NCBI RefSeq assembly: GCF_001971705.1
Contig: NZ_CP019327.1
Span: 3,224,001 to 3,288,000 of the forward strand
Length of the DNA stretch: 64,000 bases
Direction of reading: 5' to 3'
From: Natronorubrum daqingense
GTDB lineage: Archaea; Halobacteriota; Halobacteria; Halobacteriales; Natrialbaceae
A program made the position numbers and the translations under genes. Below are positions 1 to 64,000 of the stretch, piece by piece; within the stretch, counting starts at the first letter, position 1; each line of letters starts with the position of its first letter. The notes below the pieces were generated by a model. That model worked only from the letters and a program-made list of their open reading frames with translations, had not been told where the DNA came from and did no database searches.

Positions 1-497
1 GAGTAGCCCGTCGAGCCCTCGCCGACGATAGCGTACTCGGGTGCGAATCCGTGGTCGATCGCGTGGCGGGCACCGACGCCGCCGACCTCTTCGCCGACGA
101 AACTCGCGAAGACGAGTTCGCCCGTCGCCGTCTCCGCGTCGACCGCCGCCGTCGCGTCACGAAAGGCGAGCATGGCGGCCGCGACGGCCCCCTTCATATC
201 GGCGGTGCCGCGCCCGTAGAGTCGGCCGTCTCGTGCTTCGACGACGTACTCGCCGCCGTCGACCTGTGTCTCGTCTGGCTCGACCACGTCGTGGTGGCCG
301 ACGAGCGCCAGCGAATCGACGGACTCGCGCTTCGACCCGGTCGGTCCCGCTCGAGCGATCACGTTCCCCGCCTCGTCCCGGCGAACCGTCGCGGTGGTTT
401 CCTCCCGGAGCCACGACTCGATGAAATCGCCCGCGGCCGTTTCGTCCTCGTGACTGGGGATGGAAACGAGCTCGCGGGTGAGTTCGACGACGCTCAT
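1..497 (-). CDS. M20 family metallopeptidase (ArgE/DapE-like), C-terminus outside window
   Basis: The first 165 codons of a zinc-dependent amidohydrolase of the M20 family, which removes acyl groups or cleaves dipeptides in the cytoplasm. The ATG at 495-497 (complement) gives MSVVELTRELVSIPSHEDET, typical of the family. Visible active-site motifs are GHHDVVEPD (residues 67-75; His68 and Asp70 would bind metal), GRGTADMKG (95-103, bridging Asp) and GEEVGG (135-140, general-base Glu). The gene runs off the left edge, so the dimerisation domain and final His are not seen. Substrate cannot be decided: acetylornithine deacetylase, succinyl-diaminopimelate desuccinylase or a general M20 peptidase. 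The next gene upstream on the same strand is hemAT. Confidence 0.9.
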   Translation of the reverse strand, partial: MSVVELTRELVSIPSHEDETAAGDFIESWLREETTATVRRDEAGNVIARAGPTGSKRESVDSLALVGHHDVVEPDETQVDGGEYVVEARDGRLYGRGTADMKGAVAAAMLAFRDATAAVDAETATGELVFASFVGEEVGGVGARHAIDHGFAPEYAIVGEGSTGY

Positions 498-541
498 AGG
501 CGTGTCTTACTCGTCGACGGGGTTGATTGCACCGGTTACTC

Positions 542-2179
542 TCACTCGAGTCGCTCGTACACCGGCGCGTCGGTTCCCGTCTCGACCGTCGTGAGGCGAG
601 CGACCGTTTCGCTCACCGACTCGAGGCTGGCCGTCTGTTCCTGGCTCGCGGCCGCGACGGACTGCGCCGCTCCGGAGACGTCGCCGGCCGTCTCGGCGAT
701 CGATTCGACGGTCGCCGCGGCCGATTGGACGTTGTGCGCCTGCTGGTCCGTCGCCGCCGCAACGTCGTCCATCCGGGCCGCCGTCGTCTGGGCCGCCTCG
801 TGGATCTCGTCGAACGACTCCATCGTGGCCCGTATTTGGGTCGTCCCGTCGTCGATTCGCTCGACGGTCGCGTCGGTCGCGTCGACCGTGTCGGCGGCCG
901 CCTCGCGGACGCCTTCCAGCGCGCCTTCGACCCGCTCGAGGTCGCGTCTGGTCTGTTCGGCGAAGGAGTCGACTTCCTCCGCGATGACGCTCATCGTTTG
1001 CGCGTTGTCGCTTCCCGTGCGCGTCGCTTCGATCTTCGCGTTCTTCGCGAGCACGCTCGTTCGGTCGGCGACGTCCTCGAGTCGCTCGAGCACCGTCTCG
1101 ATCTCGTCGGTGCGGGCTGCGAGTTCGTCGACCGATCGGGAGACCGTCCCGGCGGCCTCGTCGATCTTCTCGAGATCGTCGATCGCGTCGGTGGCCGCCG
1201 ACGCACCGTCAGCAGCGAGGCGTTCGGTTCGCGTGCTCTCCTCGCTGACGGTGTCGGTGACGCTGGCGACCTCCTCGATTGCGGCGCTCAGTTCGCCGAG
1301 TTCGGCGGCCGCGTCGGTTGCTTCGTCGGCCTGTCGGTCGGTGTGCGTACTGATCGCTTCGGCGCGCGCCGCGATTTCCTCGCCGGCGTCGTGGAGTTCC
1401 TCGATCGGGGCCTGCACGTCCGTCTCGACCTCTCGAGCCAGTCGCCGCCGGCGGGCGATCGACTCCTCGAGGTCCTGGGCGGCCGAGTCGACGTACGTCT
1501 CGGTCGCGATCTGCACGTCGAGATTGATGATGCGCAACAGCGAGAGCACGTCGTGCATGCCGTCGTCGATCGCGTCTCTGACGGTCTCCTCGAAACTCGC
1601 CTCGAGGCCGTCCGCGTCGGAGTCGTCGCCACGAAAGCCGAGCGCACCGGCGAATCCACCGAGCGCTCCGCCGTCGTCGTCTCGCTCTGCCGCCCACGTT
1701 TCGATTTCCTCGATCACCTGTCGCTGGATTCGTTCGTTCAGTCGCTCGAGTAAGAGATCGTAGTAGACGCCGTACTGGCCGATGTAGTGTTTGAGCGGCA
1801 TGTCGAGTAGCTCGTGAAGCTTGCCAATGCGCGCCCGATTCGCGAAGAACTGCTGATCGTAGTCGCCGGTCGACAGCGAGACGAGGTACGCTCGCTGGGT
1901 CTGCTTGAGCGCTTCTACCCCCTTTGGGGACCGTTCGATGACGTTTCGAGTCCCTTCGTAGCCGAGCAAATTTTCGTAGAAATCGTCGGCGATCGCGTCC
2001 TGGTTGTCGCGGACGACGGGCTCGAGGTCGGCGAGTCGCCGTTCGTCCGACTCGTCGAATCCGATGAAGTGTTTTCGCCAGGCGAGTTCGTCCTCGGTGA
2101 GTCCGATTCGCTCGACGAGCTCGGCCGTGTCGAACGCGTCGTTGAGTGCCCCAGTCCCGAACGTTTCTGTCGGATTCAT
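542..2179 (-). CDS. hemAT: Heme-based aerotactic transducer (globin-coupled methyl-accepting protein)
   Basis: A 545-residue soluble transducer that senses oxygen through a globin-fold heme domain and signals to CheA. Residues about 25-165 form the globin sensor; the segment RIGKLHELLDMPLKHYIGQY (117-136) is the F-helix region of the family, with His122 as the likely proximal heme ligand. Residues about 235-530 form the long methyl-accepting coiled coil, with the CheA/CheW contact tip around 370-410 (SVLAKNAKIEATRTG). There is no transmembrane segment, as in Halobacterium HemAT, so it should be cytoplasmic. The domain order and length fit HemAT well; oxygen as ligand is inferred from the family. 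No other chemotaxis genes are nearby. Confidence 0.93.
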   Translation of the reverse strand: MNPTETFGTGALNDAFDTAELVERIGLTEDELAWRKHFIGFDESDERRLADLEPVVRDNQDAIADDFYENLLGYEGTRNVIERSPKGVEALKQTQRAYLVSLSTGDYDQQFFANRARIGKLHELLDMPLKHYIGQYGVYYDLLLERLNERIQRQVIEEIETWAAERDDDGGALGGFAGALGFRGDDSDADGLEASFEETVRDAIDDGMHDVLSLLRIINLDVQIATETYVDSAAQDLEESIARRRRLAREVETDVQAPIEELHDAGEEIAARAEAISTHTDRQADEATDAAAELGELSAAIEEVASVTDTVSEESTRTERLAADGASAATDAIDDLEKIDEAAGTVSRSVDELAARTDEIETVLERLEDVADRTSVLAKNAKIEATRTGSDNAQTMSVIAEEVDSFAEQTRRDLERVEGALEGVREAAADTVDATDATVERIDDGTTQIRATMESFDEIHEAAQTTAARMDDVAAATDQQAHNVQSAAATVESIAETAGDVSGAAQSVAAASQEQTASLESVSETVARLTTVETGTDAPVYERLE

Positions 2180-2310
2180 TGACTGTAAGTCGGCAGTCTC
2201 ACCGTGAATGACTGTCGTGTCTTCCTACCGGTTGGGAAGTTCGGCTCGCGATTCCTTTCACTCAATTTTTGGCCGATACATATTTCGCCGATTACCGTCT
2301 GTCGTCTCTC

Positions 2311-3084
2311 GTGTCACGAAACACCACCACTCGCGACGAATTCAGCGACCGAACGATTCTCGTCACCGGCAGCAGTCGCGGCATCGGTGCGGCGACCGCC
2401 GAAGAACTCGCCGATCGAGGCGGTAACGTCATCGTCAACTATCACACGAGCGAGGACCGCGCTCGGGCGATCGTCGACTCGATCACCGACGCCGGCGGGG
2501 AGTCAATCGCCGTACAAGCGGACGTTCGCGATCCGGACGCCGTCGGCGAATTGGTCACCACTGCCGAATCGGCGTTTGGCACCATCGATGTGCTGGTCAA
2601 CAACGCGAACATCTCCTTTTCCAGAACGCCCCTGCTCGAGCACCCCTGGGAGGAGTTCCGGCAGAAACTCGTGGGGGAAATTCGCGCGGCGTACAACTGT
2701 ACGCAGGCCGTCGCCCCGGGCATGCTCGAGCAGGGATACGGTCGAATCGTCTACGTCTCGAGCGAGGCGACGCGAACCGTCAGGCCCGGGTTCAGCTCGC
2801 ACGTGACGGCGAAGTCGGGACTCAACGGGTTGGCTCGGTCCGTGGCGACCGAACTCGCGTCCGATGGCGTCGTCGCGAACGTCGTCTCGCCGGGACCCGT
2901 CCGCACGGAAGCCAGTGCGGACGTTCTCGAACGGTTCGAAGACCAGTTGATCGCCGAGACGCCGATGGGTGACCTCGCCGAGCCACGAGACGTCGCGCGA
3001 ACGATTGCCCTCTTCGCCAGCGATGACGCCTCGTTCGTCACCGGAACGCACACCCCGGTCAGCGGCGGATTACTGGTCGAGTGA
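2311..3084 (+). CDS. Short-chain dehydrogenase/reductase family protein with altered active site
   Basis: Classical SDR fold of about 257 residues. TGSSRGIG near the N-terminus binds NAD(P) and the family Asn region reads NNAN instead of NNAG. The catalytic Ser is present (YVSSEA, Ser151), but the YxxxK Tyr is replaced: the codon at 2800-2802 is CAC, giving His164-V-T-A-Lys168. Spacing from Ser and Lys is normal, so this is a substitution rather than a misalignment. I chose the GTG at 2311 because a TATA-like acatattt (2278-2285) lies about 30 bases upstream; an in-frame TTG at 2269 would start before it. With Tyr missing, the enzyme may be a non-canonical reductase or a non-catalytic NAD(P)-binding protein. 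It is divergent from hemAT. Confidence 0.85.
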   Translation: MSRNTTTRDEFSDRTILVTGSSRGIGAATAEELADRGGNVIVNYHTSEDRARAIVDSITDAGGESIAVQADVRDPDAVGELVTTAESAFGTIDVLVNNANISFSRTPLLEHPWEEFRQKLVGEIRAAYNCTQAVAPGMLEQGYGRIVYVSSEATRTVRPGFSSHVTAKSGLNGLARSVATELASDGVVANVVSPGPVRTEASADVLERFEDQLIAETPMGDLAEPRDVARTIALFASDDASFVTGTHTPVSGGLLVE

Positions 3085-3221
3085 GGTGTTCCGTTCGCTG
3101 GTGACTGGAGTGTCGCCTCTGATGGACCGACAGCGCGATTGAACATCGCTCACAATCGATAGCTTCAGGGCTTGTGAGTCCGTGATTTTATCTGAGCGGA
3201 ACCCCTCAGCATCGAGTAACC

Positions 3222-3584
3222 ATGGTGGCTGACTCACAACAACAATGGCGGCGGATCTTTCGGGCGGTCTCCGAAAATCCTCGACGAGAGATCATCGAAT
3301 CGCTCCTCGAGGCTCCAGCGGACGCGTCGGTCCCCCTTCCAGCAGCAGTGTCCGATGCGTCGGACGACGACGGCGCGCTCTCGAGCGAACTGGTTCATCG
3401 GCACCTCCCGGTGCTGGCAGAACACGGTTTCGTGACGTGGGAGCGCGAACCGTTTCAGGTCAGCCGCGGCCCATCGTTCGAGGACGCGACGGTGGTTATC
3501 GAAGCGATTCACTCCCACGACGGACTGCCACACCACCTCATCGTCGACTGCAACCGACTCCGGGAGGTATCGCGTGGAACCTGA
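3222..3584 (+). CDS. Winged helix-turn-helix regulator (DUF7344/ArsR-like)
   Basis: A 120-residue, probably DNA-binding protein. The N-terminus WRRIFRAVSENPRREIIESLL matches the first helix of haloarchaeal winged-helix families in which a domain begins with 'NPRRRxIL'; the middle (ELVHRHLPVLAEHGFVTWER, about 60-80) reads like a recognition helix and wing. The ATG at 3222 follows a TATA-like ttttatct around 3185-3192. The end of the gene overlaps the next gene by 11 bases, so the two are translated together. The exact family assignment is tentative. Confidence 0.75.
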   Translation: MVADSQQQWRRIFRAVSENPRREIIESLLEAPADASVPLPAAVSDASDDDGALSSELVHRHLPVLAEHGFVTWEREPFQVSRGPSFEDATVVIEAIHSHDGLPHHLIVDCNRLREVSRGT

Positions 3585-3840
3585 AACGACCAGCATCACG
3601 CTGCGGGTCGCGCGAGCACTCGCCGAAATCGAGGGCGTCGAGCCACATCAACTCGAGTACTCCCTGTACAACTGTATCAACACCGAGGCGCTCGAACTGT
3701 TGATGACTTCCAAGCAACCGGAGTGGGAACTCACGTTTCGCGTCCCCGATCACACCGTCACGGTTCACGGAACGGGTGCGATCGAAATCGACGGCGAACT
3801 CGTCGACGAAGGGTCCGAGAACTCGATTTTCAAAGAGTGA
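3574..3840 (+). CDS. HalOD1 output domain protein
   Basis: An 88-residue protein starting at a GTG (3574-3576) inside the end of the preceding HTH gene. It consists only of a HalOD1-type domain (halobacterial output domain 1): a helical SITLRVARALAEIEGVEPHQL, a YxxINTEALELL segment, then a two-strand end (TFRVPDHTVTVHG, AIEIDGE). This domain usually sits at the C-terminus of haloarchaeal signalling proteins; its biochemical role is unknown. The overlap with the HTH gene suggests a two-component unit, one part binding DNA and the other serving as the output or dimerisation module. Confidence 0.8.
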   Translation: MEPETTSITLRVARALAEIEGVEPHQLEYSLYNCINTEALELLMTSKQPEWELTFRVPDHTVTVHGTGAIEIDGELVDEGSENSIFKE

Positions 3841-3849
3841 CGTCGTCGG

Positions 3850-4341
3850 CTACTGGGGACCACCCGGTGGTGGCCCGACGATGTCGATTCCGTGCGACGG
3901 AGCCACCTCCATCACTCGACCAATCGCGTCCTCGTCCGGCGGCTGGCTCGGAACCGACTCGTCGTCCGTCGGCTCACCTGCCGTTGTCACGAACTCGTCG
4001 AACCCTCCCGGCGTCGTCGACGTAACGATGGTCGTCTCTTCTCGAGCGACGAGTGAGTGTTCCCCTCCCTGTGGAAAGACGATCGACCCGCCTGCAGCCA
4101 CGACAGTTACCCCGTCTGGGGTGTGCGCCTCGAGTTCGCCGTCGACGACGTGAATGACCTCGTCCGCTCGCTCGTGGACGTGCATCGGCGGGGCGTGCCC
4201 CTCCCGAAGTCGCATTTCGACGACGGAATGGTGTCCGTCCGTCGCCTCGTTGGGGACCCGGACGAACGAGGTCGTATCGAGGAATTCGTACGCCTGTGCG
4301 CCGGTCGTCGTCCCGAACGCCGGTGTCGTAAACTCACCCAT
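3850..4341 (-). CDS. Cupin domain protein
   Basis: A 163-residue single-domain cupin. The central segment MRLREGHAPPMHVHERADEVIHVVDGELEAH has the cupin motif 1 pattern (HxHx(n)E: His-Val-His plus the later Glu), and GSIVFPQGGEHSLVA matches motif 2 with its His. It therefore probably binds a divalent metal. Start: an ATG at 4339-4341 (complement) giving MGEFTTPAFG; the longer open frame back to 4452 is less protein-like. The C-terminal 40 residues are acidic and proline-rich. Cupins cover many reactions, so no substrate is proposed. It converges on the HalOD1 gene and is divergent from the PIN-ATPase. Confidence 0.85.
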   Translation of the reverse strand: MGEFTTPAFGTTTGAQAYEFLDTTSFVRVPNEATDGHHSVVEMRLREGHAPPMHVHERADEVIHVVDGELEAHTPDGVTVVAAGGSIVFPQGGEHSLVAREETTIVTSTTPGGFDEFVTTAGEPTDDESVPSQPPDEDAIGRVMEVAPSHGIDIVGPPPGGPQ

Positions 4342-4489
4342 CGAGACACTCGTTCTCACTACACGTAGATATACAATTCGACAGTTCGGATGACCATCAC
4401 TCGAGGGTGGCTCTCTTCCCGGTCGATCGTCCGAATCGTGTGTCCGCCACACACGCCGTCGGAGGCCCGTAGAGCGGCGTTCTCCGGTG

Positions 4490-4509
4490 GGACACGCTTA
4501 TACGTGTCC
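4490..4509. promoter_or_regulatory. Palindrome enclosing the TATA box of the PIN-ATPase gene
   Basis: A perfect 7-base inverted repeat, GGACACG (4490-4496) and CGTGTCC (4503-4509), is separated by exactly CTTATA, which is the TATA-like element. The TATA centre is about 26 bases before the ATG at 4526, so the transcript should be leaderless and the palindrome would block TBP if bound. This fits an operator, possibly for autoregulation; no protein has been identified for it here. Confidence 0.5.
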
Positions 4510-4525
4510 GTCGACCAGCTAGCGT

Positions 4526-6400
4526 ATGCACGTCGTGCCGGATACGAGCGTGGTCATCGACGGCCGCGTTTCGGCGACGATCGAGGACGGGCAGTTCGAG
4601 GGAGCGACGATTTCGGTGCCGGAAGCCGTCGTCGCGGAACTCGAGGCGCAGGCAAACGACGGGATCGATAGCGGCTGGGACGGTCTCGAGGAGCTTCAGC
4701 GACTCGCCGACCTCGCAGACGAGGGCGAGATCGACCTCGAGTACGTCGGCGAGCGACCCAACGCCATCGAGCGCGGTCACGCCTCCGAAGGCGAGATTGA
4801 CGCGTTGATTCGCGACCTCGCAGAGGAACTCGAGGCCACGTTTATGACCAGCGACGTCGTTCAGGCCGAAGTCGCTCGCGCGAAAGGACTCGAGGTCGAG
4901 CGTGTCTCTCCGGAAGTGAGGGAGGTCGGGACGCTCACCGTCGAGAGCTACTTCGACGATCAGACGATGAGCCTCCACCTTCGGGCGGGTGCCGTGCCGA
5001 AGGCCAAACGCGGCGAACTCGGCGAGATGCGCTACGAGCCGATCGCCGACGAACCACTCGACGAGGCGACCATGGACGAGTACGCCCGCGAGGTCGTCGA
5101 CGGGGCCAAGGAGGCCTCCGAGGGTTTCATCGAACTCTCCCAGCCGGGAATGAAGATCGTTCAGTTTCGGGACTACCGAATCGCCATCGGTCGACCCCCC
5201 TTCTCCGACGGTATCGAGATCACGGCCGTCCGTCCGATCGCCCAGACCGACATCGAAGACTACGAGAAAGCCGACGAGTTGAAAGAACGCCTGCTCGAGC
5301 ACCAACGCGGCGTCCTCATCTCGGGTGCGCCGGGTGCCGGGAAGTCGACCTTTGCACAGGCGGTCGCTCGCTACATTTCGGACCACGATTACTCCGTCAA
5401 GACGATGGAGAAGCCACGTGACCTGCAGGTTGGCCCCGAGATCACCCAGTACACCGAACTGGCCGGAGAGATGGCGAACACGGCGGACGCCCTATTGATG
5501 GTTCGGCCGGACTACACGATCTACGACGAGGTCAGAAAGACCGACGACTTCGAGGTCTTCGCGGATATGCGCCTCGCGGGCGTCGGTATGATCGGCGTCG
5601 TTCACGCGACGCGAGCGATCGACGCCCTCCAGCGACTCGTCGGTCGCGTCGAACTCGGGATGATCCCACAGGTCGTCGACACCGTCGTCTACATCGAAGC
5701 CGGTGAGGTTCACACCGTTTACGACGTTAGGACGGAGGTCAAGGTCCCCGCCGGTCTCACCGAAGAGGACCTCGCGCGGCCGGTCATCCAGATCACGAAC
5801 TTCGAGACGGGCGAACCCGAGTACGAGATCTACACCTTCAACCGCCAGGTCGTCACCGTCCCGCTCAAAGACGAAGAGGGCGGCCCGGCCAACGATTCCG
5901 GCGTCGACCGGATCGCCAAACAGGAGATCGAACGCGAGATTCGCTCGATCGCGCAGGGGTACGTCGACGTCGAACTCAAGAGCCAGGACACGGCGGTCGT
6001 CTACGTCGAAGACGACGACATCTCGAGCGTCATCGGCAAGGGCGGCGGTCGAATTTCGGACGTGGAGAACCGCCTCGGCATCGACATCGACGTTCGGACC
6101 CACGACGAGAACCCCAACTACGGGGCCCCGAGTGGCGGCGGAGCCAGCGCGGACGGTGGCGCAGGCGGTGGCCAGGCGGCGGGCCAGATGGTCACCCCCG
6201 AAATCACCTCGAGGCACATCGTCGTTCCCGTCGACGGCAACCACGGCGAGACCGTCGAGGTGCAAGCCGGCGGCGACTATCTCTTCACCGCGACGGTGAG
6301 CCGCGGCGGCGAAATTCAGGTCTCTCGAGGGAGTGCAATTGCGGACGAGTTAGAGCAGGCGGTCGATCGCAAAGATCCGATTACGGTTGTGCCGTCGTAG
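4526..6400 (+). CDS. PIN domain-KH domain ATPase (PINc-VapC ATPase type)
   Basis: A 624-residue archaeal protein joining three modules. Residues 1-125 form a PIN domain (VVPDTSVVIDGR at the start, EAVVAELEAQ and later acidic residues TSDVV), a fold of metal-dependent ribonucleases. Residues about 240-440 form a PilT/VirB11-like secretion-type ATPase core with Walker A GAPGAGKST (267-275) and a DEVRK segment. Residues about 485-535 form a KH RNA-binding domain with VIGKGGGRI. A glycine-rich linker (about 538-560) precedes a beta-rich C-terminal 60 residues ending in VPS. Length and architecture match the widespread archaeal family; its cellular role is unknown, with RNA processing inferred. 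The last 29 codons are duplicated 201 bases downstream. Confidence 0.93.
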   Translation: MHVVPDTSVVIDGRVSATIEDGQFEGATISVPEAVVAELEAQANDGIDSGWDGLEELQRLADLADEGEIDLEYVGERPNAIERGHASEGEIDALIRDLAEELEATFMTSDVVQAEVARAKGLEVERVSPEVREVGTLTVESYFDDQTMSLHLRAGAVPKAKRGELGEMRYEPIADEPLDEATMDEYAREVVDGAKEASEGFIELSQPGMKIVQFRDYRIAIGRPPFSDGIEITAVRPIAQTDIEDYEKADELKERLLEHQRGVLISGAPGAGKSTFAQAVARYISDHDYSVKTMEKPRDLQVGPEITQYTELAGEMANTADALLMVRPDYTIYDEVRKTDDFEVFADMRLAGVGMIGVVHATRAIDALQRLVGRVELGMIPQVVDTVVYIEAGEVHTVYDVRTEVKVPAGLTEEDLARPVIQITNFETGEPEYEIYTFNRQVVTVPLKDEEGGPANDSGVDRIAKQEIEREIRSIAQGYVDVELKSQDTAVVYVEDDDISSVIGKGGGRISDVENRLGIDIDVRTHDENPNYGAPSGGGASADGGAGGGQAAGQMVTPEITSRHIVVPVDGNHGETVEVQAGGDYLFTATVSRGGEIQVSRGSAIADELEQAVDRKDPITVVPS

Positions 6401-6458
6401 TCACACCGCGAACGAACACAGTGAGTGAGCGGCCTTTTTTGGTGCAGATTTTTTGGCG
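6314..6458 (+). repeat. Copy 1 of duplicated gene tail plus terminator
   Basis: The 3' end of the PIN-ATPase coding sequence (6314-6400) followed by its terminator region. This segment recurs at 6515-6660 with an offset of 201 bases. Over the 87 coding bases the copies differ at four positions, three of them synonymous. Confidence 0.85.
6424..6440 (+). terminator. T-run terminator of the PIN-ATPase gene
   Basis: The sequence gtgagcggcc runs into six T residues (6435-6440) shortly after the stop codon. Archaeal transcription commonly ends at T-runs. The duplicated downstream copy carries the same motif with a five-T run. Confidence 0.5.
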
Positions 6459-6514
6459 GAGTTCGAACGCGCCGCTGCGCGTGAGGACTCCGTTAAAAAA
6501 GGTGCGTGCGTGAG

Positions 6515-6660
6515 ATTCAGGTCTCTCGAGGGAGTGCAATTGCGGACGAGTTAGAACAGGCGGTTGATCGGAAAGAGCCGATTACGGTTGTGCCGTCGTA
6601 GGGAGCTAACCGCGAGCGAACGGAGTGAGTGAGCGGCCTTTTTGGCGTAGATTTTTGCGC
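6515..6660 (+). pseudogene. Copy 2: detached 3' end of a PIN-ATPase allele
   Basis: A second copy of the gene tail with no preceding gene body. Read in the original frame it encodes the same C-terminus, IQVSRGSAIADELEQAVDRK, then E instead of D, then PITVVPS and a TAG at 6599-6601. The other three changes against copy 1 are third-position and silent (gag/gaa, gtc/gtt, cgc/cgg). The following 55 bases (accgcgagcgaacggagtga and the T-run) also match with small changes. This pattern suggests a piece of a diverged, once functional allele left by recombination. A perfect 8-bp hairpin (6680-6698, loop TTC) lies just beyond. Confidence 0.8.
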
Positions 6661-6782
6661 GAGAGGTGAGTGAGCGGTGCGCGGCGCTTCGCGCCGCGGG
6701 AGTGCAAACGGGGAGCGTAAGCGACCCGTGAGCAAAGCGAGCGAACCCGACGAGAAAAAGGCACGTGTGCAAAGTGTCCTGC

Positions 6783-8081
6783 CTAGGAAACGACCGAATA
6801 GCGACGGCCCGGTTCGGTTCGGAATCCAGATAGGTCGCCGTTCGATCCGGCGACGACGAGCGTGTCCTCGAGGACGAAGAGGTCGTCACGACAGGATATC
6901 TCGTCGGGAAGGGTCGCGTCCCACTGGAACTCGCCGCTCGAGTCGACGCAGGCGAGCCCGCAGCCGGAGCCACTCGCCCAGCCGTAGATACTGTCGGCGT
7001 CGGCGACGAGGCCGCCGCTGAGCGGCGAGTCGAGGTCCCACAGGCGCTCGCCCGCCTCGAGGTCGACGGCGATCAGATCGCCGCCGGCCTCGAGGTAGGC
7101 GGTGTTCCCGACGATAACGGGTGGCCGTGGCCCGGGCCCGGGCCCGAGTTCGAGGTCGAGTTCGAACTGCTGGTCACCGTCGGTATCGACCCCCCAGACG
7201 GCGGATTCGTCCTCGAGTCCGAGGAGAGCGAGGTCGTCCCCGGCCGCGAGCCACTCGGGTCCCTCGGGAAGCGAGCGCGTTTCCCGCTCCCCATCGGTGT
7301 CGAAGACCGCGAGTCGTGGTTCGTCGTCCTCGAGAAAGCTGACCCAGGCGTACTCGCCAGCGGCGGCGATAGCGGTCGCATTCTGCGAGGCCGGAAGTTC
7401 GGCTGCGAACAGCTCTTCGCCGGTTGCCGGCTCGAATCCCCACAGTTCACCGTCACCGAGGGCGACGACGAGTTCCGAGCCGGCGGCGAGCTCGAGTTCG
7501 AGTTCCTCCTCGCTGTCGTCAGTTCCGTCTGCGTCATCTCCGCTATCATCGCCGTCGCTGTCTTCGTCGCCGTCGTCGTCAGCTTCGCCGTTCTCGTCGT
7601 CGGACTCCGCATCACGTTCAGCCTCACCGTTTTCGGTGTCAACTTCGGTCGTCCAGTGGACTTCTCCCTCGCCGTCGGTTCCGGCTCCGATCGCGGTGAC
7701 GCCACCGCCCTCGAGAGCGAGATAGATCGTTTCGTCGACGAGGACTGGTTCGCCGACGTACTGCTCGGTGGCGTCGGTCGACCACTGCTCTTCGCCCAGA
7801 CTGTCGAAGGCGCTGACGTGTGCTTCGTCCAATTCTTGCCATCCGCCTTCGCCGGGTTGGGGCGTCTGCCCCGACACGTTGGCGACGCCGTAGAGTCGGT
7901 CGGTTCCGGCGAGCCAGGTGCTTTCGCCGTCCGAGAACGGCACGTCTGGGCCGACGGACACGCTCGCGCTCCACTCGTACTCACCCGCGGCCGGTTGATA
8001 GCCACAGCCCGCGAGACTGGCGGTGACGCCGCACGCGAGCGTCCCGAGCAGTGAGCGACGGCCGAGCGAGTCACGGCTCAC
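6783..8081 (-). CDS. PQQ-like beta-propeller repeat lipoprotein
   Basis: A 432-residue exported protein. The N-terminus has a twin-arginine motif (GRRSLLGTLA) and a lipobox LAGC, so it should cross by the Tat route and be anchored by lipid on the outside. The rest consists of repeated segments such as 'AFDSLGEEQWSTD', 'GFEPATGEELFAAELP' and 'AVDLEAGERLWDL', the blade pattern of PQQ-binding-like (BamB-type) propellers. A very acidic insert around residues 148-190 (runs of D, E, G and S) separates two halves. Its stop codon region overlaps the start of htpX by four bases (the genes are in the order htpX then this one on the minus strand), so they are co-translated. Ligand unknown. Confidence 0.88.
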   Translation of the reverse strand: MSRDSLGRRSLLGTLACGVTASLAGCGYQPAAGEYEWSASVSVGPDVPFSDGESTWLAGTDRLYGVANVSGQTPQPGEGGWQELDEAHVSAFDSLGEEQWSTDATEQYVGEPVLVDETIYLALEGGGVTAIGAGTDGEGEVHWTTEVDTENGEAERDAESDDENGEADDDGDEDSDGDDSGDDADGTDDSEEELELELAAGSELVVALGDGELWGFEPATGEELFAAELPASQNATAIAAAGEYAWVSFLEDDEPRLAVFDTDGERETRSLPEGPEWLAAGDDLALLGLEDESAVWGVDTDGDQQFELDLELGPGPGPRPPVIVGNTAYLEAGGDLIAVDLEAGERLWDLDSPLSGGLVADADSIYGWASGSGCGLACVDSSGEFQWDATLPDEISCRDDLFVLEDTLVVAGSNGDLSGFRTEPGRRYSVVS

Positions 8082-9109
8082 GACCGCTCACCCTCGAGTT
8101 CGCGCAGTCGCTCGATTCGAACCGCCGTGGGCGGGTGCGTATCCGGGAAGATGTCCGTGCTGAGCAGGTCGTTCGAGTCGAAGGCCCGATCCTCGAGCGG
8201 GGCGAGGTACAGCGCTTCGGTGCCGCCGTCGAGCTTTCGAAGGTCCTCGTCCGGCACGGCCGTCATCGTCTCGTCGATGGTCTCGAGGGCGCTCGCGAGG
8301 GCTGCCGGTGAGCCGGTGATCGCGGCTGCGGCCTCGTCCGCGGCGTACTCGCGTTGGCGCGAGAGGATTCGGTAGAACAACACGCTCGCGAGCCAGAACA
8401 TCGCCGAGACCAACAACGTGGCGACCGCTGTGACGGTGATGACGACGATTACGGCTACGATACCCCGCCCGTCGCCGCTCCCGCTCGAGCGCCCTCCCGC
8501 TCCGGCTCCGAGTAGCCGGTAGAAGCCATAGAGGACGTAGAACGCGACGATTGCGAGGTAGTAGGTGATCGTCGGCAACAGCCACGCGACGGTCATCAGG
8601 TTCGCGTCTCGGTTCTTGAGGTGGGCGAGTTCGTGGGCCAACACGGCCTCGAGTTCGTCCTCAGAGAGCGACTCGAGGAGGGCACTCGTCACGACGACGC
8701 GGCCCGTTTCGCCGCCACCAGCGACGGCGAAGGCGTTGGGGACGTCGCTCTCGATGACGCTGATGGCTGGTTTCGCTACGTCGACTTGCGAGGAGAGTCG
8801 CGTGACCGTCGCGTGAAGCTCCGGATACGCGCTCGCGTCGACGGGACGAGCACCGAGCGAGTCGACGACCGTTCGCGGCCCGTACCGATACTGGACGGCG
8901 AGTCCGCCGAGGACGACGACCGACAGGACGAGCGGATCGACGTAGAACTCGCCGTGGTACGGTTGTTCGTTGACCCACTCGAGTAAGGGGATTCCGACGG
9001 TGTTCACGAGGAAGAGAAACGTGTAGACGAACGCGAACGGTAGACAGACGACTAATCCGAGTGCGAGGAGCATTCGAATACGGAGTTCGCGGTCGGTGGA
9101 GAGAGCCAT
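8078..9109 (-). CDS. htpX: M48 family membrane metalloprotease HtpX
   Basis: A 343-residue membrane protein with transmembrane segments near residues 13-40 and 60-75, two more after the active site (about 172-200 and 215-245), and the zinc motif HELAH (159-163) inside VLAHELAHLKNRDAN. The third ligand is likely the Glu in YAADEAAAA about 90 residues later, the typical M48B arrangement. HtpX degrades misfolded membrane proteins with the active site facing the cytoplasm. It is translationally coupled (ATGA overlap) with the downstream propeller lipoprotein, which suggests a joint role in envelope quality control; that link is inferred. Confidence 0.93.
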   Translation of the reverse strand: MALSTDRELRIRMLLALGLVVCLPFAFVYTFLFLVNTVGIPLLEWVNEQPYHGEFYVDPLVLSVVVLGGLAVQYRYGPRTVVDSLGARPVDASAYPELHATVTRLSSQVDVAKPAISVIESDVPNAFAVAGGGETGRVVVTSALLESLSEDELEAVLAHELAHLKNRDANLMTVAWLLPTITYYLAIVAFYVLYGFYRLLGAGAGGRSSGSGDGRGIVAVIVVITVTAVATLLVSAMFWLASVLFYRILSRQREYAADEAAAAITGSPAALASALETIDETMTAVPDEDLRKLDGGTEALYLAPLEDRAFDSNDLLSTDIFPDTHPPTAVRIERLRELEGERS

Positions 9110-9271
9110 GTGTGGAAACGCTTGCTTGTCATCTGTCCTGACATCTTATAATGGTGTTTGTCGTGAACCGTTTCCAGTGTGTGAGGAGTCTGAACAGGCT
9201 ACGAGTGGATACTGGTTGTACACATCGACAGCAACTGATCGTAGAGCTACTAGGTGTTTAAGGAGAACACA

Positions 9272-9279
9272 CTTATACG
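9272..9279 (+). promoter_or_regulatory. TATA-like box of the nadE transcript
   Basis: The sequence cttatacg is centred at about 9275. Transcription would start near 9300, exactly at an ATG (9300) that begins a nine-codon ORF. The upstream in-frame ATG of the nadE reading frame (9254) lies before this box and is therefore unlikely to be the translation start. Confidence 0.55.
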
Positions 9280-9299
9280 AGACGTTTGTCTAACTATCT

Positions 9300-9329
9300 A
9301 TGGAAAAACGTGGTGTTCAACTCCCGTGA
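9300..9329 (+). CDS. Leaderless micro-ORF (MEKRGVQLP) upstream of nadE
   Basis: Codons ATG (9300-9302) to TGA (9327-9329) encode nine residues. The ATG is at the expected transcription start, 25 bases from the TATA centre, and the TGA overlaps the GTG start of nadE (9326-9328) in a GTGA arrangement. This would let terminating ribosomes restart on nadE. No protein-level evidence is available; it may be chance. Confidence 0.35.
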   Translation: MEKRGVQLP

Positions 9330-10219
9330 ACGCAAACGTCGAAACAGTCGACAGCGCCAGTGTCGAACTAGCTGGTACATCGTTCCTAACGGACCGTTCG
9401 AGACTCGAGGCTGTACGGTCTCGGGTCGTCAGCGACATTCGGACGTCCGTCGAGGACGCGAGCGCAGAGGGCGTCGTCGTCGCGATGAGCGGCGGAATCG
9501 ACTCGACCGTGACGACCGCACTCGCCGTCGACGCGGTCGGAAGCGACAGCGTGCTCGGTCTCGGTCTACCGTGTCACAAAACTGAGCACGTCGACGTCAG
9601 CGACGCTCGAACCATTGCGGACGGACTGGGAATCGAGTTCGAAGAACGTAGCCTTCGGCCGATGCTCGAGGCGTTCGAGGAGACGGTCGTCGGTTCGCTC
9701 GAGTCCTGGACGGACGAGACCGACGCTGATCGCCCTCGCGAGCGAAATCACGCGATCGGCAACGTGATCGCGCGCTTGCGGATGTGCTGTGCGTACTACG
9801 CGGCAAATCGCCAACGGCGGCTTGTCCTCGGAACGGCGAACCGTTCGGAGCTGTTGCTGGGGTACTTCACCAAATACGGCGACGGCGCGGCCGATACGTA
9901 TCCGATCGGTGACCTCTATAAAACTGAAGTTCGCGCACTTGCAAAGCGAATCGGCGTTCCAAAACGGATCGTCAGTAAGGAGCCGACCGCTGGATTCTGG
10001 GCGGCACAGACTGACGCCGACGAGCTGGGTGCGACCTACGACACCATCGATCCGCTGCTTCACCAGCTCGTCGATGAAAACACCTCGATCACGGATGCCG
10101 CAGACGCGCTCGGAATCGATCGGCAAACGGCCCGGTCGATCGCGTGGCTCTGTACTGAAACACGGCACAAACGCAAAATGCCACAGACACCCGGTATCGC
10201 GGATCGTCCGCTCGTGTAA
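9326..10219 (+). CDS. nadE: NAD(+) synthetase
   Basis: Catalyses the last step of NAD synthesis, amidation of deamido-NAD with ATP and ammonia or glutamine. The ATP pyrophosphatase motif SGGIDS is at residues 55-60 from the GTG start at 9326, followed by LGLGLPC, the NVIARLRM helix, LGTANRSELLLGYFTKYGDGAADTYPIGDLYKTEVR and a KEPTAGF segment, all typical of the family. There is no nitrilase domain, so ammonia-dependent activity is expected. An open frame extends upstream to 9254, but a TATA box at 9272 argues for the later start (297 residues). The C-terminal 50 residues contain an HTH-like segment (SITDAADALGIDRQTARSIA). Confidence 0.93.
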   Translation: MNANVETVDSASVELAGTSFLTDRSRLEAVRSRVVSDIRTSVEDASAEGVVVAMSGGIDSTVTTALAVDAVGSDSVLGLGLPCHKTEHVDVSDARTIADGLGIEFEERSLRPMLEAFEETVVGSLESWTDETDADRPRERNHAIGNVIARLRMCCAYYAANRQRRLVLGTANRSELLLGYFTKYGDGAADTYPIGDLYKTEVRALAKRIGVPKRIVSKEPTAGFWAAQTDADELGATYDTIDPLLHQLVDENTSITDAADALGIDRQTARSIAWLCTETRHKRKMPQTPGIADRPLV

Positions 10220-10286
10220 CGATCTCGCGTCGATCGGCTGACTCGGACGAACGATTCACTCGGACGATCGGTCGGCTCGCGTCGAT

Positions 10287-10721
10287 TCACTCGAGCGTTC
10301 CGGCGTACAGCGCCGTGTTGCGCCACCAGAAGAGTCCCCACGAGAGCATGAAGCCGCCGCCCATCGCGAGAATGTCCTGGACGATGCGTGGCAGGCCGAT
10401 GGTGACGATTGCGGCGAGCACGATCGCCGAGCCGAGGGCAGCACCAACGAGGACGAACAGGAGGTCTCCAACAATGTGCGCCTGTGATTGCTCCCAGTAG
10501 TGTTGGCGCTCCTCGTCGTACCAGGGGCCGATAAAGATCAATACCGGCGCCATCGCGGTGATGATGGGGATCACCTCGAAGGACTGCGGTACTCCGGCCG
10601 GTCTGAACACGTAGAAGTTGAGCAACTCGGCGACGAGCACCATCCCGAACAGGCCGATCAAGAGCCAGCCCCAGCGCGGAAGCGATTCCTTGTCCATGGA
10701 GGAAGACGATTCCGCCGTCAA
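10287..10721 (-). CDS. Small multi-pass membrane protein, unknown function
   Basis: A 144-residue protein with four likely transmembrane segments (WGWLLIGLFGMVLVAELLNF; VIPIITAMAPVLIFIGPW; DLLFVLVGAALGSAIVLAAI; ILAMGGGFMLSWGLFW) and no recognised domain. The start is probably the TTG at 10719-10721 (complement): a perfect Shine-Dalgarno AGGAGG (10728-10733) lies six bases before it. The ATG at 10697 is the alternative and would lose eight residues. It follows the HTH gene on the same strand with 24 bases between them, so the two form an operon. Confidence 0.75.
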   Translation of the reverse strand: MTAESSSSMDKESLPRWGWLLIGLFGMVLVAELLNFYVFRPAGVPQSFEVIPIITAMAPVLIFIGPWYDEERQHYWEQSQAHIVGDLLFVLVGAALGSAIVLAAIVTIGLPRIVQDILAMGGGFMLSWGLFWWRNTALYAGTLE

Positions 10722-10727
10722 AATAAT

Positions 10728-10733
10728 CCTCCT
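10728..10733 (-). promoter_or_regulatory. Strong Shine-Dalgarno AGGAGG before a TTG start
   Basis: On the minus strand AGGAGG, then ATTATT, then TTG. As the second gene of an operon, the membrane protein would need such a site; it decides the start in favour of TTG. Confidence 0.6.
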
Positions 10734-10745
10734 ATTTGCTGATGA

Positions 10746-11039
10746 TTATTCGGCGCAGCAGGCGTCCTTCTTCGGTGACTCCTCGACGCCGTTTCCGTCG
10801 GCCGCGACGGGTTCCTCGATCCGATAGAGGCTCTGTCGGGCGTCAGCAAAGTAAATATCTTCGTCGACGATTCCAATGTCCTCTAGCCGCTCGAGTGCGT
10901 AGCGAACGGTTCGGGCAGACAACATCGACTCTTCGACGATCTGCTTTTGGGTCAACGGACCATCGTACTCGAGTACCTTGAAGACGAGTTTGGCACTCGG
11001 TGGCAAATCTTCGATGTTCTCCCCGTCGGTCTGTGCCAT
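10746..11039 (-). CDS. Small MarR-like winged-helix regulator
   Basis: A 97-residue protein: LPPSAKLVFKVLEYDGPLTQKQIVEESMLSARTVRYALERLEDIGIV is a clear winged helix-turn-helix (residues about 13-60), with the recognition helix at SARTVRYALERL. The C-terminus carries a Cys pair (DACCAE). Start ATG at 11037-11039 (complement); a TATA-like element (cataaaagtt, 11065-11074) is 30 bases upstream, so translation is nearly leaderless. It heads an operon with the membrane protein. A 14-base palindrome lies 135 bases upstream of its start. Confidence 0.85.
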   Translation of the reverse strand: MAQTDGENIEDLPPSAKLVFKVLEYDGPLTQKQIVEESMLSARTVRYALERLEDIGIVDEDIYFADARQSLYRIEEPVAADGNGVEESPKKDACCAE

Positions 11040-11064
11040 ACTACGAATCGAAAGGTCCCAGAAG

Positions 11065-11074
11065 CATAAAAGTT
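11065..11074 (-). promoter_or_regulatory. TATA-like box of the small HTH gene
   Basis: Minus-strand AACTTTTATG centred about 30 bases before the ATG at 11039. Confidence 0.45.
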
Positions 11075-11167
11075 GAGCCTCGCCAGCGGGATCACCCGAC
11101 ATAAATTTCGGCAGAGGAATTATCGTATATTGTCTCTATGGCGGTCCAAGTGCTAGAAATACATATT

Positions 11168-11181
11168 TGACTGGCCAGTCA
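11168..11181. promoter_or_regulatory. Perfect 14-bp palindrome, TetR-type operator candidate
   Basis: TGACTGGCCAGTCA is a perfect inverted repeat, followed directly by GTCA, so half-site TGAC/GTCA occurs three times. The form resembles operators of TetR/AcrR-family regulators. It sits between the end of the acyl-CoA ligase gene and the promoter of the small HTH gene. No TetR-family gene is visible in this window. Confidence 0.5.
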
Positions 11182-11242
11182 GTCAATGGCGAGGATTGCG
11201 GGAGTCGAGAGTCGACGATCACCTGCCCACTTGGCACCGTAC

Positions 11243-12853
11243 TTATCCTTCACCGACCAGTCGATCCTCGTCCTCCCACTCGCGCTCGCGAAGTTCGTAC
11301 TTCTGTGTCTTTCCGGTCGCAGTCTTCGGTAGGTCTTCGACGTATTCGATCTGTCGAACTACTTTGTAACTCGCGAGGTGCTCGCGGGTAAATTCGGTCA
11401 ACTCCTCCGGTGAAACCGGCGGTTGATCCGGCGAACCACTCGAGGGCACGACGAACGCTTTCGGCGTCTCTCCCCACTCCTCGCTCGGAGCCGGGATGAC
11501 TGCAGCGTCCCCAACGGCGTCGTGATCGAACAGCGTGTCCTCGAGTTCGATGCTCGAGATGTTCTCGCCGCCGGAGATGATGATGTCTTTCTTCCGGTCG
11601 CGGATGGCGATCATCCCGTTCTCGTCGACCGACGCGAGGTCGCCGGTGTGGAAGTAGCCCTCGAGACGGCCGCTGAACGCTTCGTCGGTCTCCTCAGGCT
11701 TGTTCCAGTAGCGGTCCATAATCTGATTGCCGCGGACGACGATTTCGCCGAGCGTTGCATCGTCTCGCGGGACGTCGGTACCGTCCTCGTCGACGACGCG
11801 GACATCGGTACCGAGAACGCCCATTCCCTGGCGTTTCTTGAGTTCGTAGCGATTCTCGTCGGTCAGGAGCCGTTTCGCATCGGAAATGGTGATCAGCGGT
11901 CCGGTTTCGGTTGCCCCGTAGAGGTGTTTCAGGTACCAGCCGAACTCCTCTTCGACGGCGCGAATGGTCGCTTCCGGCGGCGAGCTGCCGGCAGTCGTCG
12001 CTCGCACCCGGTGTTCGCCCATCATCTCGGGTTCGCCTTCTGTCTCGTAGTAGTCGATCAACTGATTGAGCACCGCCGGTGCAGCACAGAGGAACGACAC
12101 GTCTTCGGTCGTAATCGCCTCGACGACCTCGTCGGCGTTGACGCCGCGGGTACAGACGTGCGTCGCACCCATTCCGGTCACCGCGTAAATGTGGCCCCAC
12201 CCGTTGACGTGGAACATCGGTAGCGTCCAGAGGTAGACGTCGTCATCGGTGATCTCGTGATACATCGACATCAAGTACGCGTGAACGGTTTCCGTTCTGT
12301 GCGTTCGACAGACGCCCTTCGGATCGCCCGTCGTCCCCGAGGTGTAGTTGATCGTAATAATCTCGTCTTCGGCCAACTCGGGTGCGTCGAACTCGGTCCC
12401 CGCCTCCTCGAGTACGGTGTCGAAATCCTCCCACTGACCGTCCACCACGTCCGTCTCGTTCGTCACGAACGTCTCCGTCGGCACGTCCTCGAGGATCGGC
12501 TCGATTTTTTCGGCGTACTCGTAATCCGCGTAGACCGCGTCGACGCCCGCATCCGAGAGAATGTACTCGTAATCGTCCGGAGTCAGCCGATAGTTCAGCG
12601 GCGTAAAGATCGCACCCAGTTGCATCGCACCGTAGGCCGCCTCGAGATGATAGTGCGTGTTCGGATCGAGCACTCCAACTCGATCACCTTTCTCGATTCC
12701 GCGTTCTGCTAACGCCGCCGAAAACCGATCGACTCGCTCGCCAAACTCCTCGTACGTGAATCGCTCCCCCGTAGTCCCGACAATCGCCGTTTCGTCTCCG
12801 TAGTGGGCTCGTGCCTGCTCGAGAAAATCGGTCACGATGAGTGGCGTCTTCAT
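11243..12853 (-). CDS. Long-chain fatty acid-CoA ligase / acyl-CoA synthetase
   Basis: A 536-residue member of the ANL superfamily: activates a carboxylic acid with ATP to an acyl-adenylate and transfers it to CoA. Motifs: P-loop YTSGTTGDPKG (170-180), YGATETGP (adenine-binding region, about 315), YFHTGDLASVDENG and RKKDIIISGGENIS (A8 hinge), and the catalytic Lys in PKTATGKTQK near the C-terminus. Start: ATG at 12851-12853 (MKTPLIVTDFL); the longer frame to 12880 adds nine unlikely residues. The closest haloarchaeal types are annotated as medium/long-chain ligases; the chain length cannot be read from sequence. It stands alone, so no pathway context. Confidence 0.9.
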   Translation of the reverse strand: MKTPLIVTDFLEQARAHYGDETAIVGTTGERFTYEEFGERVDRFSAALAERGIEKGDRVGVLDPNTHYHLEAAYGAMQLGAIFTPLNYRLTPDDYEYILSDAGVDAVYADYEYAEKIEPILEDVPTETFVTNETDVVDGQWEDFDTVLEEAGTEFDAPELAEDEIITINYTSGTTGDPKGVCRTHRTETVHAYLMSMYHEITDDDVYLWTLPMFHVNGWGHIYAVTGMGATHVCTRGVNADEVVEAITTEDVSFLCAAPAVLNQLIDYYETEGEPEMMGEHRVRATTAGSSPPEATIRAVEEEFGWYLKHLYGATETGPLITISDAKRLLTDENRYELKKRQGMGVLGTDVRVVDEDGTDVPRDDATLGEIVVRGNQIMDRYWNKPEETDEAFSGRLEGYFHTGDLASVDENGMIAIRDRKKDIIISGGENISSIELEDTLFDHDAVGDAAVIPAPSEEWGETPKAFVVPSSGSPDQPPVSPEELTEFTREHLASYKVVRQIEYVEDLPKTATGKTQKYELREREWEDEDRLVGEG

Positions 12854-13085
12854 ACACCAAAATCTATCACGATCGATCATTTACGCATTTCGATCACCAG
12901 GCAAACCGACTCTCCGATTTCACGACCAAAATCACCGGCAAGCGTCCCGGTGTGTCTGCTCCTAATCTCGCTTCCCCCGATGCAGTTTCACTCGAGTTCC
13001 TCCTCCGACTCGCCCGTCGAAAACGACTGCCACCGGCCTCCGTCGCCGCGCGGACCAGTACCCACCTCACGGTAGCCGGGGACGG

Positions 13086-14270
13086 TTAGAGTTGCTTCCA
13101 GACGTCTTCGTCGTCCTCGAACCCTTCCTCGTCCAGATCTGAGAACTCGTCGATCCCCTCGAGATCCATCTCTTCGGGCGTAATCGCCGGTTCATCACCG
13201 TCGCCACTCGAGTCGCCGTGCTCCGAGAGGTTCATCTCCGGCCAGGCCGTTTCCTCCCACTGTCCACGCTCGCTGTAGTAGTAGACGACGCCATCGTTGA
13301 CCACGGCGAAGAGCCCACGTTGTGTGTCGTGGACGACGCGCTCGTTCGTATCGATCGCGACGTCGACGACGTCCTCGAGCGTATCGAGCGAGACGTGATA
13401 GTTCCCGATCCACATCGGGATCGACCCCTTCGAGATCCACTCGGCGTAGCGGCGTTCGTGAATTTTGCGCCGGGCAACCGTTTCGTCGACCGGCGTGCGC
13501 CGGACGATTCCCACCGCCCCGGCGAGCGAAATCGTTCCGAGCAGTGACAATCCGGCGATCAACGCGAGCGAGCGCGACTCAGTCGTCTCCTCGGTCCCCG
13601 TCTGCTGGGTCGCCGTCTCCGACACCGACGCCGAATCCCCGAGCCAGTAGGCCGTCGAGGTCACCTCGAACGGCGTCGTCGCCTCGTCGGTTCCCTCCGC
13701 GCCACCAGTATCGTAGGCAACCGACAACACGAACTCGAGGTCCACGTCGCCGACGCCGCCGAGTTCCTGCTCGAGTTCGTACTGTCGGTCTCGGTACGAT
13801 TCGACGTCGATCGTCTCCGAGGACGTCGCGACGCCGTCTTCGACGGTCGGCGATTCCTCGAGTACCGTATGGCTCTCGTTCCAGAACACGTCGCCGTCTC
13901 GCGTCGCCTCGTATCGCGCCTCGAGTTCGTGTGTCACCTCTGTATCGTCGACCGAGACGTCTTCGCGTTCGCTCTGAACCGTCGTCTCGGGCTCGAGGGT
14001 CAACTCCGGCGAGTCGTTGAGCATGTAGACGTCGTTGTTCTCGAGATACTCTCCCTCGTTCCAGAGCGTCCCGTCTTGAACGACCTCAGCGCCTGTGTGC
14101 AACTCCGTCGAGACGTGTTCGTCCGCGTACTGTGCTTCCGTCGTCGTCGATGGGTTCCCAACGGCCCATCCCGACGCGACGAGTGCGAGCGTACCGATCA
14201 CGACCAGTGCAATCGCGATCGCTCTGCCGTACTCGGCGAACAGCAAGTCGAGTCGTGCGTTATCGATCAC
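13086..14270 (-). CDS. DUF5305-type membrane protein
   Basis: A 394-residue protein with an N-terminal transmembrane segment (IAIALVVIGTLALVASGWAV, about 16-36), an external beta-rich region of about 200 residues with recurring 'EVTSTAYWLGDS'-like strands, a second transmembrane segment (SLALIAGLSLLGTISLAGAVGIV, about 232-255) and a cytoplasmic C-terminal domain of about 135 residues (WISKGSIPMWIGNYHVSLDTLEDVVDVAIDTNERV). This layout matches haloarchaeal DUF5305 proteins, whose function is unknown but which recur next to signal peptidase genes. It lies downstream of the signal peptidase on the same strand, with 198 bases between. Confidence 0.8.
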   Translation of the reverse strand: MIDNARLDLLFAEYGRAIAIALVVIGTLALVASGWAVGNPSTTTEAQYADEHVSTELHTGAEVVQDGTLWNEGEYLENNDVYMLNDSPELTLEPETTVQSEREDVSVDDTEVTHELEARYEATRDGDVFWNESHTVLEESPTVEDGVATSSETIDVESYRDRQYELEQELGGVGDVDLEFVLSVAYDTGGAEGTDEATTPFEVTSTAYWLGDSASVSETATQQTGTEETTESRSLALIAGLSLLGTISLAGAVGIVRRTPVDETVARRKIHERRYAEWISKGSIPMWIGNYHVSLDTLEDVVDVAIDTNERVVHDTQRGLFAVVNDGVVYYYSERGQWEETAWPEMNLSEHGDSSGDGDEPAITPEEMDLEGIDEFSDLDEEGFEDDEDVWKQL

Positions 14271-14468
14271 AGTTAGTTACCCCTAGAGAGACAGCGGTGC
14301 TGACCCTCCGTTTCCATCCCCGCAGTAATCCCCAACCGCAAACGGTTGAAACTATCACTCGGGTATAATTATCACTTCCGTTCATTATAACTATACTGGC
14401 CAAACCGAGACGATCTACCGATGCGGTAGCGGATCGCCCGTCGCGGCCGAAATCGCGTTCGAACCCGA

Positions 14469-15638
14469 TCATCGCCACTCCCGAATTTTTCGACGGACTC
14501 GAGTCGCCAGCGAGACGTGCACGCCAGTGCTTCGAATCCGAATGTCGTTTCGTCCGAACACGGCGAGGACGAGCATAACGGCAACGCCGACGATGACGCC
14601 GTTGACGGCGGCGATTGCAACGAGTGGATGCCCAGTGTGGAGCCACTCGATCACGGACGGTGGTAAGAGGGCGATATACCGGTGCTCCTCGACGGACCGC
14701 GTGTACTCGCCAGTCTCCTCGGGTGCAGTGAGCGAGACCGTCGCCTCTCCACTCGAGCGCGGGCCGACCGTCTGTCGATCCGGATCGGTACTGACGGACT
14801 CGCGATCACTCTCGTGGATCGCGACGATCGGCAGGTAGCCCGCATTGTCGACCGTCTGTGTCAACTCGCCAGTCTCTCCGGGCTCGAGTTCTTGTGGGTC
14901 GTCACCCGGGGACGTGGTGCTCGCGATTCCGTACTCGACGGTTCCCGACGGGATCACCATCGCCGCCGTCGCTCCTGTGACGAAGACGAGTAAGACGACG
15001 CCCAGCACCGTCCACAACGCGATGACGTTCGGTCGCGAGCGCGAGCGTGTCGCCTCCCGGCGCCCGGGCCCGAGTCGCTCGAGGAGGATTCCGAAGCCGA
15101 GCAAGGCGACACCGAGGCCCACGAGCACTGCGCCGGCCGAATCGAAGTCGGTCGGTTCCGACAACCCGACCGTCGACGCAACCGTTCCGAACGCCGATTC
15201 CACGCCACCCTGAATGCCCATAATCGCCGTCCCCAGGTGTGGAATCGTGACGGGGTCGCCGCCGAGTTCCCACGCGGTCGCGACGATCTGATCGTCCGTG
15301 ACGTGTGGCTCGTCGCTATCTTGATCCGTGAACGGATTCGCGTCGCCACTCGTGACGTACCCTTCCTCCGTTTCGTCGACGATTCGATGCGTGGTCAACT
15401 CACCGTCGTGTAACTCTCGAGCCTCGAAGACGACCACGTCACCCTCTTCGGGCGATCCCGTCACGGCGCTCGGAACCGAGACGAAGCCGTCTCCCGCGTC
15501 CATCGTCGGCTCCATGCTGCCGGTCGCGACGTACCCGAGCAAAATGGGCTGGCCGAGGAGCTGGCCGACCAATAACAACACGATGACGAGCGCGACGACA
15601 CCGCCCAGCACTCGCTTAAGGAGTGTTCCCGTCGTCAC
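14469..15638 (-). CDS. Signal peptidase I (archaeal/SipW type) with C-terminal extension
   Basis: A 389-residue membrane serine protease that removes signal peptides outside the membrane. The first 160 residues are the S26B domain: an N-terminal anchor (12-29), Ser41 in TGSMEPT, the catalytic His84 in LTTHRIV and Asp99 in GDAN. His instead of Lys as base is normal for archaeal, ER and SipW enzymes. Unusual is the large second half: a transmembrane segment around 165-185, another near 205-230, an external beta-rich domain (VEYGIASTTSPGDDP onwards) and a last transmembrane segment around 335-360. It lies between secreted-protein genes, as expected for a dedicated peptidase. Confidence 0.88.
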   Translation of the reverse strand: MTTGTLLKRVLGGVVALVIVLLLVGQLLGQPILLGYVATGSMEPTMDAGDGFVSVPSAVTGSPEEGDVVVFEARELHDGELTTHRIVDETEEGYVTSGDANPFTDQDSDEPHVTDDQIVATAWELGGDPVTIPHLGTAIMGIQGGVESAFGTVASTVGLSEPTDFDSAGAVLVGLGVALLGFGILLERLGPGRREATRSRSRPNVIALWTVLGVVLLVFVTGATAAMVIPSGTVEYGIASTTSPGDDPQELEPGETGELTQTVDNAGYLPIVAIHESDRESVSTDPDRQTVGPRSSGEATVSLTAPEETGEYTRSVEEHRYIALLPPSVIEWLHTGHPLVAIAAVNGVIVGVAVMLVLAVFGRNDIRIRSTGVHVSLATRVRRKIREWR

Positions 15639-15747
15639 GGTTTGACCACCCGAAGGCGTCCGTTCGGCTGAATTCGCCTCGACGGTGACCGTACTCGCTT
15701 CGACGATGGTTGTACTCGCTTCCCCAGTTTTCGTTCGGACGTGCGAG

Positions 15748-16869
15748 TCATTTTTTTACCCACCGTCGGTTTGCGACAGTCGCGATAACCAGCAAACTCG
15801 CCGCCATCGGTGGTGCGAGCGCAGCCATCGTCGTCGCCGACAGCTCTCTGTTTTGAATCTCGAACGTCGGCTCGTCGACGGTGACCGTGCCGGCGTCGAC
15901 GCCGCTGACTGCAACGGGCGTCGTTCCTTCGCCGTCGAACTCGTGTTCGAACGTGACCGTCTGCTCGCTCGCCGACTCGAGTGCGACCGTTTGCGTGTCG
16001 ACGACGATGCCGTCGACCGCGAGTTCGAGCGTTCGTTCGACCGGTTTGTCGGTCGGATTCGAGACCGTCGCCTCGATTTCTCCCGTCTCGCCGGCTGCGA
16101 GTTCGGTATCGACGACCGATGCCTCGAGCACGTCGACCGGTGGACCGTCGACCAAAACCGTCTCGTGCTCGACGCCGTCGACGCCGAGTTCGGTCTCCCC
16201 CGGCCACTCGAGTTGGCGCTCGAAATGCACCGTCTCTGTGTCTCCAGGACTGACCGTCACTGACTCGGAATCGACGACGGTTCCGTCTACCGTCAACTCG
16301 GCGTCGGTCGTCTTCGTCCGCTCGCCGACGTTCTCGTAGGTCGCGTTCACCGTGACGTTCTCCCCCGTTTCGACCGTTTCCGGCTCGACCTCGAGGTCCT
16401 CGAGGGTAACGACACCGGTCGATTTCCCATCGTCGTCTTCGTACTCGACGTGGACCGTGAACGTCTCCGTCGCCGCGTGATCGACGTGCGTATCGATACT
16501 CACACCGATCCGCGCGCTCTCGCCAGCCTCCGGCTCCAATGGCGACGATTCGCTCAGTTCTGCGTGTTGGTTCCCGTTTTCGTAAAAGGTGAGCCCCTCG
16601 ACGTCTTCGATCCAGACTCGCGAAACGGCATCGTCACCGACGCTGATCGTAAACACGTCGTCGAACGTGGTCACCGCCCGCTCGTTGAGGCGCTCGAGAT
16701 CCACCTCGAGCTCGCCCTCGTCCGTGACCGACGCGTAGGACGTCGTTGGCTCGAGGATGACGTCGTCGCTGGCGGTATCTTCATCCATCGTAATCGCAAC
16801 GGTTGGCACTGCCAGTGTAAGTACTACGCAGGCCGCCACAACGGTCCATATCGCCTTCGGTGATACCAT
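15748..16869 (-). CDS. Secreted DUF1102/CARDB-type protein with C-terminal anchor
   Basis: A 373-residue exported protein. N-terminal signal or anchor (AIWTVVAACVVLTLAVPTVA), then a DUF1102-like domain: LNERAVTTFDDVFTISVGD aligns with LNENAVTRFDNLITITNNG in the neighbouring 17032-17547 protein. Two CARDB-type immunoglobulin-like repeats follow (about 135-225 and 230-325, each with 'VSPGDTETVHFE' or 'LESASEQTVTFE'), and a C-terminal transmembrane segment (MAALAPPMAASLLVIATVA) with a short basic tail. I chose the ATG at 16867-16869 (MVSPKAIW). It is upstream of the signal peptidase on the same strand (gap 109) and is likely a fibre anchor or subunit; that role is inferred. Confidence 0.8.
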   Translation of the reverse strand: MVSPKAIWTVVAACVVLTLAVPTVAITMDEDTASDDVILEPTTSYASVTDEGELEVDLERLNERAVTTFDDVFTISVGDDAVSRVWIEDVEGLTFYENGNQHAELSESSPLEPEAGESARIGVSIDTHVDHAATETFTVHVEYEDDDGKSTGVVTLEDLEVEPETVETGENVTVNATYENVGERTKTTDAELTVDGTVVDSESVTVSPGDTETVHFERQLEWPGETELGVDGVEHETVLVDGPPVDVLEASVVDTELAAGETGEIEATVSNPTDKPVERTLELAVDGIVVDTQTVALESASEQTVTFEHEFDGEGTTPVAVSGVDAGTVTVDEPTFEIQNRELSATTMAALAPPMAASLLVIATVANRRWVKK

Positions 16870-17031
16870 TCGCCGTATATCCCGCAACCGTCGCTCGTCT
16901 CGTTTCCTCTCAAACGGCTGTCGGGTGCCGGCCGAACCTGGGCCGGCACGCCAGCTACGCGAGTCCACCCCATTCCCAGTGGTTTCGGTGTACTGCGTAA
17001 CAGCCTTAGCTAGTGCTACTGGCCTGACCCA

Positions 17032-17547
17032 CTAGCCCTCGGTCGAGGTCTCAGTGGCTTCGATCTCGATTGTGTCGATATCTTCTATGTTGTCGCCCGC
17101 CCCCGTGTCGAATTGAAACCCGACGTGAAGCTCGTCGTCGTCGAGTGTTATTTCGTTGATTTCCGCGTCTTCGTTGTCGCCTTCGTACGCGAGGAACATG
17201 TCATCATCATCCGCACTAATGGTGACCTCAATATTCTCTGAATCCCGCTCTCCGTTATTCGTAATCGTAATGAGATTATCAAATCTAGTTACGGCGTTCT
17301 CGTTGAGGCCTTCCTCGTCATCTTCTCCACCGAAGTCGAAGCTAATCTCGTCGTCGTCATCGTCGACGTACTCTGAACCTTCGCCGTATGCCTCGATTCC
17401 AAGATAGGCGTCTGCATCGCCTGTTGTCGTAACCTCGATGGTACGATCTGCTTCTACCGTACTAAACGCGCCCGTCCCGAGTGCAGCCCCGCCACCCGCG
17501 ACGATCGTTCCTAATCCCACTAACACATTGCGTCGATTCATTCTCAT
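17032..17547 (-). CDS. DUF1102 secreted protein, SipW-type signal peptide (TasA/camelysin-like)
   Basis: A 171-residue small acidic protein. The signal MNRRNVLVGLGTIVAGGGAALGTGAFSTVEADRTIEV has the pattern of SipW-dependent peptides: short basic start, hydrophobic core, then GTGAFS and a charged strand. The motif DADAYLGIEA follows, then NENAVTRFDNLITITNNG. Family proteins such as TasA and camelysin in Bacillus and the Pyrobaculum pilin AbpA have the same kind of start and form fibres; homology here is inferred from pattern, not a search. ATG at 17545-17547, with a second ATG two codons on. It is the first gene of the minus-strand group leading to the CARDB protein and signal peptidase, and is the best candidate for a major fibre subunit. 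Confidence 0.8.
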   Translation of the reverse strand: MRMNRRNVLVGLGTIVAGGGAALGTGAFSTVEADRTIEVTTTGDADAYLGIEAYGEGSEYVDDDDDEISFDFGGEDDEEGLNENAVTRFDNLITITNNGERDSENIEVTISADDDDMFLAYEGDNEDAEINEITLDDDELHVGFQFDTGAGDNIEDIDTIEIEATETSTEG

Positions 17548-17801
17548 GTATATGGTCTCCGTTCTTCGCGCCGGTCGTCACCGTCTCGAGGACGGACGCC
17601 GGTACGCGGTCCGTATCAACTCTCAGATACGCTACCCACTTTGTATTCGGTTGCCAGAAGGGCTGAACGGTGAGCCATACGCTCGCTCAGGGTTGACTTG
17701 AACGGACCAATTCGGCGTCGAAATTGTTCGATTCCGTTTACGAACCGCTGTCAAATACGAACGAGCTTCGATCTTACAACTTCCTTCATTCGGCAGAAAA
17801 A

Positions 17802-17811
17802 TTATTGTATA
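17802..17811 (+). promoter_or_regulatory. TATA-like box before a small leader ORF
   Basis: The A/T-rich ttattgtata is centred about 26 bases before the ATG at 17833, consistent with a leaderless transcript beginning at that ATG and continuing into the gene at 17994. Confidence 0.4.
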
Positions 17812-17832
17812 TCTGTCGCCATCTCAAGTCTC

Positions 17833-17997
17833 ATGGGAACACGAGTTGGGGAACGATGTGGAGTGCCTAGTCCGTTGGTCTCCTCGAGACGAGTGCGTCC
17901 TCGGTCGCATGAACCGAACGCAAATTCGATCGACGTGACGAGAACGGATCTGTATCACTGCCGATCCCAACCGACGAGCATAGGGACTGTTTCATGA
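17833..17997 (+). CDS. Possible 54-residue leader ORF
   Basis: Starts at an ATG placed where a leaderless transcript should begin and ends in a TGA that overlaps the ATG of the next gene (ATGA at 17994-17997). The peptide (MGTRVGERCGVPSPLVSSRR at its start) is Arg- and Ser-rich and unlike typical acidic haloarchaeal proteins, so it may be an untranslated leader region or a regulatory leader peptide. Confidence 0.3.
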   Translation: MGTRVGERCGVPSPLVSSRRVRPRSHEPNANSIDVTRTDLYHCRSQPTSIGTVS

Positions 17998-19019
17998 GAA
18001 ACGCGTTCACGATGCTGGGTGTGATCTGTCTCCTCGTCGGGAGTGCAATCGTCGCTGCTCCGTTCTTCGGCGGCTATTCTACCCTTGCCGACAGAGAAAC
18101 GAGCGTCTCCGTCGCTGAGGACGAACAACACGCGTATCTCGGCCTCGAGGAAACGTACGACGGACCGCTCATCGAATACGAAAGTAGATGGCTGATTGGC
18201 GATATCGACGTGAGCGCCGATGTAGCGCACGTAACGAACAACGCGAACAACCCACTCGAGATTACGGACGTACACGTCCGCGGTACGACGTGGGCTGGCG
18301 GCGGTGATAGCAGTGTCCTCTCGGTCGCGAATGCCGATGATCACGCCGGCCTCGACTCTGGGGACGTCGTGCCGATCGAACTCGAGTGTAGTCAGGATGT
18401 CGACGTGGCGGCGGACGACGCGACGGTCGACTTGTCGGTTACTACAGACGGATCTGGTGCTTCTGTTGACCGAGAGGCGTTTACGGTATCTGGCGTCGAT
18501 TTCGATTGCGAAGGCGACCAGCCACCCGCCGATGACTACCCAGCGCCGATTCCAATCGACGATTCCGGCCTTGAACTCGTCGGTCCACCCGAAACTGCGA
18601 CCTCGAGTGGCGTCGATACTGGCGAGGAATCGGCAGTCATGTTCGACATCGAATACGAGGGCGAAGGTGATGGAACTGTGACTGGAATCTCAGTCCGAGA
18701 AACCTCGAGTGCGGCGAGTGAAATCGGCTACACCGGAACCGGCGGCTCAGAACTCATCATCGACGCGAGTGAAGACGGAAGTCTCGATGACGATATCGAA
18801 ATCGGCGACGGTGCACCCCGATACGATCTTGATGATCAGGCACTGCTCGAAAGTGGGGACGAGGCCACAGTTACGCTCGAGCAGTTCCGTACTGGCGGCG
18901 CATTCAGCCAGGTCGACATGCGCGGTGAAACAGTGACGGTCGTCCTGTACGTAGAGGGACTCGATTCGGACGATCCCAACGCCGAACTTCCCATCGAAAT
19001 AGTTCTCGATATTCCTTAA
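17994..19019 (+). CDS. Secreted beta-rich protein with AYLGL motif (DUF1102-related)
   Basis: A 341-residue exported protein. Signal or anchor MRNAFTMLGVICLLVGSAIVAAPFFGGYSTLADRETSVSV, then DEQHAYLGLEE, which mirrors DADAYLGIEA and DPSAYLGIDG in the two cluster paralogues. After this come two beta-sandwich-like halves joined by a proline-rich linker (DQPPADDYPAPIPIDD, about residue 175). Two Cys occur in the first half (ELECSQD, DFDCEGD) and could pair. No C-terminal membrane segment, so it is either held by its N-terminal segment or cleaved by the local signal peptidase. It points away from the minus-strand part of the cluster and precedes the vWA gene. Confidence 0.75.
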   Translation: MRNAFTMLGVICLLVGSAIVAAPFFGGYSTLADRETSVSVAEDEQHAYLGLEETYDGPLIEYESRWLIGDIDVSADVAHVTNNANNPLEITDVHVRGTTWAGGGDSSVLSVANADDHAGLDSGDVVPIELECSQDVDVAADDATVDLSVTTDGSGASVDREAFTVSGVDFDCEGDQPPADDYPAPIPIDDSGLELVGPPETATSSGVDTGEESAVMFDIEYEGEGDGTVTGISVRETSSAASEIGYTGTGGSELIIDASEDGSLDDDIEIGDGAPRYDLDDQALLESGDEATVTLEQFRTGGAFSQVDMRGETVTVVLYVEGLDSDDPNAELPIEIVLDIP

Positions 19020-19110
19020 TAGTGCGGTGGTGGGCACTCGTCTACGCGACGTACTCTTTTCTCCAACTTCTGATAAAATAGGTGTTCGTCTATGATGAGT
19101 ATACAGTACA

Positions 19111-19119
19111 CTTATATAA
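19111..19119 (+). promoter_or_regulatory. TATA box of the vWA gene
   Basis: cttatataa is centred 29 bases upstream of the ATG at 19144 and supports that start over the in-frame TTG at 19132. Confidence 0.6.
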
Positions 19120-19143
19120 TTCAGGACAGGATTGTCTTGTAGA

Positions 19144-21888
19144 ATGAACAGTGTTGGGAACCGACCATCTTCACACGATTGCCGGGATCGAGGGGTCAAT
19201 CCGCAACTCGGTATCGTGCTGTTGTTCATGATGGTCTTCGTGGGGGGGACGCTCGTGTTCGTCGTGGGAATGAGTGCGATGGATACGATCCAATCACAGA
19301 CGCACGGGGAAAAGACCGAACAGGACCTTCAGCAGTTCGACGCCGATCTCACGACGATTGCTGGACAGGGTGAAACGGGATCAGTCTATCTCGACGGTCT
19401 CGACGGCGAAATCGTCGACGACGGCGAATTGAAAGTGACCGTTTCGGATGGGTACCGAACCGACACTGAATCGACCAATTTGACAACGTTCGCGGCCGAA
19501 GACGACGGTGGAAACGAGTACGCCTATCAGGCGGGTGGCGTCTGGGAGATTCACGACGACCGGGCGACCCCGATGGCGACGCCGAACATCGACTATTATC
19601 AGGAGACCATCGACGACGAGGAGGTCGGCCGAATCGACATTTCGCCGCTCTCACTCGAGGGAACTGTCGGCTCCGGTGAGCACACAGTTCAACAACCCCA
19701 AGACGATAATTCAGGAGAATTCGACACCCTCGGTAACGACATGGACTATGTGGACCACGTCACGGTCGAGGTTACCGATACGGCCTACCACCACGGCTGG
19801 TACTCATTCCTGGAGGACGAGTTCGATGCGGTCGACGAATCCGACGTGGACGACGACTGTGACTCGGCCAGTGGCGAAGTGACTTTAATCTGTCACGACG
19901 AGTCGGCAGAGTCGGTTACGGTCGTCGCCGCCGTCGACGGGGACGCACCGCTCGCAGACCTCGTCGATATTGAACCGGCCGTCTTCGGCGGCCTGTTCCT
20001 CGAGGGTGATGAGGGTCAACTCCGTTCGAGTCTCGACGTAAACTCCTACGACGACCACGATACGGCGAGTAACGTTACTGATGATCTGTTCCTCGCGAAC
20101 TATGACGAGTACGAGCTAGCGAACAATGCCAATGTTTCCGGACTTTCTGTAGTTAACGGAGAAGTACATGCGCCGTCGAATCCTAAAATGTCTCCACTAG
20201 TGTATGGTCTTGAGTTTACTGACCAAAGCATCCACGAACCCCTCGATGAAGGTGTTTATCAGATAAATTCCGACGAACCACGAGGACAATCCGTTGGGGC
20301 TGAATTATCTGAACCGTTCGACGATATCGATACGATCGACGACGAACTCGAGCGATTACACACGGAGTATCTCGATGGTGAATCAGAAGCGGATGGTGAA
20401 GTCTCCGCCACCGACGATAGTAGTCAAGAAGGGTTGTTCGATGGGGCGTCCGACATCAATTCACTCGATTCGTCCGATGGCGACATTCACGTTGGTGTCG
20501 ACGAACACGACACGCTTGAACTCCCATCTGATTCAGATGATCCATCCGTGTCAGAAACTCTCACAGTTAGTGGAGACAATCAGACGAACTTCTACGTCGA
20601 GGGGGATGTCCAACTTGGGAATGTCGAAATCGAACCCGACGATCGCGCCGATTCGCTATGGGTCTACGCATCGAGCGAGTCGCAGATTACGATCGACGAC
20701 GACTTCCAGGGCGTCGTCTACGCGCCGGGTGCAGACATCGACATTGCTGAGAACGTAACGATCGACGGTGCAGTCGTTGCTGGAGACGGCAATATCGAAT
20801 CAAACCAGGGCTCACAGGGGCCACAAGACGATAACATCGAGGAGTACGATGTCGAGATCAACTTCGACGAATCACTCCGTACCGAGACTCCGTTTACGGA
20901 CTCCGACGAGGACCTCTACTTCGAGTACGGCGAGCAACGAATGCCACTCGATGCGACGTTCGTGCTCGACCGATCCGGATCGATGGGCCCACACAATCCG
21001 AGTGATGCAATCGATCCGTACAACCCGAACGACGAGGAGGACATCGGCGAATCGTGGGAACCGATACCGACGGACGATCCGTTCCGAAACATGGACGGTG
21101 GCTTCCTCGGGATCGGCGACGAATCTGACGTCGAACTCCGTGACGAGGACGGCAACACCGAGCGACTCGAGTATCGCGACTACGCTCATCCGGATGATTG
21201 GGAGGATATCCGTGTCCACCCAGACGACCACGGTGGACTGTTCGGCGGCTCGGCCACGCTCGGACTGTACGACCACCCTGGCAACGACCCGACCAGTGAA
21301 CGGGTCGACGCAACTCGGAATTTCATCGGCATGATGAACGAGACCGATGGTGACCGCGCCGGAGTCTACGACTTCGACCGAGACGGACACGTGCTCCACC
21401 ACCTCGACGACGACCTCGACGCAGCGCAGGCGAACGTCGAAGGCCACGCAGACGGCGGAACGAACATGGCCGACGGGTTCGAACTCGCACTTAATGACTA
21501 CGAGAACTACGGCGAAGACGACCAGGAGCGAGTTACGGTTTTGCTGAGCGACGGACAGAACAACTATCCCGAAGATGATGCGGCGATGGACGCGCAAGTC
21601 GAGCGCGCGAACGAACTCAACGTCACGCTCTACACTGTCGGATTAGGCGGCCTCGAGCACGATCCGATTCCGGAAGACGAACTCGAGGAGTGGGCCGAAC
21701 AGACTGGCGGCTCGTTCCACAGCACGGACGACGCCGAGGAACTCTTCGATCTCTTCGAGACCATCGCGGAAGAAGAAGTCGAGGTCGATGCCGAACCAGA
21801 AGTCGAAATTACCGCGACACACGAGCGGGACGTGACGGCAGACTACGCTGTCAGTGCCAGCGAACAGGTCGTCGAGATCGACTCCTGA
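19144..21888 (+). CDS. Pilin-like von Willebrand factor A domain surface protein
   Basis: A 914-residue acidic surface protein. The N-terminus RDRGVNPQLGIVLLFMMVFVGG (14-35) looks like an archaeal type IV prepilin: a basic leader, G-V-N-P-Q-L-G, then a 20-residue hydrophobic helix (compare RAVSPVIGVIL of haloarchaeal pilins). Residues about 480-555 form a right-handed beta-helix-like stretch (VYASSESQITIDDDFQG, GVVYAPGADIDIAENV), as seen in DUF7305/PilX-type proteins. A vWA domain spans about 600-870 with the metal site DRSGSMG (609-615), Thr773 in DGGTNM and Asp803 in LLSDGQNN; an insert of about 110 residues follows the first motif. Probably an adhesin incorporated in or near a pilus. The ATG at 19144 is preceded by a good TATA box. 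Confidence 0.85.
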   Translation: MNSVGNRPSSHDCRDRGVNPQLGIVLLFMMVFVGGTLVFVVGMSAMDTIQSQTHGEKTEQDLQQFDADLTTIAGQGETGSVYLDGLDGEIVDDGELKVTVSDGYRTDTESTNLTTFAAEDDGGNEYAYQAGGVWEIHDDRATPMATPNIDYYQETIDDEEVGRIDISPLSLEGTVGSGEHTVQQPQDDNSGEFDTLGNDMDYVDHVTVEVTDTAYHHGWYSFLEDEFDAVDESDVDDDCDSASGEVTLICHDESAESVTVVAAVDGDAPLADLVDIEPAVFGGLFLEGDEGQLRSSLDVNSYDDHDTASNVTDDLFLANYDEYELANNANVSGLSVVNGEVHAPSNPKMSPLVYGLEFTDQSIHEPLDEGVYQINSDEPRGQSVGAELSEPFDDIDTIDDELERLHTEYLDGESEADGEVSATDDSSQEGLFDGASDINSLDSSDGDIHVGVDEHDTLELPSDSDDPSVSETLTVSGDNQTNFYVEGDVQLGNVEIEPDDRADSLWVYASSESQITIDDDFQGVVYAPGADIDIAENVTIDGAVVAGDGNIESNQGSQGPQDDNIEEYDVEINFDESLRTETPFTDSDEDLYFEYGEQRMPLDATFVLDRSGSMGPHNPSDAIDPYNPNDEEDIGESWEPIPTDDPFRNMDGGFLGIGDESDVELRDEDGNTERLEYRDYAHPDDWEDIRVHPDDHGGLFGGSATLGLYDHPGNDPTSERVDATRNFIGMMNETDGDRAGVYDFDRDGHVLHHLDDDLDAAQANVEGHADGGTNMADGFELALNDYENYGEDDQERVTVLLSDGQNNYPEDDAAMDAQVERANELNVTLYTVGLGGLEHDPIPEDELEEWAEQTGGSFHSTDDAEELFDLFETIAEEEVEVDAEPEVEITATHERDVTADYAVSASEQVVEIDS

Positions 21889-22080
21889 CACGCTCGCTCA
21901 AGCTGACAAATTATAGATGGCGGCGACCTCGTGGTTGATCTGTCCGATCCAATATAGTCGATAAGGCGTATAATGCGCACGATATTGCCATCCTATCACA
22001 CACCGGAGTACTGTCATTTCTCGGCAAGAAACATTATGTACAACAGATACGTCAGTCCTTATTGGGGGATACGATATCCA

Positions 22081-22617
22081 ATGGCGACACCGATGAGTAG
22101 TGACTCGAGAAAGGGGGAAATATTCGATCTCTTGAGCAATCAGCGTCGCCGCTATACGATTCACTACTGTAAACGTGAGAACGAACCAGTGACGATCGGC
22201 GATCTGGCGGAACACGTGGCGGCCTGGGAACTCGACAAGGAGGTCGCAGAACTCACGTCTGCAGAGCGAAAGCGCGTGTACACGTCCTTACAGCAGACAC
22301 ACTTGCCGACGCTCGAGCGAGCGGACGTGATCGAGTTCGACGACCGGACGATCGAACTGACAGACGAGGCCGCCGCGCTTGACGTCTACCTCGACGTTGT
22401 GCCTGCGGACTCGATTCCGTGGGGTGTCTACTACCTCGGGTTGGCCGCCCTCGGTGGAGTCATAATTGGAGGACTGTGGCTCGAGGTCGTCCCAACGGGA
22501 ACGGTTTCAGAACTCGAATGGGCAACGCTGGTGTTTGCATTGTTCGCGTTTTCGGCAGTTGTACACGTAGTTCAGAGTCGACAGATGCGATTGGGAGAGA
22601 TAGAGCGACCACCGTAG
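22081..22617 (+). CDS. DUF7344-type winged-helix protein with two membrane segments
   Basis: A 178-residue protein: residues about 10-100 form a winged helix (GEIFDLLSNQRRRYTIHYCK, then DLAEHVAAWE and RKRVYTSLQQTHLPTLERADVIEFD), the DUF7344 pattern of haloarchaeal regulators; residues about 120-165 hold two transmembrane helices (GVYYLGLAALGGVIIGGLW and ATLVFALFAFSAVVHVV). It would be a membrane-bound regulator. ATG at 22081 (MATPMSSDSRKG); the frame is open further upstream. Only 15 bases separate it from the next secreted-protein gene, so the pair is an operon, making it a likely regulator of the surface cluster. Confidence 0.8.
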   Translation: MATPMSSDSRKGEIFDLLSNQRRRYTIHYCKRENEPVTIGDLAEHVAAWELDKEVAELTSAERKRVYTSLQQTHLPTLERADVIEFDDRTIELTDEAAALDVYLDVVPADSIPWGVYYLGLAALGGVIIGGLWLEVVPTGTVSELEWATLVFALFAFSAVVHVVQSRQMRLGEIERPP

Positions 22618-22632
22618 AGAACGTGACGATAG

Positions 22633-23496
22633 ATGCCTCAAAAAAGTACTGTAACGCGACGTACTGCGCTCGGACTGATCGGAGCCGGCGTCCTATTGAC
22701 GGCATCCGAGACGTTCGGGTTTAGCGAAATCTATGCGGGGCGAGGTGTGAGCGTTACTGCGAGCGACGATCCATCTGCGTATCTCGGAATTGACGGCACT
22801 ACCGCTGACAGGACTCCCGTGTTTGTGAACAATACTACCACATATTCGATGACCGTCGAACTTGACAGCGACGACGATATCGAGTTTGATGTAAACGGAG
22901 AAGATGAATTTCAGGAACAGGTTGAGTTCGATATTGAACCGGGAGAAAACCAAGAGATTGAAGTAGGGGGGACAGATGAAACAGCGATCGTTCATATTTT
23001 TGCTGACCTCGAACCGACGAACAGCGACGACGCCACTGGCATTATCGATCTCGAACGGATATTTGAGATACCTCAGACAGCCGCTATCAGTGACATACAG
23101 GGAAGTGTTGATTCCGCGGGCAACAGTGGCAATTACGAATTTATCATCGAGAATACTCAACCTGACGACGGTCAAGTAGTCGAGCTTGACGGACTAGCTA
23201 TCAGCTGGACGAATAACGAGGATGCGAATCAGGTTGGTGGCCATAATGATGATATTTTATTATTCGAAGACGAGCAGATTATAGACGAGGTTATCTACAT
23301 TGGCGAAGAACTCGTCGGGTTCTCGAGAGATGGAGAAGAAAATACTGTTGCGATTGAACCTGGTGACGAAATGGAATTCGAGTTTGATAGATTTCGCGAG
23401 GAAGATGGGGGCGGTAGTAATGTTGGTGTTGACGACGTGGATATCACAGTCCGTGCAACCGACGGTTCTACCGCTCAAATTGAATTGAGATCCTGA
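22633..23496 (+). CDS. Secreted beta-rich protein with AYLGI motif (DUF1102-related)
   Basis: A 287-residue exported protein. Signal TRRTALGLIGAGVLLTASETFGFSEIYAGRGVSV contains a twin-arginine and ends like the other cluster proteins, followed by DDPSAYLGIDGT. The remainder is acidic, beta-rich and has no recognised domain; the second half (about 155-285) repeats the beta-sandwich character. No Cys and no C-terminal membrane segment. Base composition is clearly lower in GC than most of the window (for example the stretch 23240-23300). It is co-transcribed with the DUF7344 membrane regulator and is likely a fibre subunit or adhesin; the role is inferred. Confidence 0.75.
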   Translation: MPQKSTVTRRTALGLIGAGVLLTASETFGFSEIYAGRGVSVTASDDPSAYLGIDGTTADRTPVFVNNTTTYSMTVELDSDDDIEFDVNGEDEFQEQVEFDIEPGENQEIEVGGTDETAIVHIFADLEPTNSDDATGIIDLERIFEIPQTAAISDIQGSVDSAGNSGNYEFIIENTQPDDGQVVELDGLAISWTNNEDANQVGGHNDDILLFEDEQIIDEVIYIGEELVGFSRDGEENTVAIEPGDEMEFEFDRFREEDGGGSNVGVDDVDITVRATDGSTAQIELRS

Positions 23497-23808
23497 CAGT
23501 ATTACGGCGTACGAGGGCTGACCTCATTCAGGAGTAGTACTTACATCGTTTCAAGATAGCCACTACCCTTGAGTTTGAACATCACGTCGAAATACATATT
23601 CTGTCATCACTCTCCACGTTTGTGCTGTTAGCGTCTTGTTCGCGAAAATTCCTCTGGTGGCAGTGAAGCAATCACATAAGGTTATTGCTACTGACGAAAG
23701 CAAATGTAATCTTACTACAACGGCTGGTACCAGTGTAGATACAGCGACGTATGACTCCCTCGAGACCAACCCGAACGCCTTTTTAGCCCCGCACTCGGAG
23801 TTGTTCGC
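23497..23808. other. Gene-free A/T-rich spacer
   Basis: 312 bases between the surface cluster and the EMC6-like gene. Relatively A/T-rich, no credible ORF, no clear repeat or hairpin. It marks the right border of the accessory cluster. Confidence 0.6.
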
Positions 23809-24135
23809 ATGTCGACCGAATCGATTAGTGACCGACGCGAGCATATCCGCTCGATCAGCGTGACGGCGCTGTCGGCGCTGCTCGGCGTCGCTGCCGGGTT
23901 TGCCTCGTTGGCGATTACCGGCGACGCCGCTTCGGCGGACGCGGCAGCGTCGGATATGCGAGGGCTCTTGCTCGTGTTGGGGGCGATCCTCGCCCAGTTC
24001 ATCCTCTTTGACTTCACGAGCATTTACGGGGACGACGAGTTCGGGGCGAAACACTACCTGTTCATCGTGTTCATGACCTTCTCGTTCTGGTTCGTGACGT
24101 TTGGAATCTTGCTCACCACGGGGGCAAGCGTCTAA
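23809..24135 (+). CDS. EMC6-like membrane protein
   Basis: A 108-residue protein with three likely transmembrane helices (VTALSALLGVAAGFASLAI, GLLLVLGAILAQFILFDF, YLFIVFMTFSFWFVTFGILL). Size, topology and position directly before RLI fit the archaeal proteins named EMC6-like, related to a subunit of the eukaryotic membrane protein insertion complex; I assign this from memory of the family. Two bases separate its stop from the RLI start, so they are one operon. Confidence 0.7.
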   Translation: MSTESISDRREHIRSISVTALSALLGVAAGFASLAITGDAASADAAASDMRGLLLVLGAILAQFILFDFTSIYGDDEFGAKHYLFIVFMTFSFWFVTFGILLTTGASV

Positions 24136-24137
24136 CA

Positions 24138-26003
24138 ATGGCGGATGACAGCATCGCCGTCGTAGACTTAGATCGGTGCCAGCCGGATCGATGTAGCTAC
24201 GAGTGTAAGAACTACTGCCCGCCGAATCGGACGGGAAAGGAGTGCATCACCCTACGGGGTGAAGATACGGACGAAGGGCAACCCGAACAGATCCACATCT
24301 CCGAGGAGATCTGTCTGGGCGAAACCTGCGGGATCTGCGTCGAGAAGTGCCCCTTCGACGCCATCGAGATCATCAACCTGCCGAAGGAACTCCAGAACGA
24401 TCCGGCCCATCGCTACGGCGAGAACGCCTTCTCGCTCTATGGGCTCCCAGCTCCACAGGACGGGCAAGTCACCGGGATCCTCGGCCCGAACGGTATCGGG
24501 AAGACCACTGCCATCCGAATTTTGGCCGGCGAACTCGAGCCGAATCTCGGACGCCACGACGAAGACGTCGACTGGGACGACATCCTCGAGGCCTACCGCG
24601 GGACGGAACTCCAGGACTACATCGCGGCCGTCCGCGACGGCGACGTGACCGTCGCCCGAAAGCCCCAGTACGTCGACCAGATTCCGAACACGTTCGACGG
24701 AAACACGCGCGAGTTGCTCGAGCAAACCAACGAACGAGGGGCGCTCGACGAACTCGTCGAGCGACTCTCGATCGGGCCGGTGATGGACCAGTCGATCGAC
24801 GACCTCTCCGGCGGAGAACTCCAGCGTGTGGCCATCGCGGCGACGCTGGCTCGTGACACGGACTTTTACTTCCTCGACGAGATCACGCCGTATCTCGATA
24901 TCGGCCAGCGAGTGACGGCAGCCCGATTGATTCGGGACCTCGCTGAGAAAGAAGATCGATCGATGCTCGTCATCGAACACGATCTCGCCATTCTCGACTT
25001 GCTCGCCGACACGCTCCACGTCGCCTACGGTGAGCCCGGTGCCTACGGTGTCATCACGGCCCCGAAATCCGTCCGAAACGGGATCAACGAGTACCTCTCG
25101 GGGTACCTCGACAACGAGAACATGCGGATCCGACCGGATCCCATCGAGTTCGAAGAACACGCGCCTCGAGCGGCGAGTCACACCGAGACGCTCGTCGAGT
25201 ACCCTGACATCACCAAGAGCTACGGCGAGGGCGAGTTCTCGCTCGAGGTCGAGGGCGGGACGATCCGCCAGAACGAGGTGCTCGGTATCGTCGGTCCGAA
25301 CGGAATCGGGAAGTCGACGTTCGCGAAACTCCTCACGGGGAACCTCGAGCCAGACACCGTCGGGCAAGACCCGACGGAAACGTCGAGCGGGCAAAGCCCG
25401 CTAGACGCAGGCGACGCGGACCTCGATCTCGACATCTCCTACAAACCACAGTACGTGACGATCGACCAGCACATGCGCGTCGACGCCTTCCTCTCGTCGA
25501 TCACGGACCAGTTCGGTTCCTCGTACTGGAACACCGAAATCGCCCAGCCGCTCCAACTCGAGCGGATCATGGAGCAAAACCTCGCGGACCTCTCGGGCGG
25601 CGAACGACAACGGGTGGCCATCGCGGCCTGTCTCTCCGACTCCGCGGATCTGTACTTACTCGACGAGCCGTCGGCCCACCTCGACGTCGAGCAGCGGGTG
25701 CAGGCGACGAGCGCGATCCGACGCTACGCCGAACAACAGGACGCGACGGTCATGGTCATCGACCACGACACGTACATGATCGACCTGCTCGCGGACCGAT
25801 TGATGGTCTTCGACGGCGAGCCCGCCGAACACGGTCGGGCCGGCGCGCCACAGCCGATGCGCGACGGCATGAACGACTTCCTGGCGAATCTCGAGGTCAC
25901 GTTCCGCCGGGACGAGCGCACGTCGCGCCCGCGAATCAACAAGCCCGATTCGCAACTCGACAAACAGCAGAAAACGGACGGCGAGTACTACTACGCGCCC
26001 TGA
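24138..26003 (+). CDS. Ribosome recycling ATPase RLI (ABCE1)
   Basis: A 621-residue soluble ABC protein that splits ribosomes after termination, with peptide release factor aRF1. Residues 1-75 hold two ferredoxin-like clusters (DRCQPDRCSYECKNYCPP and CLGETCGICVEKCP). First nucleotide-binding domain: Walker A GPNGIGKTT (about 116), signature LSGGELQR (about 223). Second: GPNGIGKST (about 385), signature LSGGERQR (about 484), Walker B YLLDEPSAHLD. The second domain has an unusual insertion of about 20 residues (405-428, TVGQDPTETSSGQSPLDAGD) encoded by two back-to-back DNA hairpins. Otherwise all catalytic residues are present. Confidence 0.95.
   Translation: MADDSIAVVDLDRCQPDRCSYECKNYCPPNRTGKECITLRGEDTDEGQPEQIHISEEICLGETCGICVEKCPFDAIEIINLPKELQNDPAHRYGENAFSLYGLPAPQDGQVTGILGPNGIGKTTAIRILAGELEPNLGRHDEDVDWDDILEAYRGTELQDYIAAVRDGDVTVARKPQYVDQIPNTFDGNTRELLEQTNERGALDELVERLSIGPVMDQSIDDLSGGELQRVAIAATLARDTDFYFLDEITPYLDIGQRVTAARLIRDLAEKEDRSMLVIEHDLAILDLLADTLHVAYGEPGAYGVITAPKSVRNGINEYLSGYLDNENMRIRPDPIEFEEHAPRAASHTETLVEYPDITKSYGEGEFSLEVEGGTIRQNEVLGIVGPNGIGKSTFAKLLTGNLEPDTVGQDPTETSSGQSPLDAGDADLDLDISYKPQYVTIDQHMRVDAFLSSITDQFGSSYWNTEIAQPLQLERIMEQNLADLSGGERQRVAIAACLSDSADLYLLDEPSAHLDVEQRVQATSAIRRYAEQQDATVMVIDHDTYMIDLLADRLMVFDGEPAEHGRAGAPQPMRDGMNDFLANLEVTFRRDERTSRPRINKPDSQLDKQQKTDGEYYYAP
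25357..25407 (+). repeat. Two adjacent hairpins within the RLI coding sequence
   Basis: Hairpin 1: CCGTCGGG (25357-25364), loop CAAGA, CCCGACGG (25370-25377). Hairpin 2: AGCGGGC (25386-25392), loop AAA, GCCCGCT (25396-25402), extended by an outer CGTC/GACG pair (25381-25384 and 25404-25407). Both keep the reading frame and encode similar peptides (VGQDP, SGQSP). They lie in a loop of the second ATPase domain and look like an inserted palindromic element. Confidence 0.7.
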
Positions 26004-26076
26004 CGCTGGGACGTGAATTGGTCTGTATGCAAATCTGTTCTTCCGACGGCGATTCGAATCGGCTTTGCTGACGGTC

Positions 26077-26967
26077 CTACGGTGAGTTGCGAGTGCCGAT
26101 CGCGAAACCAACCAGCACGATCGAGAGCCCGAGAGCGATGGCTCCGACGACGGACGTCGAGACGACGAGCGTCCCGGTCGCGCCGAGGACGCCACCGATC
26201 GCAGCGACGAGCGTCCCCACGAGGACGAACGCGATACCGAGGCGTTCGTCGGTACGGAGTTCCGAGTCGGGTTCCGTCTTCGACTCCGGTCGCTCGAGCG
26301 GGTCCACGAGTCGCCACTCGGGCGCCTGCGCTCGCTCGAGTCGGTATCGCCCGCCCGAGAGCGAGGAGAGCAACGCGTCGCTGGCGGTTTGGAGCGAGGA
26401 TTCCCACGTCCACCACTCCTCGTCGTCGGGCTCGAGATCCGTCCGCTGGACGTAGACGGGTTCGCCGACGATGTGGTCGATCGAGGCGGCGTCGTAGCCG
26501 ACGTCTTCGACGAGTCGGGCGAGGAGGAACTCCCGAGACCACGGAATCGGTTTCTCGAGGGGGAACGAGACGGTCTCGCCGTGGGGGAGCGCTACGGTGA
26601 GTTCAACCGTAGTCGGATCGAGTCCGGCGACGTCGGTGATGCGCCCCTCGACGTACCCCTCGGGCGTCGTCATGACGTCGACCCGACCGAGTTCGTCCGC
26701 GAGAGCCCCTTCCGAAACGGACTCCCCGGCGCTCTCCTCGAGTCGGTCGTGCGTCGTCTCTCGGTCGTGTCGTCGGTCACTGGGTGAACCGGGAGCGTCG
26801 TCGAATCGCTCGTCGCGTCCGCGAGTGACCTCGATTTCGACTTCACCGTCGCTATCGCTGGTCTCGCGGTCGATATCGTTCGGTTCGGTAGGTTCGTCGG
26901 TCACGAGTCGGGTAGTCGTCTCGAGCGTACGGTCGCGAGCGAGGTAAGTCGTTCCCGTCTCTTGCAT
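26077..26967 (-). CDS. Hypothetical protein with two C-terminal membrane helices
   Basis: A 296-residue protein I do not recognise. The first 95 residues are disordered and acidic. Residues about 97-205 look folded (TPEGYVEGRITDVAGLDPTTVELTVALP, then PLEKPIPWSREFLLARLVED). Two C-terminal transmembrane helices follow (LGIAFVLVGTLVAAIGGVLGA and VVGAIALGLSIVLVGFAIG). The globular part should face the cytoplasm. It converges on RLI and has no informative partners. Confidence 0.7.
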   Translation of the reverse strand: MQETGTTYLARDRTLETTTRLVTDEPTEPNDIDRETSDSDGEVEIEVTRGRDERFDDAPGSPSDRRHDRETTHDRLEESAGESVSEGALADELGRVDVMTTPEGYVEGRITDVAGLDPTTVELTVALPHGETVSFPLEKPIPWSREFLLARLVEDVGYDAASIDHIVGEPVYVQRTDLEPDDEEWWTWESSLQTASDALLSSLSGGRYRLERAQAPEWRLVDPLERPESKTEPDSELRTDERLGIAFVLVGTLVAAIGGVLGATGTLVVSTSVVGAIALGLSIVLVGFAIGTRNSP

Positions 26968-27120
26968 CCCTGCGACAGGCTGACAGCCGGCTCACCTTTC
27001 CCGGCACGCCTTCGAGAACACGCCCTCCTCGAAGACGCACAGACAGAGCCGAACTGGTTGGAGTGCAATCTAATCGGTGAGGGTGTGCGGTAGTAGGCTG
27101 CCACCGAGAGATGGGCCAAG

Positions 27121-27642
27121 TTAGCTAATCAATCGCTGACAGCTACCACAGAGGTTCTCCTCTTTGATGTCGACTTCGCGGACGGTCGGCGAGAAGTTCA
27201 TCACGCAGCGGTTGTTGTCGCAGTGCTCGAGGCCGTAGGTGTGGCCGATTTCGTGGACGATCTCTTTACGGACGCGGTCTTGAAAGATGTCGGCTGCACT
27301 TTGATTCGAAAAGCCGCCGTCGCTCGAGGTCTGGAGGCGGTAGGTCGAGACGACGCTGCCGCTGCCGTCGAGATAGGCGAGTCCGAAGACGTAGTTTCGA
27401 CGGCGATAGAAGAGGTCGTGTGGCGTAATGGCGATGTTCTTCTCGCCGTTGCCGACGCGTTCGGCGAGTTGGATGAAGGTTTCTGCAGTGTACTGATTTC
27501 GGTCGGCGTCGTACGCACCGTTGGGGACCGGCTGGGAATCGTTGATCGTCACGTCGCAATCGTATACCGATCGCAACGCGGAAGAAGCCGCCCGTTTGAC
27601 GTTGGCGGGGACGTTTCCGACCGGCACGATATCGACGAGCAT
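27121..27642 (-). CDS. amzA: Archaemetzincin family zinc metalloprotease
   Basis: A 173-residue metzincin. The zinc and catalytic motif HEIGHTYGLEH (130-140) is followed by Cys141, Cys146, the Met-turn Met148 and a CGSC pair (165-168), which together give the second, four-Cys zinc site that defines archaemetzincins. ATG at 27640-27642 (MLVDIVPVGNV); the frame continues upstream but is not conserved-looking. Natural substrates are unknown. Its start is only 39 bases from the divergent UPF0146 gene, so the two share a promoter region. Confidence 0.92.
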   Translation of the reverse strand: MLVDIVPVGNVPANVKRAASSALRSVYDCDVTINDSQPVPNGAYDADRNQYTAETFIQLAERVGNGEKNIAITPHDLFYRRRNYVFGLAYLDGSGSVVSTYRLQTSSDGGFSNQSAADIFQDRVRKEIVHEIGHTYGLEHCDNNRCVMNFSPTVREVDIKEENLCGSCQRLIS

Positions 27643-27681
27643 AGCAAGTGCTATGGCGGCGGATGGCATAAACGTCCCGCC

Positions 27682-28089
27682 GTGTCCCACTCTCGCCGGA
27701 ACCCGGAGACGTTGCTCGAGGCCTTAGCCGATTTCGAGTCACTCGTCGAGGTCGGTATCGGCCGCCGAAGCGATATCGCGGCGGCCCTCGCCGCTCGCGG
27801 CGCGAGCGTCACCGCGACGGACGTTCACGACCGATCGGTTCCGGACGGCGTGCGGTTCGTTCGGGACGACATCGTCGATCCGGATCTCTCGCTCTACGAG
27901 GGTTTCGAGGCGATTTACGCGCAAAACCTCCCTCCTGAGTTACACCGCCCGGCACTCGAGGTCGCTCGCGAGGTCGACGCTGCGTTCTTGTTTACGACGC
28001 TCGGTGGCGACCAGCCCGCGGTTCCCGTCGAGCGAGTGACCATCGACGCTGGGACGCTGTACGTGGCTCGCTCGAGCGAGTCTCGATGA
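27682..28089 (+). CDS. UPF0146 family protein
   Basis: A 135-residue protein with a Rossmann-like start (SLVEVGIGRRSDIAAALAARGASVTATDV) similar to S-adenosylmethionine-dependent methyltransferases, then VRFVRDDIVDPDLSLYEGFEAIYAQNLPPELHRPALEVAREV, as in UPF0146. Function unknown. GTG start at 27682; the frame is open upstream to 27223, but that part runs antisense to archaemetzincin. Confidence 0.85.
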   Translation: MSHSRRNPETLLEALADFESLVEVGIGRRSDIAAALAARGASVTATDVHDRSVPDGVRFVRDDIVDPDLSLYEGFEAIYAQNLPPELHRPALEVAREVDAAFLFTTLGGDQPAVPVERVTIDAGTLYVARSSESR

Positions 28090-28206
28090 TCGATTTGGCT
28101 CGAGATCGATTTCGACGAGTGTGGGCTGTTATCAGAGAACTACCAGCGGGGAGCGTGACAGATCGCTCCGAACGAATTATCGGGGTGTACTTCCTTTCGC
28201 ACACTA

Positions 28207-28893
28207 ATGGCCGGTGAGTACGCAGTCGCTGCTGTCGCGCTCGTCGTTGCGCTCGTGGCCGTGGCGGTGGCAGTTTCGGGTTTCAGTTACCTCCTCTGGT
28301 TGGTGCTTCGAGTGTTCTCTGCCCCCGGCGTCGTCGTCCACGAATTCGCCCACAAACAGGCCTGTGACGCCGCCGGGGTTCCCGTCGCGGAGGTGGTGTA
28401 CTTCCGACTGGGTGACCCGCCGGGGTACGTTCGCCACCACCACCCGAAGCGCTATCGAACGTCGTTCGTTATCAGCGTCGCGCCGTTTCTGGTGAACACG
28501 ATTATCTCGCTCGTCGCGTTCCTCGGGTTCGCCTGGCTCGTGACGACGGCCGTCGACGCTACTGTTCTGGCGGACGGTCCCGCCCTCGAGTCGGTTTCCG
28601 CGGCAGTCGGTGAACTGCTCGCAGCCCCACCCGAGACGCTCGCACTCGTCGGACTCAGCGGCTGGCTGGGGCTCTCCGTCGGGATGCAGGCGTTTCCGAG
28701 CACCGGCGACGCGAAAACGCTCTGGACGCGCTCGAGCGCGGAGTGGCGCCAGTCGCCGCTCGTGTTGCTCGGCGTTCCCGTCGTCGTCGTCATCTACGTC
28801 GCGAACTTGCTCTCGTGGCTGTGGGCCGACGTGCTCTACGCGCTGGCACTCGGTGTCGCCGCGTTTTCCGTCATCGGTTGGATCGGTCTCTGA
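28207..28893 (+). CDS. HEXXH-type membrane metalloprotease (DUF3267-like)
   Basis: A 228-residue membrane protein with about five hydrophobic segments. The zinc motif HEFAH lies in [22 protein letters not shown] (residues about 42-63) straight after the first transmembrane helix, an arrangement typical of small intramembrane or membrane-bound metalloproteases such as DUF3267 proteins. No PDZ domain. A TATA-like cgaattatcg is about 30 bases upstream of the ATG. Substrate unknown. Confidence 0.78.
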
Positions 28894-28975
28894 TTCGACT
28901 GCAGCCGTGACCCTCGGTCCCCGCCTCGAGTCCAAATCCGACCGTCTTTATTCCTGCCGCCGCCTCTACTCGAGT

Positions 28976-29851
28976 ATGAACGCAGATGCTGTCGTCCTCG
29001 ATATCGACGGCGTGCTCGTCGACGTCGAAGACTCCTACCGACGCGCGATCGTCGAGTCGATCGAGGCCGTCTACGACCGAACGATCCGCAAGCCCGACAT
29101 TCAGCAGTTCAAAGACGCGGGCGGGTTCAACAACGACTGGGAACTGACGTACGCTGCCGCGCTGTACGTCCTCGCGACGGGTGAGGGCTACAGCGCGTCC
29201 ATCGACGAGTACACCGACGAAATCGCCGCTCGAGGCGGCGGACTCGAGGCCGCCGAGGACGCGGTTCGCGAGGAACTCGGCGCGCGGGCGACCCAGCGCG
29301 TCACGGAGCGCTGGGATCGAGAGCGACTCCGCGACGTGTTCCAGCAGTTGTACCTCGGGGCCGACCTCTATCGGGGCCTCGAGGGCGGGAATCCTGATCG
29401 CGAGACGCCCGGGTTCATCCACGACGAACCAGTGTTGCTCGAGCCGGAGACGCGCGAGGCTATTCTCGAACGGTACGACGTCGGCGTCGTCACGGGCCGA
29501 CCGGAAGCGGAGGCCGAAATCGCACTGGAGCGCGTCGGTCTCGAGAGCGAGATTCCACTCGAGCACCGATTCACGATGGACGACTGGGCGGAAGGGAAAC
29601 CACACCCCCACGCGTTGACCACGCTCGCCGAGCGATTCGACGCCGACAGCGTGGTCTTCGTCGGCGACACCTTAGACGATATTCGAACGGCCACGAACGC
29701 GGCCGACGCGGACCCCGGCCGGGAGTACTACGGCGTGGGCGTCCTCACCGGCGGCCTCACCGGCGAAGAGGGCCGGCGAGCGTACGAGGCCGAAGACGCG
29801 GCGGCCGTCCTCGAGTCGATCAACGACCTGCCGGACCTGCTCGAGTCGTAG
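28976..29851 (+). CDS. HAD superfamily hydrolase
   Basis: A 291-residue phosphatase-like protein. Motif I is [10 protein letters not shown] (Asp nucleophile and second Asp), motif II VVTGRPE, motif III Lys in EGKPHPH, motif [16 protein letters not shown] helical cap of about 150 residues sits between motifs I and II, giving the subfamily IA layout (similar to the TIGR01548 group). Substrate unknown. The ATG at 28976 follows a TATA-like tcttta around 28945; the frame extends upstream into the previous gene but that part is a shadow. Confidence 0.87.
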
Positions 29852-29959
29852 GTCGAGATACTCGAGCGATCCGTTTTCCTCGCAGGATTACCTGATCCGT
29901 TCTTCCTTGCAGGGCCGCCCGTCCGCTTTTTGTCGCCCGTCGGTGTAGCACGTCGGAAG

Positions 29960-31600
29960 ATGGCCGAATTCACTCGAGACGACCTTCCCGGCGAACCGAC
30001 TTCGTGGTGGCTCGCGAGCACTCCCGAGTCGACGCGAGACGACGAGACGGGAGGTGGTGAGAGAGACGGTGACGAGATGGAAGGTGACGAAGCAGGGGAC
30101 GAGGACGACGAAACTAGGACGCTGACAACCGACCAGTCCGTCGACGTGGCGGTCGTCGGCGCCGGTATCGCCGGCCTCTCGACGGCGTATTCGCTTCGCG
30201 AGCGCGGCGAAACAGTTGCCGTCCTCGAGCGAGATCGCGTTGCGAGCGGGGTGACGGCGAAGTCGACGGCGAAACTGACCAGCCAACACGGCGAGATATA
30301 CGACCACCTGCGTCGCGAGTTCGGCCGTCGACAGGCGAGTCAGTACGCTCGCGTGCAGGAGGACGCGATCGACCGAGTCGAAAGTCTGGTCGACGATCTC
30401 GACATCGACTGCGGGTTCGAACGCCAGCCCTCGTACCTCTACAGCAACGAACCCGACGCGATCCAGCGCGAGACCGACGCCGCGCAGGCCGCCGGACTCG
30501 AGGCGACGTACGTGACCTCGGTGCCGCCGTTTGAACGGGCGCAGGCGGCCGTTCGCTTCGGCGACCAGGCGTGGTTCCACCCGCGAAAGTACCTGCTCGC
30601 GATCACCGACGAACTGCGGGGCGACGAGGGAGCGAGCGTCTACGAATACACCCGCGTGACGGACGTCGATCCGGGGACGCCGTGTCGTGTTCACACCCCC
30701 GAGGGGACGGTGACGGCGCGGCGAGTCGTCCTCGCGACGGGGTTTCCCATTCTCGATCGTATCGGCTACTTTGCCCGAATGCACCCCAAGCGATCCTACG
30801 TACTCGGGATCCGCCTCGCGGGCGACCCACCCGAGGGAATGTACTACCGCTCGAGCGACAACTACCGATCCGTGCGCAGCCATCGCGACGCCGACGGCGA
30901 ACTCCTGCTCGTCGGCGGCGAGAATCACAAGACCGGGCAGGGGGGTTCGACCGCCGAGCGCTACCGACGACTCGAGCGCTGGGCTCGCGAACGGTTTCCC
31001 GTAGACGAGGTCGCCTATCGTTGGTCGACGCAGGATTACAAGCCGGTCGACAAGGTGCCGTTCGTCGGCCGCGTCGGCGGGGCCGAGAACGTCCTCGTCG
31101 CGACCGGCTTTCGCGGCTGGGGGATGACCAACGGCGTCGCCGCCGGAACACTGCTCGCGAAGCTCGTCGCGGGAGAAGAGCCCCCGGAACGCGACCTGTT
31201 CGACCCGCTTCGGTTCACCCCGAAGACCTCGGCTGGCTCGGCGCTCACCGAAAATGCCGACGCGATGAGCCAGTTCGCGACCGACTGGGCGCGCTCGCTG
31301 CTTTCGCCCGACCTCGAGGCCCTCGAACCGGGCGAGGGTCGCGTCGTGCGACGGGGAGGCAAACCCGTCGCCTGCTCGCGGGACGACGACGGTGAACTCC
31401 ACGCGACGTCGGCCGTCTGCACGCACATGTACTGCGTCGTCGAGTGGAACGACGCCGAAGGAAGCTGGGACTGCCCGTGTCACGGCTCTCGGTTCGACCC
31501 CGACGGCGACGTGCTCGAGGGACCGGCGACCGACGATTTGCCGAGACGGGAGTCACTCGAGGGGCATCCATCGGATTCCGAATCCGCATCGAACCAGTGA
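29960..31600 (+). CDS. FAD-dependent oxidoreductase fused to a Rieske [2Fe-2S] domain
   Basis: A 546-residue cytoplasmic flavoprotein. After an acidic, disordered N-terminal 50 residues comes the dinucleotide motif VAVVGAGIAGLSTAYSLRERG, then a D-amino acid oxidase/GlcD-like body ending in VLVATGFRGWGMTNGVAAG. The C-terminal 90 residues are a Rieske domain: Cys-Thr-His in VCTHMYC and CPCHGSRFD give the two Cys and two His ligands. Similar fusions occur in many haloarchaea and bacilli; the substrate is unknown. The ATG at 29960 is used; an in-frame start at 29930 is possible. A strong hairpin lies 18 bases after the stop. Confidence 0.9.
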   Translation: MAEFTRDDLPGEPTSWWLASTPESTRDDETGGGERDGDEMEGDEAGDEDDETRTLTTDQSVDVAVVGAGIAGLSTAYSLRERGETVAVLERDRVASGVTAKSTAKLTSQHGEIYDHLRREFGRRQASQYARVQEDAIDRVESLVDDLDIDCGFERQPSYLYSNEPDAIQRETDAAQAAGLEATYVTSVPPFERAQAAVRFGDQAWFHPRKYLLAITDELRGDEGASVYEYTRVTDVDPGTPCRVHTPEGTVTARRVVLATGFPILDRIGYFARMHPKRSYVLGIRLAGDPPEGMYYRSSDNYRSVRSHRDADGELLLVGGENHKTGQGGSTAERYRRLERWARERFPVDEVAYRWSTQDYKPVDKVPFVGRVGGAENVLVATGFRGWGMTNGVAAGTLLAKLVAGEEPPERDLFDPLRFTPKTSAGSALTENADAMSQFATDWARSLLSPDLEALEPGEGRVVRRGGKPVACSRDDDGELHATSAVCTHMYCVVEWNDAEGSWDCPCHGSRFDPDGDVLEGPATDDLPRRESLEGHPSDSESASNQ

Positions 31601-31617
31601 CCGCATCACGATCAGCA

Positions 31618-31646
31618 ACTGCGGGCCGTGTATTTTGGCCCGCAGT
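31618..31646. terminator. Perfect 10-bp inverted repeat after the FAD-Rieske gene
   Basis: ACTGCGGGCC (31618-31627) and GGCCCGCAGT (31637-31646) with loop GTGTATTTT. It ends five bases before the TATA-like box of the next gene, so it can act as a terminator, as an operator, or both. Confidence 0.5.
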
Positions 31647-31651
31647 CGGAC

Positions 31652-31660
31652 AATTTATGT
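31652..31660 (+). promoter_or_regulatory. TATA-like box for the membrane protein gene
   Basis: aatttatgt centred about 29 bases before the ATG at 31685. Confidence 0.5.
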
Positions 31661-31684
31661 AGGATATCGAACGAATCGTCGATA

Positions 31685-32284
31685 ATGGCGGATACACGCG
31701 TTCCAGCCCTCTCGGCAACCCTCGTCGGTCTCGGCCGATCCCTCGGGACGTTCGCCGGCGTCGCCTGGCTGTGTGTCGTGACGGGAACCGTCCTCGCTCG
31801 AGTCAGTGACGCCTCGGTGACGGCCGTCCCCGCGGAGTGGCTCGGTATCAGTGTCCTCGCCGTCGCGTTCGTCGTGACGAGTTGGCTCGTCGACGGCGGG
31901 TTCGACCGTCTCGGTGCCGATCCGAGCGGGGGTTTGACGTTCGTCTGGTTAGCCGTCTTCTTCGTCCCACTCGCATTCCTCCCGACGCGAGTGACCCTCG
32001 ACGCCGTCGCCAACAGTGCGGGCGTTCTCGACGCCGCGTTCATCCTCGCGACGACACTGTTTGCCGGCTGGCTCGCGTTCTACGGCGGCCTCGAGCGACT
32101 GTCGCTCGCGCCGGACGACTTCCTCCAGATCGCCGTGTTCGTCGTCGCGCTCGGTGCTCCCCCCGCCGTCGTGGCCGTCCTCGCCGACGCGTCGTGGCTG
32201 ACGATCGATCCAGTCGCCGTGGCCCTCGCTCTCGTCGTTCAAGGCGGTGCCTGCTGGCTCGGAGTTCGGATGGACGTTCCCTAA
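31685..32284 (+). CDS. Multi-pass membrane protein, unknown function
   Basis: A 199-residue protein with about six hydrophobic helices and little else; no motif recognised. The ATG at 31685 is consistent with the TATA box at 31652; a longer frame starts before that box. The family seems haloarchaeal-only, judged by composition. It converges on the phosphodiesterase gene. Confidence 0.75.
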   Translation: MADTRVPALSATLVGLGRSLGTFAGVAWLCVVTGTVLARVSDASVTAVPAEWLGISVLAVAFVVTSWLVDGGFDRLGADPSGGLTFVWLAVFFVPLAFLPTRVTLDAVANSAGVLDAAFILATTLFAGWLAFYGGLERLSLAPDDFLQIAVFVVALGAPPAVVAVLADASWLTIDPVAVALALVVQGGACWLGVRMDVP

Positions 32285-32312
32285 TGCTGTCCGGCTGGAC
32301 CGGCCGACGCCC

Positions 32313-33146
32313 TCACGCGTCCGAAAACGACCCGAGGCCGGGATAGTCGGCGATGATCCCGTCGACGCCCGCCGCGGCGAGCGCCTCGAATTGGTTCCAG
32401 GTCGTTACCGTCCAGACGTTCACCGTTCGTCCCTCCCGATGGGCTTCCTCGAGAACGTCGATCCCCGGAATCGCCTCTCCCGAAAACCCGGCGTACGTGG
32501 TCTGCTCGAGTCCGGTTCCGAGGATCACGTTTCGTGGCGGGTGAATCGCCTCGCAGTCGTAGCGTCGGGTAATTTCGAGGCCCGCCTCGAGGTCGTGCCA
32601 GACGAGCGTTGCGGCTGGATAGCGCGGAGCGACGTCGCGGAGAGCCGCGAGGGCTCCCTCGCAGAACGACGAAAAGAGAATCTCGCCGCCGAACGCCTCA
32701 CAGGCGTCGACGACGCGGTCGACGAACGGAGTCCACACCTCGCGTCGCTCCTCGCGCTCGTCGGCCGGCAACGCCTCCGCAAATCGCACGTCGGTCGTTC
32801 CCGGATTCTTCAACTCGACGTTGACGCCCATCGTCTCGGGAATCGACTCGAGGAACGCCTCGAGCGTCGGCACCGTCGCGTCAGTTCCGAGCACGTGCGT
32901 CTCCCGGAGTTCCTCGAGTGGTGTCTCCCAGACGTGACCCGACCCGTCGGTCAGCGGCCGGCCGTCGCGCGTCCCCTCGAGGCGTTCGTCGTGAATTACG
33001 ACGGGGGTTCCGCATGCTGCCGGCTGAACGTCGATCTCGAGCATCGACGTTCGGTCGTCGTCGGCCGCGACGGCGGCCGCTTCAAGGGTGTTCTCGGGTG
33101 CGACGCCGGCGTAGCCGCGGTGGGCGATGACGGTCGGAGTGGCCAT
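32313..33146 (-). CDS. Glycerophosphodiester phosphodiesterase
   Basis: A 277-residue TIM-barrel enzyme hydrolysing glycerophosphodiesters to an alcohol and glycerol phosphate. Motifs: AHRGYAG with catalytic His9 and Arg10, PENTLEA, EIDVQ (metal-binding Glu and Asp), VIHDE (second catalytic His) and VNVELK. It has no signal peptide, so it is cytoplasmic; in archaea its substrates may be glycerol-1-phosphate-type headgroups. The metal is probably Mg2+ or Ca2+ by family. Confidence 0.92.
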   Translation of the reverse strand: MATPTVIAHRGYAGVAPENTLEAAAVAADDDRTSMLEIDVQPAACGTPVVIHDERLEGTRDGRPLTDGSGHVWETPLEELRETHVLGTDATVPTLEAFLESIPETMGVNVELKNPGTTDVRFAEALPADEREERREVWTPFVDRVVDACEAFGGEILFSSFCEGALAALRDVAPRYPAATLVWHDLEAGLEITRRYDCEAIHPPRNVILGTGLEQTTYAGFSGEAIPGIDVLEEAHREGRTVNVWTVTTWNQFEALAAAGVDGIIADYPGLGSFSDA

Positions 33147-33247
33147 GCGTACACGTTTCTCTCCGGACTCATTGGTGTGGCGCTCGCCCCTGGTGAGAGT
33201 GAGATCGAACTCGAAGCGAAGGTGGCTCGAACCCGGGCGAGTACCCG

Positions 33248-34300
33248 TTATCGCGACTCGAGTCCGACAGCTTCAGCGAGTAACTCGTGTGAACGAAGCG
33301 TGTCCTCGGGGTCCGCGATCTGGTTCTGAATAATGACTTCGTCGACGCCGACCTGCGACGTGAGATCCTCGAGAATCTCCGCCATCGTTTCGGGGCTGCC
33401 GGAAATCGCTCGCGGCCACTCCCCCGGCTCGAGCGGGAGTTCCGTCGGCTCCGGAACCGAACCGAGGTACTCGATCGCGTCCTCGACCGAGCGAATCGGC
33501 AACTGATCGACCTGGCCGCGTCGGAGCGCTCGAGAGGAGGCGTCGGTCGCTGCGCGGAGCCGTGCGGCCTCCTCGTCGGTTTCGGCGCACGTCGCGTTCA
33601 CTGCCAGCATTCCGTACGGCTCTGCCGGACCCGCGTCGAACGGCGAGGGTTCGAAGTGCTCTCGGTACACCTCGAAGGCGCGAACGGCCGGACCCGGCCG
33701 GATGAACGCGGCAAAGCAGTAGGGCAGTCCGAGTTCGCCGGCGATCTTTGCACTCGAGGGACTCGAGCCGAGCACCCAGGTTTCGGGTTTCGTGTCGTCG
33801 GCAGCCGGGAGTTCGAGTCCGCTGAAGGGATGCTCCGCCGAAAAGCCGCCGTGGAGGTGTTTCGCGACCTCCTCGATCTTCTCGGCGTGATCGTTCGGAT
33901 TTCGGCGCTGGCTTCGATCCATCTGCAAGGCGAGGTCTCGCGTCGGGTTGCCCGTCGCCCGACCGAGCCCGAGGTCGATGCGCCCGGGGGCGAGCGAATC
34001 CAGGACGCTGAACGACTCGGCGACCTTGTAGGGGCTGTAGTGGTTGAGCAGGACCGTCCCGGAACCGACGCGGATGTCCGATGTCTTCGCCGCGACGTGG
34101 GGGATCAGTACTTCGGGTGTCGTGCTCGCAATCGAGTCCGGAAAGTCGTGGTGTTCGGCCACCCAGAATCTCGAGTAGCCCAGTCGTTCGGCCTGCTGGG
34201 CGCGTTCGACGGTTCCCTCGAACGCGTCCACGGCGTCCCCACCCTCCGGAATCGGCGCGAGATCGACGATCGATAGCTCCACGTCCGTGGTTGGGAGCAC
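33248..34300 (-). CDS. LLM class flavin-dependent oxidoreductase
   Basis: A 350-residue bacterial-luciferase-like TIM barrel. Typical stretches: ELSIVDLAPIPEG at the start, YSRFWVAEHHDFPDSIASTTPEVLIPHVAAKTSDIRVGSG and PGRIDLGLGRATG. The cofactor may be FMN or F420, which haloarchaea use; an F420:NADP oxidoreductase lies within 1 kb. GTG start at 34298-34300 (complement). The substrate cannot be read from sequence. Confidence 0.88.
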   Translation of the reverse strand: MLPTTDVELSIVDLAPIPEGGDAVDAFEGTVERAQQAERLGYSRFWVAEHHDFPDSIASTTPEVLIPHVAAKTSDIRVGSGTVLLNHYSPYKVAESFSVLDSLAPGRIDLGLGRATGNPTRDLALQMDRSQRRNPNDHAEKIEEVAKHLHGGFSAEHPFSGLELPAADDTKPETWVLGSSPSSAKIAGELGLPYCFAAFIRPGPAVRAFEVYREHFEPSPFDAGPAEPYGMLAVNATCAETDEEAARLRAATDASSRALRRGQVDQLPIRSVEDAIEYLGSVPEPTELPLEPGEWPRAISGSPETMAEILEDLTSQVGVDEVIIQNQIADPEDTLRSHELLAEAVGLESR

Positions 34301-34385
34301 TCGAATAAGTGTGCCCGCTTTCCGGATGGTACGAGGTGACTATCGACGGCCGAGCCTTGAGGGGCCTCGAGTCCGTGCTTCCGCT

Positions 34386-34643
34386 ATGACCGAAACCACG
34401 CTCGAGGACGTCGAACGCAGCCTCGACCGAGCGACCGAACTGGAGACCGAAGAGGCCGTCTCCGTCTTGCGAACGGCCAGACAGGATCTCGAGGACCTCG
34501 GAACTGCCGCCGACGTCGACGAGCAGCGACGGCAGGAACTCGAGGACCGACTCGACCAGCGGATTCGCGAGGTGAAAAACCGCGACGCCTACGACAGCGG
34601 CCTCGGCTCGGCGATGAACCCGGAGGATGGCGACGCGCCGTAG
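34386..34643 (+). CDS. Small helical haloarchaeal protein (DUF7553-like)
   Basis: An 85-residue, highly charged protein made almost wholly of helix (VERSLDRATELETEEAVSVL, then RRQELEDRLDQRIREVKNRD), ending SGLGSAMNPEDGDAP. It resembles a conserved short haloarchaeal family with no known role. ATG at 34386. Divergent from the LLM oxidoreductase (85 bases between starts). Confidence 0.72.
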   Translation: MTETTLEDVERSLDRATELETEEAVSVLRTARQDLEDLGTAADVDEQRRQELEDRLDQRIREVKNRDAYDSGLGSAMNPEDGDAP

Positions 34644-34710
34644 CGCTCGACCGTCTCTCACGGCCGACAATTCAACAGATTGACCTGTGTTGACGGTCAT
34701 CTGTCGGACG

Positions 34711-34995
34711 ATGACCGACTCGAAGTCAGAGCCGAAGGCGGACGGTGGTGTATCCGGCGAGATCGATCACGAGGAACTCTACACGACGATCCGAACGGCC
34801 GTCTCCGATGCGCTCCTCGACGTGCTTGGAACCGTCCTGTTGCTTGCTCTCGCCGTGCTCTTCGTCGGTGTCGGTGTACAGGCAATCGTCCAGACACCGT
34901 CGTCCGTCAACATTGCGTTCGGTGGTGTCGCAATCGGTCTCGGACTCGCGATTGCTGCGGCGGCGTTCGACTTGCTTCCGCCGTTTCGAGAGTAA
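34711..34995 (+). CDS. Small two-helix membrane protein
   Basis: A 94-residue protein with a charged N-terminal 35 residues and two transmembrane helices (LGTVLLLALAVLFVGVGVQAI; IAFGGVAIGLGLAIAAAAF). Not recognised. ATG at 34711 chosen over an in-frame upstream start because the latter adds an atypical segment. Confidence 0.7.
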   Translation: MTDSKSEPKADGGVSGEIDHEELYTTIRTAVSDALLDVLGTVLLLALAVLFVGVGVQAIVQTPSSVNIAFGGVAIGLGLAIAAAAFDLLPPFRE

Positions 34996-35085
34996 CAGTC
35001 TCGCTCGAGTTCGCCACTGTCCCAGAACCCGGCGAGAACGGCCGCCCTCCACCCCTTTTATTCGGGTGCCGCCCCGAAAGGAGGT

Positions 35086-35754
35086 ATGCGAATTGCACTA
35101 CTCGGCGGCACCGGCGACATCGGGCAGGGCCTCGCCCTGCGGTTTGCACACGACACGGACCACGAGGTCATCATCGGCTCGCGCGACCCGGAGAAGGCGC
35201 GCGAGGCCGTCGCGGAGTACGAGGAGGCCCTCGACTCGCGCGGCGTCGACGCGAAGCTCACCGGCTTCGCGAACGAGATGGCGACGGACCGCGCCGACGT
35301 GGTCGTCCTCAGCGTCCCGCCGTACTACGCCGGCGACACGGTCGAAGCCGTCGCGGACTCCCTCGACGAGGACACGATTCTGGTCACCCCCGCAGTCGGC
35401 ATGCAAGGCGACGAGGACGGCCTGCACTACCACCCGCCGGGAACCGGAAGCGTCACCCAACTCGTCGCCGAGCGCGCGCCCGACGAGGTGCCCGTCGTCG
35501 GCGCGTTCCACAACCTCGCGGCCGACGCCCTCTCGAATCTCGACAACGAACTGGATCTCGACACGCTGCTCGTCGCGGACGACGACGACGCGAAAGAGAC
35601 CGTTCGCAACCTGTCGAACGAAATCGAGGGCCTGCGTGCGCTCGATTCCGGCCCGCTGGCCAACGCCGCCGAAGTCGAGAGCGTCACCCCCCTCGTGATC
35701 AACATCGCGAAGTACAACGAGGACCTCCACGACGTCGGCGTGAAGTTCTTGTAG
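35086..35754 (+). CDS. npdG: Reduced coenzyme F420:NADP oxidoreductase
   Basis: A 222-residue enzyme that moves hydride between F420H2 and NADP+. The N-terminal Rossmann motif is GGTGDIGQGLALR (7-19), with GSRDPEKA providing the NADP phosphate contact (Ser and Arg). TPAVGMQGDED and VVGAFHNLAADAL match the F420-binding region of the archaeal FNO/NpdG family; ITKYN-like NIAKYNEDLHDVGVKFL closes it. In haloarchaea F420 is present and this is the link to NADPH. ATG at 35086. Confidence 0.93.
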   Translation: MRIALLGGTGDIGQGLALRFAHDTDHEVIIGSRDPEKAREAVAEYEEALDSRGVDAKLTGFANEMATDRADVVVLSVPPYYAGDTVEAVADSLDEDTILVTPAVGMQGDEDGLHYHPPGTGSVTQLVAERAPDEVPVVGAFHNLAADALSNLDNELDLDTLLVADDDDAKETVRNLSNEIEGLRALDSGPLANAAEVESVTPLVINIAKYNEDLHDVGVKFL

Positions 35755-35821
35755 GCGACGAAACGCCGGTTTTCTACAGCAGAGCCGATCTTTCGGCGAA
35801 GTAAGACGAACCCACTCGTGT

Positions 35822-35955
35822 GTCGTGGCGCGCGCTGTCGATCGGCCGAGCGCGAGCGAGACCGATCGACGAAGCCGTGCGAGGGGTGAGGACCGCAGCG
35901 ACGGCCGGAGCGAGGACCGCAATCGGCTGGGGAGGACGTGGAAATCATTGTAGCC
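35822..35955 (+). repeat. Dispersed structured repeat, copy A
   Basis: About 134 bases after npdG, matching copy B at 57915-58051. The 5' part forms a hairpin: GTCGATCGG (35837-35845) pairs with CCGATCGAC (35862-35870); flanking bases extend the stem with a bulge. The 3' part carries the invariant aatcggctggggaggacgtg followed by gaaatc. In copy B the stem sequence differs but pairing is kept. No ORF conserved. Likely a non-coding RNA or a selfish palindromic element. Confidence 0.75.
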
Positions 35956-35967
35956 AGTACGAGGAGG

Positions 35968-36044
35968 GTGCTCGAGCCACGGAGCAATTCTCAAAGCGTG
36001 CTCGAGTCATAGCTTGATTCCCAGAGCGTGCTCGAGCCGGTCGC
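35968..36044 (+). repeat. 30-bp tandem repeat, about 2.5 copies
   Basis: Units begin gtgctcgag at 35968, 35998 and 36028; the third is partial. The units share the start and the end (agc), with divergence in the middle. It lies immediately before the cobalamin-binding protein gene. Confidence 0.6.
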
Positions 36045-36073
36045 TTTTGACCCTCCCCCACCTACAGCGGGGC

Positions 36074-37057
36074 ATGCGAATCGTCACGACGCTGCCCTCG
36101 GCGACCGAACTCGTCGCGGCCCTCGGCCTCGAGCCAGTCGGCGTCTCCCACGAGTGCGACTATCCACCCGGCGTCGAATCGATCCCGTCGGTCACCGCCT
36201 CGAGAATCGACGCGGAGGCCTCGAGCGCCGAGATCGACGAACAGGTCCTCGAAGTGACTGGCGACGGCGAAAACGAAGACGCCGATTCGGGAGTCTACGA
36301 CGTGGACACGGACCTCCTCGAGGACCTCGAGCCCGATCTGATCGTCACGCAGGGGATGTGCGACGTCTGTGCGGTCGACGAGGTGGTCGTCGAAGACGCC
36401 GTGAGGGAGATCGAGGCCGATCCCGAAATCCTCACCACGGACCCGCATAGCGTCGGTGACGTCCTGGACGATCTCGAGCGAATCGGCCGCGCGACGGGCC
36501 GCGAGGAACGCGCCCGAGACGTTCGGGCCGCCCTCGATGCGCGGGTCGACGCGATCCGCGAGCGAACCGCGGACCTCGCCCCGCCGGATCGCCCGCGGGT
36601 CGCCATCTTCGACTGGACCGACCCCGTCATGATCGCGGGCCACTGGAGCGCCGAACTGGTCGAATGGGCCGGCGGCGAGTACGGACTGGCCGACGTGGGC
36701 GAGCGATCCACGCCTCGCGAGTGGGCCGACGTCCGCGCGTACGATCCCGAACTCGTCGTCGTCGCCCCCTGTGGCTTCAGCCTCGAGCAAACCGCCGAAA
36801 ACGCCGCGGATCTCACCGAACGCGAGAGCTGGGAAACTCTCTCGGCCGTCCAAAACGACCGCGTCTGGGCGATGGACGGCCATCACTACTCGAACCGCCC
36901 CGGGCCGCGACTGGTGGACACGCTCGAGGCGCTGGCACCGATCGTTCGGCCGGAAGCGTTCGACGCGGAGACGCCACCCCGACCGCTCGAGGAAATCGCG
37001 GTTCCGTTCGCGGACCTGCTCGAGCGCCGCGAGGCGGACGCCGAGTTGCGACCGTGA
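36074..37057 (+). CDS. btuF: Cobalamin-binding protein (BtuF-like)
   Basis: A 327-residue class III substrate-binding fold: MRIVTTLPSATELVAALGLEPVGVSHECDYPP is the characteristic start of B12-binding BtuF-like proteins, and DLIVTQGMCDVCAVDE and VAIFDWTDPVMIAGHWSAELVEWAGGEYGLA are typical too. There is no signal peptide, unlike BtuF of bacteria, so it may bind cobamide inside the cell, or the name is too specific. No BtuC/BtuD genes nearby. Ends in a GTGA overlap with the desampylase gene. Confidence 0.85.
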   Translation: MRIVTTLPSATELVAALGLEPVGVSHECDYPPGVESIPSVTASRIDAEASSAEIDEQVLEVTGDGENEDADSGVYDVDTDLLEDLEPDLIVTQGMCDVCAVDEVVVEDAVREIEADPEILTTDPHSVGDVLDDLERIGRATGREERARDVRAALDARVDAIRERTADLAPPDRPRVAIFDWTDPVMIAGHWSAELVEWAGGEYGLADVGERSTPREWADVRAYDPELVVVAPCGFSLEQTAENAADLTERESWETLSAVQNDRVWAMDGHHYSNRPGPRLVDTLEALAPIVRPEAFDAETPPRPLEEIAVPFADLLERREADAELRP

Positions 37058-37509
37058 CCGACGATCCGTCCGCCGACGTTGGGTCCACGCTCGTGTTGCC
37101 GGGCGAGATTCGCGACGCTATTCTCGAGCGCGCTCGAGACGGCCAACCCGAGGAAATTTGTGGCGTCTTCGGCGGCGAGTACGACGACGCTCCCGGCGGA
37201 ACCAGTCGCGTTCACTCGTACTACCCCACAGAGAACGTCGCTGAGTCGCCGCAAACGCGCTATCGAATCGATCCGGAGGCTCAACTCGAGGTCTTCGAAC
37301 GACTCGAGAACGCCGGCGAGGAGATTGTCGGCTTCTATCACTCCCACCCGCGCGGGCCGGCGGCACCGAGCGAAACCGACGTGGACGCGGCGACGTGGCC
37401 CGATCGCTCGTATCTGATCGTCTCGCTTTCGCCCCTCGAGGTCGGGTCGTGGCGATGGCGCGCAGACGAGGACCGGTTCGAACGCGAACGAATTATTCTC
37501 TCCGCGTAA
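37054..37509 (+). CDS. JAMM/MPN+ metalloprotease, desampylase
   Basis: A 151-residue zinc isopeptidase. All JAMM residues are visible: Glu34 in EEICGVFGG, His96, His98, Ser106 and Asp109 in HSHPRGPAAPSETD. The spacing equals that of Haloferax HvJAMM1 (E31, H88, H90, S98, D101 shifted), an enzyme that removes ubiquitin-like SAMPs from proteins. Start GTG at 37054 overlaps the TGA of btuF. MoaE, an acceptor of the same SAMP1 system, is encoded at 49.6 kb. Confidence 0.9.
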   Translation: MTDDPSADVGSTLVLPGEIRDAILERARDGQPEEICGVFGGEYDDAPGGTSRVHSYYPTENVAESPQTRYRIDPEAQLEVFERLENAGEEIVGFYHSHPRGPAAPSETDVDAATWPDRSYLIVSLSPLEVGSWRWRADEDRFERERIILSA

Positions 37510-37732
37510 CCTCCGTCTCGTTCCCCCTTTCGGGTACACTCCAGTTCTCGCTCTCGCCTCCCTCACTCCTCTCTCCTCATTCCTCTCTCCTCACGACGGA
37601 CCCGACACGCACCGATTTGCGGCCTGCATACCGATCCGAGGTCAATACGAACCGTGTGCGAACGACTCGAGACAGTAAGATAACTAATAATGATCCAATA
37701 CGTTAATTACCATACTCGAAGAATGATGGGTC

Positions 37733-38323
37733 ATGTCAAAAGGTAACTCGGAGCAAATCGGGACGACTCAGAGTTTTAACCTCACGATATCACATCGCTC
37801 GATCGAGATACTCGGACGGATTTCGGCGACGATGCTCGTCGTCGGACTCTGTCTCGGCGCCACGAGCCTCTTGAGTTGGTTCTGGATCGAATCGGCGGTC
37901 CTCCCTCAACAAGACGGGACGGAAGCGCTCATCGTCGAAGGCTACACGCCGCTGGTGTTCCTCATCGTCGCCGCCCTCGCCGCACCGGTGGTCGCCGGTC
38001 TCGCGGGGGTCGTCGAAGGGCAGCGCGTTCTCTCGAGCGAGGACGCGCTCCTCGTCGGGGTCGGCAGTTTCATCGGGGCGACGGTGCTGGTCTTCGCCGC
38101 GGGCATTTTCATCGGTTCGACCGGCGGCGACGGCGGGGCCGGACTCGGTCCGATAGATCTCCTCGGACTGGCTGGCCTCAGCGGCGTCGTTAGCGCGATT
38201 GCCGGCGTTTCGACCGCAGCGGTGACCAGAACGATCCGAACCAATCACCCGGCAATTCCGCCGGCCCGACCCGCGGCGTCGACGAGCGAACAGCGCGACT
38301 CGAGCGAACCCGAGGACAAGTAG
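37733..38323 (+). CDS. Four-helix membrane protein, unknown function
   Basis: A 196-residue protein with four likely transmembrane segments (ISATMLVVGLCLGATSLLSW; LVFLIVAALAAPVVAGLAGV; LLVGVGSFIGATVLVFAAGIF; LLGLAGLSGVVSAIAGVSTA), a Ser/Thr-rich start and an acidic tail. No domain recognised. ATG at 37733; upstream is A/T-rich (aactaataatgatccaatac), a likely promoter. Confidence 0.72.
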   Translation: MSKGNSEQIGTTQSFNLTISHRSIEILGRISATMLVVGLCLGATSLLSWFWIESAVLPQQDGTEALIVEGYTPLVFLIVAALAAPVVAGLAGVVEGQRVLSSEDALLVGVGSFIGATVLVFAAGIFIGSTGGDGGAGLGPIDLLGLAGLSGVVSAIAGVSTAAVTRTIRTNHPAIPPARPAASTSEQRDSSEPEDK

Positions 38324-38346
38324 ATACGCTTCCCGGCAGTCAGCGG

Positions 38347-38404
38347 CGGAACGCCGGCACGAAGATAGACGGCTGCGGAACGCCGATACGAAGGTAGACG
38401 ACTG
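38347..38404 (+). repeat. 29-bp tandem duplication
   Basis: Two units of 29 bases beginning cggaacgccg (38347 and 38376) with four differences, in the 286-base spacer after the four-helix membrane protein gene. Nothing else is seen in that spacer. Confidence 0.6.
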
Positions 38405-38609
38405 TAGAAGGTCGGTCCGAACGGAATTTTCGACCGACCGAGACGACGAATGCGAAGAGAGTGAACCCCATCCACGAACGAGTGCCGTCTTTCCCGCCAC
38501 GGGTCGACCGTACCTGCCACCGAGACGAGTCCGGTTTTGGCCTCGGTACGTCCGTCGAAAAAAACACGACTGAAGACCGCTCGCTCGAGGATGCGACCGT
38601 CGGTTTAGA

Positions 38610-41261
38610 TCACGGAGCGACCCGGCTGAACACGCCGGCACCGAGTGCGCCGATGGCCGCGACCACGCCGATCACCCCGAGGAACTGGCCGAATCCGGCA
38701 ACGGCGGTCGACGAACCGGTCGCGCTCTCGCCGCCAGCGTCGTCTTCGTCTTCGTCGTCGGATTCAGCGTCGCCGGAGGACTCCGTGTCGTCGACTTCCT
38801 CGTCGTCGACGTCGAGTTCGAGGTCGAGATCGAGTTCGAACCAGTTCGTGCCGGCCTCGTCCGCCGGCAAGTCGAGTTCGGAGTCGATGATGCTGTCGCC
38901 GGTCTCGTCCTCGACGAGGAACTCGTTATCGACGAGCGAGGTCGTCGCGTGGTCGTCCTCGAAGTCAGCGTCTCCGGTGAGGTCCCCGCTCTCTCCGGTG
39001 GTCGTATCGATCTCGAACGAGAACTGCCTGTCCGAGTCTCCCTCGATCGCGACCTCGAGTTCGCCCTCGACGGACATTTCGTCGCCCTCCTCGTCGATCT
39101 CACCCTCGAGTCCGTCGGGCGCTGTCACCTCTGCTTCGATCCCGGAATCGGTCTCGAGGTTCGGGAAGGACGTACTGGTGGATTCCCACGTGCCGTCGTC
39201 GATCACGCCGACGATCTGAATGTGCTCGTCGTCTTCATCCGCCGACGGGAACTCGAGACCCTCTTCGAGGGCGGCTTCTCTGTCGGCGTCCTCGGCGAAC
39301 GAGATGAATCCGCCCTGACTGGTGGCGACGAACGCATCTTCGTCCTCGCCGACGTCGCCGTCCTCACCCTCTGGGGACTCGTCGTCGGTCTCCGAGGACT
39401 CGTCTACACTGACGTCGGTCGTCGCGCGGTCGTCCTCGCTCTCGACTTCCGCCGTGTGCTCGCCGACGTCGTCCTCGTCGATGTCCCACTCGAGGGTCAC
39501 CGTCTCCTCGTCGCCGGCGTCTACCGTGACGGTTTCCGCGGTCTCCTCGTCGCCCACCGAAACCGTCACGTCCTGCTCGAGGGAGTCGTCGCCCTCGTTC
39601 TCGACGGTCGCGTCCACGGTCACGGTCTCGCCCGCCGTCGCGTCGTCGGCCTCGATCGACACCGTGGTCGCCGACTCCTCGCCCTCGAGGGTGACGTCTT
39701 CGGTGGTCGTCTCGGCTTCGCCCACGTCCGTCTCGACGGTCTCCTCGGCGTAGCCGTCGGCGTCGACAGTCAGTTCGGCGGCTCCGGGCTCGAGGACGAG
39801 GTCGTACGTTCCGTCGTCGCTTGTCTCGGCTGTGGGACCACCGTCGGCCGCGTCAACGGTCGCGCCGTCGATCGGTTCGCCGTCGTCGTTTTCGACGGTC
39901 CCCTCAACCGTTCCGGTGACCGAGTCGCTCTCTTCGATCTCGAGGTCGAGCGCGAGGTCGAACCAGTTGTGGCCTTCGTTCGTCGACGGCAAGCCGAGCG
40001 CGCTGTCGATGACCGTGTCGCCGGTCGTATCTTCGACGAGGAACTCGTTGTCGACGAGCGACGCCGACGCGGACGAGTCGCCGAAGTCACCGCTCCCGCT
40101 CAACTCCCCGCTGTCGCCGGTCGTTCCGTCGATATCGAAGCTGAACGAGCGATCCTCGTCGCCGTCGACGAGCACCGTCAACTCGCCCTCGACCGTCATC
40201 TCGCCCGAGTCCTCGTCGAACTCGCCGTGGAGTCCGTCGCGAGCCTCGACGTCGGCGTCGGCCGCACCGGCGTCGAGCGTCGGGAACGATACGTCGGTCG
40301 ACTCCCAGGTGTCGTCGCCGTAGACGACTCCGTCCAACTCGATCGGCGTTTCACCGTCGTCCTCGGCGGGGAACGACACGCCCTCGCTTTCGGCGTCGCT
40401 CTGACTCGACTCGTCGAACGCGACGAATCCGTCCTGGCTCACGGCCGAAAACTCGGCTACCTGCTGGTTCTCGGGCGACTCGTCGTCGCTCTCGTTTTCG
40501 TCTTCACCGTCCTCACCCTCGTCCGACTCGCCGCCGACCGCGACGGTCCCCTCGCCCCAGTTCAGTTCGTCGTCATCGTATTCAGAGAGGCCGGTCGCCC
40601 CGTCCCAGATCTGCGAGTCGTCGTCGATATCGACGTCGCCCGTTTCGCCGGGTTCGCCGACGACGACGAACTCCAGCGTGACGATCGTCGCGTTCATGCT
40701 CTCCATCGAGTCGCCGTCGGTTATCGAATCGGTCAGTTCGTCGCCGATGATCTCGAGGCCACTCGGCGTCCACTCGACGTCGGCCGACCCGTCGTTCGCG
40801 TCGACCTCGAGTTCCTCGTCGTCGTCGAGATAGGTGTCGGCGTCGGTGAGTTCGACCTGCTCGTCGTCGTAGTCGAGACGAAGATCGTATCCCGAAATGT
40901 CAGCGTCATCGTCGTCGGTCAACGTCCGTGCGTCCACGTCGACGCTCACCCGCTCGCCCGGTTCGCCCTCAGCGTCCGACGGCGTTACCTCGTACTCGGC
41001 TGACGAGTCGCTCGAGGCCTGAACCGGCTGCGTGGCGTCGCCGTGTTCGCTCGCCGTCGTCTCGAGCGTCGCGTCCGATGGTGTCGCCTCGCTCGGCTCG
41101 TCACTCCCACTCGCGAGGATACTTTCACCACCGACAGCGAGGGGCAACGTCACAACCCCGATAGCGACGACCGCGAGTAACACGGAAATCACTGCAAGTG
41201 CGGCTATTCGACGGTTCCGGCTCTCGTTGCGGTTACGTCGCACACCGTACAGGTCTTGCAT
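38610..41261 (-). CDS. Large surface protein with cohesin-like, duplicated and CARDB-like domains
   Basis: An 883-residue, very acidic, exported protein. N-terminal anchor (IAALAVISVLLAVVAIGVVT, about 20-40). Residues about 87-242 look like a cohesin-type domain (SGYDLRLDYDDEQVELTD, VTLEFVVVGEPGETGDV). A domain of about 175 residues occurs twice (about 270-445 and 643-817) with shared blocks TWESTDVSFPTLDA/TWESTSTSFPNLET, SLVDNEFLVED and the NWF motif. Between them are a carboxypeptidase-regulatory-like domain (about 450-525) and a CARDB domain (about 530-620). A C-terminal helix (GFGQFLGVIGVVAAIGALGAG) anchors it. ATG at 41259-41261, 29 bases from a TATA box at 41285-41293; an in-frame TTG at 41270 is less likely. 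Confidence 0.85.
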   Translation of the reverse strand: MQDLYGVRRNRNESRNRRIAALAVISVLLAVVAIGVVTLPLAVGGESILASGSDEPSEATPSDATLETTASEHGDATQPVQASSDSSAEYEVTPSDAEGEPGERVSVDVDARTLTDDDDADISGYDLRLDYDDEQVELTDADTYLDDDEELEVDANDGSADVEWTPSGLEIIGDELTDSITDGDSMESMNATIVTLEFVVVGEPGETGDVDIDDDSQIWDGATGLSEYDDDELNWGEGTVAVGGESDEGEDGEDENESDDESPENQQVAEFSAVSQDGFVAFDESSQSDAESEGVSFPAEDDGETPIELDGVVYGDDTWESTDVSFPTLDAGAADADVEARDGLHGEFDEDSGEMTVEGELTVLVDGDEDRSFSFDIDGTTGDSGELSGSGDFGDSSASASLVDNEFLVEDTTGDTVIDSALGLPSTNEGHNWFDLALDLEIEESDSVTGTVEGTVENDDGEPIDGATVDAADGGPTAETSDDGTYDLVLEPGAAELTVDADGYAEETVETDVGEAETTTEDVTLEGEESATTVSIEADDATAGETVTVDATVENEGDDSLEQDVTVSVGDEETAETVTVDAGDEETVTLEWDIDEDDVGEHTAEVESEDDRATTDVSVDESSETDDESPEGEDGDVGEDEDAFVATSQGGFISFAEDADREAALEEGLEFPSADEDDEHIQIVGVIDDGTWESTSTSFPNLETDSGIEAEVTAPDGLEGEIDEEGDEMSVEGELEVAIEGDSDRQFSFEIDTTTGESGDLTGDADFEDDHATTSLVDNEFLVEDETGDSIIDSELDLPADEAGTNWFELDLDLELDVDDEEVDDTESSGDAESDDEDEDDAGGESATGSSTAVAGFGQFLGVIGVVAAIGALGAGVFSRVAP

Positions 41262-41284
41262 CTTCAACAATGATATATGTCTTC

Positions 41285-41293
41285 GTATTTATT
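41285..41293 (-). promoter_or_regulatory. TATA-like box of the large surface protein gene
   Basis: Minus-strand AATAAATAC, about 29 bases before the ATG at 41261, implying a nearly leaderless transcript. Confidence 0.5.
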
Positions 41294-41411
41294 ATTTTTC
41301 CCGAGATAGTATGGGTATTACAAATATTCCAAGTAGACATTCACTCCAGTTTAGCATATTTGAGCGTCGTGCTCGACTAGAGGCGGCGCTCAGACGGTCG
41401 AAACAACCGAC

Positions 41412-42908
41412 TTACGCGCCGTCGTTCGCCGCCCTGAGCACGTCCGGCACCCATCCCTGATTCGGGTCGTCCGTTTCCCGCATCCACTCGATCAGTCGTT
41501 GGCGCATCTCCCGTCGAACGTCGGCGTACCCGGGATGGTCGATCAGATTGTTGAGTTCGGCCGGGTCGGCCTCGAGGTCGTACAACTCGTCGACGTCCGG
41601 ACCGTTGTAGACGTACTTGTGGCGATCCGTCCGGACCGTTCGCTGGGTGTACAGTCCGAACTCGTCGCCGTGGTACTGCGCGAAAACCGATTCGGGCCAC
41701 GCTTCGGGAACGTCATCGGAGTCGCCGCTCGCTTCGAGCAACGGCACCAGACTTCGCGCGTCGAACGATTCCGGGACGTCGACGCCCCCTAGCTCGAGGA
41801 ATGTCGGTGCGAGGTCGTGGAGGTGGACGGGCGCGTCACAAACTGATCCCGCGTCGACGACGCCGGGCCAGCGAACCTGCAACGGAATTCGGTAGGTGTC
41901 GTCGTACATCAACGGTCCCTTGTTGAATTGGCGATGGCCACCGACGAAGTCACCGTGATCCGAGGCGTGGATCACGGCCGTCTCTTCGGTGAGACCGAGT
42001 CGCTCGAGTGCCTCGAGAATTCGCTCGAGTTGGTCGTCGATCATAGTGATGAATCCCCAGTACTTCGCGACCGCTTCGGCCCAGATATCCCACTCGAAGC
42101 CCTCAACACCGCGGTAGTGGAGGTAGTTTTCCTGCACCTGAGGTTTCCCCTCGTACGTTTCGGCGTAGCTCTCTGGCGGTTCGATCTCACTCGGCTCGTA
42201 CATCGAGGCGTAGGGTTCGGGGACGACGTAGGGGTGATGGGAGCCGTAGAAATCCGCTCGGTGGAAGAACTGGTCGCCGTCGCTGTCGGTACCGCTCTCG
42301 GCGTGGCCCTCGAGCGCGTCGATCGTTCGTTCCGCGAGAAAGTACGCGCGAGTGTCTTCGACGCTGACGGGCGTTTTCGCGGCGACGAACGTCCCTTCGC
42401 TGGCATCTCGTGGATCGCTGCCGGTGTAGATTTCCTCCTCGAAGTCGACTTCGTCGACAGGGGTCCCACGATTCTCTCGGTACTCACGAAATGCCCGGTC
42501 GATGTCGTCGTGATGTTTGTCGCTGCCGCCGAGGTACGTGAAGCCGAAGTCCTTCGGCGTCTGATCGCGTCCGACGTGCCACTTCCCTGTGTAGCTGAGC
42601 CGATAGCCGACGTCGGCCAGCAGTTCCGAAAACGTCGGCGTCTCCGGAGAGAGATTCGGCTGGATCGCGTCCGCCTCGTGGCTGTTGTTGAGCATTCCGT
42701 GCGTGTGTGGCCACTGGCCCGTCATGAGCGACGCTCGAGCGCTCGTACAGATGCTGATCGGCGTGAACGCCCGCGAAAATCGCATTCCCTCACTCGAGAG
42801 CCGATCCATCGCCGTCGTCTCGACCGGCGGTCCCTCGGGGGCGCTGCAGTCGTATCGCTCCTGATCGGTGAGTACGAAGAGGACGTTCGGCGTGTCGAAA
42901 TCGGCCAT
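41412..42908 (-). CDS. Sulfatase family protein
   Basis: A 498-residue alkaline-phosphatase-fold hydrolase. Start MADFDTPNVLFVLTDQERYD holds the first metal Asp pair; the active-site motif is Cys54-T-S-A-Arg58 in ICTSARASLMTGQWPHTHG, so Cys54 would be converted to formylglycine, although position 3 is Ser rather than the usual Pro or Ala. SYTGKWHVG and ASDHGDFVGGH provide further metal and substrate ligands. It is most like choline/aryl sulfatases or phosphonate monoester hydrolases. No signal peptide. ATG at 42906-42908; the longer frame is a shadow of hisS. No maturing enzyme is seen in the window. Confidence 0.9.
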   Translation of the reverse strand: MADFDTPNVLFVLTDQERYDCSAPEGPPVETTAMDRLSSEGMRFSRAFTPISICTSARASLMTGQWPHTHGMLNNSHEADAIQPNLSPETPTFSELLADVGYRLSYTGKWHVGRDQTPKDFGFTYLGGSDKHHDDIDRAFREYRENRGTPVDEVDFEEEIYTGSDPRDASEGTFVAAKTPVSVEDTRAYFLAERTIDALEGHAESGTDSDGDQFFHRADFYGSHHPYVVPEPYASMYEPSEIEPPESYAETYEGKPQVQENYLHYRGVEGFEWDIWAEAVAKYWGFITMIDDQLERILEALERLGLTEETAVIHASDHGDFVGGHRQFNKGPLMYDDTYRIPLQVRWPGVVDAGSVCDAPVHLHDLAPTFLELGGVDVPESFDARSLVPLLEASGDSDDVPEAWPESVFAQYHGDEFGLYTQRTVRTDRHKYVYNGPDVDELYDLEADPAELNNLIDHPGYADVRREMRQRLIEWMRETDDPNQGWVPDVLRAANDGA

Positions 42909-42979
42909 CGAACGGCGTACACCGACGTCGAAGTTAATGGTGGGCCCTGAACTGCACCACGTGCCCGTACCGACGGTGC

Positions 42980-44278
42980 TTACGCGAGGTCGTCGAACGT
43001 CGGTTGCTCGAGGTCGCCAGGGAAGTCGTCCACGGGAACCTGCGTCTGGTCGCCCGAGTTCATATCCTTGATCGTCACTTCGTCGTTCGCCAGGTCCTGT
43101 TCGCCGGCGATGACGACCGTTTCGGCGTTGATCGAGTCGGCGTAGTTCAGTTGCGAGCCGAAGGATCGCCCGGCGACGTCGGTCTCGACGACGTGGCCGC
43201 GCTCGCGCAGGTCGCGAGCGATTCGTGCTGCTTCGGGACGCGTGTCGCCGACTTGCAACACGTAGTAGTCGGTCGTCACCGTCTCCTCGGGCCAGACGCC
43301 CGCTCGCTGACAGAGCAGCGAGAGGGTCGCGTGGCCGGGGGCGACGCCGACCGCTGGCGTCGACTGCCCGCCGAAGCTCTCGATCAGGTCGTCGTAGCGT
43401 CCGCCGCCGAAGATGGATCGTGAGACCTCGCCCGTCGAGTCGAAACACTCGAAGACGACGCCGGTGTAGTAATCGAGTCCGCGCGCCGTCTCGAGCGAGA
43501 TCGTACAGTACTCGCGCGCACCGAAGTCCTCGGCCGCCTCGAGGACGTTTTGGAGGTTATCGACCGCGTCCGTCACTCGCTCGTTCGCCGCGAAGGATTC
43601 GACTGCCTCGAGGTCGCCGTCGGCGATGAGGTCGTCGAACTCGACTGCTTGATCGGCCGAGAGTCCGGCACCGATCAGGAGGTCGTGATACTCGGCCGTC
43701 GAGAGCTTGTCCGATTTGTCGACCGCACGAATCGCGGCCTCGGTGTCGATATCGTCGTCGTAGCTCTCGAGGACGCCGCCAAGAATATCTCGGTGAGAGA
43801 TGCGGAACTCGAAGTGCTCGCCGGTGAGCCCGAGGTTCGTCAGCGCGTCGGCGGCCCAGGCGAGAATTTCGGCGTCGGCGTCGGGCTCCGACGAGCCGAA
43901 GATGTCGACGTTCGTCTGGTAGAACTCGCGCTGGCGGCCCTGTTGAACCTGCTCGTAGCGCCAGAAGGGACGCGTCGAGACCCACTTGATCGGTTTCGAG
44001 AGCTCCTGTTGTTTGGCGACGACCATCCGCGCGACGGTCGGCGTCAGTTCGGGGGTCAGCGTGACGTGGCGGCCACCCCGATCCTCGAAGGAGTAGAGTT
44101 CGTCGACGATGTCGTCGCCGCTCTTGTCGGTCCAGAGTTCGGCGCGCTCGAGCGCGGGGGTGCCGATCTCGCGGAAACCGTAGCCGCGAGCGGTGTCCTC
44201 CAAGGTGTCGATGGCCTCCCGTCTGGCGGCCATCTCGCCGGGGTAGAAATCACGAAAGCCCTTGATCCGGTCGTACAT
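42980..44278 (-). CDS. hisS: Histidine-tRNA ligase
   Basis: A 432-residue class II synthetase charging tRNA-His. Motif 1 region FRDFYPGEMAARREA, motif 2 (FWRYEQVQQGRQREFYQTNVDIFG), the His-specific blocks LETARGLDYYTGVVFE and the motif 3 region FGGGRYDDLIESFGG are complete; the C-terminal anticodon-binding domain starts at about 335 (VTTDYYVLQVGDTRPEAARI). Length is normal for archaeal HisS. ATG at 44276-44278. Confidence 0.97.
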   Translation of the reverse strand: MYDRIKGFRDFYPGEMAARREAIDTLEDTARGYGFREIGTPALERAELWTDKSGDDIVDELYSFEDRGGRHVTLTPELTPTVARMVVAKQQELSKPIKWVSTRPFWRYEQVQQGRQREFYQTNVDIFGSSEPDADAEILAWAADALTNLGLTGEHFEFRISHRDILGGVLESYDDDIDTEAAIRAVDKSDKLSTAEYHDLLIGAGLSADQAVEFDDLIADGDLEAVESFAANERVTDAVDNLQNVLEAAEDFGAREYCTISLETARGLDYYTGVVFECFDSTGEVSRSIFGGGRYDDLIESFGGQSTPAVGVAPGHATLSLLCQRAGVWPEETVTTDYYVLQVGDTRPEAARIARDLRERGHVVETDVAGRSFGSQLNYADSINAETVVIAGEQDLANDEVTIKDMNSGDQTQVPVDDFPGDLEQPTFDDLA

Positions 44279-44411
44279 GCGTGGTGGTTCGCCGAGGGCG
44301 AACTTCTATCCTGTTGTTTGAGGACGGACCGCGAACGAGTCACTCGATCCGTTTCGACTGACCCGCCGTTTGGTCCAGAACGACGCTCGGTCAGACCAGG
44401 ACGCCACTCGA

Positions 44412-45008
44412 TCAGTCCCGAACGACGTCCGTCACGTACGTCTGCTCGTGAGGCGGAAACACGTCCTCGACGGTCTCCGGGCCGTCTTCTGCGGCGATGA
44501 TCGCTCGCAATTCGGCTTCGTAGTCCGCTCGATCGATCTCCTCGCTCGGGCCGACGGTCACCTCGAGCGTCGCGTCGACCAGTCGGTCGACCGCCGTCCG
44601 GCCGAAGCCAGAGAGCGGTGCAATGTAGTCCACGTCGAAACGATCCTCGAGACTCTGTGCCTGCGCCCTCGAGACGGTCGGCACTCGGTCGTCACGCCGA
44701 GTCCCGTCGGCAATCGCGTCGTATTCCCCCTGCGCAAGTTGTTCGAGGGCGTGCAGGTGAACCTGCTGGATGCCGTTGCGGGGAAAGCCGTCGTCGCACA
44801 TCGTCTCGACGGCCTCGTGAGCAACGTCGGGATCTAACTCGAGTCGTTCGAACGCGAACCCCATCCGTTCGGCCGTCTCGCGGGCGTGCTCCCAGTCGTC
44901 GCTCACGGCGAAGTGAGCCGTCACCAGCGTTACGTCGTAGAACTCCTCCAGGAGAAGCGCTGCGAGCGTCGAATCCTTGCCACCGCTGTAGAGGACGCCG
45001 AGGTCCAT
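44412..45008 (-). CDS. PP-loop ATPase (DUF7411/diphthine-ammonia-ligase-like)
   Basis: A 198-residue ATP pyrophosphatase-type enzyme: SGGKDS P-loop at residues 8-13, then DVTLVTAHFAVSDDWEHARETAERMGF and YDAIADGTRRDDRVPTVSRAQAQSLEDRFDVDYIAPLSGFGR. The fold adenylates a substrate carbonyl; members modify tRNA, diphthine or nucleobases. The specific substrate is unknown. Its ATG shares one base with the PDCD5 stop (TGATG), so the two are coupled; the link to S19e/PDCD5 suggests a role in RNA or translation. Confidence 0.85.
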   Translation of the reverse strand: MDLGVLYSGGKDSTLAALLLEEFYDVTLVTAHFAVSDDWEHARETAERMGFAFERLELDPDVAHEAVETMCDDGFPRNGIQQVHLHALEQLAQGEYDAIADGTRRDDRVPTVSRAQAQSLEDRFDVDYIAPLSGFGRTAVDRLVDATLEVTVGPSEEIDRADYEAELRAIIAAEDGPETVEDVFPPHEQTYVTDVVRD

Positions 45009-45358
45009 CAGCGACGCTTGATGTCGAAGCTCTTCGAGTCGGGCTTCAGTTCCTGGAGCAACTGCTTCATCTTCTGGTCGTCGATCTTCCCTTGAATGCG
45101 GCCGCTTCGAGCCAGCGTGACGACCTGTCGTTCGACCTGCTCGCCGAAGTCGGGCTTGCTCATCTTGACCGTGTTGAGGCGCTTTCGCGCGTCGTCGGTC
45201 AGGTGCTGGCGCAAGACGGCCTTTTTCTGCGCTTCGGCCTGTTGCTGGGCTGCCTCCTGGGAGGCCTCGCCGCCCTGGGAGTCGGCCTGTTCTTGTAGCT
45301 GCTCCATTTTCTTCTGTCGGAGCTCCTCGAGTTTCTCCTCGTCAGGTGAGCCACTCAT
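45008..45358 (-). CDS. PDCD5-family DNA-binding protein
   Basis: A 116-residue, helical, basic-ended protein. [20 protein letters not shown] and the core [54 protein letters not shown] are diagnostic of PDCD5/TFAR19. Its archaeal role is not established; conserved clustering with rps19e points to translation or chromatin. It lies 105 bases after rps19e and is coupled to the PP-loop gene. Confidence 0.94.
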
Positions 45359-45463
45359 AGTGATGCGTAGACGTTGTGTCCCACGGTGGAAAATGATTAC
45401 GGACGAGCGCGGCTACTGCAGGCGCTCACGTCTGAACCAACGCGAAAACTGATCTCCGCCGTG

Positions 45464-45919
45464 TTAGGCGTAGCGCTCGAGTTCCGGTCGGTCGAGGTCT
45501 TCGAGTACGGAGCCAGCGGTGTCGTCGAGCAGGCTCTGTCCCTCGGGGGTGATTCGTCGACCCTCTCCCTCTGCAGTCTCGACGAGGTCTTCGTCCTCGA
45601 GTTGCTGGAGGATGGTCCGAATCAGGTTCTTCGAGCCGTCGGCGCGTTTGTCGGGGGCGACCTGGTAGCGGTTCGAGCCACCTTTCGCGCCGCCGTACTC
45701 CGTCGACAGTCGTTCGACACCGACAGGGCCGCGGTCGGCGACCTTACGTAGGAGACTTGCCGAACGAACTGCCCAGAAGTCTTCTTGTTCTGGTGGCAGG
45801 TCACGGTCGACTCCGCTTTTGACGAACTTGCCCCAGTCGGGTTCCTCAAGTCGTTCCTCGAGATCGTCGGCGAGCGCCTCGATGAGGTCGTCCGCCGGAA
45901 CGTCGTACATCGTAGCCAT
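45464..45919 (-). CDS. rps19e: 30S ribosomal protein S19e
   Basis: A 151-residue small-subunit protein found in archaea and eukaryotes. MATMYDVPADDLIEALADDL, then FWAVRSASLLRKVADRGPVGVERLSTEYGGAKGGSNRYQVAPDKRADGSKNLIRTILQQLEDEDLVE match the family along the whole length; the charged SKNLIRTILQQLE helix binds rRNA. ATG at 45917-45919 chosen; earlier in-frame codons give no family sequence. First gene of the S19e-PDCD5-PP-loop operon. Confidence 0.95.
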   Translation of the reverse strand: MATMYDVPADDLIEALADDLEERLEEPDWGKFVKSGVDRDLPPEQEDFWAVRSASLLRKVADRGPVGVERLSTEYGGAKGGSNRYQVAPDKRADGSKNLIRTILQQLEDEDLVETAEGEGRRITPEGQSLLDDTAGSVLEDLDRPELERYA

Positions 45920-46131
45920 TGGCGTGAAGTTTCCGTCCGCGGCATTTAAGACCATCGTTGTCCTGTCGTGTGGCGGTGCGTGACGACGTGACGTACGGGT
46001 TTCGCCACTCCGCGTATTTGACGGTTTCCCCCGACAGTGCTCCTCGGTCGGAGTGCACCGTCGTCCGTCGAGAAAATCCCCGGAGGCGATAGGTCTATGT
46101 GCCACTGTCACATGCACCAATTTGCATCGCT

Positions 46132-46401
46132 ATGAAACCGTGCCACAACTGTCAGGCGGTCATCGACGAGTATCTCTTAGACAAACAACTCGAACCCCTG
46201 CGCGAACTCACAGTCGACGACTTCAACGTCTGTGTCGACTGCACGACCATCGTTTCCAATGCGTGCGTGGAGTGTGGCGGCGCGGTCTACGTCCCCCGAA
46301 ATCACACGGAGACGCCCGATTACTGCCCGGCGTGTCGATCGAACCAGATCGAGCAGACGGGCATCGACCCCGGGTGGAATCTCGATACCCAGTCTGTCTG
46401 A
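46132..46401 (+). CDS. Small zinc-ribbon protein (DUF7571-like)
   Basis: An 89-residue protein with four CxxC knuckles: CHNC (4-7), CVDC (34-37), CVEC (45-48) and CPAC (65-68), enough for two zinc ribbons. No other domain. Such small two-zinc proteins are common in haloarchaea and mostly uncharacterised. ATG at 46132. Divergent from rps19e with about 212 bases between starts. Confidence 0.8.
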   Translation: MKPCHNCQAVIDEYLLDKQLEPLRELTVDDFNVCVDCTTIVSNACVECGGAVYVPRNHTETPDYCPACRSNQIEQTGIDPGWNLDTQSV

Positions 46402-46647
46402 GACGGACGACTGTCCGTTGTTTCCAGACCGACCGCATACCGTCTTGTGGTCTCCTGGACACAGTTTCGGTAAACCGTCGAACGGGCGGCCCGTTCTCGG
46501 CTTTTCGAGCGACCTCGAACCGAGCGAGCACCCTTGCAGCTTCTTCGTCCGCTCGCTGAACCTCGCGGTTTCGTCTTCGATCTGTTCGGGATGTGGCCGA
46601 TCGGCTCGGTCCGCGTCCCTTTTCGTGCTGGGCGCGAAACGGCCAGT

Positions 46648-47580
46648 ATGGACGAACGTGGCGCTCTGGCGCTACTCGAGGGAGAACTCGAGTCCGTCGG
46701 AGACGACGCTGCCGTCGTCGACGACCTCGTCATTACGACGGACATGCTCCACGAGCGGACGGACTTTCCGGCCGGAACGACCCGCTACACGGCGGGCTGG
46801 CGAGCCGTGGGCGCCTCGCTCTCCGACGTCGCGGCGATGGGGGCCGAGGCGACTGCCGCCGTCGCGGCCTATGCAGCCCCCGAATTCGACCGCGAGGAAC
46901 TGCTCGCCTTCGTTCGGGGTGCGAGCGACGTTTGTGAACTCGTCGACAGCGAGTACGTCGGCGGCGACCTCGACGGTCACGAGGAGTTCACCGTCTCGAC
47001 GACGGCGATCGGCCACACCGACGCTCCAGTTACTCGAGACGGCGCACAGCCCGGTGATCTCGTCTGTGTAACGGGCACGCTTGGCCGTAGCGCGGCCGCT
47101 CTCGAGTTGTTCGAGCACGCCACGGAGACGAACAGCGAGGGAACGGACACCTCGAAAACGGTCGCCTCAGGGACACTCGAGCGCGCAAACGACCTCTTTC
47201 GGTTCGAGCCACGAGTCGGGGCGGGCCGAACGCTCGCTCCGCACGCGAGCGCGATGATGGACTCGAGTGACGGCCTCGCTCGCTCGCTTTACCAACTCTC
47301 GGCGGCGGGCGAGTGTGGCTTCGCCGTCGACTCGAGTCAACTCCCCGTCGACGAGACGCTTCTCGAGGTCACAGCGACCGACGAGGCGGCCCTCGACCTC
47401 GCAATTACGTTCGGAGAGGATTTCGAACTCGTCGCGACGATTCCCGAGGATGCGCTCGCCGACGCCCGTTCGGCGAGCGACGTCGACCTGACGGTCGTCG
47501 GTTCCGTGACGGAACCGGCGCACGGAATTACGTTAGATGGTGACGTACTCGAGGATTGTGGGTACACACACGGCGATTAG
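46648..47580 (+). CDS. thiL: Thiamine-monophosphate kinase
   Basis: A 310-residue AIR-synthase-fold kinase that phosphorylates thiamine phosphate to the diphosphate. GDDAAVV (18-24) and ITTDMLHERTDFPAGT hold the Mg-ATP Asp residues; SLSDVAAMGAEATAAVA, GGDLDGHEEFTVSTTAIG and SAMMDSSDGLARSL follow in the family order, and FGEDFELVAT near the end. Start ATG at 46648; the frame is open upstream but not protein-like. Not linked to other thiamine genes. Confidence 0.94.
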   Translation: MDERGALALLEGELESVGDDAAVVDDLVITTDMLHERTDFPAGTTRYTAGWRAVGASLSDVAAMGAEATAAVAAYAAPEFDREELLAFVRGASDVCELVDSEYVGGDLDGHEEFTVSTTAIGHTDAPVTRDGAQPGDLVCVTGTLGRSAAALELFEHATETNSEGTDTSKTVASGTLERANDLFRFEPRVGAGRTLAPHASAMMDSSDGLARSLYQLSAAGECGFAVDSSQLPVDETLLEVTATDEAALDLAITFGEDFELVATIPEDALADARSASDVDLTVVGSVTEPAHGITLDGDVLEDCGYTHGD

Positions 47581-47631
47581 TTGATAAGAGGCGGATAGAT
47601 TCCAGCGGGGAAGAACCGACGGATTCTGCCG

Positions 47632-48795
47632 TTACTGGATGACCTCGAGTGGCACCGGCATAAAGCAGAGCAAGCCGAGCCCGAACGTGGCTATCCCGAC
47701 GAGCTGTCGTCCCGTGCCGAGTTCGTCGTCAGTGACGGGTTCTGCGGCTCCGGCAGACGCGAAGAGCGTCGTGAGGATCGCCCAGAGAATCCAGATGAAC
47801 ACCGTCTGGAAGCCGTATCCACCGACGAAGTACAGGTATCCTGCGAGTGCGACGAGCAGCGTCGGCACGAGCGAACTGATCGTGTCGAAGAGTCCGTCGC
47901 TCATCGACCGGAGGATGTGTCCGCCGTCGAGTTGCCCGACCGGAATCAGATTGAGGAAGGTGACGAACATGCCGACCCACGCTCCGATGACGACCGGGTT
48001 GATATTGCGCGTCGGATCGTCGGTGTACATCGGCTGATCGACTGCCATCGCCAGGAACTCGAGCAACGGCGGGATTCCGAGCCTGAAGCCGCTGCCGTCG
48101 GCTTCTTCGACGACTGATTCGGGGACGGTAACCGGCGGGAGATGGAGTCCGATGATGGCCACGACAATCGTCGCAGCCAGGCCGGCGAGAGGGCCAGCGA
48201 CGCCGATATCGAAGAGGGCCTTTCGGTTTGGCATCAGGCCCTTGAGTTTGATGACTGCCCCCATCGTCCCGATGATCGTCGGAACGGGGAGGAAGTACGG
48301 CAGCGAAGCGTCGACTTCGTGATAGCGACTCAGCACGTAGTGACCGAGTTCGTGGACGCCGAGGACGCCGAGGACCGCGAGCGCGAACGGCCAGGCGAAC
48401 ACGAGATCGATCGGATTCGAAATCGGATCGAGCGACGGGTACCACCATGCCGCGCCGACGAACAGCGTCGAGAACACCGTCGCGACGAGGAGTACGATGT
48501 TCGTCCACGGAATACCGTCGATGCCGAGGTCGATCGGTTCGGCGACGAGCACGAACTCGCCGTAGCGAGTGGTCAACTGCGGGTCGTATCCCGCCTCCCG
48601 AAACGCAGGCCACAGCTCGCGCATCACCTGCTCGGGTTGCATCAGCGGATTTCCGTAATACACCAGTTGGTCGCCTTCAGTTCGAACTTCGTAGACCGAA
48701 AATACCGACTCGATGCGCTCGAGCGGCGGTCCGGCCTCGAGCGTCGACCCGGTTTCCCGCGTCGGTTCGAACCCGGACGATTCGACGTCGTCCAT
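47632..48795 (-). CDS. Site-2 protease family membrane metalloprotease
   Basis: A 387-residue intramembrane protease. Zinc site HELGH (about 148-152) in GVHELGHYVLSRY, with the third ligand Asp in PVGQLDGGHIL (about 300). About seven transmembrane helices; an N-terminal soluble domain of about 95 residues resembles the EGY1/plant-like group rather than PDZ types. It may release membrane-bound regulators; targets unknown. Two ATG codons in tandem (48798 and 48795); the second is taken. Converges on thiL. Confidence 0.92.
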   Translation of the reverse strand: MDDVESSGFEPTRETGSTLEAGPPLERIESVFSVYEVRTEGDQLVYYGNPLMQPEQVMRELWPAFREAGYDPQLTTRYGEFVLVAEPIDLGIDGIPWTNIVLLVATVFSTLFVGAAWWYPSLDPISNPIDLVFAWPFALAVLGVLGVHELGHYVLSRYHEVDASLPYFLPVPTIIGTMGAVIKLKGLMPNRKALFDIGVAGPLAGLAATIVVAIIGLHLPPVTVPESVVEEADGSGFRLGIPPLLEFLAMAVDQPMYTDDPTRNINPVVIGAWVGMFVTFLNLIPVGQLDGGHILRSMSDGLFDTISSLVPTLLVALAGYLYFVGGYGFQTVFIWILWAILTTLFASAGAAEPVTDDELGTGRQLVGIATFGLGLLCFMPVPLEVIQ

Positions 48796-48938
48796 CACCG
48801 ATGGTTTCGGGGCCGTGCGTATAAAACGACTGTCGTCGGCGAGTCGGAGACTCGACTCCGGCTACTGCACGACAGGAAACGAGTCCGACAGGAGGTGTGA
48901 CAGGGGATTCGGACCCGCTGAGGGGGTGGTCGTTTGTG

Positions 48939-48978
48939 GTTCGCTCGTGTGGTTGATCGTTCGCTCGTGTGGCGTGTT
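48939..48978 (+). repeat. 20-bp tandem repeat
   Basis: Two units start gttcgctcgtgtgg at 48939 and 48959. They sit in the spacer upstream of the site-2 protease gene and are followed by a G/T-rich tract. Confidence 0.55.
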
Positions 48979-48993
48979 GTGCGTGTTCGCTTG

Positions 48994-49028
48994 GAGGGTG
49001 GGGGGTGGTTGGTGGTGGGTGGAGGGTT
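48994..49028 (+). other. G-rich tract, possible G-quadruplex
   Basis: Runs of three or more G occur at least four times within 35 bases on the plus strand, with T or A loops of up to 11 bases. The strand is the non-template complement of the minus-strand protease gene upstream region. Confidence 0.45.
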
Positions 49029-49079
49029 GGATTTTCGACGTCAGGGGGATGGAGGGCTTCGAAACGCCACGTCGCGACG

Positions 49080-49325
49080 TTAGGCGGGTGCGACTCGCCA
49101 CGTCGTCGCGCTCGTGTACGACCACTTCTCGATCTCGAGGTCGTTGACCGAATCGGAGAGTTTGACCATCACTGCACCGATCTCTTTCGGCGACATCCCG
49201 ACGTCGTCTGCAATGAACTTGCCTTTGAAGTACATCTCACCGTCTGCAGCTCGTTCGCGCAAGTAGTGTTTCAGGCGGTGTTCTTTGCTTTCCGTGGAGG
49301 GTTGGGATGTTGTGCTCATCGACAT
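49080..49325 (-). CDS. Small winged-helix-like protein (DUF7123-type)
   Basis: An 81-residue protein: KEHRLKHYLRERAADGEMYFKGKFIADDVGMSPKEIGAVMVKLSDSV reads as a compact winged-helix DNA-binding domain with MSPKEIGAVMVKL as recognition helix, followed by EKWSYTSATTWRVAPA. ATG at 49323-49325 (MSMSTT), 27 bases from the TATA-like box at 49348-49356, so leaderless; a second ATG lies two codons later. A conserved haloarchaeal family; regulatory target unknown. Confidence 0.82.
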   Translation of the reverse strand: MSMSTTSQPSTESKEHRLKHYLRERAADGEMYFKGKFIADDVGMSPKEIGAVMVKLSDSVNDLEIEKWSYTSATTWRVAPA

Positions 49326-49347
49326 CAACGCCTTGTGACGGGGATAG

Positions 49348-49356
49348 GTTATAAAG
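49348..49356 (-). promoter_or_regulatory. TATA-like box of the small winged-helix gene
   Basis: Minus-strand CTTTATAAC about 27 bases before the ATG at 49325. Confidence 0.55.
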
Positions 49357-49573
49357 GGAGGTTGCTTAGCGGCGTTTCGATTGTCTTCAACGATTTGGGG
49401 GGTAATCGACGTTTTACCCACCTTTATGTACATCATTAAGGAGGGCAGAGATTCCATTAGACGTTTTAAAACACGTTCTAACCTATTATCTCTTCAATAA
49501 ACGCACTGATTCTTATCATGCCGTCTCCCTCGAGCGATATCGGTTCCTGAACCACGATCACCCCACTGTTGCA

Positions 49574-50416
49574 TCAGGTCTGATCGTGCACCCAGAACTC
49601 GTCGTCGACCGTCACTTCCTTTTTGAACAGCGGAACTTCGTCTTTCAACCGGTTGATACCGTCTTCGACGGTTTCGAACGCCTCCTCGCGGTGACCGGCG
49701 AGCACGACGACGAATACGATGTCTTCGCCGTCCTCGACGACGCCCGTTCGGTGGTAGAGCTCGACCTCGAGCACGCCGTCACGAGCCTCGAGATCGCGCT
49801 CGAGGGCGTCCATGCGCGCTTCAGCGACGCCTTCGTACTTCTCGAACTCGAGGTGTGTCGTCCGCGCGTCGTCGTCGCTGTCTTTCGCGCGGACGCGGCC
49901 GGTGAACGTCGCGATCGCGCCCGAGCGCTCTGCCTTCGGCGAGCGCTTGACGCGGGAAACGAGCGATTCGAGCGTCTCGTAGGGATCCGTTCGCTCGAGT
50001 TCGGTTTTCACGGCGTCGACCTCGAGGTCTGCGGGGTGTTCGATTACGTCGATGACGGAGCCGGAATCGGTGTCGATGTCGCCGTCGTCGGCCGACCCGA
50101 CGACGAGCGTCGGGTAGCGGAGCGTGGGGACGCCGACGACGATGCCGTACTCGCAGTCGGTCGCAAGCCGGTCGATCGCATCGTTGACAGTCAATCCAGT
50201 GCCAGAGGCGGTCCAGTCTCCGTCTGCGCCCAGCCCGTAGCTAACGTCGCCGCCAACGGTTCGAGAATCGGTCGCTTGGATGCCGTCTGCAATCGTCGCG
50301 TCGTATCTGACGACGCCGACGCGTCCAGCCTGCTCGAGACGATCGACGATTCGGTCGACGACGCCTTCGAGTGCGTCGCCGTCCGTTCCGTGATCGCAGA
50401 TGCCGAGTACGTACAT
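49574..50416 (-). CDS. moaE: Molybdopterin synthase catalytic subunit with N-terminal MobB-like domain
   Basis: A 280-residue fusion. Residues 1-145 form an extra domain (MYVLGICDHGTDGDALEGVVDRIVDRLEQ) resembling MobB nucleotide-binding proteins; residues about 150-280 are MoaE: RSGAIATFTGRVRAKD, THLEFEKYEGVAEARM, LYHRTGVVEDGEDIVFVVVLAGHREEAF and the conserved Lys in PLFKKEVTVDDEFWVHD. MoaE takes sulfur from the SAMP1/MoaD carrier to build molybdopterin. The fusion is usual in haloarchaea. ATG at 50414-50416. Confidence 0.93.
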   Translation of the reverse strand: MYVLGICDHGTDGDALEGVVDRIVDRLEQAGRVGVVRYDATIADGIQATDSRTVGGDVSYGLGADGDWTASGTGLTVNDAIDRLATDCEYGIVVGVPTLRYPTLVVGSADDGDIDTDSGSVIDVIEHPADLEVDAVKTELERTDPYETLESLVSRVKRSPKAERSGAIATFTGRVRAKDSDDDARTTHLEFEKYEGVAEARMDALERDLEARDGVLEVELYHRTGVVEDGEDIVFVVVLAGHREEAFETVEDGINRLKDEVPLFKKEVTVDDEFWVHDQT

Positions 50417-50726
50417 ACCTGGACCATGGTGGTGTTGGACTTTGTAGCTGTCGACGGCGGTTCTGTGCGCTCGTGCTGGGCGTACCCGGTGACGAGTCGA
50501 CCGATGAGGAGACGGTTCGACACCGCTCGAGAGCGCGGCCGTCAAATTCCACCGGGACGATCGCGCTGATCGTTTCGCTCACGAGTTCGCGTTTCGCCGT
50601 CGCGTCGAATGCTATCACTGCGTTGGCGTGTTCGCGGCGTTCGCGAGTCGTTCCCGTGCGTGTGAGGCCCGCGCTGGTGGCCAGTTGGCAACCCTTAAGA
50701 TAGCAACCCGGTTACACCGGGATAGT
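50417..50726. other. Divergent spacer between moaE and pyrH
   Basis: 310 bases. It holds the promoters of both genes. On the minus strand, from a GTG at 50618, about 50 codons read like a haloarchaeal protein start (IAFDATAKRELVSETISAIV) and then degenerate into a shadow of moaE without a stop; this may be a gene remnant or chance. Confidence 0.4.
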
Positions 50727-51452
50727 ATGAAAGTGGTCGTCTCTATCGGCGGGAGCGTGCTCGTGCCCGAACCCGGGGCGGATCGGGTCGCCGAACACGC
50801 CGCCGTCGTCGAAGAACTCGTTGCGGACGGTTGTCGCGTCGGTGCCGTCGTCGGGGGCGGCGGCGTCGCTCGCGAGTACATCAGCGCCGCTCGCAACCTC
50901 GGGGCAAACGAAATCGAACTCGATCAACTGGGCATCGACGTTACCCGGCTCAACGCACGCCTACTCATCGCCGCGCTGAGCGGCGACTCGATCACGGCAC
51001 CGGCGAAAGACTACGAGGACGCCGGCGAAGCGCTCCAGCGAGGCGGCCTCGCGATCATGGGCGGCGTCGCGCCGGCACAGACGACCGACGCCGTCGGCGC
51101 TGCATTCGCTGAGTACGTCGACGCCGATTTACTCGTCTACGCGACGAGCGTTCCCGGGGTCTACAGCGCCGACCCCAACGAAACCGACGACGCGACCAAG
51201 TACGACGAACTCTCCGCCACCGAACTCGTCGATGCCATCGCCGGCCTCGAGATGAACGCCGGCGCGTCGGCTCCCGTCGACTTGCTCGCGGCGAAGATCA
51301 TCCAGCGCTCGGGCATGCGAACCATCGTGTTAGACGGCACCGATCCGGAGCGAATCTCTCGTGCCGTCCGCCACGGCGAGCACGACGGCACCGACGTCAT
51401 TCCCGATGGCGTCGGCGAAGAACCGACCTACTGGGCCCAAGACGACCAATGA
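50727..51452 (+). CDS. pyrH: Uridylate kinase
   Basis: A 241-residue amino-acid-kinase-fold enzyme phosphorylating UMP to UDP. MKVVVSIGGSVLVPEPG (ATP-binding), VGAVVGGGGVAREYISAARNLGANEIELDQLGIDVTRLNARLL, GGVAPAQTTDAVGAAFAEYVDADLLVYATSVPGVYSADPN and DLLAAKIIQRSGMRTIVLDG are as in archaeal PyrH. ATG at 50727. Overlaps lysS by four bases (ATGA), so the pair is one operon; this pyrH-lysS link is common in haloarchaea. Confidence 0.96.
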   Translation: MKVVVSIGGSVLVPEPGADRVAEHAAVVEELVADGCRVGAVVGGGGVAREYISAARNLGANEIELDQLGIDVTRLNARLLIAALSGDSITAPAKDYEDAGEALQRGGLAIMGGVAPAQTTDAVGAAFAEYVDADLLVYATSVPGVYSADPNETDDATKYDELSATELVDAIAGLEMNAGASAPVDLLAAKIIQRSGMRTIVLDGTDPERISRAVRHGEHDGTDVIPDGVGEEPTYWAQDDQ

Positions 51453-53161
51453 GTGACGACCAGAACGACGAGAGTCCCTACACCCTCCAGCGAGAGACCG
51501 ACACCGACCACGTATTCTGGGCGGATACGGTCGCAGACCGAGTGCTCGAGCGCGATCCGGACGAACCGATCGTCATCAAGGGCGGCATCTCTCCCTCTGG
51601 CGTCCCCCACCTCGGAAACGTCAACGAACTCCTGCGCGGGTACTTCGTCGCCGAAGTCCTCCGCGAGCGCGGTCACGAGGTCCGTCAGGTCTTCACGGCG
51701 GACGACCGCGACCCCCTCCGGGGGCTCCCCCGTACGCTCTGTGACCTCGAGGGGAACTTAGTCGACCTCGGCGAGGTCGACGCGGGCGCGCTCGGACGAA
51801 ACCTCGGCGCGCCGTACACGGACATTCCGGACCCATTCGGCTGCTGTGACTCCTACGGCGAGCACTTCTCGACGATCATCGCCGACAGCGCCGACGCCGT
51901 CGACGTGCCGATCGAGTTGCTCTCGAATACCGACCTCTACGAATCCGGCGAACTCGAGGACGTGACCCGATTCGTTCTCGAAAATCGCGAGCGCGCACGC
52001 GAGGTACTCACCGAGTATCAGGACAAGGTCGACGACGACTACGTCCCGTTCAACCCGATCTGCGAGGAGTGTGGCAAGGTGACGGAGACGGTGACGAGCG
52101 TCGATATTGACGCAGAGCCGCCGACCGTCGAGTACGAGTGTACCGACATGGACGCGGGCGACCAGACGATCGACGGATGCGGTCACGAGGGCACGGCGAC
52201 GCTTCGGGAGGGCAAGATGCCGTGGCGCTTCGAGTGGCCCGCCCAGTGGCAGGTCCTCGGCGTCGACTTCGAACCCTTCGGCAAGGACCACGCCGAAGGA
52301 TCGTGGCCGAGCGGACAGGACGTCGCTCACAACGTCCTCGAGATCGAGCCACCCGTTCCGATGGTCTACGAGTGGTTCACGCTCGACGGCGAACCGTTCT
52401 CGTCGTCAGCGGGGAACGTGATTCTGGTCTCGGACGTCCTCGAGTTGCTCGAGCCGGAGGTCCTCCGGTACTTCTTCGCGAAAGATCCGGCGAAGGCGCG
52501 AGACTTCAGTATCGAACGCCTCGACCAGTTGGTCGACGAGTTCGACCGACTCGAGGCGATCTACTTCGACGAAATCGACGCGGACGAAGACGAGACGGCG
52601 TTCGCGAAGCGCGTCTATCCGCTCGTCGTCGAAGGAGCGGCGGAAGCCGCCGGTCCGGAATCCGCCAGCGGGCACGAAGAAGGCCCGAGCGAGGAACGGA
52701 TCCGCCTCCCCTACACGTTCGCCGCCGTTCTCGGAATGACCGACGATCCCGATCTGCGCGAGGAAATCGCCCGCAGAGAGGGTCACATTCCAGTGGACGC
52801 GCCGGAGTGGGCCGTCGAGTCGGCACTCGAGCGCGTCGAACGAGCGCGAAACTGGGCCCGGCGGACTGAAAACGAGTTCGACTACGAACTGAAGCGAAGC
52901 GAGATCCCCGATCACGACTTCGATGAAGCCACGGAAGACGCACTGGCGGACCTTGCCGACTTCATCGAGGAGGGTCACGAGCCAGACGAGATCCAGGGCG
53001 AGATCTTCGAAATCGCTCGCCGCCACGACGTCGACGTCGGCGAGTTCTTCGGCGCGGGCTATCGGCTGTTCTTCGACGAGGAGCAGGGGCCAAAGCTCGG
53101 TTCGTTCCTCGCGAAGGTCGATCAGTCGTTCGTCGTCGACCGACTCCGTCGAGAACGCTGA
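51449..53161 (+). CDS. lysS: Lysine-tRNA ligase, class I
   Basis: A 570-residue class I (archaeal) LysRS. HIGH-type motif PSGVPHLGN (49-57), a zinc region with Cys pairs (CEECGK, CTDM.., DGCGHEG), PFGKDHAEGSWPSG and the KMSKS equivalent SSSAGN (about 307-312). The two acidic, disordered linkers around 380-410 are normal for halophiles. It charges tRNA-Lys in place of the class II enzyme. The C-terminal helical domain (about 430-570) binds the anticodon. Confidence 0.96.
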   Translation: MSDDQNDESPYTLQRETDTDHVFWADTVADRVLERDPDEPIVIKGGISPSGVPHLGNVNELLRGYFVAEVLRERGHEVRQVFTADDRDPLRGLPRTLCDLEGNLVDLGEVDAGALGRNLGAPYTDIPDPFGCCDSYGEHFSTIIADSADAVDVPIELLSNTDLYESGELEDVTRFVLENRERAREVLTEYQDKVDDDYVPFNPICEECGKVTETVTSVDIDAEPPTVEYECTDMDAGDQTIDGCGHEGTATLREGKMPWRFEWPAQWQVLGVDFEPFGKDHAEGSWPSGQDVAHNVLEIEPPVPMVYEWFTLDGEPFSSSAGNVILVSDVLELLEPEVLRYFFAKDPAKARDFSIERLDQLVDEFDRLEAIYFDEIDADEDETAFAKRVYPLVVEGAAEAAGPESASGHEEGPSEERIRLPYTFAAVLGMTDDPDLREEIARREGHIPVDAPEWAVESALERVERARNWARRTENEFDYELKRSEIPDHDFDEATEDALADLADFIEEGHEPDEIQGEIFEIARRHDVDVGEFFGAGYRLFFDEEQGPKLGSFLAKVDQSFVVDRLRRER

Positions 53162-53247
53162 TCGTTCTCACTCCTCACGCTACTCTTGGCGACTCGAGTC
53201 GCGGACAGACAAAAGCCATTTGAGACCCCCTCCCGGAATGAGGACTA

Positions 53248-55077
53248 ATGGAGTACGGTTTCCCTGCGGTTGTCTCGGTTCCTGAACTCTACGGATCGGA
53301 GACGCTCACCTGGGTCGTCATCGGCCTTCTCGTCTACTGGGCCGCCATTATCGCCCTCGATCGGGCGGAGTTGTTCCCGGAGTACGTCGGGACGCAGGGA
53401 CCAATTCTCACGTTTCGAACCAAACGCGGACGAGCGTTCTTAGATTGGCTCTCGGTGCCGAAACGATTCTGGCGGGCGTGGGCGAACCTCGGCGTCGGAA
53501 TCGCCGTCGTCGTCATGGTGACGATGTTCGTCGTCCTCCTGTTCGCGGCCATTTCGGCGATCATGTCGCCAGAGCCCGCCGAGGGCGTCCAGCAGCCCCG
53601 AAACGTCGTTCCGTTCCCGGGGGTCAACGACTTCCTCCCGCTCTCTGCGACGCCGGGAATTGTCGTCGGCTTGCTCGTCGGCCTCGTGGTCCACGAAGGC
53701 GGCCACGGCCTGCTCTGTCGCGTCGAGGACATGGGAATCAAATCGATGGGCGTCGCGATGCTCGCGATTATTCCCTTCGGCGCGTTCGTCGAACCCGACC
53801 AAGAGAGCAGTAGAGACGCCTCGAGGGGGGCCCAGACCCGGATGTTCGCGGCGGGCGTGACGAACAACTTCGCGATCACGCTGCTCGTCTTCGCGCTCCT
53901 CTTCGGGCCGATCGCCGGCTCGATCGCCGTCGCCCCGGGTGCTGCCGTCGGGGGCGTCGCACCCGATTCGCCCGCAGCGGGTGCCGATATCGAACCGAAC
54001 GAGCGAATCACCGCCGTCGACGGCGAAGCGATCGACGACAACGACGACCTGATCGAGTACTTCGAGGAGAGCGACAGCGAAACGGTCGAACTCGAACTCG
54101 ACGACGATCGGACGGTCTCCGTCGATCGATCCGTCTTCGTTACCGAAGCGCTCGAGGACGGACCCGCAGATATCGACGTCGGCGAGACCATCGTCGAAGT
54201 CGAGGGCGAACCGGTCGCGACCGAACAGGAGTTCGTAGACGCCATCGGTGACGAGGAGGTCGTCACGCTGACGGTCGAAGACGCCGAGGGCGAGACGAGC
54301 GAGCGGGAGGTTCCGATCGGTGCTGCCGTCGACACGACCGACGACGGTCCACTGGGGGAGGAACTCGGTGACACCGACGAGACGGTCATCATCACCGCGT
54401 TCGATGGCGAACGCGTTACCGACTACAGCGAACTCGAGTCCGTACTCGAGGACACCGAGGCCGGCGACGAGGTGTCGGTGACGGTGTACGCTGACGACGA
54501 GGACGAGACGGTCGACGTCACGCTCGACGATCATCCGCGCGACGATATCGGCTTCCTCGGTATCGTCGCGAACCCCGGCACGTCCGGCTTCGACGTCAGC
54601 GACATCGGCGTCCAGTTCTACCCCGCCGACGAGTACCTCGCGATTCTCGGCGGCGGCGAGAACGGCAGCTACGGCGGCGCGACCGACTCGTTCTTCGGTA
54701 AGATTGCGCTCTCGGTCTTCCTGCCGGTCATCGGCGTCATCGGGCTGTTGCCGTTCAACTTCGCCGGGTTCACCGGCGGCGTCGAGAACTTCTACGAGGT
54801 ACAGGGCTCGCTCGCAGCACTCGGCGATAGCACGGTCTTCATCCTCGCGAACATCCTGTTCTGGACCGGCTGGATCAACGTCCAGCTCGGGTTTTTCAAC
54901 TGCATCCCGGCGTTCCCCCTCGACGGGGGGCACATCCTCCGGACCAGCACCGAGGCAGTCGTCTCGAGGCTGCCCTTCGAGACGAATCGCGGTCACGTCA
55001 GGACGGTGACCACGAGTGTCGGACTCACGATGCTCGTGTGCTTCCTCACCGTGTTGTTCTTGCCGTTCATCATCTGA
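53248..55077 (+). CDS. Site-2 protease (M50) with tandem PDZ-like domain insert
   Basis: A 609-residue intramembrane metalloprotease. HEGGH (149-153) in VVHEGGHGLLCRVEDMGIK, and the third-ligand motif FPLDGGHIL around 566. Between them are two PDZ-like domains (about 215-300, GVAPDSPAAGADIEPNERITAVDGEAI; about 310-440, ADIDVGETIVEVEGEPV), giving the RseP/S2P layout. About eight membrane helices. Likely cleaves anti-regulator proteins or membrane-anchored substrates. Follows lysS by 86 bases. ATG at 53248. Confidence 0.93.
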   Translation: MEYGFPAVVSVPELYGSETLTWVVIGLLVYWAAIIALDRAELFPEYVGTQGPILTFRTKRGRAFLDWLSVPKRFWRAWANLGVGIAVVVMVTMFVVLLFAAISAIMSPEPAEGVQQPRNVVPFPGVNDFLPLSATPGIVVGLLVGLVVHEGGHGLLCRVEDMGIKSMGVAMLAIIPFGAFVEPDQESSRDASRGAQTRMFAAGVTNNFAITLLVFALLFGPIAGSIAVAPGAAVGGVAPDSPAAGADIEPNERITAVDGEAIDDNDDLIEYFEESDSETVELELDDDRTVSVDRSVFVTEALEDGPADIDVGETIVEVEGEPVATEQEFVDAIGDEEVVTLTVEDAEGETSEREVPIGAAVDTTDDGPLGEELGDTDETVIITAFDGERVTDYSELESVLEDTEAGDEVSVTVYADDEDETVDVTLDDHPRDDIGFLGIVANPGTSGFDVSDIGVQFYPADEYLAILGGGENGSYGGATDSFFGKIALSVFLPVIGVIGLLPFNFAGFTGGVENFYEVQGSLAALGDSTVFILANILFWTGWINVQLGFFNCIPAFPLDGGHILRTSTEAVVSRLPFETNRGHVRTVTTSVGLTMLVCFLTVLFLPFII

Positions 55078-55210
55078 ACGCGGAGCCTCTCGGAGGCGAT
55101 TCTTTTCAGGATGCTGACTCTCGAGCGCCCGTCAGTTCGGTCCTGATAGTCTCCTCGTTTCCTGGCTCGGAATAGGGAACGTATATTTTCGATGTAGTCA
55201 ATGAGTCCAC

Positions 55211-55525
55211 ATGAGCACCGTCGAAGCAGGGTCCGTTCTTCTCGTCGCTCTCGTCCTCGCCGTGCTCGGAGTGCTGATCAGGTACGTCGGAATGGTCTCG
55301 CTGATCGGCGGCTACGACCCGGACACCGTCTCGGACGAGGCAGGTCTGGCGACGTTTATCGGAACAAATACGCTGTACGTCGCCGGACTCACGGCTCTCG
55401 TTGCTATTGCCGAGTACACGCAACCGACGGGATACCGAGCAATCTGGCTCGTCCACCTCGTCGGCGTCGGGGTGCTCACGATTCGGATGATCCGCGGCGC
55501 GCGACGATTCGAAGCCCCCGGGTGA
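55211..55525 (+). CDS. DUF3784-like small membrane protein
   Basis: A 104-residue protein with three hydrophobic segments (VLLVALVLAVLGVLIRYVGMVSLIGGY, TLYVAGLTALVAIAEY, AIWLVHLVGVGVLTIRMI). The middle GGYDPDTVSDEAGLATFIGTNTLYVAG resembles DUF3784 proteins. No function known. ATG at 55211. Confidence 0.75.
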   Translation: MSTVEAGSVLLVALVLAVLGVLIRYVGMVSLIGGYDPDTVSDEAGLATFIGTNTLYVAGLTALVAIAEYTQPTGYRAIWLVHLVGVGVLTIRMIRGARRFEAPG

Positions 55526-55553
55526 TTCGACCGTTCGACTCGAGGTGGACTTC

Positions 55554-56084
55554 TCACTCGTCGTCCTCGGCGTCGATGCCGTGGCGCTCGTAGAACTCCT
55601 CGGGGGTCGCCTCGATTCGTTCGAACTCGGTGTCGAAGTAGTGTTCGTGGTGGCGGACGACTTGTTCGACGATCCAGGCGCTGCACGTCTCGTCGAAGCG
55701 CCACTCGCCGTCCGTATCGGGAATCTCGAATCGTTCGTCGGTCGAAAACGCCGCGTAGACGTGGAAGTACCCGAGGATCACGTCCGCAAAATCGCGAGCT
55801 TTCTCCGTCGAGCGCTCGCGTCGTTCCTCGAGTTCGGCATATCCCGCCTCGGTGAGTTCGAAGTACTTCCGGTCGGGTTCGTCCTCGCGCTCGAGTCGCT
55901 CGGTCCACCCCTTCTCCTCGAACTTGTAGAGAATCGGATACACCGATCCGTACGACGGTTCCCAGTGGCCGCCACTCTGCTCGCGAATCTCCGTGAGAAT
56001 TTCGTAGCCGTACCGGGGTTTTTCCTCGAGCAACTCGAGGACGAGGTAGGCGATGAGCCCCTTCGGCGGCCCACTTTTCCGCAT
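55554..56084 (-). CDS. PadR family transcriptional regulator
   Basis: A 176-residue winged-helix regulator. KGLIAYLVLELLEEKPRYGYEILTEIREQSGGHWEPSYGSVYPILYKFEEKGWTERLEREDEPDRKYFELTEAG is the PadR DNA-binding domain. The C-terminal part (about 90-176) is helical and acidic and probably dimerises. Start ATG at 56082-56084; the divergent pitA/hemQ gene begins 133 bases away, so it may control that gene. Confidence 0.93.
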   Translation of the reverse strand: MRKSGPPKGLIAYLVLELLEEKPRYGYEILTEIREQSGGHWEPSYGSVYPILYKFEEKGWTERLEREDEPDRKYFELTEAGYAELEERRERSTEKARDFADVILGYFHVYAAFSTDERFEIPDTDGEWRFDETCSAWIVEQVVRHHEHYFDTEFERIEATPEEFYERHGIDAEDDE

Positions 56085-56216
56085 AGTGCTCGAGAGTTGA
56101 AGGGACGTACGTAAAGCGTTTCGGCCCTGTGTGGGTCGATTCGGTCGCTCGCCTGCGCGCGTTTCCCTCGGTTCGAAACCCGGTCCTTCTTAGCGACGCC
56201 GAACTAACCCCGGCAC

Positions 56217-57773
56217 ATGGAACGACGACAGCCGCCACAGACCGACGAGGGCTGGTACGTCCTGCACGATTTCCGGTCGCTCGACTGGGACGCCTGGCGC
56301 GACGCCCCCGAGCGTCGTCGCACGCGAGCCATCGAGGAGGGTATCGAGTACCTCTCCGCCGCCGAATCCGTCGCGGACGCCGGGGAGGGCGACTCCGCCA
56401 CGTTCGCTATCCTCGGCCACAAGGCGGACCTCCTGATGCTTCACCTCCGGCCGACGCTCGAGGACGTCGACGCGCTCGAGCGCCGCTTCGAGCAGACGGC
56501 ACTCGCCGAGTTCACCGAGCGAACCGACTCCTACGTCTCGGTGACGGAGGTCTCGGGCTACATGTCTCAGGACTACTTCGACGAGGACGCGGAGGTCGAA
56601 GACACCGGAATCGCACGCTACATCGAATCGCGACTCAAACCCGAGATTCCCGACAGCGAGTTCGTCAACTTCTACCCGATGAACAAGCGCCGCGGCCCCG
56701 AGGACAACTGGTACGACCTGCCGTTCGACGAGCGCGCGGAGCACCTCTCGAGTCACGGCGATATCGGCCGCGAGTACGCCGGCCGCGTCACGCAGATCAT
56801 CTCCGGCAGCCTCGGCCTGGACGACTTCGAGTGGGGCGTCACCCTCTTCGCCGACGACCCGACCGACGTGAAGGAACTGCTCTACGAGATGCGCTTCGAT
56901 CCCTCGAGCTCCCGCTTCGCCGAGTTCGGACGGTTCCTCTCGGGGCGTCGATTCCCGCCGGAGAACCTTCGTCCCTTCCTCGAGGGCGAACGCATTCCTC
57001 AAGACGGCGCTGGCGACGCGCACCCACACGCCGAGGGTCACGGCGGTCACCACGGCGATTCGGACGCCGGACACCCACACGGCGGCGACTCGAGCGGTCA
57101 CTCACACGGCGGCCACCACGGCGAATCTGACTCGAGTCACCACGGCGACTCCGACGCACACGGCGAAGACGAGTCGGGGATCCGCAGCGAACTCGAGGAT
57201 ATGGACATCTACGCGGGCCAGCCCCACGGCGAGGACGTCCACGCCGTCGTGCTCTACTCCGCGGCCGATGCCGAGGAACTCTTCGAGGAGGTCGACGGCC
57301 TTCGGACGAACTTCGATCACTACGATACGCACGTGAAGACGGCCGTCTATCAGCCAAGCGAGGTTGGTGGCGAGAGCGGGGAAAATGCCGTCGTCAGCCT
57401 CTGGGAGACCGAGCGCGCCGCGAACACGGCCGCCGGGTTCCTCGCTGACCTCCCCGAGGTCGTTCGACAAGCCGGAGACGACGAGGCGGACTCCTGGGGC
57501 ACGATGGGCATGTTCTACACCGTCAAGCCCGACCACCGTTCGGACTTCACCGGCACGTTCGAGGACGCCGCAGGCCTCCTCGCCGAGATGGACGGCCACC
57601 GCAAGACCGACCTGCTCGTCAACCGCGAGGACGAAAACGACATGTTCATCGCCAGCCGCTGGGACTCCCGCGAAGACGCTATGCAGTTCTTCCGCAGCGA
57701 CGCATTCGCCGACGCCGTCGAGTTCGGCCGCGACGTCCTCGTCGACCGGCCGCGACACGTCTTCCTCGCCTGA
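56217..57773 (+). CDS. pitA: PitA: HemQ-like (chlorite dismutase family) fused to an ABM monooxygenase domain
   Basis: A 518-residue heme protein. Residues 1-245 are a chlorite-dismutase-family domain closest in motif to Firmicutes HemQ, the coproheme decarboxylase: YPMNKRRGPEDNWYDLP (catalytic Tyr153 and Lys157), proximal His180 in SSHGDIGREYAGR, and WGVTLFADDPTD, LLYEMRFDPSSSRFAEFG. A linker (268-316) has 14 His in 47 residues with Gly, Asp and Ser, a likely metal-binding segment. The C-terminal 190 residues form an antibiotic-biosynthesis-monooxygenase-type domain (VHAVVLYSAADAEELFEEVDG, KTAVYQPSE). Such fusions are known in haloarchaea as PitA. Confidence 0.93.
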   Translation: MERRQPPQTDEGWYVLHDFRSLDWDAWRDAPERRRTRAIEEGIEYLSAAESVADAGEGDSATFAILGHKADLLMLHLRPTLEDVDALERRFEQTALAEFTERTDSYVSVTEVSGYMSQDYFDEDAEVEDTGIARYIESRLKPEIPDSEFVNFYPMNKRRGPEDNWYDLPFDERAEHLSSHGDIGREYAGRVTQIISGSLGLDDFEWGVTLFADDPTDVKELLYEMRFDPSSSRFAEFGRFLSGRRFPPENLRPFLEGERIPQDGAGDAHPHAEGHGGHHGDSDAGHPHGGDSSGHSHGGHHGESDSSHHGDSDAHGEDESGIRSELEDMDIYAGQPHGEDVHAVVLYSAADAEELFEEVDGLRTNFDHYDTHVKTAVYQPSEVGGESGENAVVSLWETERAANTAAGFLADLPEVVRQAGDDEADSWGTMGMFYTVKPDHRSDFTGTFEDAAGLLAEMDGHRKTDLLVNREDENDMFIASRWDSREDAMQFFRSDAFADAVEFGRDVLVDRPRHVFLA

Positions 57774-57914
57774 GTGATACACGCGGACTCGAGTCACTCG
57801 AGCCCTCTTTTCCCCGATTTCTGTTTCGCCAAATCTTCGGATGATGGCAGGTCTACCGCTCCCAGTGATCGGTATCGGCGGAGGCAGTATCGTCCCACCC
57901 GATTATCCGATTGG
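57774..57914. other. Spacer between pitA and the dispersed repeat
   Basis: 141 bases with no ORF, containing a C/T-rich stretch (ctcgagccctcttttccccg) after pitA that can act as a terminator. Together with the repeat and the following 175 bases this makes a gene-free region of about 450 bases before the small membrane protein gene. Confidence 0.5.
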
Positions 57915-58051
57915 CGGTGGCGCGTGCTGTCGACTGGCCGAGCGATAGTGAGGTCAGTCGACGACAGCGTGCGAGGGATGAGTGAGCGAACGCAGTGAGG
58001 GAACGAATCGGCTGGGGAGGACGTGGAGATCCCTTGCGTCCACGATAGCAG
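57915..58051 (+). repeat. Dispersed structured repeat, copy B
   Basis: Match to copy A (35822-35955), same strand. The stem is GTCGACTG (57929-57936) paired with CAGTCGAC (57955-57962). Compared with copy A the base pairs have changed on both sides while pairing is kept. The 3' block aatcggctggggaggacgtg is identical, then gagatcccttgcg. It lies after pitA and before a small membrane gene read in the opposite direction. Confidence 0.75.
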
Positions 58052-58226
58052 AGAGCCCATTCGAGCTGTTTTCCCCGCGAATACCTCGTTCACGTATGCG
58101 GCCCTTCTCCGAGAATATGCGTCTAACGATGTTCTAACAGAGCCCGATTCCCACGCTCGAGTCACCCCCTTCTGCCCCATACACTCGAGAATTCAACTTA
58201 CATTACAGCCACCAACCGCGACCCGC

Positions 58227-58397
58227 TCACCACTCGTCGTAGAAGAAGTACCCGGCGACGCCCGCGAGGCCGAGTGCGAGCGTGATGTAGGGCCACTTCC
58301 CCGCGTCTTGTTCCGTCACGACGGCGTGGGCGGTGACGAGAATCGCGAATCCGACGTGTGCACTCAGCGTCGCGACCGCGAATGCAGTGAGGTCCAT
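58227..58397 (-). CDS. 56-residue two-helix membrane protein
   Basis: A short protein (start MDLTAFAVATLSAHVGFA, end WPYITLALGLAGVAGYFFYDEW) with two transmembrane helices and a loop EQDAGKW. ATG at 58395-58397. Codon use is typical for the genome; the longer frame upstream is a shadow. Unknown function. Confidence 0.65.
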   Translation of the reverse strand: MDLTAFAVATLSAHVGFAILVTAHAVVTEQDAGKWPYITLALGLAGVAGYFFYDEW

Positions 58398-58483
58398 TGC
58401 TCGAGTGCTGTCGTGGTTCGATATTAGCCGTTTCGGACTCGTCTCGGGGAACGATTTTGTGGCCGCTCCACGAACGATCGACC

Positions 58484-58939
58484 GTGAACCGACGCGCGCT
58501 CCTCGCCGTCGTTCCGACGGTCGCCCTCGCCGGCTGTGCGGCCCGACTCGGGCTCGCCGACCGCGTCGAAATCCACAGGAAGTCCGTTCACCTCGAGCCC
58601 GCAGACGGGGACGAGCCCATCGACGCGGCCGTCCGCCGCTACGACCCCGAGGACGAGCCGTACTACGACGGCGAGATTCACGAGTCTCTCGCGGACGAAC
58701 TCGACGAGTCGGAGCCACTCGTCCTCTCGGCGTCTCTCCTCGAGGACCTCGAGATGGAGTTCGACACCATCAGCTGTCGGATTCGCGCCTGTGAGCCGGG
58801 AACGGACGACGACTGCCACCGGACGACGCTGGTTCAAGAGGATTTCAACGAAGTCGAAGTCGGCGATGTCGCCGATATCGTCTTTCGTGACAGCGGCGGC
58901 CTCGTCTCCGTCCACGAGCGTCGCGACTCGAGGGAGTGA
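58484..58939 (+). CDS. Small lipoprotein, unknown function
   Basis: A 151-residue protein starting at a GTG (58484). It has an Arg pair (NRRALLAVVPTVALAGC) and lipobox LAGC, so it is exported, possibly by Tat, and lipid-anchored. The mature part is acidic with three more Cys (SCRIRACEP, DDDCH) that may form a disulfide. No domain recognised. Divergent from the 56-residue membrane protein. Confidence 0.75.
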   Translation: MNRRALLAVVPTVALAGCAARLGLADRVEIHRKSVHLEPADGDEPIDAAVRRYDPEDEPYYDGEIHESLADELDESEPLVLSASLLEDLEMEFDTISCRIRACEPGTDDDCHRTTLVQEDFNEVEVGDVADIVFRDSGGLVSVHERRDSRE

Positions 58940-59069
58940 GCGACTGTGAGCGTCTCGAGCAGCCACGAGTACGTGAGACTGTCGTCAATCGCTCGAGACA
59001 GCGACCGCTGGTCACGTCGGTTCTCGAGGACGACTCGTCCGGCAATCGATCAGTTCCAAAACAGGCCGA

Positions 59070-59459
59070 TCAGGCGTCGACGTCGTGATCGGGATCGTCT
59101 TCGACGGATCGTTTCAACGAGTCGCGACGCGATTTGGCGTCACGCCCGGTCGCTTCGAGGAGAAAGTCGTTTTTCGCATCCACGGCGTCCGCAGCGGCCT
59201 CGAGTTCGTCTGGACCGAGTTCGGTCGGGTCGCGTTCGTAGAATTCGACGGCGAGTTTGTCCTTCTTGCCGGAGTACTCGACCGTCCCGGCGACGACCTT
59301 CTCGAAGACGGGGTTATCGGGTTCGCCGATCACGAACAGGTCGCTCCCCTTGAACTCCTCGGTGTCGGTGATCGGACCGAAGTAGTCCTCGACCGACGCT
59401 TCCATATCGGGGATTCGCTCCTCGAGATACTCACCGCGGCGCATCTTGTACTCCTTCAT
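59070..59459 (-). CDS. DUF5611 family protein
   Basis: A 129-residue protein: MKEYKMRRGEYLEERIPDMEASVEDYFGPITDTEEFKGSDLFVIGEPDNPVFEKVVAGTVEYSGKKDKLAVEFYERDPTEL matches the conserved haloarchaeal DUF5611 pattern, with unknown role. The start at 59459 (MKEYK) is preferred; an in-frame ATG at 59498 adds thirteen residues. The C-terminus is acidic (SVEDDPDHDVDA). Confidence 0.82.
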   Translation of the reverse strand: MKEYKMRRGEYLEERIPDMEASVEDYFGPITDTEEFKGSDLFVIGEPDNPVFEKVVAGTVEYSGKKDKLAVEFYERDPTELGPDELEAAADAVDAKNDFLLEATGRDAKSRRDSLKRSVEDDPDHDVDA

Positions 59460-59597
59460 GGATTGGAAATACACGGCGGAGTGTTTACCTCTTTTCATAG
59501 CCGGTCTCTGCGCTCACACGAGAGCCGCCGACACGACTTTAGCGGGGACTCCTCGTCGACTTGCGTAGACTCCCTCAAGCGGTTCCGAAGACTGGCG

Positions 59598-60593
59598 TTA
59601 GCGTTCTCGCTCGCCGAGGTACCCCTTCTTGCACTCCGGACAGATATCGCCCGCACGAAGCGACGCACGGTCGCTGGCCGCGACGTACGCACAACTCGGA
59701 CAGTAGAATTCGGTCGGGGTATCCTCACGTTCCGCCGTTGGGCTCTCGCCGGGAGTCGGCGCGCTTCCTGCTCGTTCGATGCCAGAGCCACTCGCTTCGG
59801 GTTCGTCGCTCTGAGACGTCTGGTTCGAATCCGACGCGGTCGGTGTCGAAGCGGTGGTCGATCTGGCGCTCGCGGCGGCGAGGGACTCGCTTTCGTCGCC
59901 AGCGTCCGCATCGAGGAGGATTCCGTCGTCGGTGGCCTCGACGTCGACGTCGGCGGTGTCGTCCCCGTCTCTCTCGTCGCCAGCGCCGTCTGCAGGGCCG
60001 TCGTCCGGCCACTCGTTTGGCTCGTTTTCGCCACCGACGGGTGGACCGACGTCGTCGGAGTCGGGCCACTCGCCGCGTTCCCGGTCCCGATCCGGCGACG
60101 GCTCCTCGTCTTCGAGGATTTCGCCGTCGTCCGTTATCGGCTCACCGTTTTCGTCGGTCGGGACGTCCAGTTCGTCCGTCGACTCCGGCGTTTCCGCCGA
60201 CGCTGCCGGATCGTTCCCGGCGGCTGTCGGCGCTGCCGGTTCGCCGTCATCGTCCGCGTCGATGAATTCGGCGGCGTCATCGTCGACGTCACCGCCGATG
60301 TCATCGCGGGTGTCGCCAGTGTCGACGGCCGTCTCGGCCGGTGGTTCGGGCGGACGCTCCGTCGGTGGCGTTTCGGACTCGAGGTCGTATTCGTCGGGCA
60401 ATGCGTCGGCGGCCGTCTGGGCAGAGAGGCTCGTCACTTCGGTGTTCTCGCTGATGACGTGGCGGTCGCCACAGCGTGCACACTCTTCGAACTCCTGGAC
60501 GGTAACGACGACCTCACTGCCACGTTCTTCGCGCTCGCGTTCGACGTCGATCTCCCCGTAGTCGTGCCCGAGCAGCGAACATCGCAGGACCAT
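59598..60593 (-). CDS. DUF7093-like protein with zinc-ribbon ends
   Basis: A 331-residue protein with structured ends and a long disordered acidic middle. N-terminus MVLRCSLLGHDYGEIDVERE has two conserved-looking positions, CARCGDRH (about residue 38) gives a Cys knuckle, and the C-terminus FYCPSCAYVAASDRASLRAGDICPECKKGYLGE is a classic zinc ribbon (CPSC and CPEC). The middle 230 residues are rich in Asp, Glu, Pro and Ser. ATG at 60591-60593. Haloarchaeal-specific; function unknown, perhaps nucleic-acid or protein contact through the ribbons. Confidence 0.78.
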   Translation of the reverse strand: MVLRCSLLGHDYGEIDVEREREERGSEVVVTVQEFEECARCGDRHVISENTEVTSLSAQTAADALPDEYDLESETPPTERPPEPPAETAVDTGDTRDDIGGDVDDDAAEFIDADDDGEPAAPTAAGNDPAASAETPESTDELDVPTDENGEPITDDGEILEDEEPSPDRDRERGEWPDSDDVGPPVGGENEPNEWPDDGPADGAGDERDGDDTADVDVEATDDGILLDADAGDESESLAAASARSTTASTPTASDSNQTSQSDEPEASGSGIERAGSAPTPGESPTAEREDTPTEFYCPSCAYVAASDRASLRAGDICPECKKGYLGERER

Positions 60594-60734
60594 TATCCCA
60601 TCGTACCCAGTCACGCCATAAAAAACGTACTGCCTCCAGAAATTCAATTCGTGACGACCGCGCAACTGGTTTTGCACGTATTCGCCCGTCGAAACGACAA
60701 CCATCAAATCCCTGGTCGTCGAAGGAACGTCTGG

Positions 60735-61034
60735 ATGAGAGCAAAGCGGGAGTATCGGGATCGAGCGGAGACGGAGGTCGCGATTCTCGATGCCCTCGTC
60801 GATCGTGTTGACGACGGCATGACGGTCTTCGAACTCCGTGCCGACGTCGAAGTCGATATCGACGAACTCGAGTCAGCACTAGCGACGTTGAACGACGACG
60901 GACTGATCAGCGTCGAATCGAACCCGAGCCAGACGGTGATCAAGCCCGCCGACCGCGTCGTCCCGGACGTCCCGACCGACGAGGAGGAGACCCAAACCAT
61001 CGGCGAGTGGCTCCGCGAGCGATTGCCCTTTTGA
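60735..61034 (+). CDS. DUF6432-like small winged-helix protein
   Basis: A 99-residue protein: RAKREYRDRAETEVAILDALVDRVDDGMTVFELRADVEVDIDELESALATLNDDGLISVE reads as a winged-helix domain with a wing after LISVE. The C-terminus ends EETQTIGEWLRERLPF. ATG at 60735. It precedes the YgfZ/GcvT-like gene by 39 bases on the same strand, so co-transcription is likely. Function unknown. Confidence 0.8.
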   Translation: MRAKREYRDRAETEVAILDALVDRVDDGMTVFELRADVEVDIDELESALATLNDDGLISVESNPSQTVIKPADRVVPDVPTDEEETQTIGEWLRERLPF

Positions 61035-61073
61035 ATCGAAACGCCTGTGGGGATCTGGCCCCTCGAACGAGTC

Positions 61074-62183
61074 ATGAGCGTCATCGAGTCCATTCATACC
61101 GATCACGGGGCCACCTTCGGCGAGCGCGACGGGAGAACGGTCGTCGAGCACTTCGGTCGCCCCGAGCGAACTCACCGGGCGGTCCGAAACGGCGTCGGCT
61201 TGCTCGAGATGGCCTACGGAATCGTCGTCGTCGAGGGCGAGGACCGCCTCGAGTACGTCGACAACGTCGTCTCGAATCGCGTGCCCGACGAGGACGGCCA
61301 GGGCTGTTATGCACTGGTTCTCGATCCGCAGGGTCGAATCGAGATCGAACTCTACGTCTACAACGCCGGTGAGCGACTGTTGCTCTTTACGCCGCCGTCG
61401 AAGGCGGAGCCCTTGGCCGAGGAGTGGTCGGAGAAGGTCTTTATCCAGGACGTCGAGATCAGCGTCGGGACGGACGATTTCGCCGTCTTCGGCATCCACG
61501 GTCCGAAAGCCACGGAGAAGGTCGCGAGCGTCCTCAACGGTGCTGGCTCGCCGGACCAGCACTACTCGTTCGTCCGGGGGACGATGTCCGACGAGGGCGT
61601 CAGCGTCATCCGCACCGACGCGCCCACCGGCGAGGAGAGCTACGAGGTCATCTGTGCGGCCGCCGACGCCGAGGCCGTCTACGATACCCTCCTCAATCAC
61701 GGCCTCAACGCCGCCCCCTTCGGCTACCGGGCCTTCGAGAGTCTCGCACTCGAGGCCGGAACGCCCCTCTTCGAGACCGAACTCGAGGGCACGATCCCGA
61801 ACGTCCTCGGCCTGCGAGTCGCCCTCGACTTCGAGAAGGGCTGTTACGTCGGTCAGGAGGTCGTTTCCCGCGTCGAGAATCGGGGTCAGCCGAGTCGACA
61901 GCTCATCGGCCTGACGCTCGAGGGCTCCGACGGTGATTCGGCGTCCGTGGTTCCGGAATCGGGCGCGGCAGTCTTCGACGGCGACGCCTCGGTTGGCGAG
62001 GTCACCCGCGGCGCCGAGAGCCCGCTGCTCGAGGACGTCGTCGCCCTCGCGTTCGTCGAGTACGGCCTCGAGAGCACGGAACTCACGGTTCGTGTCGACG
62101 GCGAGGAGGTGCCGGCGACGGTAACCGAACTGCCGTTCGTCGACGGATCGGATCGCTCCGGTCGGTTGCCCGAGTATCAGTAG
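61074..62183 (+). CDS. YgfZ/GcvT-like folate-binding protein (aminomethyltransferase family)
   Basis: A 369-residue folate-binding-fold protein. The signature DFEKGCYVGQEVVSRVENRGQPSRQL (KGCYxGQE) identifies the YgfZ/GcvT group; AVFGIHGPKATEKV and GLRVALDFEKG support it. YgfZ helps Fe-S cluster assembly or repair; GcvT is the glycine cleavage T-protein. With no gcvH or gcvP nearby the YgfZ-like role is more likely, but haloarchaeal proteins of this type are often labelled aminomethyltransferase. ATG at 61074 (MSVIESIHTDHG). Confidence 0.87.
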   Translation: MSVIESIHTDHGATFGERDGRTVVEHFGRPERTHRAVRNGVGLLEMAYGIVVVEGEDRLEYVDNVVSNRVPDEDGQGCYALVLDPQGRIEIELYVYNAGERLLLFTPPSKAEPLAEEWSEKVFIQDVEISVGTDDFAVFGIHGPKATEKVASVLNGAGSPDQHYSFVRGTMSDEGVSVIRTDAPTGEESYEVICAAADAEAVYDTLLNHGLNAAPFGYRAFESLALEAGTPLFETELEGTIPNVLGLRVALDFEKGCYVGQEVVSRVENRGQPSRQLIGLTLEGSDGDSASVVPESGAAVFDGDASVGEVTRGAESPLLEDVVALAFVEYGLESTELTVRVDGEEVPATVTELPFVDGSDRSGRLPEYQ

Positions 62184-62260
62184 CCGACCCCGTTCTCAGG
62201 GTGCGTCCGCGACTCTCGCTGGCGGCGCGCCCGTGGACGCGTCGTCAGTCACTGAACAAG

Positions 62261-62268
62261 ATATTTAT
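62261..62268 (+). promoter_or_regulatory. TATA-like box of the small membrane protein gene
   Basis: atatttat about 27 bases before the ATG at 62292; leaderless start expected. Confidence 0.55.
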
Positions 62269-62291
62269 CCGTCAACTCCGTCCTTGCCCGT

Positions 62292-62504
62292 ATGTCCGAT
62301 CTGGTTATGGTTCTCCTCGCCGGTGCACTCTTCCTCCAGTTTCCGGCCGCCATCGTGGTTCACTTCGACGCGAAACGGCTCGGCCTCGAGAACCCGGAGA
62401 TGTACGAACTGGGCATCATCGTCCCGATGGCCGGCTTTCTCGTCATCTTCTACTACGCTTCCCAACGTGGTTCACTGCCGAGAGCCGACTCGCCGACGGA
62501 GTGA
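62292..62504 (+). CDS. 70-residue two-helix membrane protein
   Basis: MSDLVMVLLAGALFLQFPAA begins the first transmembrane helix; FDAKRLGLENPEMYELG is a polar loop; IIVPMAGFLVIFYYA is the second helix. Good TATA box at 62261. It resembles small haloarchaeal proteins with a conserved 'FDAKRLGL' segment; unknown function. Confidence 0.75.
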   Translation: MSDLVMVLLAGALFLQFPAAIVVHFDAKRLGLENPEMYELGIIVPMAGFLVIFYYASQRGSLPRADSPTE

Positions 62505-62588
62505 TTGCGGATCGACGCCGCCTCGAGCACGCGCCGTGCCAGAACTGGCCGGCCCGACGCTCATGCACGCCGACCCCAAAGGCCCGCT

Positions 62589-63008
62589 ATGAACGCCAGT
62601 TCCGACGCACCGATCGACCCATCGACGGACTTCACGGAGCTATGTGCGACTCTTCGGACGCAGTCCGACGAGGCACCCGGCTCCGATACCGAACGCGTCA
62701 CGATCCGCTCGCTCGAGGACGTCTCCCCCGACTCGCTCGCCGAATTGCGCGAGACGGCCGAAAACGACGCGACGAGGGCGACGGACCTCGTCTACGTGCT
62801 CTCGCGGGCCAACGCCGAGTTATTGCTCGAGCGCGAGTTCGAGATCGGTGACGTCGACGAGTTAGAAGGGGTATTGGGTCGAACCGTGCAGGTCGAAGCC
62901 GCGATGCCAGACGATACCGTGCTCTTATTGGATCCGGCCGCGATCGAGGGCACGGAACCGACCGAACCCGATGCGATCGCGTGTGGCATCGTCGGACCGG
63001 ACGAGTAA
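62589..63008 (+). CDS. Hypothetical acidic haloarchaeal protein
   Basis: A 139-residue soluble acidic protein. The second half (ANAELLLEREFEIGDVDELEGVLGRTVQVEAAMPDDTVLLLDPAAI) looks folded with alternating helix and strand; the first 35 residues are disordered. No domain recognised. ATG at 62589. 84 bases after the two-helix membrane protein gene. Confidence 0.7.
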   Translation: MNASSDAPIDPSTDFTELCATLRTQSDEAPGSDTERVTIRSLEDVSPDSLAELRETAENDATRATDLVYVLSRANAELLLEREFEIGDVDELEGVLGRTVQVEAAMPDDTVLLLDPAAIEGTEPTEPDAIACGIVGPDE

Positions 63009-63139
63009 TTCGGTCCGTTCGCTGGCCCACTCTCGAGTCGCCCGCGTTCGAATTCGTCGGTAAGCGGTCGTATCTCCCCGACTGAGACTCCTGTTGGCCT
63101 GGAAACTCGTTTATCGTCGCTGGATGCGTACCCTCTACT

Positions 63140-64000
63140 ATGGCCTCGACAGAAAAATCACCCGGCGAGAACGCGCTCGCTGCGCTCCCCAGTGGAGCCG
63201 TTCGGTCGTTCGAAACCGAACTCAGCGGCGCGGCGATCCTTCCGGCGGACCCCGAGTACGAACGCGCCAGAGGGGTGTGGAACGGCATGATCGATCGATA
63301 CCCGGCGATTATCGCCCGCTGTCGCGGGGTCGCAGACGTCGTCGCGTCGGTGGCCTTCGCTCGAGCGCACGACCTGCCCCTCGCGGTCCGCGGTGGTGGA
63401 CACAACGTCGCCGGGACGGCCGTCTGTGACGCCGGACTCGTCGTCGACCTCTCGGCGATGCGAAGCGTCCACGTCGACCCCGACGCGAAGACGGCACGCG
63501 TCGAGGGTGGTGCGACGCTCGGCGACGTCGATCGCGAAACGCAACTGTTCGGCCTCGCGACGGCGCTCGGTGCCGTCTCTGAGACGGGCGTCGCCGGATT
63601 GACGCTCAACGGCGGCTACGGCCATCTGAGTCGCGAGTACGGGCTCGCGGTCGACAATCTCCGCAGCGTCGATGTCGTTACCGCCGATGGCGAAGTCGTA
63701 ACCGCGAGCGCCGAGCAAAACGAGGACCTATTCTGGGGACTCCGCGGCGGCGGCGGACGGTTCGGGATCGCCACGTCGTTCGAGTTCGACCTCCACGAGG
63801 TCGGTCCCGAGGTGTACTCGTTGTTCTGCTGGTTCCACGGCGACGACACGGCTGCGGTACTCGAGGAGTTCCGCGAGTGGACCGCCGATGCACCGCGCAA
63901 TGCTAGCGTGCTCGCGTTCGCCGCACGCGTCCCCGAACTCGAGGCGTTTCCCGAAGAGACGTGGGGCGAACTCGCCGTCGCCTTATTCGGCTCGTACCGA
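63140..64000 (+). CDS. FAD-binding (BBE-like) oxidoreductase, C-terminus outside window
   Basis: The first 287 codons of a PCMH-type FAD oxidase. ARCRGVADVVASVAFARAHDLPLAVRGGGHNVAG holds the His that is usually bonded covalently to FAD; VVDLSAMRSVHVDPDAKTARVEGGATLGDVDRET and GVAGLTLNGGYGHLSREYGLAVDNL complete the FAD domain; FWGLRGGGGRFGIATSFEFDLHEV follows. Members oxidise sugars or alkaloid-like compounds with oxygen; substrate unknown. The ORF is open at the right edge, so the BBE C-terminus is not seen. ATG at 63140. Confidence 0.9.
   Translation, partial: MASTEKSPGENALAALPSGAVRSFETELSGAAILPADPEYERARGVWNGMIDRYPAIIARCRGVADVVASVAFARAHDLPLAVRGGGHNVAGTAVCDAGLVVDLSAMRSVHVDPDAKTARVEGGATLGDVDRETQLFGLATALGAVSETGVAGLTLNGGYGHLSREYGLAVDNLRSVDVVTADGEVVTASAEQNEDLFWGLRGGGGRFGIATSFEFDLHEVGPEVYSLFCWFHGDDTAAVLEEFREWTADAPRNASVLAFAARVPELEAFPEETWGELAVALFGSYR

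Follow-up and report, generated by a model that had tools for sequence, protein, structure and literature searches.

The gene cluster described here is very probably a Natrialbaceae form of the Tat-fimbriae (tafi) known from haloarchaea, with its products taking the roles set out in the mechanism below. It lies in the window, our term for the whole 64,000-nucleotide stretch of DNA that was analysed. The original prediction was of a locus for surface fibres in which small secreted subunits are served by a signal peptidase of their own, and this is borne out by PDB entry 9P0A, a molecule named 'Pilin' that falls into the subunit family. The same prediction called the system undescribed, a description that must be given up: going by reference 30 of PMC12687288 (Galeva et al., iScience 28:111793), tafi were published in 2025, NCBIfam contains equivalog models for TafA, TafC, TafE and TafF, and a homologous pilin has been solved.

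An ORF check of the window confirmed all eight predicted genes, with their positions and strands, and starts were improved for genes C (approximately 15748-16869), F (19144) and G (22081). On the minus strand, gene A (13086..14270) encodes a DUF5305 membrane protein (PF17231, 1.9e-48), gene B (14469..15638) a signal peptidase I of the Sec11/SipW type with a C-terminal extension, gene C (15748..16869) a putative TafF-like membrane anchor with CARDB matches (8.2e-11) and gene D (17032..17547) a putative Tat-signal fimbrial subunit, or pilin, that resembles TafE and TafA. The plus strand carries gene E (17994..19019) for a Sec-type secreted protein, gene F (19144..21888) for a large secreted protein with DUF7289, DUF7305 and VWA matches in Pfam, gene G (22081..22617) for a DUF7344 membrane protein (PF24035, 5.4e-30) and gene H (22633..23496) for a Tat-signal protein with a TafC-like N-terminal segment. 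Between the two groups lies a divergent intergenic region of about 446 bp (17548..17993) that can be aligned to that of a close relative (locus L078) and is a possible regulatory region. The cluster is bounded on one side by an AMP-dependent ligase gene and a winged helix-turn-helix (wHTH) gene; the genes at its other edge are of the EMC6 and ABCE1 types. Because the A-B-C-D core recurs beside G and the EMC6/ABCE1 flank in the loci fetched from the family, the cluster is not a chance arrangement. Pfam and NCBIfam searches upheld the assignments of DUF5305, signal peptidase I, CARDB, DUF7289 with DUF7305 and VWA, and DUF7344. The assignment of D to DUF1102 stands in part, as a weak match (0.0014) that falls below the cut-off.

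We then compared the cluster with tafi loci. In a Haloarcula-type locus (L103), TafA, TafC, TafE and TafF all score over the NCBIfam cut-offs, and the locus also holds genes for a signal peptidase, a DUF7344 protein and a DUF5305 protein. The same layout is seen in a named Haloarcula amylolytica locus (L118), the sole return of a genome-contig scan. DUF5305 had been regarded as an addition to known systems; its presence in L103 together with DUF7344 instead makes both genes part of the tafi locus. Going by the order of letters along that locus, TafB is probably the DUF7344 protein, TafD the signal peptidase and TafG the DUF5305 protein. Six of the eight window genes have counterparts among the Haloarcula-type tafi genes (the signal peptidase, DUF7344, DUF5305, TafF-like and TafE/TafA-like genes, and a gene whose product has only the N-terminus in common with TafC). 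The window has no TafA gene of its own; D matches the TafE model as well as the TafA model. No window protein reached a Taf equivalog cut-off in the NCBIfam scan, and identity with tafi is therefore not established; subunits that score under the Taf cut-offs, along with a different gene order and accessory genes, point to a Natrialbaceae variant. In Haloarcula-type genomes the genes stay together in another order and at another place, which argues for functional linkage over mere synteny.

Evidence for a fibre comes from D. In NCBIfam, this protein scores 84.9 bits against the TafE model (5.1e-24; cut-off 155) and 71.4 bits against the TafA model (1e-19; cut-off 190), and all 23 members of the D family (23/23) match both models. 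Profile-profile alignment by hhalign links the D and TafE families with a probability of 99.95 (E = 1.2e-37). The D signal, MRMNRRNVLVGLG, contains a twin-arginine motif whose two arginines are invariant across the 23 members. When the PDB was searched, 9P0A was recovered both with the D-family profile (9.9e-40) and with the D sequence alone (3.5e-22). The first 191 residues of 9P0A are 100% identical, over 191 residues compared, to the product of gene G135:C49:117963-118535. Genome G135 is that of a Natrialbaceae relative, and its 9P0A gene sits in the orthologous locus, with the B orthologue about 1.5 kb away and a DUF7289 gene about 0.5 kb away; the DUF7289 match spans only the N-terminal part of F, and the gene is not a close orthologue of F. 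This identity indicates that the D gene of a relative makes the protein deposited as a pilin, and its origin in the same locus gives good support to the view that D would polymerise into a fibre, where the word 'fibre' rests on the name of 9P0A and its three identical chains. The signal regions of 9P0A and D are nearly identical and both genes lie beside their own genome's locus signal peptidase, but the mature parts of these homologues have diverged. Our literature search found no paper naming 9P0A. An AlphaFold2 model of D, built from three sequences, contained strands only and was unreliable (pLDDT 33.7). Alignment searches with D, B or TafE found no relatives on viral contigs, and D had no homologue on plasmids.

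The locus signal peptidase, B, matches SipW (5.3e-9) and scores 50.0 bits against TIGR02228 as the annotated ORF and 52.0 bits in the genome search, with a cut-off of 51.85. Alignment with the locus peptidases shows that its catalytic residues are conserved (Ser of GSM, His of TTHR and Asp of GDANPF), and it is 37-42% identical to the peptidases of Haloarcula-type loci. The window genome encodes TatC and carries one B-type copy plus one other signal peptidase elsewhere, which we read as serving other substrates. D, E and H have in common a mature N-terminal motif, approximately S-x-x-x-A-D-R ... A-Y-L-G, that follows a Tat signal in D and H and a Sec-type signal in E. We built a motif profile from the Sec-type members (threshold E <= 1e-4), and its matches in the window genome are exactly three: D, E and H. 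Within Natrialbaceae, 78 of the 81 strongest motif matches lie no more than 15 kb from B. Across 125 genomes, 105 have both the motif and a B-type peptidase, 11 have neither, and 7 and 2 are discordant (Fisher 1e-9, uncorrected for phylogeny); genomes without a B-type peptidase almost always go without the motif. This pattern is consistent with cleavage by B, which probably exposes the motif of D, E and H.

E has no Pfam or NCBIfam match, and its form of the motif is S-T-x-x-A-D-R ... A-Y-L-G. It aligns with the D family (hhalign probability 95.6, E = 1.1e-8) and with the H family (98.7, E = 4.6e-16), and a twin-arginine motif was not found in its signal; E is a probable minor subunit. The H signal has such a motif (TRRTALGLIG). 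Against the NCBIfam TafC model H reaches 38.9 bits (5.6e-10; cut-off 410), and hhalign to the TafC family gives a probability of 90 over only about 48 N-terminal columns. No LamG match was detected in H with Pfam or NCBIfam, and we regard H as a probable minor or tip subunit.

C consists of an N-terminal subunit-like domain, CARDB domains and a C-terminal transmembrane segment, and it occupies the same position as TafF. A search of C with hmmscan gave no match to the TafF model at E <= 1; hhalign to the TafF family gave a probability of 98.2 (E = 4.4e-14) over 138 N-terminal columns. G is 50-58% identical to the corresponding gene product of Haloarcula-type loci and is a probable regulator, the counterpart of the tafi-locus DUF7344 gene, and in our reading A is the counterpart of the DUF5305 gene in those loci.

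Conservation was examined across the family. Of 125 family genomes, 86 carry a single copy of the closest B orthologues (at least 428 bits); additional loci are marked by B paralogues that are more distant. In the fetched loci, where a simple gene caller missed a few ORFs, A-B-C-D is followed by a variable stretch that includes G, and EMC6 and ABCE1 come after it. Signal peptidase and subunits are found together across family genomes, which supports the original prediction. In a comparison of the window with L078, its closest relative, identity is 97% for A, 96% for B, 94% for C, 99% for EMC6 and 98% for ABCE1, compared with 65% for D (57% past the first mature residues), 81% for G, 90% for E and 86% for F; a different protein stands at the position of H. 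Across the family, the signal region of D averages 88% identity and the rest 33%, and by this sequence measure the mature part may be called hypervariable. In these close relatives the presumed fibre subunit changes far faster than the machinery (65% versus 94-97% identity), the pattern one would expect were its evolution driven by exposure to viruses or partners.

F was predicted to be a vWA adhesin that is incorporated into the fibre or displayed alongside it. It has a pilin-like N-terminus (DUF7289), a DUF7305 region and a vWA domain, and it could be built into the Tat-fimbria as an integral (tip) adhesin, which would make the fibre a hybrid. DUF7289-type proteins do recur near the locus signal peptidase: in 29 of the 86 genomes with B they lie at most 9 kb from it, against about 0.3 genomes expected from chance placement, uncorrected for phylogeny. 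They are usually encoded between D and G and come in two versions, one with vWA and a long one without it that has weak Ig-like (CARDB/NEW3) matches. Against a hybrid fibre, close F orthologues are present in three relatives (G265, G268 and G215) that have no B, D or motif match anywhere in the genome. In two of them F stands by itself, flanked by the wHTH gene and EMC6/ABCE1 (L119 in G265, L134 in G268); G195 retains F at the site but carries D and B on another contig. F also lacks the motif common to D, E and H, and the genome holds more distant paralogues of it at other places (L121-L125). The N-terminus of F resembles a class III (PibD) signal. The F orthologues that were read show a pilin-like [KR][GA]x[SNTA]P, with a weak Pilin_N match (0.0085) in only one F homologue. 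We therefore consider incorporation of F into the fibre unproven, given the three relatives that carry F without the fibre genes, and a hybrid fibre unlikely. The chances are about even that F shares the site of the fimbria genes as an independent surface protein or a minor type IV pilin, which would be compatible with a Tat-fimbria variant. The prepilin peptidase encoded in the window genome fits this reading, as do the N-termini of the orthologues and the three relatives; the recurrence of DUF7289 proteins inside the locus in many genomes, second version included, speaks against it. Because F stands alone at the site in G265 and G268 and apart from D and B in G195, we treat it as an accessory or independent, site-sharing gene. 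On plasmids, F had matches only at its vWA domain.

We also considered other origins for the secreted proteins. Descent from a TasA/AbpA-type beta-sandwich fibre, like that of Bacillus tapA-sipW-tasA or the Pyrobaculum bundling pili, is a tentative possibility on which we lean towards doubt. The SipW-like signal peptidase favours it, the mature start of TasA (AFNDIK in 8AUR) resembles that of D (AFSTVE), and the D model, unreliable as it is, is all strands. However, the D family aligned to the N-terminal half of TasA, whose sequence was confirmed by PDB entries 8AUR and 5OF1, with an hhalign probability of 0.3, and 30 of 200 shuffles scored equally high. The PDB profile search of D returned no known fibre protein besides 9P0A, and no Sulfolobus thread chain was among its matches. 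TasA homology of D was thus rejected at the sequence level, where the alignment is no better than chance; this lowers the case for a TasA homologue, not for a protein that works like TasA. The comparison drawn earlier with TasA found no sequence support, and tafi are the better relative, as their subunits carry Tat signals just as D and H do. That the cluster makes no fibre at all, and instead encodes secreted proteins of the cell surface, or associated with the S-layer, together with a signal peptidase private to them, is very improbable. Such a view could draw on E and H, for which no solved homologue was found in the PDB, but it is contradicted by the 'Pilin' entry from an orthologous gene and by homology to the Taf fimbrial proteins.

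For the Natrialbaceae variant of tafi we propose the following mechanism. The precursors of D and H, with their twin-arginine signals, would probably be exported folded by Tat, and E would leave through its Sec-type signal. After probable cleavage by B, mature D would polymerise into the fibre, perhaps by donor-strand complementation as in TasA and the Sulfolobus thread. Family and position suggest that C anchors the fibre in the membrane or initiates it, that A is an accessory protein and that G is a regulator. E, H and sometimes F may be surface proteins that vary between lineages, as minor or tip subunits or displayed alongside the fibre, and that are encoded in a swappable cassette. A stronger version, in which one fibre draws on three export routes (Tat for D and H, Sec for E and prepilin peptidase for F) and the cassette is swapped while the machinery stays fixed, seems quite unlikely to us. 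This account joins the Haloarcula-type tafi locus, the isolated pilin 9P0A and the DUF1102, DUF5305 and DUF7344 names into one Natrialbaceae-wide locus; we did not find tafi, 9P0A and the DUF names linked in the literature searched. Several domains of unknown function thereby gain testable roles.

Among known systems, the Bacillus TapA-SipW-TasA locus likewise has a dedicated SipW-like signal peptidase, secreted fibre subunits and AF at the mature start, but the subunits are without detectable sequence similarity. The TasA precursor is Sec-exported. We know of no TafF, DUF5305 or DUF7344 counterpart in TapA-SipW-TasA. The Sulfolobus acidocaldarius thread (Saci_0406) is built from small secreted subunits that are processed by signal peptidase I and linked through donor-strand complementation (PMC9715654). 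It resembles the window system as an archaeal fibre of small secreted subunits with a signal peptidase I, and differs in that the thread is Sec-exported. Membership of tafi would also imply filaments on the cells that depend on Tat and not on PibD. Unlike tafi, the window has one subunit in place of TafA and TafE, a TafC-like protein without the LamG domain of Haloarcula-type TafC, a fixed location beside EMC6-ABCE1 with the genes ordered A-B-C-D / E-F-G-H, and an additional Sec-type AYLG protein and DUF7289/vWA protein. What the window shares with tafi is Tat-signal subunits, a putative TafF-like anchor, a locus signal peptidase, DUF7344 and DUF5305, all in one divergent cluster.

The fimbrial subunit D (17032-17547, minus strand) is much less conserved than its neighbours. 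Between the window and its closest relative L078, where the D gene lies at 9365-9940, identity is 65% for D, versus 94-97% for A-C (the DUF5305 membrane protein, the locus signal peptidase I and the TafF-like anchor). The signal region of D is nearly invariant. Outside Natrialbaceae, one genome (G161) carries several consecutive D-like Tat-signal subunits (L113, about 6732-14475), adjoined by DUF7344, signal peptidase and DUF5305-like genes. Other Natrialbaceae genomes carry second, paralogous tafi-like loci (L126, L127, L128) containing DUF7344, a signal peptidase and a D-type subunit, together with DUF5305 in L126 and L127.

In three relatives (L119, L120, L134), the gene for the vWA-type secreted protein F is the only one at the site flanked by the wHTH gene on one side and EMC6/ABCE1 on the other, a layout that would fit loss or relocation of the fibre genes, or their never having been acquired at this position. 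At the locus, EMC6 adjoins F-type DUF7289 genes (window 19144-24135), and F-type paralogues, 35-45% identical, adjoin a DUF106/cytidylate kinase/adenylate kinase block (L121, L122, L123, L125) whose DUF106 gene is EMC3-like, as judged by eye. Each of these sites is a membrane-insertase-related neighbourhood.
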